Virus record (IMG/VR): IMGVR_UViG_3300025141_010109
Coordinates: 1 to 32,365 of that record
DNA from: a virus
Length of the DNA: 32,365 nucleotides
Reading direction: 5' to 3' (one strand)
Shown here: positions 1 through 32,365 of the stretch, one piece after another
Layout: each line of letters begins with the position of its first letter
Numbering within the stretch: position 1 is the first letter of the stretch
Made by a program: the position numbers and the translations under genes
The notes under the pieces: generated by a model
Told to the model about the DNA's origin: nothing
The model's input: the letters and a program-made list of their open reading frames with translations, nothing else
Database searches by the model: none

Positions 1-242
1 TCTCGTAATGTTTGAGATGTTCCACTAACATATAAATAATCTTTGAATAATAAATCTGGGTCGACTGTATGAGTTAATTGTATATGATAACAATCTTTAC
101 ATACATTTACTCCTAATGGATATTTTTCTAATTCTTTTGTATTGTCATGATATGAATTAGCTAATGGCTGTTCATTCAAGTCTAGTAATAATTCTAAATT
201 ACTACTATCACAACAAATACATTTATCTTTTTTATTGTACAT
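1..242 (-). CDS. Sugar C-methyltransferase, N-terminal zinc-binding part (partial, runs off left edge)
   Basis: The first 80 residues of a protein whose remainder lies outside the window. I translated it from ATG at 240-242; it overlaps the end of the next upstream gene by 11 bases. Seen: a CxxC pair at residues 8-11 (CICC), then a leucine-rich segment followed by NEQPLAN, a PLGVNVCKDC motif near residues 43-52 and DYLYVSGTS near residues 68-76. Order and spacing match the putative zinc-binding domain that precedes the SAM domain in NDP-hexose C-methyltransferases of the TylC3 type. Family role: SAM-dependent methylation of a ring carbon of an NDP-4-keto sugar, giving a branched sugar. It is the last visible gene of the sugar cluster. 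Substrate unknown; the catalytic SAM domain cannot be checked here. Confidence 0.75.
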   Translation of the reverse strand, partial: MYNKKDKCICCDSSNLELLLDLNEQPLANSYHDNTKELEKYPLGVNVCKDCYHIQLTHTVDPDLLFKDYLYVSGTSQTLR

Positions 243-1182
243 ACTCTTTTATTTCGCCTCTATTTGTTTGTATTATATTAGAATAATTTTCAAATATACT
301 ATTAGTTATGCTTTCAACCGTTTCATTGAATTTGAATTTGAATGTTCTTTCAAACTTTTTCGTAGATATTGAAAAATTGTAACATTTTGTTTGTATTTTA
401 GTATTTGTAACTTGTGTAGGATCGGCATCATATTCTTTAACTGGTATATTAATGGTGTCACTCACTTCATATGCTATTTGTTCTGCTGTCTTATTAAATG
501 AAGCTAAATTATATAATCCTCTTTTATCATCTTCACAATCAATTATAGTTATTATTGCTCTACATAAATCATCAATGCCCAGTACTGGACGCATTATATC
601 TTTTATATATAATTTTATTTCTCCATTAGATAATGCACTACATGTCATTGCATTAATCATTACATCATTTCTCATTACAGGAGAATATCCACATACTGTT
701 CCAAATCGTAATCCATAATATTCTATATCAGATTTTTCTGCATATAAATCAATAGTATGTTTTCCTATATCATATTGATTATATGGCTTAAATCCATAAT
801 ACTTTTCACTAACAGTTTTACCACCTACTGAACCATACACGCTAGAACTACTTGCATATATAAATTTTTGTTTTTCTATCTTACCTAACAAATTAATAAA
901 GTTTGTAACATTATTATCAAATGCTGACGAAAATTCTCCTTCACACATTTTCACACTAGAATGCCCTGCTAATAAAATAACAACGTCAAATTTATTAATA
1001 AATGATTTTTCTAAACTATTAAAATCTGCTTCTATACATTTATGAGTAGGTTTATCAAACCAACATGTATCAACGCAGGTTATATCATATTTAGTATCAT
1101 CTAACATTTCATACATTGACAAATCACGATATAATCGATTGCCAATATATCCATTACTTCCTAATAATAATATCTTTTTCAT
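232..1182 (-). CDS. NAD(P)-dependent sugar epimerase/dehydratase (extended SDR)
   Basis: 316-residue extended short-chain dehydrogenase/reductase acting on a nucleotide sugar in the cytoplasm. Seen: the Rossmann glycine motif GSNGYIG (G8, G11, G14), the SSSSVYG segment near 111-117 that carries the catalytic Ser region, and the catalytic pair Y137xxxK141. Length is normal for the family. It starts with an ATGA overlap with the glycosyltransferase gene upstream and ends inside the start of the C-methyltransferase gene, so all three are probably translated together. The family interconverts or reduces 4-keto sugars, so this is a candidate for the final reduction or epimerisation of the Gmd/3-dehydratase product. 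Exact reaction unknown: 4-reductase, C5-epimerase/reductase and 4-epimerase are all possible. Confidence 0.85.
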   Translation of the reverse strand: MKKILLLGSNGYIGNRLYRDLSMYEMLDDTKYDITCVDTCWFDKPTHKCIEADFNSLEKSFINKFDVVILLAGHSSVKMCEGEFSSAFDNNVTNFINLLGKIEKQKFIYASSSSVYGSVGGKTVSEKYYGFKPYNQYDIGKHTIDLYAEKSDIEYYGLRFGTVCGYSPVMRNDVMINAMTCSALSNGEIKLYIKDIMRPVLGIDDLCRAIITIIDCEDDKRGLYNLASFNKTAEQIAYEVSDTINIPVKEYDADPTQVTNTKIQTKCYNFSISTKKFERTFKFKFNETVESITNSIFENYSNIIQTNRGEIKEYVQ

Positions 1183-2063
1183 ATTAATCTTGTTTTTACG
1201 TTAGTTCCATATATAGGTTCCACAAACGTTGCTTCATCTTCTTTTGGTAAGCTTCCCCATTTATTAATAAATTTCTGAACATTAGCTTGTTCAGCATTTA
1301 TTTGTCTTTGCGATTTACTTTTAAAATCATCTTTTGCTTCGTCTCTAAAATGACTGCCTCTAGCTGAAAAATGCCATACTACCGACTGAGTTGTCATTAT
1401 AAATCTATAATCTTCTAATTGCATTCTAATAAATAAATCTTTATCTTCCCAACTTGCTGGAGCAAATATTGGGTCATTACCACCAATCCATTCATAATCA
1501 GCTTTTCTGCAAAAGAATCCTGCCCCACCGCCTTTACGTACTGAAGCTGTATTTTCTTTTATGAATGCAGCTGACCATTGATCGAAATATTCATGGTCAA
1601 AATCATTATGATATGAACCAAATTCTTCTTCACTTACAAATATTGTACCTGGCCTATAGTCAGGGTCGTTAGGAAATATCTTTGGTTGAATCCTAAATGA
1701 CGATGCTATAAGTCTAACATTAGGTTCTATATTATCGTATAATTTTAATAATTCTAAGTCTTGGTTTGGGGCTATCCACATGTCAGCATGAATGATATTT
1801 ACAAATTCTGTTTTTGCTTTATCTACACAAAAATCCATTCCGCCACCTATTCCTTTAGGATTGTCATTGTGATCGATATAAGCATCTAAGCCAAGCTTGT
1901 CTTTATTTCCTTGTATCCATTCATCGGTTCCATCCGTACAATTTTCTGCGTGTACTACTATAGGCATATCTTTATAATGAGCATTTTGTCTTACTGACTT
2001 GATAGCTAATTTAAGATATTCTAAATTATTATTAGAGGATATACAAGTTGTTATTTTATGCAT
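1179..2063 (-). CDS. Family 2-like glycosyltransferase (GT-A fold)
   Basis: 294 residues. Seen: an N-terminal GT-A pattern (TCISSNNNLEYLKLAIKS), a short NCTDGT loop near 41-46, and an acidic metal-binding motif HADMW at 92-96 where canonical GT2 enzymes carry DxD. A WEDKDLF segment in the C-terminal half resembles the ED motif that supplies the catalytic base. Family role: transfer of one sugar from a nucleotide sugar to a growing glycan, normally at the cytoplasmic face of the membrane. It overlaps the end of the Gmd gene by 8 bases and couples to the following SDR gene by ATGA. The first position of the metal motif is His rather than Asp. Donor and acceptor cannot be read from sequence. Confidence 0.8.
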   Translation of the reverse strand: MHKITTCISSNNNLEYLKLAIKSVRQNAHYKDMPIVVHAENCTDGTDEWIQGNKDKLGLDAYIDHNDNPKGIGGGMDFCVDKAKTEFVNIIHADMWIAPNQDLELLKLYDNIEPNVRLIASSFRIQPKIFPNDPDYRPGTIFVSEEEFGSYHNDFDHEYFDQWSAAFIKENTASVRKGGGAGFFCRKADYEWIGGNDPIFAPASWEDKDLFIRMQLEDYRFIMTTQSVVWHFSARGSHFRDEAKDDFKSKSQRQINAEQANVQKFINKWGSLPKEDEATFVEPIYGTNVKTRLI

Positions 2064-3021
2064 TTTTTAAAATCTTTATATCATTATCTACCATTTTTAT
2101 AACTAGTTGTTGAAATGATGTTTTTGGGTTCCAATTCATTTCTAATTTTGCCTTTGCATAATCTCCCCTTAACACATCTACTTCAGCAGGTCTCATAAAT
2201 CTTGGGTCTTGTTTAATATAAGGTTCCCAATCTTTTATACCAACATGATTAAAAGCTTCAGTTAAAAAATCTTTAATTGAATGTGTTTCGCCAGTTGCAA
2301 TAACATAATCTTCAGCTGTATCTTGTTGTAACATCATCCACATAGCTTCTACATAATCAGGAGCATAACCCCAATCTCTTTTAGCTTCTAAATTACCTAA
2401 TGTAATATGATCTGCTAAGCCTAAATGTATTTTTGCAACGCCATCTGATATTTTTCTTGTTACAAATTCAATACCTCTTCTTTCACTTTCATGATTAAAT
2501 AATATACCGCTACATGTATACATTCCATAAGATTCTCTATAATTTTTAGTAATCCAATGTCCATATAGTTTTGCAACGCCATAAGGACTTCTAGGATAAA
2601 ATGGAGTAGTTTCTTTTGAAGGATTTTCTACCATTCTCCCAAACATTTCAGATGAACTTGCTTGATAAAATTTAATTTTTAGGTCGTGTTCTCTAATAGC
2701 TTCTAACATTCTTAACACGCCTAATCCTGTAACATCTGATGTTTGTTCGGGCGTATTCCAACTTTCTCCAACAAATGATTGAGATGCTAGATTATAAATT
2801 TCGTCTGGATTAGATTCTTTAAGACATCTTAATAATGAATTTTGGTCTGTTAAATCTCCCGTTAAAAATGTTATCTTTCCTTCTAGGTGATTTGTGTTTT
2901 TCCTGTTAGGAGTAGATGCTCGTCTTTCCATTCCATAGACTTTATATCCCTTCTCTAATAATAAATCAGCTAAGTGACTTCCGTCCATTCCATTAATTCC
3001 TGTTATCAGTGCTCTTTTCAT
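2056..3021 (-). CDS. gmd: GDP-mannose 4,6-dehydratase
   Basis: Converts GDP-D-mannose to GDP-4-keto-6-deoxy-D-mannose, the entry step to GDP-fucose, GDP-rhamnose, GDP-perosamine and GDP-colitose type sugars. Seen over 321 residues: the cofactor loop TGINGMDGSH (G8, G11, G14), SSSEMFG at 122-128 with the catalytic Ser/Glu region, and Y147xxxK151 in SPYGVAKLYGHW. These are followed by the Gmd hallmark FNHESERRG and a C-terminal RPAEVD segment with a DYAKAK-like stretch. Slightly shorter than many bacterial Gmd proteins (about 345-370) but all key motifs are present. It sits two bases after the preceding gene. The substrate assignment is the most secure in the cluster and sets GDP-mannose as one feedstock. 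Confidence 0.93.
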   Translation of the reverse strand: MKRALITGINGMDGSHLADLLLEKGYKVYGMERRASTPNRKNTNHLEGKITFLTGDLTDQNSLLRCLKESNPDEIYNLASQSFVGESWNTPEQTSDVTGLGVLRMLEAIREHDLKIKFYQASSSEMFGRMVENPSKETTPFYPRSPYGVAKLYGHWITKNYRESYGMYTCSGILFNHESERRGIEFVTRKISDGVAKIHLGLADHITLGNLEAKRDWGYAPDYVEAMWMMLQQDTAEDYVIATGETHSIKDFLTEAFNHVGIKDWEPYIKQDPRFMRPAEVDVLRGDYAKAKLEMNWNPKTSFQQLVIKMVDNDIKILKNA

Positions 3022-3023
3022 TA

Positions 3024-4028
3024 TTAAAAATCTTTATATTCATAAAATTTATCTTCACCATTGATAAGACTATTTATATTAGCTTGAGATAAAGATTTAA
3101 ATTTTTGGAATGCATTATTTTTACGATCTGCAAATGCATGTGGATTATTTTCTTCTAAAATATATAAACGTTTTTTAGGATGTCTTCTTGCATGTACATG
3201 TAATATATTTTTACATACAAATTGTAAAAACTTTTCTTTCAATATTTTTTTTGCCATAATAGAAAGGCCTTCATCATCATTATAAATAAGACATAATGGA
3301 ATATTTACTCCGGACTTTATTAAATCGGCTGATAATACTAAACACGATCCACTAATCTTTGGTTCAGTAATATAATTAAAATCAAATTCATCTGATTCAG
3401 AATTAATCAAATTCATTTTTTCTATTGACATTGGAGATTTAGCTTGATTTGGATTCAAATGTCCTTTATCATCATCAATAAACGTATGGTCTAAAAATTT
3501 AGGATGTACTAATGGGTCCCATGATGAATCCCACATCTTTCTGTCTGCAAAACTCATAATGTATCTATGTATATTTTGTGAATCAGTGTATTGAGATAAT
3601 GATTCTATTGCATTTAATGCTTCTTTTGGAAAGAAACTATCTGTTTCACCCCACATAACATAATCAACCTTTTTACAATACTTATAATTTAGATCTCGTC
3701 TATAATCTGCATGATAATAAAATCCGTCCGATGTATCGTGTATCCAAAAATTGATATTTGGCATCGCAAGAGTATGTTGTAATCTACTAATACCTTCTTT
3801 AAATTGACCAACCAAAGCTTCTTTTGATATTTTATCTGTATCAATCTTTTCAATATGTTCGGATGTATTAAAACAAAAATCTAATGTTACATTTTCTTTG
3901 TTTTCTACACCTTCTAATAAATTAATAAGTCCATCTATATATTCTTTGAAAATTTCTATTTCAAAAAACATAACATGGACGCCTATTACATATTTCTTTT
4001 TTAAATTAATTTTCATACAATTTCTCAT
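3024..4028 (-). CDS. Putative glycosyltransferase-like protein
   Basis: 334 residues if the ATG at 4028 is used. A second ATG four codons later (4016) lies just before the hydrophobic first strand YVIGVHVMFF and has GAG a few bases upstream, so it may be the true start. I do not recognise a named family with certainty. Seen: an acidic motif WGETDSFF near residues 130-137 that could serve as a GT-A metal site, and later SGSCLVLSAD and YNDDEGLS segments of the type found in sugar transferases. It overlaps the glycosyltransferase gene upstream and is followed two bases later by gmd. Context favours a sugar transferase; other GT-A-fold roles remain possible. Confidence 0.55.
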   Translation of the reverse strand: MRNCMKINLKKKYVIGVHVMFFEIEIFKEYIDGLINLLEGVENKENVTLDFCFNTSEHIEKIDTDKISKEALVGQFKEGISRLQHTLAMPNINFWIHDTSDGFYYHADYRRDLNYKYCKKVDYVMWGETDSFFPKEALNAIESLSQYTDSQNIHRYIMSFADRKMWDSSWDPLVHPKFLDHTFIDDDKGHLNPNQAKSPMSIEKMNLINSESDEFDFNYITEPKISGSCLVLSADLIKSGVNIPLCLIYNDDEGLSIMAKKILKEKFLQFVCKNILHVHARRHPKKRLYILEENNPHAFADRKNNAFQKFKSLSQANINSLINGEDKFYEYKDF

Positions 4029-4785
4029 AAGTTTTTTTCATCCAATAATATGTCAACTGATCATCTTTATTGTTTGGAATACTATTGTACTGATATATCC
4101 ATCCGATATCAGTGAACGGCGAATTATCTTGTAATAATTCTTTACGGTGTAAATCGACCATATTGAATTCATATGGTAATACTTTATAATCTATATCTAA
4201 TAAATGTGTTAAAAAATTAACAGGCGTTTGGTCTGTTCCTGCATGCCATGTTTTTTCTGCATTTAATAAATTATCTCTATTTTGATCAAAAAATTGTAGT
4301 ATTGAATTAAAAAATTCTTTATGAGATTCATTAAATATTAACATTCCAGAATCAAAATAATGGTCAAATCTAAACATATAGCCATCAAAGAAATATTTTG
4401 AATAATTTTCTATACTACGTAATACCCAATCATAAGATCCATCATTATGTACAAAGCAGAATTTCCTTTCACTCAGTTCAAATACATTTGGACAATTGGG
4501 ATGTGGTATTGTATCTGCATCTACATACATTATCTGGTCATATTCAATATTATTTGCTTCTAATAAATCGAATATATAATATCGTTGCCATGATACTGGC
4601 ATATCCTCGTGAGGTCTTATAAGATCATTTAATATAAACAATTCACAATCATTTTTCTTGCTCCACTGTTTCCAGCTATCAATACAAAACTTATACGGGT
4701 CACTTCTAGTTTCTGCCCATCGACCGACTTCTTTTTGTTTGCCAGGTAATTTTACATCTACTATAAAAACAATATTCTTTTTCAT
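4006..4785 (-). CDS. GT-A glycosyltransferase, paralogue of the neighbouring fusion protein
   Basis: 259 residues. Seen: first strand NIVFIVDV, then WKQWSKKNDCELF, WQRYYIFD and the metal-binding D89-A-D91 in MYVDADTIPH. A later GTDQTPVNFL segment probably lines the acceptor site. Family role: metal-dependent sugar transfer from a nucleotide sugar. The protein upstream (4788-6125) is clearly related over its first 270 residues: both share the WKxWxKKNDCEL block, the IPHxNCPN block, FNESHK and GTDQTxVN. This indicates a tandem duplication. Here the DxD motif is intact, unlike in the neighbour. It begins two bases after the neighbour's stop codon and overlaps the next gene by at least 11 bases. 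Donor unknown. Confidence 0.75.
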   Translation of the reverse strand: MKKNIVFIVDVKLPGKQKEVGRWAETRSDPYKFCIDSWKQWSKKNDCELFILNDLIRPHEDMPVSWQRYYIFDLLEANNIEYDQIMYVDADTIPHPNCPNVFELSERKFCFVHNDGSYDWVLRSIENYSKYFFDGYMFRFDHYFDSGMLIFNESHKEFFNSILQFFDQNRDNLLNAEKTWHAGTDQTPVNFLTHLLDIDYKVLPYEFNMVDLHRKELLQDNSPFTDIGWIYQYNSIPNNKDDQLTYYWMKKTYEKLYEN

Positions 4786-4787
4786 AT

Positions 4788-6125
4788 TTAATTCATATTA
4801 CAAATTACGCCTTCGCGTGTTACAAATGTCAGTTGTCCATCTTTACATGTAAAGCCGGCATGTTCTCCAATATATTGACTTATATTTAAATTACTTTCAT
4901 GAATTGCAGATGGTATAACTCGATCTGGTTGTCCATAATCATCAAAAATAAGTATCATATTTTTATTTTTAGCTAAAAGTCGTTTGATATCAAATTGTAT
5001 TCGTTCTTTATCATGTCCAGCATCTACAAATGCAATATCGATATTATCAGGTATTTTAAAATCATTACTATATATGTCTAAGCAATTATATTCTATATTA
5101 TTAATATCTGAACATTTACTCTTTATTTGTTCTACATTTTCTAATGATTGTTCATATGAGTATACTTTTTTAAAACATTCTGCAAATACACGTGTTGTAT
5201 CTCCTTGACATGACCCTAACTCTAGACATGTTAAGTCTTTTTTATTTTTAAAAATTCTTAAAATATCTTCTTTAAATCTCCTACTGGTTGTTTTAACCCA
5301 CTCATCTTTATGAGTTAATTTATTTAATAGATAATTCTCGTCATAATTATCTTTTACAGATTTCCAAACATCTTTCATATATTTATTTCGATCATCTTTA
5401 GCAAATCCACTAAAGAACCATACGTGACCATATTTAATGAAAAACGGAGTTTCATCTTCTTTTAATTGCCAATTATGACCAAACATTTCTTTTCTGTAAA
5501 TATGTGATAATCTATATGGAATAGGCCAATATTCAATTTCAGTATTGTTCTTTTGACATATATAGTTAACAATTGTTTGGTCTGTTCCTCTTCTTACTTT
5601 TGTACTTTGTAATTCTAAAATTTCATCTAAGTTATCATAATAAAATTTTTCTATTTGTTTAAATAATTTTTTATGACTTTCATTAAACATTACAAATTGA
5701 GTACAAAAATATTTACTTATATCAAAATCAAAATTATCAAATATATGTTTATAACCTTCAACACTTTGATGAACCCAGTTTAAATTATCTTTTTCTAATC
5801 CTACTGTTAATTTGTTACCAAATGTTTTAAAGAAATTAGGACAATTCCAATGAGGTATTGAACATGCATCAACCATTGCAACTTTATTATATTTAATTTT
5901 TTTGTTTTCTAGAAAGGAATGTATATCAAACCAACGTTGCCACGTGACTCTGTGTTTAGATAGATCTTCATTTTCACATTTATCATATATCACAAGTTCA
6001 CAATCATTCTTCTTACACCAGAATTTCCAAGCGTTTATAGATATATCCATCCAGTTCCAGCCTCCAAATTTATCTAAATTTTTATCTTTTGGTGTAACTG
6101 CAGGTATAACAACTATATTTTTCAT
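4788..6125 (-). CDS. Fusion: degenerate GT-A glycosyltransferase plus SAM-dependent methyltransferase
   Basis: 445 residues from ATG at 6125, chosen because it aligns with the start of the paralogue at 4785; the open frame continues upstream only to a TTG at 6152. Residues 1 to about 270 form a GT-A domain paralogous to the next protein, with IPHWNCPN, FNESHK and GTDQTIVN conserved. The metal motif is D86-A-C88 instead of D-A-D, so metal binding and transferase activity are doubtful. From about residue 290 a class I methyltransferase domain follows: CLELGSCQGDTT (motif I), a YSYEQ acidic strand end, IDIAFVDAGHD and LIFDDYGQ. The methyltransferase may decorate the sugar added by the neighbouring transferase, with the GT domain acting as a binding module. 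That role is inference. Confidence 0.75.
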   Translation of the reverse strand: MKNIVVIPAVTPKDKNLDKFGGWNWMDISINAWKFWCKKNDCELVIYDKCENEDLSKHRVTWQRWFDIHSFLENKKIKYNKVAMVDACSIPHWNCPNFFKTFGNKLTVGLEKDNLNWVHQSVEGYKHIFDNFDFDISKYFCTQFVMFNESHKKLFKQIEKFYYDNLDEILELQSTKVRRGTDQTIVNYICQKNNTEIEYWPIPYRLSHIYRKEMFGHNWQLKEDETPFFIKYGHVWFFSGFAKDDRNKYMKDVWKSVKDNYDENYLLNKLTHKDEWVKTTSRRFKEDILRIFKNKKDLTCLELGSCQGDTTRVFAECFKKVYSYEQSLENVEQIKSKCSDINNIEYNCLDIYSNDFKIPDNIDIAFVDAGHDKERIQFDIKRLLAKNKNMILIFDDYGQPDRVIPSAIHESNLNISQYIGEHAGFTCKDGQLTFVTREGVICNMN

Positions 6126-6128
6126 ATC

Positions 6129-6152
6129 TTTAATATAATAATTTTTTTGCAA
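6129..6152 (-). promoter_or_regulatory. Candidate promoter-like AT-rich element, copy A
   Basis: A 24-base element in the 36-base gap before the GT-methyltransferase fusion. On the minus strand it reads TTGC, seven A, then TTATTATATTAAA. The copy at 31995-32018 matches it at 23 of 24 positions, although the flanking genes are unrelated, and a shorter relative lies at 18210-18230. The TATATT core could be a -10-like site, but it lies only about 10 bases from the ATG, so a transcript from it would be almost leaderless. A translation-enhancing A-rich tract is the alternative. No wet evidence. Confidence 0.35.
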
Positions 6153-6161
6153 TAAAACAAG

Positions 6162-6878
6162 TTATTTACAATAATTTATAATAGTTTCAATATATTTGTT
6201 TGCAAAAAGAGATATTTTTTTATTATAATCAAAATCAACATCTTCATTAAATACTTTTTGTAACATTTTTAAAACTATATCATCTTTTCCGTCTATACTA
6301 ACAGAATTAATATTATGTTCTTTTCCATCAAAATAAACGTCGTATAAAAACTCGATGTTGAAATTATCATATAAAACTTTAAAATTTAAATTTTTTGTAG
6401 TATTTAAGATTTCAACATCTTTTATTTTTTTGTTTTTTATATGCTCATATAGAAAATAAAAATCATGATATGCAAGTTTAAAAAATAAATCAAGTGGCGT
6501 GCTATTTTTAGAATTCTTCTTACGTTCTACAAAATTATTTTGTTCTAATTTATAATCTACTATACGAAAATTTTGTACATCATCAACATATAATTTAACT
6601 TTATGTTGTTCAGCTATATCAAATAATTGACAAGATTGTTTATATGTTGGTGTTAATGGTTTTTCACAAAATACATTTTTACCATTAGATAAACAATTTT
6701 TTACTATTTCATAATGAGTGTCTTCTGGTGTTGCAATAACAACCCAATCAATTTGGTCTAATTTATCCAAGTATGAATCTTTACTTCGACAAATAAATTT
6801 TATATCACAAAATATTTTAAGTTTATCATATAAAATCTTGCCCCATTTCCCATATCCTATTAATCCAATTTTTTTCAT
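6162..6878 (-). CDS. Short Gfo/Idh/MocA-type oxidoreductase
   Basis: 238 residues of an NAD(P)-dependent oxidoreductase. Seen: Rossmann loop GYGKWG (G8, G10, G13), VVIATPEDTHYE near 46-57 and the family signature E72-K73-P74 (CEKPLTPT), whose Lys is the usual catalytic residue. Typical family members have about 320-350 residues; here the C-terminal substrate domain is shortened by roughly a third. Family role: oxidation or reduction of a hydroxyl or keto group on a sugar, often a nucleotide sugar or inositol. It follows the DesII-like radical SAM gene by nine bases. If that enzyme produces a 3-keto sugar, this protein could reduce it, as the 3-ketoreductases of deoxysugar pathways do. That pairing is inference from position. 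Confidence 0.8.
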   Translation of the reverse strand: MKKIGLIGYGKWGKILYDKLKIFCDIKFICRSKDSYLDKLDQIDWVVIATPEDTHYEIVKNCLSNGKNVFCEKPLTPTYKQSCQLFDIAEQHKVKLYVDDVQNFRIVDYKLEQNNFVERKKNSKNSTPLDLFFKLAYHDFYFLYEHIKNKKIKDVEILNTTKNLNFKVLYDNFNIEFLYDVYFDGKEHNINSVSIDGKDDIVLKMLQKVFNEDVDFDYNKKISLFANKYIETIINYCK

Positions 6879-6887
6879 TTAATTATC

Positions 6888-8429
6888 TTATTGATGGTAC
6901 GTCCCAAATAATCCTTTTTTCTTAATATTAGAATTTAAATCTTCATTGTATACTTTTGTTCTAGATGAAACAGGTCCTTGTTCAAATGGTATTCCTACAT
7001 TTAAATCATCTTCTGCTTGATTTACTAAAACAGTTACTAAATGATCAAATGCGTCCATAAATCTACAATCATTTGATTCTAAATCTACTTGTGGTTGGGT
7101 TTCAATAAATTCTTTAACTATATCTTCAAATGGTTTTTTGTCTGTAATTCTACCAATAATAAATTTTTCATTTCCTGGCCGATCTAGGAATCCTGCTTCT
7201 CTATATAAAAATACATCTCCATAATTATCAACTACTACTGAGATTTGTGGATATGCAGCTTTTCTCATATCTAATCCATCAACCATTTTTATTTGACTTC
7301 CAAGTATGCCTTCTGCTAATGTAATCATTGCATATCCAAAATCAACATTTAGATTTGGACAATGTTTTTCTTTTTTCTTATTAAATTTTTGAAATTCATC
7401 TATTAATTGTGCTCTATCATCTTTTGATAAAAATCCATCTAATTCATGGGTTCTATCAATATCGTCACCTGATGTGTCTGTCATACTTCCAAAGTCTTCT
7501 CGAATAGTTATATAATCAATACCTCTACCATTCGTAACTTTTGAATTAACCTCAATAATGTAATCCATTAATTTAGACATATGACTGACATTTTCTGGAA
7601 TAATTATATAATTCAATCCTAATTTTAAATTAGGGTTCTTTTCATTTCTTATTTTTAAAAATTCTATTATATTATTTTTAACTAATTCATATGACCCTTT
7701 TTTTCTTGTTACTTGATATGTTGATTCCTCATCAACACCATATAAAGAAACTCTACAAGAATCTAATTTCAATAATCCAGGATGTTTTTTTATATATTGT
7801 TTTGTTAACATATAGGCATTTGTAATCAAAGGTACTCGTATATCTCGACTTTTAGCATAACTTATTATGTTACCAATTCTAGGATGAGTTAATGGTTCTA
7901 ATCCACCTGAAATAGATATGGTTGAATATTTTGGCATACTATCAAAGATGTCTTTAAATATTTCAAAACTTTGTTCTTTTATCTCACTTCTATATCTAGC
8001 CTTTTGATTACGTCCACAAAAGCCACAATAAAACATACAAGACATTCCAGGATAAACTCCTATTCGTACTGGAAAATTATATATCTTTTTTAGACAACTT
8101 TGTACAGCGCCTGTATTTACTAATGGAATAATTGTTTGCCAATATTTTTTTCCTAATCCTTGATTAATAATTATTTCTTGTAAATATTCTGAATTTCTTA
8201 TATATTCATTTAATTTAATTATTTCTTGTCGACTTGAATTAGTTTCTTGTATTAATTCTTTTTGAGTGTGCCATGGAATATTTGACATTCTGTGTATAAT
8301 AGTTACAATAGCATCAAATTGTTTTTCAGTTAAATCTGGTAGTTCTTTTATTAAAACATTTTTAACATCATTACTAATATCTAATGGCACGTTAGAATAT
8401 AACCATTTTTTTAAATTATTTTCTTTCAT
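6888..8429 (-). CDS. DesII-like radical SAM enzyme (sugar deaminase/dehydrogenase type)
   Basis: 513 residues. Seen: an all-helical N-terminal region of about 120 residues, then VRIGVYPGMS followed by the 4Fe-4S motif C131-x3-C135-x2-C138, and GGLEPLTHP as the SAM-binding GGE-like segment. Further on come RVSLYG, IDYITIRED, a VFLYREAGF segment and FMDAFDHLVT. These blocks, their order and the length correspond closely to DesII as I recall it from macrolide deoxysugar pathways. DesII converts TDP-4-amino-4,6-dideoxyglucose to the 3-keto-4,6-dideoxy sugar with loss of ammonia. No plausible C4 aminotransferase is visible in the window, so the substrate here is open. ATGA-coupled to the PIG-L gene and followed by the Gfo/Idh gene. 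Confidence 0.82.
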   Translation of the reverse strand: MKENNLKKWLYSNVPLDISNDVKNVLIKELPDLTEKQFDAIVTIIHRMSNIPWHTQKELIQETNSSRQEIIKLNEYIRNSEYLQEIIINQGLGKKYWQTIIPLVNTGAVQSCLKKIYNFPVRIGVYPGMSCMFYCGFCGRNQKARYRSEIKEQSFEIFKDIFDSMPKYSTISISGGLEPLTHPRIGNIISYAKSRDIRVPLITNAYMLTKQYIKKHPGLLKLDSCRVSLYGVDEESTYQVTRKKGSYELVKNNIIEFLKIRNEKNPNLKLGLNYIIIPENVSHMSKLMDYIIEVNSKVTNGRGIDYITIREDFGSMTDTSGDDIDRTHELDGFLSKDDRAQLIDEFQKFNKKKEKHCPNLNVDFGYAMITLAEGILGSQIKMVDGLDMRKAAYPQISVVVDNYGDVFLYREAGFLDRPGNEKFIIGRITDKKPFEDIVKEFIETQPQVDLESNDCRFMDAFDHLVTVLVNQAEDDLNVGIPFEQGPVSSRTKVYNEDLNSNIKKKGLFGTYHQ

Positions 8430-9049
8430 AACAAATCTACTATTCTAATTGATTCAAATGCTTCAACATACTTCCTACCAATTTGTAATCCACGTGTTCT
8501 TGCTATGTCTGTAACATACTCTTTACACATAAATGCTCGTTCTAATTGAGTTTCATAGCAATCTAACATTTTTATTTTTGCGTCTATATCTTCTTTAGCT
8601 AAGGAAATAAAAACATCTGTACTAAATGTTCTATTATTCCATGGTAATTCATAGCCTAATATTGTTGAATGTTTGAATGCTCTAAATGTTTCTTGATATA
8701 CTATTTGATGGTCTTGGTGATGATCGTATGATGAAGGACAAAATATAATATCATATTTTTCTTTTTGTTGCAAATTCCAAAAATAATCTAATAATTTTTG
8801 TCTAGACTCATTTAGAACTCTAGGTTCAAAATTTGCAAATGTTGCATTAGCTCCTATGACCTTCATAGCATTAAAAAATTCCTGTACAGGGTCTCCTGTT
8901 GATAATGGCTGCGCAGAAGTTAATGCTAATGCATCTATCTGATACGTATCACGATATTTATGTAATGTTGCTCCGCATCCTAATTCGATGTCATCTGTAT
9001 GTGGAGCAATTGCTAATATTCTTTTCATATTTATTTTTTTATTTGTCAT
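8426..9049 (-). CDS. PIG-L/LmbE family N-deacetylase
   Basis: 207 residues. Zinc-dependent hydrolase that typically removes an N-acetyl group from GlcNAc-type sugars. Seen: the signature AxxPHTDDIELGCG with H17, D19 and D20 (numbering from ATG 9049), and the second metal motif DHHQDH near residue 110, which supplies the remaining His ligand. Length is typical. The ATG at 9049 has GGA about seven bases upstream and overlaps the preceding gene by 11 bases. A second ATG at 9028, immediately before the conserved first strand (MKRILAIAP), lacks a visible ribosome site but fits the family's usual start. In this cluster it may free an amino group on a sugar before further modification or before the radical SAM step. 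Confidence 0.88.
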   Translation of the reverse strand: MTNKKINMKRILAIAPHTDDIELGCGATLHKYRDTYQIDALALTSAQPLSTGDPVQEFFNAMKVIGANATFANFEPRVLNESRQKLLDYFWNLQQKEKYDIIFCPSSYDHHQDHQIVYQETFRAFKHSTILGYELPWNNRTFSTDVFISLAKEDIDAKIKMLDCYETQLERAFMCKEYVTDIARTRGLQIGRKYVEAFESIRIVDLL

Positions 9050-9776
9050 CTGATTTCCAATTTTTTAATTTGTCAACAATATTATCAAATATATCTCCTG
9101 TTGTTTTATGTCTATCCATTGAGGGTTGTTGGTTTTGATATCCAAAAGCTATGTCTTCTGTTGTTTTATCTGGTTCTAATGCTCCTACAGGTATTTTTTT
9201 ATTTACATTTGGATGAATTCTCTGTTTATGTAAATACCAATCAAATAATTTGATAACTCTTAAATTAGCTTCCATTGCAAGGTCTCGTATACATTCATCT
9301 GATGATCTATGACATGTTACTAATTCTGCTATATCATACCATTTTTTACTTATGCCAAAGTGTGTTGGAAATTCATCTTTTTTCCAATCTTCATTGCTAC
9401 CAACTGTCCATATTAAAAATGGTTCATTTAAATATTCTTCACATGCATCGCTCATAAATTTATCCCAATTAGCTTTTTCACAGAATACGTCGTCGGCAAT
9501 AAAAAATATTATATCTCCTGTTGCAACTGTTGCCCCTGTATTTAGATATTGTTCTAATGGAATTCTTGGAGTTTCAAATATTTGTATATCTACATTATAT
9601 TTTTTACTCATATTTTTTATTTCTTGTAGATTCTTTTTTGTTTCTAAATCATCATCATCTATAACAGCAATATATTCTATATTTTCATTTTCTTGTGCTC
9701 TGACAATAAATGATTCTAAAGATTCGATTAAATATTTAGGCCTGTCACGTGACATTGTTACTAATGATATTTTCAT
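9039..9776 (-). CDS. Family 2-like glycosyltransferase
   Basis: 245 residues from ATG 9776, which forms an ATGA overlap with the stop of the kinase gene; a further ATG at 9818 exists but would lie deep inside that gene. Seen: GT-A first strand and loop KISLVTMSRDRPKYL, an acidic IDDDDLE segment near 39-45, and FFIADDVF near 90-97 in the place of the DxD motif. The C-terminal third (after about 200) is polar and rich in charged residues. Family role: transfer of a sugar from a nucleotide donor. Nothing in the sequence fixes donor or acceptor. It is translated between the kinase and PIG-L genes. Confidence 0.72.
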   Translation of the reverse strand: MKISLVTMSRDRPKYLIESLESFIVRAQENENIEYIAVIDDDDLETKKNLQEIKNMSKKYNVDIQIFETPRIPLEQYLNTGATVATGDIIFFIADDVFCEKANWDKFMSDACEEYLNEPFLIWTVGSNEDWKKDEFPTHFGISKKWYDIAELVTCHRSSDECIRDLAMEANLRVIKLFDWYLHKQRIHPNVNKKIPVGALEPDKTTEDIAFGYQNQQPSMDRHKTTGDIFDNIVDKLKNWKSDDK

Positions 9777-10510
9777 ATGGTTGCAACTCCTGATTTTTGA
9801 ACAACGGTTGTTGTACATTCTTGTGCAAAATTTATTGCTTTTTCGATATCATTACTTTTTATATATTCATAAACAAGCCCAGCTATAAATGTATCACCTG
9901 CTCCGGAGACATCTTTTACAGAAACATCTGTTGTTGGATATATTTTACCTTTATATTCACAACCATATTTACCTTTGGTAACAATTAATTTTTCTTGTAA
10001 CCTTGGATAATTTGGTAATTTTTCAAAATTCTTGTGATGTTCTTGACTATTAATTTTAATAAAGTCTATATTATTACACCAATTGCCTAAAAACTTTTTT
10101 GTATCTAAAAATACTGGACATTCAAAATTCTCAGCTATTAATTTTATATCTTCTTTTTCTAAAAATCCTTTACAATAATCCGATATAACAACTGCATCAT
10201 ATGAACGAGTTTTTGAATCGCTTACATCTGCAGATATTCTTTCACATTTATCATTTTCATCTACTCTTAATACCATTTGATTATATCTTTCATCAACATA
10301 TCTAATTTTTTTAATTTCTTTAGTATTTGTAATGATATCAACATCTGCTCCTAACACTTCTAAATTAACTTGTACGTTAGCTGCCATACCTGGGTTTGTT
10401 TTTTGATATAGCGGTTTTATTACTGGTACAGGAGCTTCTGGGGCTAGCCTTTCAATCTCTCCATACACAAATACATCTGTACAACTGTCTCCTACTACTA
10501 ATATTTTCAT
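9773..10510 (-). CDS. PfkB-family sugar kinase, HldE N-terminal-domain-like
   Basis: 245 residues. Seen: N-terminal VVGDSCTDVFVYG, then RLAPEAPVPV near 21-30, close to the RxSPEAPVPV block of HldE/RfaE kinases, an NPGMAANVQVNL substrate loop near 39-50 and the C-terminal catalytic GAGD motif with D206 as predicted base. Family role: HldE's first domain phosphorylates D-glycero-D-manno-heptose 7-phosphate at C1 on the way to ADP-heptose. The protein is about 70 residues shorter than the usual kinase domain and has no nucleotidyltransferase domain attached. It could act on a heptose or another sugar phosphate; the partner nucleotidyltransferase is not in the window. ATGA overlaps link it to the SDR gene before it and the glycosyltransferase gene after it. 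Confidence 0.78.
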   Translation of the reverse strand: MKILVVGDSCTDVFVYGEIERLAPEAPVPVIKPLYQKTNPGMAANVQVNLEVLGADVDIITNTKEIKKIRYVDERYNQMVLRVDENDKCERISADVSDSKTRSYDAVVISDYCKGFLEKEDIKLIAENFECPVFLDTKKFLGNWCNNIDFIKINSQEHHKNFEKLPNYPRLQEKLIVTKGKYGCEYKGKIYPTTDVSVKDVSGAGDTFIAGLVYEYIKSNDIEKAINFAQECTTTVVQKSGVATI

Positions 10511-11448
10511 AAATTTGTAAAATTACTATTATTGCAATTGATGATCATCTTATATGCTTTGATTAATTCTGTTATGCCTTGGTCTATTGAAATACTTGGT
10601 TCCCAACCAAAACTTTCTAATTTTTCATTTGAGACTATATAGTTTCTATTATCATGATCTGACTGAAAATCGTTTTCAATTATTACAAAGTCTGGAAAGA
10701 ACAGTTTTACTTTCTTTGCTAATTCTAATTTTGTAAGATTTGCGTCTGATAATCCTACATTGAATACATTATTCTTCATTTTATCATAATTCTCTATACA
10801 GAACATAAATGTATATGCGATATCTCTAACGTGTATATAATTTCGTTTATAATGTGATTGGAATAATACAATACATCCTTCTACAATCGCTTTATGAACA
10901 AAATCATTTACTAATAAATCAGTTCTCATTCTTGGAGATGCTCCAAATACAGTTGCTAATCTTAAACATATTCCTGCATCCCACTCTAAAATATATTTTT
11001 CTGCTTCACATTTTGTAACTGCATAGTGTGATAATGGATTAAATGAACTTTCTTCTGTTATGATATCATCTGAACTTCCGTATTGACTATTAGTGTTAGG
11101 CATAATCAATTTTTGTCCAGTTCTTTTATTATCTACAAGAGTTTGTATTTGTCCGTAATTCACCCGAGTTGCTAACTCTTTATCTCTATCACATGCATGA
11201 GCTCCTACAATAGCTGCTAATGGTATTATAATATCATGTTGATCTTGTAATTCCTTTAGACGTTCAGTATCAGTGACATCGCCTACCTCTAATCTAAAAC
11301 ATGGGTCGTTACAATAATGTAAATGTGATAACTGTTTATACATTAAATTATCAAATACAGTAACTTCATATCCATTATTTAATAATTCTTCTGTTAATAT
11401 CGATCCTAGGTAGCCTGAACCACCTGTTATTAATACTCTATCTTTCAT
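10507..11448 (-). CDS. NAD(P)-dependent sugar epimerase/dehydratase (extended SDR)
   Basis: 313 residues. Seen: cofactor loop TGGSGYLG (G9, G12, G15), PLAAIVGAHAC near 76-86, NTNSQYG near 118-124 and the catalytic pair Y142xxxK146 (HYAVTKCEAEKY). A later YIHVRDIA segment is typical of nucleotide-sugar SDRs. The start ATG has GGAG ten bases upstream. It lies directly after the ColD-like dehydratase gene, which makes it the first candidate to process the 4-keto-3,6-dideoxy product, in the role ColC plays in GDP-colitose formation. Sequence alone does not separate a reductase from an epimerase. Unlike the SDR at 232-1182 it has the canonical TGGxGxxG loop. Confidence 0.85.
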   Translation of the reverse strand: MKDRVLITGGSGYLGSILTEELLNNGYEVTVFDNLMYKQLSHLHYCNDPCFRLEVGDVTDTERLKELQDQHDIIIPLAAIVGAHACDRDKELATRVNYGQIQTLVDNKRTGQKLIMPNTNSQYGSSDDIITEESSFNPLSHYAVTKCEAEKYILEWDAGICLRLATVFGASPRMRTDLLVNDFVHKAIVEGCIVLFQSHYKRNYIHVRDIAYTFMFCIENYDKMKNNVFNVGLSDANLTKLELAKKVKLFFPDFVIIENDFQSDHDNRNYIVSNEKLESFGWEPSISIDQGITELIKAYKMIINCNNSNFTNL

Positions 11449-11450
11449 AT

Positions 11451-12626
11451 TTATGCTCCATTTAATATCTCGAGAAGTTTATCTATTTTACTTTTTTCTA
11501 ATGATGGATAATTTCCTATGTACCAACTAAAATCAGATACATGCTCTACTGTCGGAAATTGATCAAGTGGTACTTGCTTGTCCTTAAACATAGGCTGCCG
11601 TAATTGATTGCCTCCTCCTGATAATCCTCTTCTGAATTCTACTTTGTTCTCTCTTAATATATTTTCTATTCTGTCTCTTAATTTCCAATCTTGATCGTTC
11701 ATAATCACAATAAATGCATAATTACATTGTCCATTCATATGAAAATCTGTGTGATATTTTGTTGAATCTAAATTATCTATAAAATATTTGAAGTTATCAA
11801 TTCTTAATATATTGTTCTGATCTAACTTTTCTATTTGTGATAATCCTAACACAGCATTGATTTCAGTACTTCTAAAATTATGTGCTGGTCCTATGAATAT
11901 AAAATCTGGGTTAAGTTGTGGGTTATCATCTATATGCTGTTGTTTAATAGTTGGGTCATCAAATTCTCTTACCATGCCATGCGATCTTAATGATCTACAT
12001 AATTCATAAAACGATGAATCATTAGTACATACCATTCCGCCCTCTATAGTTGACATATGATGTGCAAAGTAAAAACTAAAATTACTTGCATATCCTATAG
12101 AACCTAATTTAATACCTTCGTGTGTTGCACCATGTGATTCACTAACATCTTCTATTAATTTTATATTATTACGTTTACAAATATCTAATAATCTTTTTGA
12201 TAACCCACTTAGTCCTAATACATGAGTAATGAATATAGCTCTTGTTTTATCTGTAATGGCTTGTTCTAATTGGTCTAGATCGAATGATAAATTTTTAAGG
12301 TTTATATCTACAAACTTTAAATCAAATCCAGCAAATACGACTGAGTTAATATCTGATATCCATGTTAGTGGTGGTACTATTATTTCTCCACCTTCTGGGT
12401 AGTTATTTTTTAGTGCTAACATAGTTAATACATTTGCTGAAGTTCCTGAGTTTACAAATACGCTATGTTTCACTCCTAACCATTCTGACCATTTTTGTTC
12501 TAATTCACGAACTTTAGGTCCATTAGTCAATCGTGGAAGTGGGTCTTGTTGCAAAAATTCAATCAAGGCATCTATATCTTTACGATCTATATTATTATCC
12601 ATTAATGGTAAGTTAAAATCTTTCAT
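11451..12626 (-). CDS. ColD/RfbH-type nucleotide-sugar 3-dehydratase (PLP fold, Lys replaced by His)
   Basis: 391 residues of the DegT/DnrJ/EryC1 aminotransferase fold. Seen: NSGTSANVLTMLAL (59-72) for phosphate binding, the IEDVSESHGA cofactor block (158-167) with the usual Asp, and FSFYFAHHMSTIEGGM (183-198). In ordinary sugar aminotransferases this last block carries the PLP-binding lysine; here position 189 is His. That exchange is the hallmark of ColD (GDP-4-keto-6-deoxymannose 3-dehydratase) and of the RfbH/E1 dehydratases, which remove the C3 hydroxyl using PMP. Unlike RfbH, no ferredoxin-type Cys cluster is visible, which favours the ColD branch. With gmd nearby the expected product is GDP-4-keto-3,6-dideoxymannose. 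TAATG start with a strong AGGAG site. Confidence 0.87.
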   Translation of the reverse strand: MKDFNLPLMDNNIDRKDIDALIEFLQQDPLPRLTNGPKVRELEQKWSEWLGVKHSVFVNSGTSANVLTMLALKNNYPEGGEIIVPPLTWISDINSVVFAGFDLKFVDINLKNLSFDLDQLEQAITDKTRAIFITHVLGLSGLSKRLLDICKRNNIKLIEDVSESHGATHEGIKLGSIGYASNFSFYFAHHMSTIEGGMVCTNDSSFYELCRSLRSHGMVREFDDPTIKQQHIDDNPQLNPDFIFIGPAHNFRSTEINAVLGLSQIEKLDQNNILRIDNFKYFIDNLDSTKYHTDFHMNGQCNYAFIVIMNDQDWKLRDRIENILRENKVEFRRGLSGGGNQLRQPMFKDKQVPLDQFPTVEHVSDFSWYIGNYPSLEKSKIDKLLEILNGA

Positions 12627-14161
12627 TAATCTCCTAATATCTTTCTTTTTAATTTAATTTTTGTGTTTTTTGATATATTATCAACAGCTTGTTTTCCATA
12701 TTTAGATTCAATCTTTTTAAGAAATTTTGGAGATGTATGAAATGTTGTATATGCATCATCTCTAAACTTTAAGATTTCTTCTGATGTTAATGTATCAGTT
12801 GGAATTGGCTTTGTTGTGTATGAATGAAATGAATATCCTACATAATCTGTTGGTAATTCATGTCCAGCTTCGACTGCATCTTTGTATAATTGACTTCCAG
12901 GTAATGGCATTGCCGCATACCCATTCCATCCTAGACAAGCCAGATCCATTGCTAAATCTAAAGTCTTCTGCATAGTTTCTTTAGTATCTGTTGGTAATCC
13001 AAATATAAAGTTTGCCATCACATTGATACCAACATCTTCTACTTGACGAACAACTGACTTAATATCTACATCTTGGAATTTCCCTTTAGATACTTCTAAT
13101 CGTACATCCCTATCACCACTTTCAATTCCAATACCTAACCACTTAATTCCAGCATCCATTAGAAGTTTTAATATATCTGGTCTTCTGATTGTATCTACTC
13201 TCGAATATGCCCACATTCTTAATTTATCACCATAACCACGATCTATTAACCCTTGACATAATGGTTTATAGTACTTTGGATTAAGTAAGAACATTTCATC
13301 AATTATCCTTACATTCTCTACACCCATTTCCACCAACTTATCAAATTGTTTTAATACAAATTCAGGAGACCAATATCTCATAAGACTATAATTTCCAGCT
13401 ACTCCTATTTCTTCATTATCATCTCTATTTAGGATATTAATCATACAAAATTCACAAGCGAACTGACAACCTAATGACGTGTTAATAGCCGCATATGGAG
13501 TTCTTTTATTATTATCATACTCTGCGTGCCACATTGGACATCTATATAGATCGAATGGTCTTTTGTTATATGGTAATAAATCCCAAGCGTACCCCGGAAG
13601 ATCTATATCCATTCTATCTCTTGGTACTAAATTTTCTGGTTGATTTATTTTCACTATATCTCCATCACGATATGCTATTCCTTTAATCTTCTCAAGACAA
13701 TCTGAATAATCTGCATATTTTAATAAATTTCTTAATGCATATACTCCTTCATTTGTAAATACAATATCAATACTCTTTTCCTTTTCTAATGTTTGTGTTG
13801 GGAGTGCTTGTACATGTGATCCTATATAAGATATTGGTATATCAATATTTGATTCTTTAATATGATTTGATAATGCGATTGCTCCACTCATCATCGTTGT
13901 TCCAGCATTTACGTTTTGTCCGTAAACTACAAAACAAATCAAAGAAGGATTTTTATCCCTAATAACATCACATACTTCATCGTATGTTAATCCAGCAACT
14001 GCAGTGTCTAAGATATCTACGTTATATCCAATAGATCTGCATGATTCAGCTAACATACAAGCCCATGTTGGTGGTTCTATACCAGCATAATCTTTTGCTA
14101 ACTCTTGATATATTCCTTGTAAATTACTAGGTGCAATAAATAATACGTCTAATTTTTCCAT
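12626..14161 (-). CDS. Radical SAM protein with B12-binding-type N-terminal domain
   Basis: 511 residues. Residues 1 to about 150 look like the cobalamin-binding Rossmann domain of class B radical SAM proteins (LDVLFIAPSN, then an alternating strand/helix pattern with CFVVYGQN and PISYIGSHVQALP), but I do not see the DxHxxG loop that ligates cobalt through His. The radical SAM core carries C232-x3-C236-x2-C239 (TSLGCQFACEFCMIN), followed by IIDEMFLLN, GIGIESGD and FIFGLPTDT segments. Family roles include methylation of unactivated carbons and other radical rearrangements. A GGGAG site lies about eight bases before the ATG. It overlaps the methyltransferase gene upstream by 13 bases. Substrate unknown; a sugar or sugar-nucleotide is likely from context. 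Confidence 0.82.
   Translation of the reverse strand: MEKLDVLFIAPSNLQGIYQELAKDYAGIEPPTWACMLAESCRSIGYNVDILDTAVAGLTYDEVCDVIRDKNPSLICFVVYGQNVNAGTTMMSGAIALSNHIKESNIDIPISYIGSHVQALPTQTLEKEKSIDIVFTNEGVYALRNLLKYADYSDCLEKIKGIAYRDGDIVKINQPENLVPRDRMDIDLPGYAWDLLPYNKRPFDLYRCPMWHAEYDNNKRTPYAAINTSLGCQFACEFCMINILNRDDNEEIGVAGNYSLMRYWSPEFVLKQFDKLVEMGVENVRIIDEMFLLNPKYYKPLCQGLIDRGYGDKLRMWAYSRVDTIRRPDILKLLMDAGIKWLGIGIESGDRDVRLEVSKGKFQDVDIKSVVRQVEDVGINVMANFIFGLPTDTKETMQKTLDLAMDLACLGWNGYAAMPLPGSQLYKDAVEAGHELPTDYVGYSFHSYTTKPIPTDTLTSEEILKFRDDAYTTFHTSPKFLKKIESKYGKQAVDNISKNTKIKLKRKILGD
12631..12635 (-). promoter_or_regulatory. Shine-Dalgarno site of the ColD-like gene
   Basis: AGGAG on the minus strand, four bases before the ATG at 12624-12626. 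The site sits inside the last codons of the radical SAM gene, and that gene's stop shares one base with the ATG (TAATG). It fixes the start and implies translational coupling. Confidence 0.7.
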
Positions 14162-14883
14162 AGGTCAGCTCCCTGTACTATCCAAATATGTCCAGGTATT
14201 ATCTGAACATTACTTCCGAATTTTTCATATACGGCTTTTTGAACACCAGGATGACCTTTATCTTTAATATAATCTAAAAGAAGGTCATCTTCGGAATATG
14301 TATCTACGAAGTTAAAAGTTTCACAATCATGGCCACAAAGAATGCTATCATCTTTCATTTTTGGGATACATAATTCAATATCTTTAGTTACAGAAGCATA
14401 TGTGTGATCGCAATCAATAAAGCAAATATCCAAACTTTTATCAGGAATTTTATTTATCATCTCATGTGAATTTCCATTCAAAATAGTTATGTTATCTAAA
14501 TAAGTACTAATATTGTGCTTAAAAAGTTCTAGAATAATTCTAGAATTATCTGGGGTCGAAGGTCCAAGAGGTCCTGCTAAATGTCCGTGGGAGCCTCTAG
14601 TTCCAATATTTCCTTTAAACCAATCAACTGCATACAAATGTCCTTCATTTTTATGTATAGTGTCAATATATCCTTTAGTAGTTACACCATCCCATACGCC
14701 GATTTCTGCAACATTCATTCCATCTTTTGCAGACGTTCTAATTAAATCTGCAAAATGGCCAACTGGTCTACCTTCTTTATGGTAAACTATCTTTTCTTTT
14801 CCATTAGAATCGGTAAGTATAATCTTATACTGTGAGCTAGGTCCATGGTCATGTACTAGTACGATTTCTATTCTATCTTTCAT
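14149..14883 (-). CDS. Class I SAM-dependent methyltransferase (Methyltransf_24-like)
   Basis: 244 residues. Seen: a 50-residue N-terminal strand-rich lead, then motif I NVAEIGVWDG (57-66), the acidic strand end YAVDW with D87, and LDICFIDCDHTYASV in the second half with a metal- or SAM-binding IDCDH pattern, followed by GHDCE. This pattern is typical of small sugar O-methyltransferases and cephalosporin-hydroxylase-like proteins. Family role: methylation of a hydroxyl on a sugar or peptide. The start is supported by an AAAGGAAA site directly upstream. The gene is separated from the TPP enzyme gene by 17 bases. Related methyltransferase-like sequences occur at 18250-18966 and in the fusion at 4788-6125. 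Confidence 0.78.
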   Translation of the reverse strand: MKDRIEIVLVHDHGPSSQYKIILTDSNGKEKIVYHKEGRPVGHFADLIRTSAKDGMNVAEIGVWDGVTTKGYIDTIHKNEGHLYAVDWFKGNIGTRGSHGHLAGPLGPSTPDNSRIILELFKHNISTYLDNITILNGNSHEMINKIPDKSLDICFIDCDHTYASVTKDIELCIPKMKDDSILCGHDCETFNFVDTYSEDDLLLDYIKDKGHPGVQKAVYEKFGSNVQIIPGHIWIVQGADLWKN

Positions 14884-14900
14884 AATTTCCTTTATTTAAA

Positions 14901-16784
14901 TTAGTCCCATTCTTTATTTGGAAACGTAACTGGATACGTTAACGTATCTAGATTCATTGATATGTCTAAAGGCTTGATATACATATTTTTTAAAAATTCT
15001 TCTCTATCTAAATATGGATACATATCTTCGATTGGTGTTTGCCATCCAATAATCCTTGGATCGTATTGATGATACTCTCTACAATCTACATCTATTATTA
15101 GTGGACCATCATGATCTAAAAGTTCTCTAATTTGTGTACGAACTTTATCATAATCCATTCCGCTATTTATACTCAATGTATCTAAGCCATAAGCTTCTGC
15201 TACTTTTAAGAAGTCTGGTGGACAATATCCTAATGGTCCGCATGCTTCCATTCTTCCTTCAAAATTAACTTTTTGAAATGCTTTTGTAATTCCATAAATA
15301 TGATTATTCAATACAATAGTTTTAACTCCTACATTGTAATTAACTAACGTTTGTAGTTCTTGAATATTCATATTCATTCCACCATCGCCGATTATACATA
15401 CTACATTTTGCTTTTTCTTGTCAGATGCAAACCAAGCTCCTATAGCTCCTGCAAAGGAGAATCCCATAGGTGAATTTCCATTATTAGTAAAATATCTTTG
15501 ACCGGTTTTAGTGTTAAATGAATGATTAGTTGCAACTACATTACCTCCACAATCAGCTACGAGAATATCGTCTTTTTTCATTTCATCTGATAATATATTT
15601 AAGAATGCATACGGATGTACATATTTCTTAGGCTCGAACATCTCTGGCGTGCATGTAGGGTATTTCTTTTTCCATGTGATACATTGCTTAGTCCACTTAC
15701 TGAAATCTGGTACTTCATCATGTTCAGTTATTGCTACTTGACCTGATTTTATTCTACATATTAATGCTCTGATAAACTTTTTAGCATCACAATAAATACA
15801 CTCATCAAATGGAACCTGTTGTAATTTTCTTTGCAGTCCTGGTTTATCTACATCAACCATATATTTTTTAGCTTCTCTTGCAAAACTATGAATATTTCCT
15901 CCAGTTATTCTTCCAGATATTCTACTTCCGATTGCTAATAAAAGATCTGAATTTTGTATTCCAAAGTTTCTGCCTTCTCCTCCGTATGTACCAATTCTAC
16001 CTCCATAGTATTCATAATCAGAACATATAATATCTAATGCATTCCAAGTTGGATACACTGGAATTTTTAACAGTCTTCCTAATTCTAACATGTCATCTAT
16101 TGCACCAGCCAATCTTACTCCACCTCCGATCATCAAAACTGGTCGTTTAGCTGTACTGAGATCTTTTATATATTGATCAATCTGATCATTAACTATATCC
16201 ATCTCGTATGTATTTTGTACAATACTAGCATCATATCCTATTAATTTATCCGGATCGATTTCGGCCTTTGCTATATCAATTGGCACATCAATATGTACTG
16301 GTCCAGGCCTACCCTCTTTCATTATATGGATAGCCTTTTCTAGTTCATATTTTATATCTTCTGGTTTTTCAATCATCACTGAATATTTTGTAACTGGTTT
16401 GAAACATCCTACTTGATCTGATTCTTGAAATCCGACTTGTCTAATCTCTTTTGTCGGTCTCATGAATTCTAATTTTATCTGTCCAGTTATGAACAAACAA
16501 GGTACTGAATCATAAAAACAATTTCCAGCTGATGTAATTAAATTTTGTCCTCCAGGACCACTTGTTGCCATAGCAACTCCAAACTTTCCATTTACCTTTG
16601 CATATCCTTCGGCTGCAAATCCACACGCTTGCTCGTGCATTGGTGCTATATATCTTATTCCTTTTGCCCTGACAAAACCATCTACTAAATGGCCTGTTGC
16701 GGCGCCATACACTTGGAATACTTCTTTTACGCCATATTGTGCTAAACGATTTACTAAATAATCTGCTAGTTTTATTTTTGCCAT
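14901..16784 (-). CDS. Acetolactate synthase-like TPP enzyme
   Basis: 627 residues with the three-domain layout of pyruvate-dependent TPP enzymes. Seen: N-terminal PYR domain with the cofactor-activating Glu E51 (MHEQACGFAAEGYAK) and SGPGGQNLITSAGNC; a central domain with MIGGGVRLAG and a Rossmann-like region; and a C-terminal PP domain with the TPP-magnesium motif G466-D467-G468...N473. Family role: decarboxylation of pyruvate or a related 2-oxo acid and transfer of the two-carbon unit. In bacterial sugar pathways the relative YerE adds an acetyl unit to C4 of a 4-keto-3,6-dideoxy sugar. Branched-chain amino-acid synthesis is the alternative, but no IlvC or IlvD gene is visible. It is immediately downstream of panB. 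Confidence 0.87.
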   Translation of the reverse strand: MAKIKLADYLVNRLAQYGVKEVFQVYGAATGHLVDGFVRAKGIRYIAPMHEQACGFAAEGYAKVNGKFGVAMATSGPGGQNLITSAGNCFYDSVPCLFITGQIKLEFMRPTKEIRQVGFQESDQVGCFKPVTKYSVMIEKPEDIKYELEKAIHIMKEGRPGPVHIDVPIDIAKAEIDPDKLIGYDASIVQNTYEMDIVNDQIDQYIKDLSTAKRPVLMIGGGVRLAGAIDDMLELGRLLKIPVYPTWNALDIICSDYEYYGGRIGTYGGEGRNFGIQNSDLLLAIGSRISGRITGGNIHSFAREAKKYMVDVDKPGLQRKLQQVPFDECIYCDAKKFIRALICRIKSGQVAITEHDEVPDFSKWTKQCITWKKKYPTCTPEMFEPKKYVHPYAFLNILSDEMKKDDILVADCGGNVVATNHSFNTKTGQRYFTNNGNSPMGFSFAGAIGAWFASDKKKQNVVCIIGDGGMNMNIQELQTLVNYNVGVKTIVLNNHIYGITKAFQKVNFEGRMEACGPLGYCPPDFLKVAEAYGLDTLSINSGMDYDKVRTQIRELLDHDGPLIIDVDCREYHQYDPRIIGWQTPIEDMYPYLDREEFLKNMYIKPLDISMNLDTLTYPVTFPNKEWD

Positions 16785-16788
16785 AATT

Positions 16789-17730
16789 TTATCTTTTTAA
16801 TGAAGATGTTTTGTTTGTAGTTATTGGTGTTGCACTATGTCTAGGTGTAGCCTGGTTTTCAACTCTATCAGCCTCATATTTCCATTTATTATCACCTAAT
16901 AATTTTTCTAGTTCATCGTCTTTAATTTCATAGAAATTTTCATGAGCAGGAAATGCACCTCCTCTAACTTCAGATGCGTAATCTTTTAATGCATTTTGAA
17001 TCATTTGACCTGCTTCGCAATACCTTTTTACAAATTTAGATTTGAAATCCCAAAATAAACCAATTAAATCATGCATAATAACTAATTGGCCATCGACTTC
17101 ATCGCCTGCACCAATTCCATATACTGGTATATCTAATTCTTTTGCTATCATTGCAGCTGGTTCTTTTGGCATTGCTTCAAGTAAAAGTGCAGAGCATCCT
17201 GCTTCTTGTAATGTTATTGCTTGGTTAAGTACAATTTCAGCTTGTTTAGCTGTTTTACCTTGTACTTTATATCCACCTAACTTTGCTCTTGTATGTGGAG
17301 TCAGTCCCAAATGACTCATTACCATAATTCCTGAATCGCATATTGCTTTAATTCGTTCCGTCATTGCTCCTTCTACTTTAACCATATCCATACCTGCTTT
17401 AATAAATCTTCCTGCATTTTCTACTGCTATTTGATTTGATGGTTGGTACGACATGTAAGGCATGTCTCCAATTAAGAATGCATCATTTGCTCCTCTAGAA
17501 ACTGATTCCGCTGCGGATATCATTTGGTCCATAGTAACTGGAATAGTTGTTTTATGTCCTAATGTTGTCATTCCTAATGAATCACCAACTAGAATTACAT
17601 CTACTCCTGCTCCATCTGCAATAAATGCTTGTGGATAATCGTAAGCCGTTACAGCTACAGTTTTTATTCCTTCTCTTTTGTGTTTTCTCAACTTAATAAT
17701 AGTTGTTTTTGTTTTACTATCTGCTGCCAT
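16789..17730 (-). CDS. panB: PanB: 3-methyl-2-oxobutanoate hydroxymethyltransferase
   Basis: Transfers a hydroxymethyl group from methylene-tetrahydrofolate to 2-ketoisovalerate, giving ketopantoate, the first committed step to pantothenate and CoA. Seen, numbered from ATG 17730: TAYDYP, the magnesium ligands D50 (LVGDSLGM) and D89 (IGDMPYMSY), active-site K118 (MVKVEG), SHLGLTPHT, GGYKVQGKT, LLEAMP and GIGAG. All core motifs are present, so it looks active. The tail of about 45 residues beyond the E. coli enzyme is polar and ends SSLKR. The start at 17730 is one base after the previous stop and has AGAGGG nine bases before it; an earlier ATG at 17763 would overlap that gene. No panC or panE is nearby. 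Confidence 0.93.
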   Translation of the reverse strand: MAADSKTKTTIIKLRKHKREGIKTVAVTAYDYPQAFIADGAGVDVILVGDSLGMTTLGHKTTIPVTMDQMISAAESVSRGANDAFLIGDMPYMSYQPSNQIAVENAGRFIKAGMDMVKVEGAMTERIKAICDSGIMVMSHLGLTPHTRAKLGGYKVQGKTAKQAEIVLNQAITLQEAGCSALLLEAMPKEPAAMIAKELDIPVYGIGAGDEVDGQLVIMHDLIGLFWDFKSKFVKRYCEAGQMIQNALKDYASEVRGGAFPAHENFYEIKDDELEKLLGDNKWKYEADRVENQATPRHSATPITTNKTSSLKR

Positions 17731-17731
17731 G

Positions 17732-18205
17732 TTATTTGTCCCTCTTTGATAATATTGGCTCATCTATTGGCCAGTTAATATTTAATTTTGAATCATTCCA
17801 TGGAATCGTAAATTGGTCGTCTACATCAGGATACTTCCCTTCATATGACCATTTATAATGAAATACTGATTTGTTACTTAACACGCAGAATCCATTACCT
17901 ACTCCCGGCGGAATCAAAACTTGTTTTCTAGTTCTATCATCTAATATTATAGAATCCCATTGCATATATGTTGATGAATCTTCTCTATTATCAACTACTA
18001 CAAAATATAACTCACCATATAAACAAGTAACTAATTTTGTCGATTTAAGATCTCCATGAATGCCTCTTATTACATTCTTTCTTGATGTGGAAACTTTATC
18101 ATGATTAAAATCGTGTGCATCTCCTTTCCATATGGTCCAGTACTCACCTCGATAATCGGTATGTACGTCTGGAGTATATATTTCAATTCCTTTTATTTTT
18201 TTCAT
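17732..18205 (-). CDS. RmlC-like sugar 3,5-epimerase (cupin)
   Basis: 157 residues. Seen: DYRGEYWTIW in place of the DxRG segment of RmlC, then VIRGIHGD with H50 at the catalytic His position, K57 in TKLVTCLYGELYFVVVD, LIPPGVGNGF and FHYKWS with Y117 near the usual catalytic Tyr, and a C-terminal IPWND segment with NINWP. Length is slightly below the 175-185 of typical RmlC. Family role: epimerisation at C3 and/or C5 of a 4-keto-6-deoxy nucleotide sugar. Because gmd is present the substrate may be a GDP rather than a dTDP sugar; that is inference. It is the first gene after a 44-base gap that carries a promoter-like element. Confidence 0.83.
   Translation of the reverse strand: MKKIKGIEIYTPDVHTDYRGEYWTIWKGDAHDFNHDKVSTSRKNVIRGIHGDLKSTKLVTCLYGELYFVVVDNREDSSTYMQWDSIILDDRTRKQVLIPPGVGNGFCVLSNKSVFHYKWSYEGKYPDVDDQFTIPWNDSKLNINWPIDEPILSKRDK
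17740..17745 (-). promoter_or_regulatory. Shine-Dalgarno site deciding the panB start
   Basis: AGAGGG on the minus strand, nine bases before the ATG at 17728-17730. It favours this start over the earlier in-frame ATG at 17763. The site lies inside the 3' end of the RmlC-like gene. Confidence 0.65.
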
Positions 18206-18209
18206 GATA

Positions 18210-18230
18210 TTAATATATTTATTTTTTGTC
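18210..18230 (-). promoter_or_regulatory. Candidate promoter-like AT-rich element, copy C
   Basis: On the minus strand: GAC, six A, TAAATATATTAA, ending four bases before the start codon of the RmlC-like gene. It shares the CAAAAAA tract and TATATTAA with the two longer copies, with one base less between them. Weaker match than copies A and B. The gap also holds an imperfect CTAATT/AATTAG hairpin without a U-run. Confidence 0.25.
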
Positions 18231-18249
18231 TAATTTCCTAATAATTAGT

Positions 18250-18966
18250 CTATTTTCTTTTAAAAAATCTATGTTCAACTAATGTTTCATAATGCTCAGC
18301 TTTTTCTAACATGTTTATTATGATATTAACAGGAAAACATTTCCATTGATCATCTGTAAATAAATGTCTAATATATCCACATGTTGGAGAACCCGATGGT
18401 GTCCATCCCCAGTCATCTAATTCTAATATCGTACCTGATTTCATCATAAATTCTAAATACCATAATGCAGCTGCATCAACTTGAAAACAATGTGCTCCAT
18501 CTAATAAAATATAATCAAATTTTAAATCATCATTATTATTAGCTAATTGAGATAAATCCCATACGTAAGATGCTTTTTGTGGAGCCTTTAATGTTAAATC
18601 ACACATTTCACGTGCACAAAAATCTCTATCATTTACTGAAACTGGTTGGCCATGGCTTTCTAGATACCATGGATGTCTTTCCGGTGTAAACGTACCTGCT
18701 GTTGGAACACTGTGCCATTGGAAATTAAAAAGGTCCATACCCTTAAATCTTTGTTTATTCCATTCTATTACTGGTGCAAAATCAAATAGATGAATATTAC
18801 TTCCAACTGGTAATAGTTTTAATCTTTCTTCAATTGTCGGTCCGTATTGAACTCCAATTTCTGCGTAATTAATTGGTTCGTCATTATTATTTTTAATAAT
18901 TTCTTCCAAATAATAATTACTATAATTTGCTCCATTCATTCTTACTGTAGTCATATTTTTACTCAT
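18250..18966 (-). CDS. SAM-dependent methyltransferase-like protein
   Basis: 238 residues. Seen: INYAEIGVQYGPTIEERL (32-49), matching motif I of class I methyltransferases, LFDFAP near 60-65 as the acidic strand end, and FDYILLDGAHCFQVDAAALWYLEFM followed by ILELDDWGW, the pattern of the later motifs in Methyltransf_24-like proteins. The middle section (WHSVPTAGTFTPERHPWYLESHG) is an insertion I do not recognise. It overlaps the upstream glycosyltransferase gene by eight bases at ATG 18966; an internal ATG at 18954 is a weaker alternative. Role is probably modification of a sugar made or transferred by the adjacent genes. Acceptor unknown. Confidence 0.65.
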   Translation of the reverse strand: MSKNMTTVRMNGANYSNYYLEEIIKNNNDEPINYAEIGVQYGPTIEERLKLLPVGSNIHLFDFAPVIEWNKQRFKGMDLFNFQWHSVPTAGTFTPERHPWYLESHGQPVSVNDRDFCAREMCDLTLKAPQKASYVWDLSQLANNNDDLKFDYILLDGAHCFQVDAAALWYLEFMMKSGTILELDDWGWTPSGSPTCGYIRHLFTDDQWKCFPVNIIINMLEKAEHYETLVEHRFFKRK

Positions 18967-19981
18967 ATAATTTTTTAAGTTGTTTTTTAACCGTTTCGAA
19001 ACTATAATATTTATTTAAACTGTTCCAGGCATTTTGAATAACTTTAAATCGTTTTTCTGGATTATTTAAATATTCTTCAAATTTTTCTTCTAATATAGTT
19101 TCATTATTTGTTGCTGTTTCTGGAAATAAAAGTTGATGTGATTCATTACGACCTCCAATATTAATACTTCCAACTGAAGCGACTTGGACGGCCTGCCATC
19201 CAGGTTGTTGTTCTTCTGGGTCTAGATTAAAGTGATATAAACATGGACACCATAATTTGATAAAATCTTTTAATGATAAATAATCAAATGCTTGTGTATT
19301 TTTTAATGGCTTATATCTAACTTCAATATTGTATTTGTCTCCAATATATTTTGCAAATTCATATGTTCTTCCTCTTCTATGTACTGGATTTGGCAAGTAT
19401 GCAAATATACAATTATCCTTTTCATTTGAATAAAATTTATTGAAATAATATTCAATATTATGCATAAAATTTGAAAAATTAATTTTTGTTTTCACTTGTT
19501 TAGATATTTCTTTAAATGCCGGTGTTTCTCTTAAAATGCTATTGTCTTGGAGATGTATTGCATCACATTGATTAAAAAATTTGATTCTATTTTCAAATCG
19601 ATCTGGTCTGTGCATTGGAAAGTTTTTTCCCATTTCTTTTATATACCCTATAATTTTTGTATTTGGATATTTTTTTCTTAATCTTTCTACAGAAAATCTA
19701 TCATGGTTTTCTAAATCTAATCCATTGCGTTCACATGAATAAAATATTAAATCTAAATCTAAATCAGGTAAATCAAATAATTTTTCTTCTAATTCATTTA
19801 TTTTAATATAATATCCTTCATCCCATAACCATAATAAATTATATCCAGCTGTACTGCATTCTGGTGATACAAAATGTTTATGAACATATGGTGTTTTACT
19901 TAAGAGTCCAAATGCTTTACCATTCTTAACATAAAATGATTCGCCTATAATTGTATTATCAAGAAACCATGCTATTTTCAT
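18959..19981 (-). CDS. GT-B glycosyltransferase-like protein
   Basis: 340 residues. Seen: N-terminal strand KIAWFLDNT and an alternating Rossmann pattern to about residue 170. A second Rossmann-like half follows with IFAYLPNPVHRRGRTYEFAKYIG, then the sugar-nucleotide-binding region PGWQAVQVASVGSINIGGRNES, equivalent to the Glu/Gly-rich donor loop of GT-B enzymes though lacking a clear E-x7-E. The C-terminal helix ends KKQLKKLYE. Coupled by ATGA to the next upstream transferase. The donor loop is divergent, so the family assignment is moderate; a nucleotide-sugar-binding protein without transfer activity is possible. Confidence 0.6.
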   Translation of the reverse strand: MKIAWFLDNTIIGESFYVKNGKAFGLLSKTPYVHKHFVSPECSTAGYNLLWLWDEGYYIKINELEEKLFDLPDLDLDLIFYSCERNGLDLENHDRFSVERLRKKYPNTKIIGYIKEMGKNFPMHRPDRFENRIKFFNQCDAIHLQDNSILRETPAFKEISKQVKTKINFSNFMHNIEYYFNKFYSNEKDNCIFAYLPNPVHRRGRTYEFAKYIGDKYNIEVRYKPLKNTQAFDYLSLKDFIKLWCPCLYHFNLDPEEQQPGWQAVQVASVGSINIGGRNESHQLLFPETATNNETILEEKFEEYLNNPEKRFKVIQNAWNSLNKYYSFETVKKQLKKLYE

Positions 19982-21003
19982 ATTGTCTTTTCTTTATCTA
20001 TACCATCCAAATTTCCTAAAAGGTCATACCAATATAATAATAAATTTTCAATTGTATATGATTTTGTCATAACTTGTTTGGCACGTTCTGCAATTTCTTC
20101 ACATTGTTTAGGATTACTTTTAACCCATTCAATCTTTTCTATGATATCTGACCAATCTAATTTACATGGAATATATGTTTCGTATGGTATGTAAATATTA
20201 GGATGTGTTATTACTCGGCTCATATCTGGTTTTATCATTACACTTCCAAATTGTATTATTTCAAAATCTCTAAAGCATAATTCTCCCATTCCATATGCTG
20301 ATATCGTACATTTACTACGTTGCATTGTATTGACAAATTCTGGATGTGGTCTTTTATCTTTTTCATATGTAATTCCTTTTGATGTTTCTAATATTTTCCA
20401 TACGCCAGTTCTATGTTCTGTATACATCAAATCATTACGTACACCGTGGTCACTATTTATTTTATGATGCCCTTGATGAATAGCACAAACATCTATATCA
20501 CGTTTTAATTTTGCATCATCAAAATTTAAATAATTTGGATTGTAATAGCCAAAATTCCATCCTGTTAATTTTATACGTTCATATGTATCATCGGGTATAT
20601 CGTAAGATAAGTCTAAATCACTTCCGTTACCAAAAAACCATTTATTAAATGCTGATGGTTTTGCATATTGTTCTTGAGTCGTTTTAGCAGTCTTGAACAG
20701 ATATTTTGCATTTGATTTTTCAAAAACTTCATATGCAGCCATTAGTGATGTTGAGTCAGAGCCATCAAATAAAAAATAATCTCCAGTTTTTTTAGATAAA
20801 GATTCTATTCCATATTCAATACTTTCTTGTAATGGTATTCCTTTATTTAAAAAATCTTCCATTCCAATAAATTCAAAATCATAACTGCCATCTTCTACAA
20901 ATTGTACTCCTATTTGATTAAAATATTGTGCATATATTAATATAGGACGAAATGTATGATTATTACGGCCTTTATTCCAATTTGTCAATCTAATTTTAAT
21001 CAT
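19978..21003 (-). CDS. GT-B/exostosin-like glycosyltransferase
   Basis: 341 residues. Seen: a first half with a YFLFDGSDST motif near 96-105, then a donor-binding half with RTGVWKILETSKG, STISAYGMGELCFRDFEIIQFGSVMIKPD and YIPCKLDW. The arrangement of Cys-Thr-Ile-Ser-Ala-Tyr-Gly followed by RDFEIIQFGSV is what is seen in exostosin-type and family 1_2 glycosyltransferases at the nucleotide-sugar site. ATGA couplings on both ends place it in the middle of the transferase array. Sugar specificity is not readable. Confidence 0.62.
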   Translation of the reverse strand: MIKIRLTNWNKGRNNHTFRPILIYAQYFNQIGVQFVEDGSYDFEFIGMEDFLNKGIPLQESIEYGIESLSKKTGDYFLFDGSDSTSLMAAYEVFEKSNAKYLFKTAKTTQEQYAKPSAFNKWFFGNGSDLDLSYDIPDDTYERIKLTGWNFGYYNPNYLNFDDAKLKRDIDVCAIHQGHHKINSDHGVRNDLMYTEHRTGVWKILETSKGITYEKDKRPHPEFVNTMQRSKCTISAYGMGELCFRDFEIIQFGSVMIKPDMSRVITHPNIYIPYETYIPCKLDWSDIIEKIEWVKSNPKQCEEIAERAKQVMTKSYTIENLLLYWYDLLGNLDGIDKEKTI

Positions 21004-21626
21004 ATCGTTTCATAAAATGCATTTTGCCTTTCTTGACGTCCAATATTTTTTGGATGATATAAACAAAACTTTTCTTCTGCTGGTAAATTAGCAAATTTAG
21101 TATAACCTTTTAATTGTTCATGTACTGGTTTGATCCAATATATTTCTTCTTTGTTTTGATAGATCCGCATTTGCCAATCAGGAAAATTAACCCAACCATC
21201 TTCATTTACTTTCCATCCCCATTTTTGAATATGGTCTTCTGTTATTCCTGCTACTGTATTTACTCTAGGAACCCAGAATGCTTCTGTGTCTTCATTTGCT
21301 TCTAAAATAAATGGTAAAGCTTCTATTAAATACTCATTTGGTATTTCATCTGCATCTATTTGGAATATCCAATCACCATCACATTTTTTATTCAAATTAT
21401 TTTTATATTGTGCAAAATTTTTGTTTAAGTCATGTGATGTAAGAGTATATTCTGTTGCTTGTTTTGATTCATATTTTTCACAAGTGTTCCATACTTCTTC
21501 TGTTGCAGATTTATCCATTTGGACTACAACTTGATCTTCTTTTCTTTTATGTTCAAATAGAAATGTTAATAACTTATCTATTTCTTTATGTTCATTACAT
21601 ACTGTTATTGCGTAACTAATCTTCAT
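21000..21626 (-). CDS. Family 2 glycosyltransferase (compact)
   Basis: 208 residues. Seen: KISYAITVCNEHKEIDKLL as the GT2 N-terminal strand and loop, VVVQMDKS near 33-40, and D91-A-D93 in FQIDADEIPNEYL as the metal-binding DxD motif. Then come WRIYQN-like and WIKPVHEQLKGY segments near the acceptor site, where HEQ is commonly seen in GT2 enzymes of the WaaE/KdtX type. Short but complete for a soluble GT2. It overlaps the unknown 177-residue gene upstream by 11 bases and the following transferase by ATGA. Function: addition of one sugar to a glycan core; donor unknown. Confidence 0.8.
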   Translation of the reverse strand: MKISYAITVCNEHKEIDKLLTFLFEHKRKEDQVVVQMDKSATEEVWNTCEKYESKQATEYTLTSHDLNKNFAQYKNNLNKKCDGDWIFQIDADEIPNEYLIEALPFILEANEDTEAFWVPRVNTVAGITEDHIQKWGWKVNEDGWVNFPDWQMRIYQNKEEIYWIKPVHEQLKGYTKFANLPAEEKFCLYHPKNIGRQERQNAFYETI

Positions 21627-22149
21627 TTTTTATTTCCTCTTTTACTTTTGCATATAGAGCCTCAAATGCTTTTTGAAAGTCTCTTTTTGAATATGTTTTA
21701 GCATTTTCGACATCTAATCTTGATGTAAAATATTCTCCTTCTTTACCCGGAACAGGATATTTTAATCTTTCTTCTCCTTGGATTGATACTATTTTTGCAA
21801 CTTCCCATTTCATATCTTTAAAGGATGTTCCTTTAACATATAACATTGCTCCTGGCACTTGCATGAATGCTGGATACCATACTAATCCTCTTTCTTTATC
21901 TTCAACTCTTACGGACTTCATGAGTTCTGTTATAGTTTGTTCATACTGTTCTATCTCTTTAGACCCTATCTTTAATTTATCTGTTGTTGTATATCCCGAC
22001 TCCATACATATATAAGATTCGATATTAGTTTCTTCATCTGCTTCAACAACAACACATTTTCTACCTGATAATGGTGATATTTCGTCATATTCTAATTTTA
22101 TATTAGATGGATTATTAATTACTTCAATTTTATTTTCTTGTTTTTTCAT
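21616..22149 (-). CDS. Unknown protein, 177 residues
   Basis: I do not recognise a family. Seen: a polar N-terminus, then PLSGRKCVVVEADEETNIESYICMESGYTT (about 26-55) with two cysteines, an acidic middle, WYPAFMQVPGAMLY, a MKWEVAKIVSI strand and a highly charged C-terminus ending KEEIKNED. No signal peptide or membrane segment. It is ATGA-coupled to the GT4 gene upstream and overlaps the GT2 gene downstream, so it is produced together with the transferases. The separated CVVVEADEETNIESYICMESG stretch looks like a small beta-rich module. A non-glycan function typical of phage accessory proteins is equally possible. Confidence 0.6.
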   Translation of the reverse strand: MKKQENKIEVINNPSNIKLEYDEISPLSGRKCVVVEADEETNIESYICMESGYTTTDKLKIGSKEIEQYEQTITELMKSVRVEDKERGLVWYPAFMQVPGAMLYVKGTSFKDMKWEVAKIVSIQGEERLKYPVPGKEGEYFTSRLDVENAKTYSKRDFQKAFEALYAKVKEEIKNED

Positions 22150-23507
22150 GATTCAACCTTTTTTAATTTTGGTAATTTTACTTTAGGTGTAGAGCCATCA
22201 ACCTTTTTTAATTTTGGTAATTGTAACTTTACCGGCTTTGGAATTGTTTCAATTGCTTTATCAATAATTGTACAGAATTTTTCTGCCATATGATCTAGAC
22301 TAAAATTCATTTTACTATAATGTCCTTGTTTTCTAGATTTTTGTAAATAGTTTTTATAGTTTTTCATAACATCTTGTAATACTCTTGATGCATATGCGTA
22401 ATTAACTGTAAACCATTTTGATTCTTTTAATACAAATCTATCTTGTGCAGATGCATGCACATCTGTTAATTCTCCTGGTAATAATGTACAATAATCTTTG
22501 TGTAGGAAATCTATGTGACCTGACCAGTTTGATGCTATTATTGGTTTGCCTGTTAAACTAAATTCTAACAATGGTCTACCAAACCCTTCTCCTTTTGTAA
22601 ATGATACCATTGCCTTTACTTTTGAATGATTATAAAGAGAATTCATTTCTGCATCTGTTAAATCTCCGTGTAATAGATAGATATTAGGTATATTATCACC
22701 ATATGGCAAAACTATTGATTGAATCTTCTTTGTTATTTCAGTACGATCTATTATAGAAAATGTTGCATGAGATGTTTTAATAATTAATCCAGGACGATTT
22801 CTTGCCGATTTACGTCTAAAGCTTTCACAAAATGTTTTAATCATCATACCAACATCTTTTCTATCTTGTCCTAAATCGCCTTGGAGCCAGTGGCCTACAA
22901 AAAGATAACAAAAATCGTCTTTAATATCTTTTAATTCTTCTAGGACTGTTTCATGAATTTTAGGTGTCTTTTTATATATATTAAGATCTGCACCTTCAAA
23001 TAAAACTTCAATAGGTTTTTCAATCTTAAGTTCTCCAATTTTTTCTTTTGTTTCTTTATCCATTTTATCGTACTTACATGTAATGAATCCATTTTTCGAA
23101 TGTTCTGATGTAGTGATAACCATGTCCATTCTATTACATCCTTCAATAAATTCATGAGACACTAGTGTCGTTTCAATACCTGCAGTAACACCAATATTAA
23201 ATTTTCCAGGTCTAATAACTTGTTTTCCGTCCGCGGACATACAAAATTCGTTTGGAACAGATACTTGAATGAATATGTCGGGTGTATTAAGCTGCTGACC
23301 TTGTTTTGCGACTCGTTTAAGAATTTCTAGATGATCTTTATTGTCAGCTTCTAATGCATTCATAGGTGTCACTCCCCATGGAAGTGATATTATTTTAACA
23401 TCATATTTATTTGCTCTAATTAAACTTGTAGCTAAATCTCTTGTATGGTTTCCATACCCTGATCTAGTTGCGATAGGTCCTTGTATTATTATTAATGGTT
23501 TTGTCAT
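22146..23507 (-). CDS. GT4-like glycosyltransferase with repeated LPKLKK tail
   Basis: 453 residues. Seen: N-terminal IIIQGPIATRSGYGNHTRDLA with the glycine-rich loop of GT-B enzymes, NIGVTAGIETT, VITTSEHSKNGF, a second Rossmann domain with CYLFVGHWLQGDLGQDRKDV, and the donor site KGEGFGRPLLEFSLTGKPIIASNWSG, including the Glu-rich E-x7-E pattern of GT4. Up to about residue 420 it is a normal retaining transferase. The last 27 residues are a basic linker with two copies of LPKLKKV (430-436 and 445-451), encoded by an exact 25-base direct repeat. The next protein upstream carries a related motif at its N-terminus. ATGA-coupled at both ends. Confidence 0.85.
   Translation of the reverse strand: MTKPLIIIQGPIATRSGYGNHTRDLATSLIRANKYDVKIISLPWGVTPMNALEADNKDHLEILKRVAKQGQQLNTPDIFIQVSVPNEFCMSADGKQVIRPGKFNIGVTAGIETTLVSHEFIEGCNRMDMVITTSEHSKNGFITCKYDKMDKETKEKIGELKIEKPIEVLFEGADLNIYKKTPKIHETVLEELKDIKDDFCYLFVGHWLQGDLGQDRKDVGMMIKTFCESFRRKSARNRPGLIIKTSHATFSIIDRTEITKKIQSIVLPYGDNIPNIYLLHGDLTDAEMNSLYNHSKVKAMVSFTKGEGFGRPLLEFSLTGKPIIASNWSGHIDFLHKDYCTLLPGELTDVHASAQDRFVLKESKWFTVNYAYASRVLQDVMKNYKNYLQKSRKQGHYSKMNFSLDHMAEKFCTIIDKAIETIPKPVKLQLPKLKKVDGSTPKVKLPKLKKVES
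22153..22222 (-). repeat. Direct repeat encoding the LPKLKK tail
   Basis: Two exact 25-base copies at 22153-22177 and 22198-22222, 45 bases apart start to start, both in frame in the 3' end of the GT4 gene. A related, imperfect copy (shared core TTACCAAAATTAA on the minus strand) is at 24926-24946, near the 5' end of the other GT4 gene. The encoded residues are L-P-K-L-(K/R)-K-(V/I) followed by an acidic residue. Confidence 0.85.
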
Positions 23508-24961
23508 ACTATAACTCCGGGGTTTTCTATTTGTTGTGCTTGATTAATTTTATACATTGTAAATCTTTTTCTTCGTGTCCATTTTTCAAAACATTCTTCC
23601 ATACACTCTACAAATCTTTCACTCATTCTTCTTGCAGACATATTTGATTCATCACCACAAACCCAATCATGTCCTAATTCACCTCTATGTTCTCTTTCTT
23701 CTTCTGGCATATCATACCAATATTGAATTGCATCTGCTACTTCTCTAAAATCTGTTCTATCATCAAATATGTATGGTGTTTGTGGCGATCCTTGTACACT
23801 CCTATTACTTGGAAAGACTGGTTTTACCCATCCTCCATGTTCTGTATATGTTCCATCATGATTGGATGGGAAATGTGTATCAAATTTAATCCAATCTCCA
23901 TTATCATCTTCAAATCTACATCCGTCTTGTAATCCTCCTGTTACATTATTAACAATTGGTGTGCCTGCATGTAATGATTCGCACCATGAAATTCCAAAAC
24001 CTTCATTTGAAGCAATATTAACTGTTATATCTGCTAAATTATAAAAATAATTCAGTTGTTGTGTATCAACAGATGTTGTTGAAAATACTATTTTATATTT
24101 TGGGCATATTGCATTTTTTACTGCTACTAAATCAGTACCGTTAGGGTCTGAAACTTGAGTGTGCAAAAGTAGTGCACATTTATCTGCTTTCTCTTTTGGT
24201 AATCTATCACAAAATGTTTTATATGCTAAAATTAAATCAGCTGGCATCTTCCTTCTTATGTTTCTATTATTCCAAAATATAACAAAATCAACATCATTTG
24301 TTTTCTTAAAATTAGTTTGAAAATTTTCAAAATCATTCCATTTAGGATGTAATGAATTTATCGGATAAAAATGATTTTCGTTAACGCCATGCGGAACCCA
24401 TTGAACTGCCCAATCTGGTTTTGGATGGCTTCTGATTACATTTTTTACAATATTATCTGTTTGTCGTGATATATTCATTATTAAATCACAAGATTCGTAA
24501 AATGGTTCATTCCAAAATGGATAAGGAAGATCGTCCCAAATATTATAATACATAATTGGGATATCTTGTCTTAATTCATGCTCCATATTGTATAGCCAGC
24601 CCCAAAATCTTGGGTCTGTAAAATGCATGATAGCATCTGGTTTTTCTAATAATATTAACTCTTTTATTACCTGAGGATTGCCGTAACCTGTGTTTGCATA
24701 TATTTTTAGGTATGCATCTTTCACACCTGTTTCTTTTACTGCATCTTCGCTTATATCAATTATTTTGCCAGAGTCTGGATGTTTTACAGCCGCTCCTAAT
24801 TGCGCCCAATCATACTTATCAATAGTTCCTAATACAAATTCTTTAGACATTGTACCAATGCCAGAATGCATTCTTAAATCATCTGATAATAATAAAATTT
24901 TCTTTTTCTTGGGTTTGTTTGGGTCTATCTTTCTTAATTTTGGTAACTTAATTTCTTGCAT
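23504..24961 (-). CDS. GT4-like glycosyltransferase with N-terminal LPKLRK motif
   Basis: 485 residues. Seen: a basic N-terminal leader with LPKLRKI at 6-12 and a run of Lys near 16-21, then KILLLSDDLRMHSGIGTMSKEF as the GT-B N-terminal loop, FTDPRFWGW, YNIWDDLPYPFWN, WVPHGVNENHFYP, FIFWNNRNIRRKMP as the start of the donor half and SNEGFGISWCESLHAGTPIVNNVTGG as the donor loop with the GT4 Glu pattern. A late insertion near 375-410 is rich in aromatic and Pro residues. The ATG has GGAG seven bases upstream. It is the first gene after a 43-base gap with a promoter-like sequence, so it probably opens the glycosylation block. Confidence 0.85.
   Translation of the reverse strand: MQEIKLPKLRKIDPNKPKKKKILLLSDDLRMHSGIGTMSKEFVLGTIDKYDWAQLGAAVKHPDSGKIIDISEDAVKETGVKDAYLKIYANTGYGNPQVIKELILLEKPDAIMHFTDPRFWGWLYNMEHELRQDIPIMYYNIWDDLPYPFWNEPFYESCDLIMNISRQTDNIVKNVIRSHPKPDWAVQWVPHGVNENHFYPINSLHPKWNDFENFQTNFKKTNDVDFVIFWNNRNIRRKMPADLILAYKTFCDRLPKEKADKCALLLHTQVSDPNGTDLVAVKNAICPKYKIVFSTTSVDTQQLNYFYNLADITVNIASNEGFGISWCESLHAGTPIVNNVTGGLQDGCRFEDDNGDWIKFDTHFPSNHDGTYTEHGGWVKPVFPSNRSVQGSPQTPYIFDDRTDFREVADAIQYWYDMPEEEREHRGELGHDWVCGDESNMSARRMSERFVECMEECFEKWTRRKRFTMYKINQAQQIENPGVIV
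24926..24946 (-). repeat. Third copy of the LPKLRK-coding motif
   Basis: Codons for residues 6-12 (L-P-K-L-R-K-I) of the GT4 protein. It matches the two copies at 22155-22175 and 22200-22220 in its 13-base core. It is placed at an N-terminus here rather than a C-terminus. Confidence 0.7.
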
Positions 24962-24966
24962 GTGAT

Positions 24967-25008
24967 CTCCGTATAACTTTATTATAAATATGCTTTGAGG
25001 TGCATTAA
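24967..25008 (-). promoter_or_regulatory. Candidate sigma70-like promoter and ribosome site before the glycosyltransferase block
   Basis: On the minus strand: TTAATG (25003-25008, three of six matches to a -35 box), 16 bases, TATAAT (24981-24986, perfect -10 box), then GGAG at 24967-24970 before ATG at 24961. It falls in the only untranslated gap between the replication block and the glycan block. In AT-rich DNA a TATAAT alone occurs often, so this is only suggestive. Confidence 0.35.
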
Positions 25009-25190
25009 CCTTTCATTTTACTGAATATAAATTTATCAATTGGCCAAAAAACTATTGCACCTACAAATTGAAATCCAATTACTGTTGCTAGATTTGACCA
25101 TCCAAATATATCTGAAAATAGATACATGCATGGCCATGATACAATTATTCCTAATTGCCATTTTGCGTGATATGTTAAATATTTTTTCAT
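25005..25190 (-). CDS. Small membrane protein with two predicted transmembrane helices
   Basis: 61 residues. Seen: a basic N-terminus (MKKYLTYHAKW), a first hydrophobic helix around 13-29 (LGIIVSWPCMYLFSDIF), a short loop GWSNL, a second hydrophobic helix around 34-50 (TVIGFQFVGAIVFWPID) and a basic end KFIFSKMKG. The hairpin topology with both ends positively charged suggests both termini in the cytoplasm. Coupled by ATGA to the SLOG-protein gene. No family name recognised; its place at the end of the replication block gives no clear role. Confidence 0.75.
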   Translation of the reverse strand: MKKYLTYHAKWQLGIIVSWPCMYLFSDIFGWSNLATVIGFQFVGAIVFWPIDKFIFSKMKG

Positions 25191-25588
25191 GATACTATTG
25201 TTACTGGTTTATTAAATTTTTTAGCTTTCTTAATTGCACTTATACTACCATTTGAAATTCTTCCGTTTGGAATATATGCCATCATTACATCACAATCTCT
25301 TGCTATCAACATATTTCTATGATGAAATTGTGATACATGATATGGTTTATCATAATAATTGTCTGACATAGCTGAATACAAATTTTTAGTTGTATGAGCT
25401 GGATTAAATTCTTTATACTTAATTCCAAACTCTAATGCAAATTTTCTTGCAAATTTATCAGCTCCATCTTTACATCCACCTGATACTATGATAAGACTGT
25501 CTCCAAATTTTTGTTTCAGCTGAAATAATGTATCTTTAATTTTACGTGAATTCTCATACATTCGGCTACCTATTATTGCTACTTTCAT
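25187..25588 (-). CDS. SLOG-fold (YspA/DUF2493-like) nucleotide-binding protein
   Basis: 133 residues. Seen: first strand MKVAIIGSRMY, then IIVSGGCKDGADKFARKFALEFGIKYKEF (about 53-80), the SGGxxGAD motif of the DprA/YspA-type SLOG superfamily. This is followed by an RNMLIARDCDVMMAYIPNG segment and a C-terminal KKFNKPVTIV strand. This superfamily binds nucleotides or related small ligands; YspA-like members are common in phages but their function is not established. Complete in length. ATGA-coupled on both sides to the nuclease and membrane-protein genes. Confidence 0.82.
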   Translation of the reverse strand: MKVAIIGSRMYENSRKIKDTLFQLKQKFGDSLIIVSGGCKDGADKFARKFALEFGIKYKEFNPAHTTKNLYSAMSDNYYDKPYHVSQFHHRNMLIARDCDVMMAYIPNGRISNGSISAIKKAKKFNKPVTIVS

Positions 25589-26520
25589 TCTTGTATCCTT
25601 TTATGTTGCGGACATAATGTTGGTTGGTCTTTAAACTCACACCATTTACAATTTTTATTATTCTTTCCTGCACTTGCAATATATTGTCTATCTAAATTGA
25701 ATGAGCCATTATCATGAAAACTAGAATCTACAAATGATTCAATTGAACTAGCTAATTTATTTCTTGTTGGCTTACCGCTTGCTGGAGAAAATTCTATGAT
25801 TCTTTTTTGTGGAAACATAGCTCCTTCAATTAACTTACGTTTTACTATCATATATTTGATATCAATCTTTTCAACATCATAGCCGTATTGTTCTGCAAAA
25901 TATTTTTTATATAAAACTAATTGAGATGTCTTTGTCTTATCTGCTTTTTGATATTTATTCCAGCCCATTGTTGAAGTCTTAATATCAATAATGGTTATCT
26001 TGTCATCTCTCTTGTCTCTAATAACAATATCTAAATATCCTAACATCATTATTTTATCATTTGTTTCATTAACTGGATGGTAAATTGGTACTTCAACTCC
26101 TATAAGTTCTTCATTTTTTCTACTAAAATAAACTCCTCTTTTTCTCTTGAACCAATCTAATATTGCTACTCCATCTTCATAAAATTCTCCTAGTTCAAAC
26201 TTATTAGAAAAATGTTCGCCTATTTTATCTACAGCTTCTTTATACATTTGATACATTTGATCTTTAAGATACTTATGAAGATCTATTTCGTCTGCCTTTT
26301 TTACAGACTCTTCATACATTACTGTTAAATAATGTTGCAATGTTTCATGGAACGCCGACCCGAATATTGTATGAATTGATTGACTAAATGTACGTAAATT
26401 TTTTGCATATGCTAGTTCCCAATGTTTAGGACATTGAGAATACATTGAAAATTGAGAATACGATATTTTACGTTCGTTAGATTTTGGATCTCGTTTATTG
26501 TACTTTAAAAACTTATTCAT
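25585..26520 (-). CDS. PD-(D/E)XK nuclease with probable 4Fe-4S cluster (Cas4/AddB-type)
   Basis: 311 residues. Seen: ISYSQFSMYSQCPKHWEL with C30, a conserved SAFHE near 55-59, G161-Y162-L163-D164 as the first metal aspartate and IIDIKTS with D179 and K181 as the catalytic D...(D/E)xK core, then QLVLYKKYF as motif IV. The C-terminus has C291-x2-C294 and C303, which with C30 would ligate a 4Fe-4S cluster as in AddB and Cas4. Family role: single-strand DNA exonuclease or endonuclease in recombination and DNA processing. It sits in the phage replication block next to gp62, supporting a role in phage DNA replication or repair rather than in CRISPR adaptation; no cas1 or cas2 is present. Confidence 0.85.
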   Translation of the reverse strand: MNKFLKYNKRDPKSNERKISYSQFSMYSQCPKHWELAYAKNLRTFSQSIHTIFGSAFHETLQHYLTVMYEESVKKADEIDLHKYLKDQMYQMYKEAVDKIGEHFSNKFELGEFYEDGVAILDWFKRKRGVYFSRKNEELIGVEVPIYHPVNETNDKIMMLGYLDIVIRDKRDDKITIIDIKTSTMGWNKYQKADKTKTSQLVLYKKYFAEQYGYDVEKIDIKYMIVKRKLIEGAMFPQKRIIEFSPASGKPTRNKLASSIESFVDSSFHDNGSFNLDRQYIASAGKNNKNCKWCEFKDQPTLCPQHKRIQE

Positions 26521-26529
26521 ATAACCTAA

Positions 26530-26922
26530 TTATTTGCCCCAAACCTTCTTCTGAACTATTTGAGCAATAATACCATAAACTGATAGATCTTGGAACGTAT
26601 CTGTCTCAGCTTCTCCAACTATATCTTTATGACCCAATATGATAAGTTGTTTTAATCTTTGTATTTTATCATTTATTCTAAACCATAACCCTGTTAATGA
26701 TAATTTTACATCATCGTCTGATAATAATTTTGTTCCTACTGATATATTATCTGGACCGTAATTCTTTTGTTTCTTACAAAATAGTATATATTGGTCATTC
26801 ATTATCTTTTTGAACTCTTTACATGTTTCTGGATAATTTGTTTCACAATAATCTACAGCTGTATTACCTGTTGATTCTGTTTCTTTAAAATCTATTCTAG
26901 GTGTGTCCTTTATTGTTCTCAT
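26530..26922 (-). CDS. DUF1599 / nucleotide-modification-associated domain 1-like protein
   Basis: 130 residues. Seen: CKEFKKIMNDQYILFCKKQKNYGPDNI (about 34-60), then GLWFRINDKIQRLKQLI (78-94), GEAETDTFQDLSVYGIIAQIV at the end. This all-helical pattern with a conserved KxxNYG, R-x2-DK-x2-RL and E-x3-D-x3-D-x2-xYG is what I associate with DUF1599, called nucleotide modification associated domain 1, which is found in many T4-like phages. It resembles MazG-type helical NTP hydrolases in its acidic-residue pattern. Biochemical role not established. It is translated by ATGA coupling after gp62. Confidence 0.65.
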   Translation of the reverse strand: MRTIKDTPRIDFKETESTGNTAVDYCETNYPETCKEFKKIMNDQYILFCKKQKNYGPDNISVGTKLLSDDDVKLSLTGLWFRINDKIQRLKQLIILGHKDIVGEAETDTFQDLSVYGIIAQIVQKKVWGK

Positions 26923-27389
26923 TTTAATAACTTTTTAATTTCTTTTTCTGTTTTACCGTACATTTTTAGTAACTCTTGTAAATAATTTATCCCACCGTTT
27001 GTCCTTTTGAATAAATTAATATATTCTTCAGCTTCTTGCGAATTAACTTCATAATGACTTGTAATAAGCTTTACAAGTTCTTTATCGTATTTGGCCAATT
27101 TTTTTCCTTTGATATACCTAGCAAACATTTTCTGCTTAGGCAGAATGTCATAATATAATTGGTAAACATGCTTTTTATTTAATGGTCCAATTGTATATTG
27201 TTGAAACATATCAACAACCTCAATTAAATCTGGATTCATTGACAACCATCTATTAATTAAATATGGAGAAAAGGCCTTTTGATCTAACTCTGACATAGAA
27301 TTCCAGTCCTTTTTCTTCCATGTAATATTTGCTAAATGATCAAATATTGTGGCTGGCTTACTTATCTTCTTTTGGCCTGAACTCTTCAT
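26919..27389 (-). CDS. 62: Clamp-loader small subunit, gp62-like
   Basis: 156 residues. T4 gp62 is the single small subunit that joins four gp44 ATPase subunits to load the gp45 clamp. Seen: KKDWNSMSELDQKAFSPYLINRWLSMNPDL (26-55), a block typical of marine T4-like gp62, then a LPKQKMFARYIKGK segment (85-98) and a HYEVNSQEAEEYINLF C-terminal helix corresponding to the conserved YxV..xxA..Y region of gp62. The ATG lies inside the zinc-ribbon gene, overlapping it by 32 bases, and no other start is available before residue 32. No clear ribosome site is seen, which suggests translational coupling. Position after gp45, gp44 supports the assignment. Confidence 0.85.
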   Translation of the reverse strand: MKSSGQKKISKPATIFDHLANITWKKKDWNSMSELDQKAFSPYLINRWLSMNPDLIEVVDMFQQYTIGPLNKKHVYQLYYDILPKQKMFARYIKGKKLAKYDKELVKLITSHYEVNSQEAEEYINLFKRTNGGINYLQELLKMYGKTEKEIKKLLK

Positions 27390-27603
27390 TTATATAATTA
27401 CAATCATCACATCTAAATGTTGGTACAGGAACTATCTGTTCTTTGCCTGTTGGTGATATTAATGCAGATAGTCTTTTGAAAGCTTGTACTTGTCTAAAAT
27501 ACTTACATCCACATTCTTCACAAACAATATCTTTAAGATCTGATGGTTTTACATTAATGGTTGCTTTTGGTGGTTTTCCATCCATTCCTATAATTTTACT
27601 CAT
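27358..27603 (-). CDS. Small zinc-ribbon protein between clamp-loader genes
   Basis: 81 residues. Seen: CEECGC at 28-33 and CDDC at 65-68, spaced as a zinc ribbon with a 30-residue insert, and a flexible basic N-terminus. Such small zinc-ribbon proteins occur in T4-like marine phages, but I do not know a function. An AAAGGAAAA ribosome site stands directly before the ATG. The end overlaps the start of gp62 by 32 bases. In T4 the genes order 45-44-62 has nothing in this place, so this is an insertion relative to T4. A transcription-associated or RNA-binding role is possible but not shown. Confidence 0.72.
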   Translation of the reverse strand: MSKIIGMDGKPPKATINVKPSDLKDIVCEECGCKYFRQVQAFKRLSALISPTGKEQIVPVPTFRCDDCNYINEEFRPKEDK

Positions 27604-27612
27604 AATTTTCCT

Positions 27613-28542
27613 TTATTTTAACTCGTTTAATAATTTTACTATTGTCGACATGACATGTAATTCTTTATCTACTGCAAATGCATCTTGATATTGAGATTCT
27701 GCTAAAATTAATATCACGCTTGCAATATGTCCTTTAGCGTAATTATCAATTTCATCGAATAAAAATTTATGTAATGCAGTAAAATCTTTTACTTTACTAT
27801 CATTAATATATTGTCTAATATCTTTAAATGCATTTTTCTTACTAGTATTAGATTTTAATATATTTAATACTTCGGCCATATAATTTGCTTGGACTAGACT
27901 TTCTTCATCTATTTTTAATGTTCCATCAACTACCTGTCTTTGAGCTGAATTCAATACTCTTCTTATATCTGGATATCCGTTATCAATTAATGTTTTTATA
28001 TCTTGGAGGTCATATTTTATCTCAAGATCGTTTAATATATCAGCAATCCGTTTTGCAACTGATAACTTATCTGGTGGAGTAATTCCAAATACTTGACATC
28101 TAGATTGTATTGGGTCAATAATCTTCTCAACATAATTACATGTTAAAATAAATCTAGTTGTTTTAGAAAATGTTTCCATTAAATTTCTTAATGCAGCTTG
28201 ACCATTTGGAGTCATATAATCTGCTTCATCTAATATAACAATTTTCCATCTTTTGAATCCTACTGTACTTGCAAAGTTCTTTACTTTAGTCCTAACCGTT
28301 TCAATATTATTTTCGTCAGATGCATTTATATACATAACATCTGCATCAACATTTCCTGAAATTATCTTTGCTAATGTTGTTTTACCTGTTCCGGCAGGTC
28401 CATAAAATAATAGATGCGGAACATCTCCATTTTCAAGATATAATTTTACTTTACTGATAACTAATTCATTACCAACATATCCGTCTAATGTACTCGGCCG
28501 AAATTTTTCAACCCATAATGTATGTTCTTGATTTCCGTACAT
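27613..28542 (-). CDS. 44: Clamp-loader ATPase, gp44-like
   Basis: 309 residues, close to T4 gp44. AAA+ ATPase that opens the sliding clamp and places it on primer-template DNA. Seen: WVEKFRPSTLDGYVGN at the N-terminus, Walker A GPAGTGKT (48-55), Walker B ILDEAD (103-108), the S-R-C arginine finger (147-149) and the collar domain at the C-terminus. All catalytic residues are present, so it should be active. The gene starts one base after gp45 stops and is followed by the zinc-ribbon gene after a nine-base gap. This is one of the two genes that firmly identify the region as a T4-like replication module. Confidence 0.96.
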   Translation of the reverse strand: MYGNQEHTLWVEKFRPSTLDGYVGNELVISKVKLYLENGDVPHLLFYGPAGTGKTTLAKIISGNVDADVMYINASDENNIETVRTKVKNFASTVGFKRWKIVILDEADYMTPNGQAALRNLMETFSKTTRFILTCNYVEKIIDPIQSRCQVFGITPPDKLSVAKRIADILNDLEIKYDLQDIKTLIDNGYPDIRRVLNSAQRQVVDGTLKIDEESLVQANYMAEVLNILKSNTSKKNAFKDIRQYINDSKVKDFTALHKFLFDEIDNYAKGHIASVILILAESQYQDAFAVDKELHVMSTIVKLLNELK

Positions 28543-28543
28543 A

Positions 28544-29260
28544 TTAAGCTGTTTGTAATTGTACTAAATAATAAGTTGATGTATAATTTTTACCTTTAAA
28601 GGTAACTCTTGCTAAACCTGCACTTGAGACTTCTAAACGGCCAGATTCGGCATCTTTATTTGCAACTAAAATTTCTTTAAATAATGTAGATGAAAAACAT
28701 ATAACTGACATGTCTGTACTTCCTTGTGTATCTAAATTGAATTTAATTCTATTAGTATTTATAGTCTGATAATTTATAATCATTTCTACTTCATCATTAT
28801 TACATTTAATTCCAAAATTTTCTGTTTCAGGTAATGCATTTTTTGCTTTAATAAATTTATTTCTAAAATCATTAGTGATACTAATTGATGCGTTCCAGTC
28901 AGGTGTATTTTTTAAATCTGGAACTTGTCTTATAACTGATAAATCAGCTAACATAAATGTCATATCAACATCTTTATCATTAATACCAATACTGACAGCT
29001 GTTTTATCTACAGCATTGACATTAACTGTTAAATCATCTCCTACGGCTGATAACATCTTTACTAATGCCGGTGTTGCATAAACTCCTAAATCATGAGTTC
29101 CTAAATCTAGATTAGTTGAATTGATAGTTCCTATCACATTTTGATCATCTGTGATAAAATTTGTTTGTAATGTTCCATCTTGTGCAACCCATTTTACTGA
29201 TGTAGTTGCTCCAGCTAGGTGATACCTGCTGATAAAATTTATTAAGTCGTTCTTTTTCAT
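28544..29260 (-). CDS. 45: DNA polymerase sliding clamp, gp45-like
   Basis: 238 residues from ATG 29260, one base after the upstream stop, with AAAGG about ten bases before it. The frame extends to a TTG at 29281 but that start would overlap the upstream gene and has no site. Trimeric ring that holds the DNA polymerase on the template and, in T4, also activates late transcription. Seen: NDLINFISRYHLAG near the N-terminus, the LGVYATPALVKMLSAVG block, IRQVPDLKNTPDW near the interdomain region and a C-terminal VTFKGKNYTSTYYLVQLQ, in line with gp45 proteins of marine T4-like phages. Slightly longer than T4 gp45 (228). Confidence 0.9.
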   Translation of the reverse strand: MKKNDLINFISRYHLAGATTSVKWVAQDGTLQTNFITDDQNVIGTINSTNLDLGTHDLGVYATPALVKMLSAVGDDLTVNVNAVDKTAVSIGINDKDVDMTFMLADLSVIRQVPDLKNTPDWNASISITNDFRNKFIKAKNALPETENFGIKCNNDEVEMIINYQTINTNRIKFNLDTQGSTDMSVICFSSTLFKEILVANKDAESGRLEVSSAGLARVTFKGKNYTSTYYLVQLQTA

Positions 29261-29261
29261 A

Positions 29262-30497
29262 TTATTCTGCCTTTTGTTCAAAAAATTGGTTAAAAATATC
29301 TTTGTTCATTGTTGTTATACTTTGTCCTCCGAACTTCTGATAGTATTGTTTATATTTTTCATATGTTGTAATAGCTTTATCTGGGTCTTCAAACATTTCA
29401 TAAATGCTTTTTAATACTGCAGCTAAATTATTTGGAACAACATATTGAGCAACATCTCTATGAGCTGCTACTATTTTGTTTACTTCTTGTATTGTATTTT
29501 GAAATACATGAACATTATGTAATACCATTCTTGGAACAGCATCTTTATTATATTCTTCTAACATGCCCCAATTAAAATCTTTACATGCTGGACAATCTAA
29601 ACTACATGGAACTAATAAATCATGTTCTAAGTCTGGAATTTCTAATTCTAACTTATTTCCATCTTCATCTTTGCCTGGCTTTGGCATATATAAATCCGTA
29701 AATGATAATTTCTTAAAATTATGCGAATGTAAATAAGTTCCATACACAGGATATTGGCCAGGCGAACTTGAATCTGTTGTAACTACTATTCTATTTCCAA
29801 AATGTTTATTCAAATTCTTTTGTATTGTTGATAAAATAAAGAAATCAGATATTTTAGAAATACCTAGTAAATGTAAATATTCTAAATTTACTTTTTCGAA
29901 TTCTCTATTTTTTAACATTAAAGCTAATGCCCACATAAAATCAACTAACTTTTGTGGTCCTCCTATTGCCCAACCTTGAAATTCAAAATGCTTAAATTTC
30001 TGATACCACCAGTCATACTCTTGTGGATTAGAACCTTGTAGCATATTTAAGTATTTTGTCTTTCCTGTTTGGTTCTTTTCAAACCAAGCAAAATTATCAA
30101 AACTAATATCTGCACATTCATAAAATTTATTTTCATAAACTGTTTTAGGTGGAATATCTAAATTAGCTGCTACATCTGAATTGGCTTCTAACCAATGGAA
30201 TATCTTTTCACGTAAATCATGACTATATTTTAATGCTCCTGTAGCTATTTGATATCCTCCGGAGTCACCGAACACTAATGTGTCTTTTCCTAATCCCATC
30301 TGTTCTCTAATATCCATCTTCTTGTAATAATGGCCTGCAGTAACTAGAAAGTACTTATGTCTAAATGATTCTGGATATTCATTGTCATAAAACCTACATG
30401 GAGTACCTGATGATAATTTATCATCTTTAATTAATGCTGATGCAAATCCTCCGGCCGATAATGACGGGAAGTAAATAAATTCTTTTTCTTTACTCAT
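29262..30497 (-). CDS. TGT-like 7-deazaguanine transglycosylase, DpdA-type
   Basis: 411 residues of the tRNA-guanine transglycosylase superfamily. Seen: FGDSGGYQ with D78 (the base-binding Asp), ANLDIPP with D114, NMLQGS (151-156) and GWAIGG (175-180), both TGT hallmarks, VTTDSSSPG with D242 at the nucleophile position, and a zinc site C298-x3-C302-x2-C305 with H327 or H330. DpdA proteins use this fold to exchange guanine in DNA for a 7-deazaguanine base (preQ0 or a derivative), protecting phage DNA from host nucleases. Placement directly before gp45 in the replication block favours DNA rather than tRNA as target. The precursor-synthesis genes (queC, queD, queE, folE) are not in the window. 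Confidence 0.8.
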   Translation of the reverse strand: MSKEKEFIYFPSLSAGGFASALIKDDKLSSGTPCRFYDNEYPESFRHKYFLVTAGHYYKKMDIREQMGLGKDTLVFGDSGGYQIATGALKYSHDLREKIFHWLEANSDVAANLDIPPKTVYENKFYECADISFDNFAWFEKNQTGKTKYLNMLQGSNPQEYDWWYQKFKHFEFQGWAIGGPQKLVDFMWALALMLKNREFEKVNLEYLHLLGISKISDFFILSTIQKNLNKHFGNRIVVTTDSSSPGQYPVYGTYLHSHNFKKLSFTDLYMPKPGKDEDGNKLELEIPDLEHDLLVPCSLDCPACKDFNWGMLEEYNKDAVPRMVLHNVHVFQNTIQEVNKIVAAHRDVAQYVVPNNLAAVLKSIYEMFEDPDKAITTYEKYKQYYQKFGGQSITTMNKDIFNQFFEQKAE

Positions 30498-31548
30498 TAA
30501 ATAATACTTTTCTTAACCCATTACATGAAAAATAATTCTCATGTAAACTATTTGCTAATTCTTTTACTTGTTTCTTATAATGATCATGATGTTCTATATA
30601 TTCTATAATTGTTGATATCAATCTATCCTTATTCTTCATATACGATTCCCATGACTCTGTCCATTCACTTGGATATTTGAAATCATCTGAATACATTTCT
30701 GTATAACTTAACCTGTCTGGAACCATTGGTATCGCGCCTGCTAATGCTCCTTCATAGCATGAAATACCTAATGTCTCTTGAAGATTTGCAGAGAATACCA
30801 TTTTAGACCTTTCTAATAGACTATGATATTCTTTTTTACTAAAATTATGTTCTTGACATATTATACATTTATATGTTTCTGGTAACGATTTAGCTAAATC
30901 TTCAAATATCTCTGGTTGTTTTTCTGGAGCCATTCTATGTGGAAATAATATAATGTCTTCTTTAGGTTGTGGCTTAAACATTTTATATAAATACTCCATC
31001 GGCCATCCTGTTCTAAAACATTCAATATCATCATAACCAAAATTATCTCTAAACATTTTCAAATGATCATCTGATGCAAACCAATTGTAATCTATTGTTT
31101 GAGCTAATGATTTTTCAAATGTCTTAACCCATTTATCTTTAATTAATCTACCTAAAAAGTCATTTGGGTCATAATTACCAGCATGCCAAAGACCGTGAAT
31201 CTTAATTGGTATTTCTAACAATTGACTCATATATTTCAATTGAATGATACTTGGGTTCCATGCATCTGTATAAATAAAATGGTCTCCAGGCTTAACTTCG
31301 TTATCACAAAACAATCTGCCTATTTTAACCATTTGTGCACTCTTGTAAATATTAGTGCCTCCAAAATTTAAAAATGCTCCTGGAGTAGTTGCTTCAGGAA
31401 TGTCTGTGGGTCCTTCTATTACTCGTACATTATATTCTCCAAAACCTAGTTTTCTCATTAAATCAGGAAAATAGTGTTTCCATTGCCCAGTATATCTAGA
31501 TTCGACAGCTTCTAAATCAACTATCCAAATATTATTCAATTCTGTCAT
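30490..31548 (-). CDS. GT-B glycosyltransferase, GT4-like
   Basis: 352 residues. Seen: NNIWIVDLEAVESRYTGQW at the N-terminus, FLNFGGTNIYKSA, IPIKIHGLWHAGNYDPND, TIDYNWFASDDHLKMF in the first domain, then IILFPHRMAPEKQPEIFEDLAKSLP and the donor site NLQETLGISCYEGALAGAIPMVPDRLSY, with the GT4 Glu pattern. It is directly upstream of the DpdA-like gene and far from the glycan cluster. A role in adding sugars to modified phage DNA, as T4 glucosyltransferases do, is a reasonable hypothesis; the alternative is glycosylation of a surface or virion component. The ATG at 31548 overlaps the upstream gene by 17 bases. Confidence 0.72.
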   Translation of the reverse strand: MTELNNIWIVDLEAVESRYTGQWKHYFPDLMRKLGFGEYNVRVIEGPTDIPEATTPGAFLNFGGTNIYKSAQMVKIGRLFCDNEVKPGDHFIYTDAWNPSIIQLKYMSQLLEIPIKIHGLWHAGNYDPNDFLGRLIKDKWVKTFEKSLAQTIDYNWFASDDHLKMFRDNFGYDDIECFRTGWPMEYLYKMFKPQPKEDIILFPHRMAPEKQPEIFEDLAKSLPETYKCIICQEHNFSKKEYHSLLERSKMVFSANLQETLGISCYEGALAGAIPMVPDRLSYTEMYSDDFKYPSEWTESWESYMKNKDRLISTIIEYIEHHDHYKKQVKELANSLHENYFSCNGLRKVLFNE

Positions 31549-31984
31549 GTTTATAATCGTCTGGTGTTACATGTTGCATATTTTGTACGCTTGCACAATA
31601 TAAAGAATAATCATCATATACAACTTTTATACTATCATTCTTTTTTAATAATCGCACATCCTTTTCATTCATCATGTACATTATATGTACTTTAATTCTA
31701 ATCATTGCAGGTATCTTTTCTAACATACCTGGAGTAACTTCTAATGTGATTATTTTATTCCATTTACCTATATATTCATCTAACCATTCCCAGTCATAAT
31801 GGTCATGGCCGTTAATGATTTGTTCAGTGGCTCCGGAACAAAAATATATATGAGGCGAGGTTGTTCCGCCTGGTATTGATTCTTGTTCCCAAAAAGCTTG
31901 TAAATCAGCTATAAATAATGTTTCAACATCTGTTAATCTGCCTTCACATTCTTTTCCATACCAATAATCTTTAAATCCTATCAT
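31532..31984 (-). CDS. Unknown protein, 150 residues
   Basis: I do not recognise a family. Seen: DYWYGKECEGRLTDVETLFIADLQAFW, IYFCSGATEQIINGHDHYDWEWLDEYIGKW, a hydrophobic strand-rich middle with KIITLEVTPG and MIRIKVHIMYMM, and an acidic C-terminus. Three cysteines and a HDHYDW stretch could form a metal site, but no known motif fits. No membrane segment. It is the first gene after the best candidate promoter-like element in the window and overlaps the glycosyltransferase gene that follows. Confidence 0.65.
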   Translation of the reverse strand: MIGFKDYWYGKECEGRLTDVETLFIADLQAFWEQESIPGGTTSPHIYFCSGATEQIINGHDHYDWEWLDEYIGKWNKIITLEVTPGMLEKIPAMIRIKVHIMYMMNEKDVRLLKKNDSIKVVYDDYSLYCASVQNMQHVTPDDYKHDRIE

Positions 31985-31994
31985 TACTTTTTAT

Positions 31995-32018
31995 TTTAAT
32001 ATAATAAATTTTTTGCAA
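31995..32018 (-). promoter_or_regulatory. Candidate promoter-like AT-rich element, copy B
   Basis: 24 bases, minus strand: TTGC, six A, TTTATTATATTAAA. It matches copy A (6129-6152) at 23 of 24 positions. It ends ten bases before the start codon at 31984, in a 68-base gap that is the longest non-coding stretch seen. The repetition before unrelated genes is the argument for a regulatory role. Confidence 0.4.
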
Positions 32019-32043
32019 ACAACCAAATAATTTCATCTAAATG

Positions 32044-32064
32044 TTAACTAAACTATTTAGTTAA
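32044..32064 (-). terminator. Perfect short hairpin over a stop codon (weak terminator or mRNA 3' element)
   Basis: TTAACTAAA, loop CTA, TTTAGTTAA: nine perfect pairs, all but two A-T, spanning the TAG stop of the coiled-coil gene (32053-32055). On the minus strand no U-run follows, so a classical intrinsic terminator is unlikely. It may protect the 3' end of the mRNA or be a chance palindrome in AT-rich DNA. Confidence 0.3.
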
Positions 32065-32365
32065 TCCTTTTATTAAATCCTTATTCGGATTGATTGTTTT
32101 GTCCAATTTATGGACCTCAGACCAAACGTTATCAAAACGTCTATCTGTATTACTTTCTACTTGAACTTGATATTCATCTATTCGTCTGTGAATAGTGGTA
32201 TCTCCTTCTTCCCGATCTTGAATTTCTGTCTCAACTTTTCTTTCAAATTGTCGTTCAAGATCGATTACTTCCATTCTTACTAGCTCCAGATCACTGACCC
32301 TTCTGCTCAACCTTATCACACCCGCGAACGCATACGCTAACGCACCCACTCCAAGTGTACTTAAA
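32053..32365 (-). CDS. Membrane-anchored coiled-coil protein (partial, N-terminus beyond right edge)
   Basis: The frame is open to the window end, so the GTG at 32349 is probably not the start; at least 103 residues are visible. Seen: a hydrophobic segment LSTLGVGALAYAFAGVI that looks like a transmembrane helix, then a long charged region with heptad-like spacing (RRVSDLELVRMEVIDLERQFERKV onward) and a C-terminus KGLTK. The arrangement is a membrane anchor followed by a cytoplasmic or periplasmic coiled coil, common among small phage proteins of unknown role. It ends at TAG inside a perfect hairpin. No function can be assigned. Confidence 0.7.
   Translation of the reverse strand, partial: LSTLGVGALAYAFAGVIRLSRRVSDLELVRMEVIDLERQFERKVETEIQDREEGDTTIHRRIDEYQVQVESNTDRRFDNVWSEVHKLDKTINPNKDLIKGLTK

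Follow-up and report, generated by a model that had tools for sequence, protein, structure and literature searches.

Genes at the locus

The stretch of DNA analyzed, “the window,” is the virus record IMGVR_UViG_3300025141_010109 of IMG/VR, positions 1 to 32,365 (32,365 nt). Both open reading frames of the initial annotation were present on the minus strand, a gene for a DesII-like radical SAM enzyme of 513 aa (6888..8429) and a gene for a short Gfo/Idh oxidoreductase of 238 aa with a Rossmann domain (6162..6878), each with an ATG start. DesII is known from macrolide antibiotic pathways, where it removes the C4 amino group from a TDP-amino sugar by a radical mechanism. The stop codon of a PIG-L family de-N-acetylase gene (8426..9049, minus strand; PF02585, 49.1 bits; TIGR04001, 53.6 bits with a cut-off of 182.5) overlapped the start of the DesII-like gene at positions 8426 to 8429. 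The product of 4788..6152 (minus strand) gave a methyltransferase-like match at its C terminus (PF13578, 22.7 bits, below the cut-off of 26.3), appeared glycosyltransferase-like in its N-terminal part on our own reading only, and was kept near the DesII-Gfo/Idh module in relatives.

Further genes on the minus strand encoded a GDP-mannose 4,6-dehydratase family protein (2056..3021; PF16363, 429.9 bits), a PfkB family sugar kinase (9773..10510), an NDP-sugar epimerase/dehydratase family protein (10507..11448), a DegT-fold protein of the ColD type (11451..12626), and, in the same cluster, an acetolactate-synthase-like TPP enzyme (14901..16784). The TPP enzyme had a 65% relative in L002, a locus of 12.7 kb. 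A 55% relative of the kinase adjoined DesII there, and the relatives of this L002 kinase did so in L030 and L031. Relatives of the epimerase/dehydratase with at least 67% identity were located near DesII in L002 and, via L002, also in L030 and L031.

The window is probably part of a T4-like phage of SAR11, an abundant ocean bacterium. Its assignment to a phage was borne out by the origin from a virus record, by genes for a phage clamp-loader ATPase (27613..28542, minus strand; phrog_168) and a small clamp-loader protein (26919-27389; phrog_225), and by matches to named phages. Among the 12 matches listed, Pelagibacter phage HTVC008M had the highest identity of the named phages (41.6%), but Microcystis phage Mel-JY01 had the higher bit score at 38.9% identity.

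The DesII-like radical SAM protein

The NCBIfam profile TIGR04426 (rSAM_desII, dTDP-4-amino-4,6-dideoxy-D-glucose ammonia-lyase) matched residues 34 to 479 of the product of 6888-8429 with 357.6 bits (E value of 9.6e-107). This score missed the equivalog cut-off of 450 bits, and the protein is therefore called DesII-like and not DesII; no match above this cut-off was obtained in the SAR11 genomes searched either. In the PDB, DesII from S. venezuelae was found with an E value of about 1e-75 (8hzv, 9.4e-76; 8hzy), and the best non-DesII chain reached 5.2e-5. The alignment with 8hzv contained 138 identical residues of 380 aligned (36%), a resemblance far beyond chance. The predicted model of the protein (pLDDT of 86.8) matched 8hzv best, with TM scores of 0.81/0.87, and its predicted fold is the three-domain fold of DesII.

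The initial annotation had listed the cysteines C131, C135, and C138 and the sequence blocks GVYPGMSC, SGGLEPLTHP, RVSLYG, IREDF, and YREAGF, all of which were found. With the residue roles taken from S. venezuelae DesII, 13 of the 14 residues named for the cluster, SAM contact, or active site were identical. They included the CX3CX2C cluster motif (C131/C135/C138), GGLE at 175 to 178, the ribose motif R226/S228/Y230, and D312, the equivalent of DesII D323. The sole substitution was F313 at the position of Y324. DesII E408 and D456 corresponded to E411 and D459, which were kept in 44 of 45 and 45 of 45 covering rows, respectively, of an alignment of 47 DesII-like proteins. In DesII, E408 is the proposed base, yet E408 mutants remain active, whereas D456A is inactive (PMC11434129). 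Moreover, DesII oxidizes TDP-quinovose, a substrate with a C4 hydroxyl group, instead of deaminating it, and in computations, the choice between the two reactions depended on the charge at C4 (PMC11434129). Since DesII can oxidize a C4-hydroxyl substrate and E408 mutants are active, the conserved residues do not prove a deamination.

A radical SAM function unrelated to sugars, such as peptide modification by a SPASM protein or maturation of a cofactor, is highly improbable. It could be based on a weak match to the SPASM-type profile W_rSAM_matur (65 bits) and on the similarity of the model to SuiB, the best non-DesII chain by E value (TM scores of 0.43/0.50), but the DesII profile gave more than five times the bits and fitted most of the chain, and the gene is located in a sugar cluster. 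The C-terminal cysteine set of SPASM proteins was absent from the protein, which contained just three scattered cysteines beyond C138 (DSCRV, KHCPN, and NDCRF). A SPASM or viperin-like identity was rejected on the basis of the profile score and the model match. With DesII as the best match throughout, and not a SPASM family lacking the shared residues, the “DesII-like” label was upheld by profile, PDB matches, residues, and model alike.

The window protein shares with DesII the predicted fold, the CX3CX2C and SAM motifs, and the E408/D456 equivalents, but it comes from a virus record, scored below the equivalog cut-off, had no visible C4 aminotransferase nearby, and possesses a longer active-site lid. 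This lid, roughly residues 313 to 338, comprised 26 residues; three annotated DesII proteins of Streptomyces have lids of 13. Among the relatives, a lid of 26 to 30 residues was present in 22 “long-lid” rows, versus 9 to 13 residues in the other 24 measurable rows.

The short Gfo/Idh oxidoreductase

PF01408 matched residues 34 to 98 of the short Gfo/Idh protein with 61.8 bits (cut-off of 24). The protein contained the motifs E72-K73-P74, which was invariant in 12 aligned Gfo/Idh sequences, and Y137-H138-D139. Nearly all PDB matches to the Gfo/Idh profile ended by position 132, with 3uuw extending to 193. Separate full-length relatives beside DesII had a length of 231 to 256 aa, which indicates that the gene of the window with its 238 codons is not a broken long gene. 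Nine gene pairs yielded NG86 dN/dS values of 0.07 to 0.40 at dS values of 0.75 to 1.7, so that these estimates are near saturation; window versus L002 gave 0.24 for DesII and 0.40 for Gfo/Idh. These values are consistent with purifying selection on these genes. In a search of 50,697 phage records, the short Gfo/Idh protein matched five, each over no more than 36% of the query.

Distribution of the pair and a third partner

Relatives of the DesII-like protein were found on 33 IMG/VR contigs and are thus not unique to the window. No match was obtained by tblastn against the 50,697 phage records, and a search across the phylum (398 genomes; E value of 1e-30) returned only the center genome itself. 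A total of 53 DesII-like proteins were gathered after exclusion of second copies of contigs (L029, L042 to L045, and L047), and removal of duplicates with the same sequence and of the N-masked L095 protein left 47 for a tree. In this midpoint-rooted tree, the phage DesII clade was placed as the sister of a SAR11 clade, a relationship that is new here. Long-branch warnings applied to both L007 rows, L061, L094, and L052, and also to L093 and L061 near L055 to L059, and an odd composition was flagged in six rows, including the three Streptomyces rows.

The short Gfo/Idh partner proposed for the window turned out to be a general feature, being present in the locus of 21 of the 22 long-lid rows. 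Where a locus had Gfo/Idh, no gene separated it from DesII in 8 of the 9 viral and 10 of the 12 SAR11-type cases. The presence of Gfo/Idh tracked the lid length, and the genome G085 with a short-lid DesII relative was without such a Gfo/Idh gene. Among 297 genomes of the order of a SAR11 genome, 5 contained a full-length DesII, 11 contained Gfo/Idh, and 4 contained both (P = 5e-6); once the two seed genomes were removed, two of three DesII genomes had Gfo/Idh (P = 0.0025). The SAR11 label of the G-numbered genomes rests on their order, and the SAR11 genomes were incomplete, many of them coming from single cells. The pair of DesII relative and short Gfo/Idh was thus encountered again in related viruses as well as in SAR11.

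A DAO-type flavoenzyme was a third partner in many relatives, and six viral contigs, including two that were nearly identical, encoded it as a fusion with Gfo/Idh; this partner and the fusion are new in this analysis. A check for a C-terminal substrate domain of the Gfo/Idh part used the model of a fusion, residues 235 to 576 only. A PDB search with the flavoenzyme profile yielded weak matches (best, 0.003). In six frames, the flavoenzyme was absent from the window and from L002, both with DesII and Gfo/Idh, and the genome G155, where DesII adjoins Gfo/Idh, had no flavoenzyme match. Conversely, 6 of the 11 Gfo/Idh genomes in the 297-genome sample had no DesII match, and the flavoenzyme was adjacent in 5 of these 6, the same number of genomes as those with Gfo/Idh and DesII. 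This pairing without DesII, together with the long lid of the SAR11 type, complicates a story of two genes.

A second viral DesII group had a DegT-family gene adjoining DesII in 18 of 18 contigs, several being near-copies. The nine DegT proteins aligned from this group kept the PLP lysine, which indicates that viral DesII relatives often keep company with amino-sugar genes. The order SDR-DegT-DesII-DegT occurred in nine contigs, again with several near-copies (L005, L006, L037 to L041, L046, and L052). The second DegT of L005 strongly matched QdtB and 2oga, and the first had weaker PDB matches (best, 3e-30). A pattern search for a TDE-like dehydratase motif was negative in all seven SDRs examined, and the best NCBIfam match of the L003 SDR was dTDP-glucose 4,6-dehydratase with 118.5 bits (cut-off of 365). 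A full DesIV-DesI-DesII-DesV set in this group was unsupported, given the missing motif and the weaker first DegT. In six other viral contigs (L055 to L060), which contain shorter DesII relatives, no short Gfo/Idh and no DegT gene was seen in the vicinity.

Outside the viruses and SAR11, DesII and a Gfo/Idh family gene are located about 2.4 kb apart on plasmid pSGRIFU1 of Streptomyces griseofuscus (L098), on a stretch whose other genes encode a dTDP-4-dehydro-6-deoxyglucose aminotransferase, a glycosyltransferase, and an SDR. Chalcose and other 4,6-dideoxy sugars are made by gene sets of this kind. The Gfo/Idh of L098 differs from that of the window in having 324 aa and being encoded on the strand opposite to desII; the two shared a single significant match of 51 residues (4e-7).

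Possible sources of the amino group

The DegT-fold protein was the sole match to this fold in the window. Its best PDB match was ColD (2gms), and both have a histidine at the position of the PLP lysine (AHHMSTIEGG in the window protein), whereas the nine viral DegT proteins have [GLTMV]KN. It is therefore predicted to be a PMP-dependent sugar 3-dehydrase, and the histidine excluded it as a C4 aminotransferase. The earlier statement that no C4 aminotransferase is visible holds for the 32-kb window, which is a fragment; the host may supply one. The SAR11 loci L008 to L018 contained no full DegT gene, with one edge fragment in L014, and 2 of the 11 (incomplete) SAR11 genomes gave no strong DegT match. 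Read by eye, a class I aminotransferase gene may be located about 3 to 5 kb from DesII in L014, L016, L017, and L096. The PIG-L protein may possibly unmask an amino group. PIG-L was present in 5 of 61 loci searched (the window, L018, L030, L032, and L033) and adjoined DesII in the window only; five of these loci duplicate a contig already counted, and L032 barely differs from L033.

Possible function of the module

The best explanation, with about an even chance of being correct, is that the DesII-like protein is a C3-radical sugar deaminase, which would form a 3-keto-deoxy sugar to be reduced by Gfo/Idh for a surface glycan. SAM would be cleaved at a [4Fe-4S] cluster held by C131/C135/C138, the substrate, a deoxy-amino sugar linked to a nucleotide, would have a hydrogen atom abstracted at C3, and the neighboring amine would be expelled with the E411/D459 pair assisting. 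The short Gfo/Idh protein would reduce, or otherwise process, the resulting ketone. The product would most likely serve as a building block that the glycosyltransferases encoded in this cluster join into a surface glycan, either the host O-chain or one on the virion. While the homology, the predicted fold, the conserved residues, the recurrent pair, the fusion, and the clade structure are results of the analysis, we infer the substrate, a deamination instead of a dehydrogenation, the reaction and direction of Gfo/Idh, and the use of the sugar. This explanation is favored by the DesII homology in sequence and model, the conserved E411/D459, the recurrent Gfo/Idh pair, the amino-sugar company of viral DesII relatives, and the precedent of L098. 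It is weakened by the lack of a PLP-type DegT protein in the window and of a full DegT gene in L008 to L018, the oxidation of a C4-hydroxyl substrate by DesII itself, the activity of E408 mutants, the missed DesII cut-off, the flavoenzyme pairing without DesII, G085 without Gfo/Idh, and L055 to L060 without Gfo/Idh or DegT nearby.

Alternatively, the protein may be a radical SAM dehydrogenase that oxidizes C3 of a C4-hydroxyl substrate to a ketone without loss of a group, followed by action of Gfo/Idh and the flavoenzyme on this ketone, for instance, a C3 epimerization. The TDP-quinovose reaction and the computed influence of the C4 charge provide the precedent, and a PLP-type DegT gene was found neither in the window nor directly beside the SAR11-type genes. 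A dehydrogenase nevertheless seems unlikely. The kept E408/D456 pair speaks against it, although this pair can serve both reactions, and Gfo/Idh could itself oxidize C3, which would make radical chemistry an expensive redundancy. The six fusions, two of them nearly identical, and the Gfo/Idh genomes having an adjacent flavoenzyme but no DesII would agree with a unit of Gfo/Idh and flavoenzyme. DesII, traveling in the same cassettes for surface sugars, would then perform a separate step, and the Gfo/Idh of the window would be a remnant or an exchange product. The window, L002, and G155 with DesII and Gfo/Idh but no flavoenzyme, and the association of Gfo/Idh presence with the lid length of DesII, make such a unit rather doubtful.

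There is also a slim chance that the amine is unmasked and not installed. PIG-L would free a 4-amino or a GlcNAc-type 2-amino group, which the DesII-like enzyme would eliminate beside C3 to yield the 3-keto-deoxy sugar for Gfo/Idh. The overlap of the two genes in the window and the occurrence of PIG-L in four other loci fit such a reaction, which would account for the missing aminotransferase, and the length of the lid favors a substrate that differs from that of DesII. On the other hand, PIG-L was rare in the loci and beside DesII only in the window, the possible class I aminotransferases would be another source of the amine, and, to our knowledge, there is no precedent for loss of a C2 amine in the DesII family. 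A wider idea, speculative and not probable, is that SAR11 and its phages share a module of long-lid DesII-like protein, short Gfo/Idh, and DAO flavoenzyme acting on one nucleotide sugar. Its amine would be unmasked, for instance, by the overlapping PIG-L, or handled by the flavoenzyme, and not installed by a C4 aminotransferase, and the old lineage of the phages' own would rewrite the surface glycan of the host in the course of infection.

Hypervariable regions of pelagimyophages contain LPS-related genes and “radical SAM” cassettes (PMC7029224), agreeing with the window in the type of phage and cluster, but the part of this paper considered here names neither DesII nor the Gfo/Idh pair. A text search of a paper on SAR11 O-chain clusters (PMC11898729) found neither “radical SAM” nor “aminotransferase,” and a literature search on DesII with bacteriophage returned nothing related, as judged by title. 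A phage branch of DesII chemistry that is sister to a SAR11 branch and has a recurrent partner would extend radical sugar chemistry to a virus-host system that probably ranks among the most common on Earth. This set of enzymes has a testable product, and the recurrence of the pair points to an uncharacterized route to rare deoxy sugars. The long lid with Gfo/Idh versus the short lid with DegT forms a natural contrast that is useful for the question of what steers DesII toward deamination or dehydrogenation.

The DesII-like protein and its active site

The protein encoded at 6888-8429(-) scored 357.6 bits (E 9.6e-107) with the NCBIfam DesII model and did not reach the curated DesII cut-off of 450. 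A PDB search with this protein yielded Streptomyces venezuelae DesII (8hzv) with an E value of 9.4e-76, and the top non-DesII chain with only 5.2e-5. In the alignment to 8hzv, the cluster cysteines C141/C145/C148 of DesII corresponded to C131/C135/C138 of the window protein, the GGLE motif G187-E190 to G175-E178, R238/S240/Y242 to R226/S228/Y230, D323 to D312, E408 to E411, and D456 to D459, and Y324 was replaced by F313. This gave identity at 13 of the 14 mapped positions and at 138 of 380 residues overall. The residue roles were taken from passages of PMC11434129, in which E408 is the proposed base, yet its mutants remain active, D456A is inactive, and a C4-hydroxyl substrate is oxidized, not deaminated, by DesII. 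The six top PDB matches of an AlphaFold2 model (14 input sequences; pLDDT 86.8, pTM 0.87) were the six DesII chains with TM scores by query length of 0.76-0.81, followed by SuiB in seventh place with 0.43.

The “lid,” the loop between D312 and R339 in window numbering, was measured across 47 DesII rows. All 22 rows of the SAR11 type had a lid of 26-30 residues. In the 24 other measurable rows, it comprised 9-13 residues; these include three annotated Streptomyces DesII proteins, with 13 each. The corresponding loop of DesII is described as disordered in several crystal chains in the passages of PMC11434129.

In the midpoint-rooted tree, for which warnings of long branches and unusual composition were raised, the nine SAR11-type viral rows formed a single clade (99/97) adjoined by the 13 SAR11 rows (99/96), both being joined with 100/100. 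The two labels, viral and SAR11, needed two changes each on the tree because the rows of loci L061 and L093 group together elsewhere. Within this sample, the phage DesII genes thus form a separate lineage and are no recent copy from the host. The contigs L002 and L030 share seven neighbors with 79-96% identity; identity between the two DesII proteins is 62%, and the partner is a single Gfo/Idh protein in L002 but a fusion in L030. With similar neighbors, divergent DesII, and unlike partners, this looks like an exchange of the module.

The short Gfo/Idh partner and a flavoenzyme

The gene for a short Gfo/Idh protein of 238 aa is located at 6162-6878(-). A scan of viral contigs with a single DesII query yielded six loci, one with an alignment query 33 loci including the same six contigs, and a scan of one genome per species with DesII 11 Pelagibacteraceae loci. 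A profile built from 12 short Gfo/Idh proteins was run on the proteins of the window and the DesII loci. It gave 19 strong matches (155-327 bits), one of them truncated to 138 aa by the end of its contig, followed by longer Gfo/Idh proteins with at most 43 bits. When L094 and L096 were counted, 21 of the 22 long-lid DesII rows had a short Gfo/Idh in the locus, comprising 9/9 viral loci including the window and 12/13 loci of SAR11-type genomes; the sole SAR11-type miss was L008, where the contig stops 174 bases short of DesII. The Gfo/Idh gene directly adjoined DesII in 8/9 viral and 10/12 other cases. The profile found no short Gfo/Idh among the locus proteins of the other viral DesII groups.

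Co-occurrence was evaluated in 297 genomes from the order of the SAR11 genome G013. Full-length DesII was present in five of them, and additionally as a partial, N-masked gene in G163; Gfo/Idh was found in 11 at E 1e-20, one of these partial. Both occurred together in four genomes (hypergeometric p 5e-6), or five counting G163, and without the two seed-supplying genomes in two of three (p 0.0025). Six genomes (G028, G081, G264, G267, G303, and G307) contained Gfo/Idh without a DesII match. These genomes count against a simple DesII-Gfo/Idh pair; a flavoenzyme gene adjoins Gfo/Idh in five of the six and is about 14 kb away in G028. Genome G085 carries a short-lid DesII relative and, one gene away, a weaker relative of the flavoenzyme (140 bits); no short Gfo/Idh match was obtained there.

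A DAO-type flavoenzyme, assigned to PF01266 in two proteins examined, was present in nine of the 11 SAR11 loci, two of the nine being contig-end fragments. In six viral contigs (L030, L031, the almost identical L032 and L033, L035, and L054), Gfo/Idh at about residues 1-236 is fused to the flavoenzyme at about 235-577, with an offset of about 45 residues later in L054; L034 has both as two genes. In the model of the L030 fusion (pLDDT 87.0), the flavoenzyme half groups with flavoenzymes such as glycine oxidase and glycerol-3-phosphate dehydrogenase, with a Bordetella protein of unnamed function as the top fold match (Z 27.1, 312 residues, 3.1 A). This fold is used for the oxidation of amines as well as of hydroxyls. 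Neither the window nor the 12.7-kb locus L002, both searched in six frames, yielded a flavoenzyme gene. In two SAR11-type genomes (L011:7181-7885 and L088:8606-9301), a gene that we take to be transaldolase-like, read by eye from the gene start, adjoins the flavoenzyme and Gfo/Idh genes.

Proposed reaction and source of the amine

By homology, the DesII-like enzyme would generate a radical at C3 of a nucleotide sugar, the neighboring amine would then be lost, and the resulting 3-ketone would be handled by Gfo/Idh. On a Streptomyces plasmid, a Gfo/Idh gene is located 2.4 kb from desII, an arrangement typical of 4,6-dideoxy sugar sets.

The missing element of this pathway is the amine source. 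The sole DegT-fold protein of the window possesses a histidine at the lysine site, as does ColD, its best PDB match. Strong DegT matches were present in nine of 11 SAR11 genomes and absent in two, and the nearest one on the same contig was about 10 kb from DesII. In the window, a PIG-L deacetylase gene overlaps with the start of DesII; PIG-L occurs in four other loci as well and is a lead for an unmasked amine. Counting against this lead, a putative class I aminotransferase, read by eye, is located about 3-5 kb from DesII in L014, L016, L017, and L096, four SAR11-type loci that are related to each other.

Host, sugar cluster, and relation to known phages

The right part of the window, a 32,365-base IMG/VR virus record, contains phage replication genes for a clamp loader (27613-28542; phrog_168, 275 bits) and a small clamp-loader protein (26919-27389; phrog_225). 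Of the named phages among the 12 matches listed for the clamp loader, Pelagibacter phage HTVC008M had the top identity (41.6%), and Microcystis phage Mel-JY01 (38.9%) a bit score above that of HTVC008M. The clamp-loader match suggests a SAR11 host, and the DesII tree adds support.

The remainder is a densely packed minus-strand sugar gene cluster encoding a GDP-mannose 4,6-dehydratase family protein, further SDRs, ColD-like and RmlC-like proteins, a PfkB kinase, PIG-L, glycosyltransferase and methyltransferase matches, PanB, a B12-type radical SAM protein, and an acetolactate-synthase-like TPP enzyme. The dehydratase, ColD-like dehydrase, and TPP enzyme (11451-17763 and 2056-3021) belong to one cluster. 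A branched 3,6-dideoxy sugar could be the product of this set, as in the case of yersiniose. The full-length PanB family protein (ketopantoate hydroxymethyltransferase; 16789-17763, 324 bits) adjoins the TPP enzyme and the RmlC-like gene. For the B12-binding radical SAM protein (12626-14161), the nearest models were of the HpnJ/BchE type with scores far under the cut-offs, and remoter relatives occur in L002 and L031. A 411-aa protein (29262-30497) without Pfam or PHROGs matches at 0.001 bears a DSGGYQ motif, which to us is reminiscent of tRNA-guanine transglycosylases.

Pelagimyophages are reported to carry genes of the LPS type, rfaE, and “radical SAM” cassettes, most of them within a hypervariable region, and O-chain modification was suggested by the authors; the passages on this subject do not mention DesII (PMC7029224). 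No description of a phage DesII was found in listings of open-licence papers.

Other viral DesII groups

In a second viral group, a DegT-family gene adjoins DesII in 18/18 contigs, several being near-copies, with the order SDR-DegT-DesII-DegT in nine contigs and the PLP lysine kept in nine aligned DegT proteins. This gene order is similar to that of desosamine sets, but the SDRs differ by lacking a TDE-like dehydratase motif (0/7). A T4-type Gp23 capsid gene was found in six of 21 records searched. Five of the six belong to the DegT-partnered group (98-345 kb), and the other is that of L054, with 169 kb. The very large records of L040, L041, and L046 (262-345 kb) have the SDR-DegT-DesII-DegT order; the records of L041 and L046 yielded Gp23, and that of L040 did not.

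The six contigs L055-L060 encode short DesII relatives of 348-366 aa; no DegT gene was recognized near DesII in them. All checked catalytic residues are kept in L055-L059, the members included in the tree, and no sugar cluster was recognized around these five. The DesII relative of L061 is a partial gene. One viral contig, L007, encodes two DesII relatives (1326-2819 and 4549-5787), one with glycine at the E408 equivalent.

Follow-up and report, generated by a model that had tools for sequence, protein, structure and literature searches.

A gene for a DpdA-type transglycosylase and a glycosyltransferase (GT) gene lie side by side in the replication block of an IMG/VR virus, and the pair recurs across phage lineages. 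The evidence makes it likely that the first enzyme puts a 7-deazaguanine into the phage DNA and that the second glycosylates it; the product has not been measured. The genes, their folds, their active-site residues, their recurrent pairing and the presence in relatives of genes of the pathway to 7-carboxy-7-deazaguanine (CDG) are established. That the acceptor is a base in DNA and that insertion comes first are inferred from genome context, and a protective role is likewise an inference. The original prediction had proposed the same two steps: it is supported by the relatives' genes and the recurrent pairing, with its chemical product still unproven. What appears to be new is that a known kind of system, deazaguanine modification of DNA, has a glycosyltransferase dedicated to it; the predicted product, a sugar-bearing base, is not known to have been described.

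The two enzymes and their locus

The stretch of DNA analysed here, called the window, is a whole IMG/VR virus record of 32,365 bases (IMGVR_UViG_3300025141_010109), with most of its genes on the minus strand. At its right end the order of transcription is p150, GT, TGT-like protein, putative sliding clamp, then gp44-like and gp62-like clamp loaders. A glycan cluster lies farther along in the same reading direction; it is taken from the original prediction, and only its nearest GT was checked. The TGT-like protein (411 aa; 29262–30497, minus strand) is assigned as a DpdA-type DNA-guanine transglycosylase by motifs, fold, profile scores and tree. Its open reading frame overlaps by eight bases that of the GT (352 aa; 30490–31548, minus), whose start is in turn overlapped over 17 bases by p150 (31532–31984, minus).

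On the other side, the putative clamp (245 aa; 28544–29260, minus) starts one base past the DpdA stop. It adjoins the gp44-like clamp loader (27613–28542, minus; phrog_168, E 2e-81; PF00004, 2.9e-20), and the gp62-like small subunit (26919–27389, minus; phrog_225, E 1.6e-19) completes the replication context. The clamp candidate is recognised by no profile or PDB sequence, and the name gp45 is inferred solely from its place beside gp44 and gp62.

The DpdA-type protein has the motifs DSGGYQ (D78–Q83), QGS (Q154, G155) and GWAIGG (W176–G180), cysteines C298, C302 and C305, H327, and D242 at the position of the nucleophile. Across 33 homologues, with identities down to 15%, residues D78, S79, G80, G81, Q83, D114, G155, H209 and D242 never vary, and Q154 is kept in at least 90% of the sequences. 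An AlphaFold2 model (pLDDT 78, pTM 0.83) compared with the PDB by Foldseek gave best matches that are all TGT or DpdA enzymes (E 2e-8 to 2e-6), headed by the archaeosine TGT 1iq8 (E 2e-8) and the DNA preQ0 insertase DpdA 7ui4 (E 6e-8); bacterial and murine TGTs are also among them. Of 36 close relatives, 21 have the CxxxCxxC zinc cysteines; none of 63 more distant partners does, which rules out the zinc site as a hallmark of this family.

Several claims made from the sequence alone can be judged at this point. The two genes and their eight-base overlap, all four motifs at their stated places and the distance of the GT from the glycan cluster held. Adjacency to gp45 held as well, with the identity of gp45 resting on gene order only. 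The claim that failed is the zinc site as a superfamily hallmark, since the cysteines are dispensable here.

By sequence profile the protein falls under every family cut-off: 14.9 against 26.3 bits for Pfam TGT (PF01702), and 18.6 against 350 for NCBIfam TgtA (TIGR00432). This marginal TgtA match is the only one in NCBIfam for either protein, and PHROGs and PADLOC return nothing for the window GT or DpdA. It is thus not a tRNA TGT by profile; that it exchanges guanine in DNA rather than in tRNA is supported by indirect evidence only. With its own profile the window DpdA scores Paride at 485 bits, KVP40 (DpdA2) at a marginal 3.5 bits and CAjan (DpdA1) at −2.4 bits, and DpdA2-type sequences form a separate clade on the DpdA tree. 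By these scores and the tree the protein belongs to a subgroup of its own, neither CAjan-type DpdA1 nor nt-1/KVP40-type DpdA2. On the two questions of kinship that the original prediction had raised, it therefore lies outside both DpdA subgroups and far below the tRNA TGT cut-offs.

A tRNA reading of the pair should nonetheless be considered. In this alternative the TGT-like enzyme would insert a deazaguanine into host or phage tRNA and the GT would glycosylate it, as in mannosyl- and galactosyl-queuosine of animals. Glycosylated queuosine is indeed known in animal tRNA (PMC12518689, PMC8654956), and the fold is common to DpdA and tRNA TGT. Against it stand the location in a replication cluster, the low profile scores, a similarity to E. 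coli Tgt that is only motif-length (BLAST E 0.23), and the established role of FolE/QueD/QueE/DpdA sets of phages in DNA modification (PMC6884629). We hold this reading to be very unlikely.

The partner enzyme meets the criteria for membership of the GT4-type retaining glycosyltransferases with a GT-B fold: the EX7E motif of retaining GT-B enzymes is present as E258-x7-E266, together with the donor-binding R205 and K210. The latter two are invariant in 31 sequences, as is E266, and E258 is found in at least 90%. Its model (pLDDT 84, pTM 0.83) matches BshA, MshA and SenB in the PDB by Foldseek (best BshA, E 4e-9), and its best viral structural match is the ACP17 homologue (2e-26). Pfam Glycos_transf_1 stays under its cut-off (16.8 versus 26.4), so that the sequence by itself does not place the protein. 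Its predicted acceptor is the base inserted by DpdA; that it transfers sugar to a DNA base is inferred from genome context only.

DpdA is under purifying selection. Median dN against close relatives is 0.080 for DpdA, 0.120 for the GT and 0.138 for the clamp loader, a constraint stronger than that on the clamp loader for DpdA and comparable to it for the GT.

Recurrence of the pair across phages

Scanning IMG/VR with a GT profile returned at least 596 relatives, and 80 contigs were kept for the counts. Many IMG/VR records are fragments, and those searched have no completeness estimate. DpdA lies 0–5 kb from the GT in 70 of the 80 contigs; the remaining 10 have less than 4 kb of sequence on the relevant side. 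All 63 contigs that extend 4 kb or more upstream of the GT contain it. The two genes share a strand wherever this was measured, and they directly abut in 36/36 close relatives with the GT in view. When contigs were picked by the clamp loader instead, every one with enough sequence (28/28) had both genes. No GT without DpdA was found where the contig extends far enough.

Complete phages of six further lineages carry GT and DpdA, and FolE is present in all six. In Paride/PA5oct the TGT gene precedes the GT with a one-base overlap; in ACP17 it also precedes the GT, surrounded by QueD, FolE and QueE. The order is reversed in X1, where GT and TGT lie between FolE and QueE, and BUCT-ZZ01 has FolE, TGT, Tf125 (a small conserved family described below) and GT. 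In Phosso the GT adjoins FolE and QueE, with the TGT distant in the genome. The distant GT of PhiXhv-12 adjoins an annotated glutamine-fructose-6-phosphate aminotransferase and a GlcNAc-malate deacetylase, with DpdA and QueD elsewhere. Scanning IMG/VR with the GTs of Paride and X1 returned no close relatives, and a scan with the ACP17 GT recovered ACP17 itself only. Most of the genes concerned are annotated as 'hypothetical protein' in these phage records.

The reverse situation, DpdA without GT, occurs in KVP40, Ps15, pf16, Amme-1, GR7B and CAjan (for the last, 50 of 59.7 kb were searched). Mapped onto the DpdA tree, the GT label must change 6 times, and well-supported branches force at least 4 of these changes. 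The association is therefore recurrent, through repeated joining or repeated separation. The one-sided dependence, DpdA without GT but no GT without DpdA, is what would be expected of a decoration step downstream of DpdA. From this comparative evidence the pairing is not due to chance, and the functional link is strong.

A referee may object that the two enzymes are merely neighbours: DpdA would make a plain 7-deazaguanine, and the GT would act on a virion or host-surface glycan or on a small molecule, the genes sitting together as both counter host defences. The window does contain a large glycan cluster, with its nearest GT (23504–24961) 5.5 kb from the DpdA-linked one; the closest solved folds belong to small-molecule or polysaccharide enzymes; and GT and DpdA lie apart in Phosso and PhiXhv-12. 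However, comparison of the GT with all other window proteins, the glycan cluster included, gave no match at E up to 10, which also rules out that the gene drifted in from that cluster. Moreover, the GT is always found with DpdA, in several lineages and in both gene orders, and adjoins FolE or QueE. We regard a role elsewhere as unlikely.

Could the GT act on another modified base, such as the hydroxymethylcytosine (hmC) of T4? Its place in the replication block recalls T4-type DNA glucosylation, an inference from gene position. Yet the thymidylate-synthase/dCMP-hydroxymethylase family is absent from the complete GT-bearing genomes of ACP17, X1 and BUCT-ZZ01, which makes T4-like hmC glucosylation unlikely, and DpdA and FolE occur in every GT-bearing complete genome. 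Another modified base as acceptor is very unlikely.

Relatives of these genes were also seen outside phage records. Three MAG contigs labelled Euryarchaeota, Pacearchaeota and Neomarinimicrobiota (L153, L155 and L156) carry the phage block DpdA-p177-Tf125-GT, p177 being another small protein treated below; they are likely viral contigs binned with cellular genomes. A relative of the window's DpdA subgroup lies in an island of the Limnohabitans sp. Rim11 chromosome (L149:2074-9281), with a weakly integrase-like gene adjoining seryl-tRNA synthetase and several unknown proteins. This is possibly a bacterial modification or defence island; similar relatives occur in Polynucleobacter, Sphingobium and Roseovarius.

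Base-synthesis genes and small partner proteins

We compared 37 contigs with close DpdA relatives (82–100% identity). The order p150-GT-DpdA-clamp-gp44-gp62 is kept wherever these contigs reach. The window stops short of the remaining genes of the locus, base-synthesis genes included. In the relatives, the strand of the GT carries, farther upstream, DNA polymerase B, then a phosphoribosyltransferase (PF00156, 3.5e-24) and FolE (PF01227, 2e-44), and beyond FolE a gene that by eye resembles GroES, QueE (TIGR03365, 1.2e-14) and QueD (PF01242, 4e-15). The nearest FolE is located 3.4–4.6 kb upstream of the GT, QueE 4.6–5.6 kb and QueD 5.4–6.3 kb, and 10 of the 11 relative records searched have a FolE that passes the Pfam cut-off. 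For the window's own genome, folE, queE and queD are inferred from these relatives.

FolE, QueD and QueE convert GTP to CDG, and QueC takes CDG to preQ0 via ADG (PMC13329287). No QueC was found in 11 close marine relatives, one record of 129 kb included, and none passed the cut-off in 10 further contigs with the GT (65–245 kb) or in the complete genomes of Paride, Phosso, ACP17, X1 and BUCT-ZZ01 (PhiXhv-12 was outside this search). It is present in KVP40 and Ps15, both without the GT. QueF is absent from all 11 records searched. With no clear QueC and no QueF where searched, the phage-encoded pathway stops at CDG; a host QueC may still finish preQ0. The main expectation of the original prediction, that folE, queD and queE would be found elsewhere in the genome, is thus met in relatives, 3–6 kb upstream of the GT. 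Its suggestion of queC and an amidotransferase gene was not borne out, as neither was found.

Some neighbours of these genes deserve mention. The phosphoribosyltransferase recurs in such clusters in unrelated phages (L034:5253-5759, L001:10342-10776, L006:2748-3209). Xanthomonas phage X1 has a PAPS-reductase-family ATP pyrophosphatase between FolE and GT (L005:3197-3730; PF01507, 1e-13) that might conceivably activate the CDG carboxyl in QueC's stead. About 15 marine relatives, L034 and L018 among them, have a full-length GroEL-like gene (~535 aa, by eye) between the clamp-loader genes gp44 and gp62. The window lacks it.

Small proteins accompany the pair. The gene for p150 is at the same position in 26 marine relatives, and in L145 p150, Tf125, GT and DpdA are contiguous. 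Its N-terminus resembles the p177 family, which in other phages adjoins DpdA (hhalign E 1.7e-4, probability 49%); p150 and p177 (L115:1077-1610, L004:6323-6721) look like two branches of one family tied to DpdA and GT. We found no known domain or structure for either, and p150 is listed as a member of the GT/DpdA module with unassigned function. Tf125 is a conserved family of 125 aa without known function (PHROG 17812), in which HxH, SCE and ED motifs are invariant. It occurs at L001:9159-9536, L002:7618-8001, L004:9018-9401 and L006:7293-7655 as well as 70 more loci, and nearly always adjoins the GT except in the clade of the window. The HxH motif made it a candidate substitute for QueD; this was ruled out, as a true QueD lies elsewhere in 10 of 11 of the same genomes, and hhalign found no match between Tf125 and QueD profiles (7%). 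Searching the PDB with p150, p177, Tf125 and the clamp yielded no credible match.

Genes near the GT offer some hints of the sugar donor. A UDP-glucose/GDP-mannose dehydrogenase-like gene, recognised by eye only, lies close to the GT at L089:4457-5248 and at 25 more loci, and could supply a uronic-acid donor. In Xanthomonas phage PhiXhv-12 (L008:3642-6876) the GT stands in a bacillithiol-like (BshA/BshB) gene row, with functions as annotated, which hints at a possible amino sugar.

Proposed pathway and its place among known systems

In the preferred reading, FolE, QueD and QueE, encoded outside the window and known from relatives, would turn GTP into CDG. Once the phage DNA is replicated, DpdA would release selected guanines by breaking their glycosidic bond, with D242 as the nucleophile, and insert the 7-deazaguanine base in place of the guanine removed. 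The GT4-type enzyme would move a sugar, with retention (EX7E), from a nucleotide-sugar to the inserted base. The modification would likely serve to shield the phage DNA against restriction and other nucleases, and the neighbouring phosphoribosyltransferase may salvage the guanine released by DpdA.

The inserted base may be CDG, or preQ0 completed by a host QueC; both remain open, and the sugar, the linkage and the 7-substituent are undetermined. Possibly the base is altered by host QueC or by p150, p177 or Tf125 prior to glycosylation. Since the nitrile of preQ0 is no good acceptor and CDG has a carboxylate, we lean, by inference, towards CDG or a derivative made by the partner proteins. A bolder version can be formulated: synthesis halts at CDG, CDG is inserted, and its carboxylate, directly or after modification by p150, p177 or Tf125, carries the sugar. 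The balance of evidence tilts slightly against this version; if true, it would define a new class of glycosylated deazaguanine DNA base across several unrelated phage lineages.

Objections to the main reading remain. The only obvious acceptor of CDG is its carboxylate, and a glycosyl ester would be unusual. The GT profile cannot separate a DNA acceptor from others, and BshA, MshA and SenB act on small molecules. The separation of the two genes in Phosso and PhiXhv-12 counts here too, and there is no chemical analysis of DNA from any of these phages.

The steps might also run in reverse, the GT glycosylating a free base or nucleotide such as CDG and DpdA inserting the already glycosylated base. 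The small-molecule substrates of the BshA, MshA and SenB folds speak for this, as does the place of the GT among base-synthesis genes in ACP17, X1 and Phosso. However, the TGT pocket would need to accept a base with a sugar on it. It also counts against this order that the bases inserted by known DpdA systems are small, with decoration following later on DNA. In Dpd systems, dADG is made from dPreQ0 in DNA (PMC12839542). We judge glycosylation before insertion very unlikely.

The proposed sugar on the base is open to direct test, since both genes occur in phages that are in culture: Paride and PA5oct (P. aeruginosa), ACP17 (A. citrulli), X1 (X. campestris), BUCT-ZZ01 (Synechococcus) and Phosso (S. 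meliloti). Such a sugar at the 7-position would give modification-dependent restriction systems a new target and would be new chemistry for a GT4-type enzyme.

The original prediction had called the combination undescribed, and this held within the open literature searched, where we found no description of the DpdA-GT pairing; a mention in Cui 2023 or in a 2024 review is not excluded. Known phage 7-deazaguanine bases carry small substituents. To our knowledge, there is no glycosylated form among the eight phage 7-deazaguanine bases (Cui et al. 2023).

DpdA and DpdA2 were defined in phages by Hutinet 2019 (PMC6884629), with one phage lacking QueC alone. The systems of 9g, CAjan and nt-1 described there resemble the present one in the TGT-fold insertase, its replication region and FolE/QueD/QueE, and guanine exchange in phage DNA is expected in both. 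The window type differs in its own DpdA subgroup, in the lack of any QueC or QueF found and in its constant GT partner; glycosylation of these bases is not mentioned in that work. For PA5oct, a deazaguanine system was already predicted by Iyer 2021 (PMC7824862), whose main text names only deazaguanine synthesis and incorporation, without linking a GT to it. PA5oct-group phages have the same DpdA subgroup and the GT side by side.

Mannosyl- and galactosyl-queuosine (PMC12518689, PMC8654956) likewise have a sugar on a 7-deazaguanine derivative within a nucleic acid. There it is tRNA and the acceptor is queuosine's cyclopentene hydroxyl; here it would be DNA, no cyclopentene synthesis genes were seen, and the GT has no match to the Pfam queuosine-mannosyltransferase. 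In the CmoX/CmoY 5-glycylcarboxymethylcytosine system (PMC12783734), a carboxylated base also serves as the handle for hypermodification of phage DNA, with cytosine, an amino acid and an ATP-dependent ligase in the place of the guanine, sugar and GT proposed here.

Finally, the α- and β-glucosyltransferases of T4 share with the present GT a proposed post-replicative transfer of sugar to a modified DNA base. The base is hmC in T4 and would be a deazaguanine here, where the enzyme shows the EX7E motif, its neighbours by fold are of the GT4 type, and the dCMP-hydroxymethylase family is missing from three complete genomes with the GT. A sugar at the 7-position, if confirmed, would join T4-like bulky glucosylation with base replacement, two otherwise separate protection strategies.
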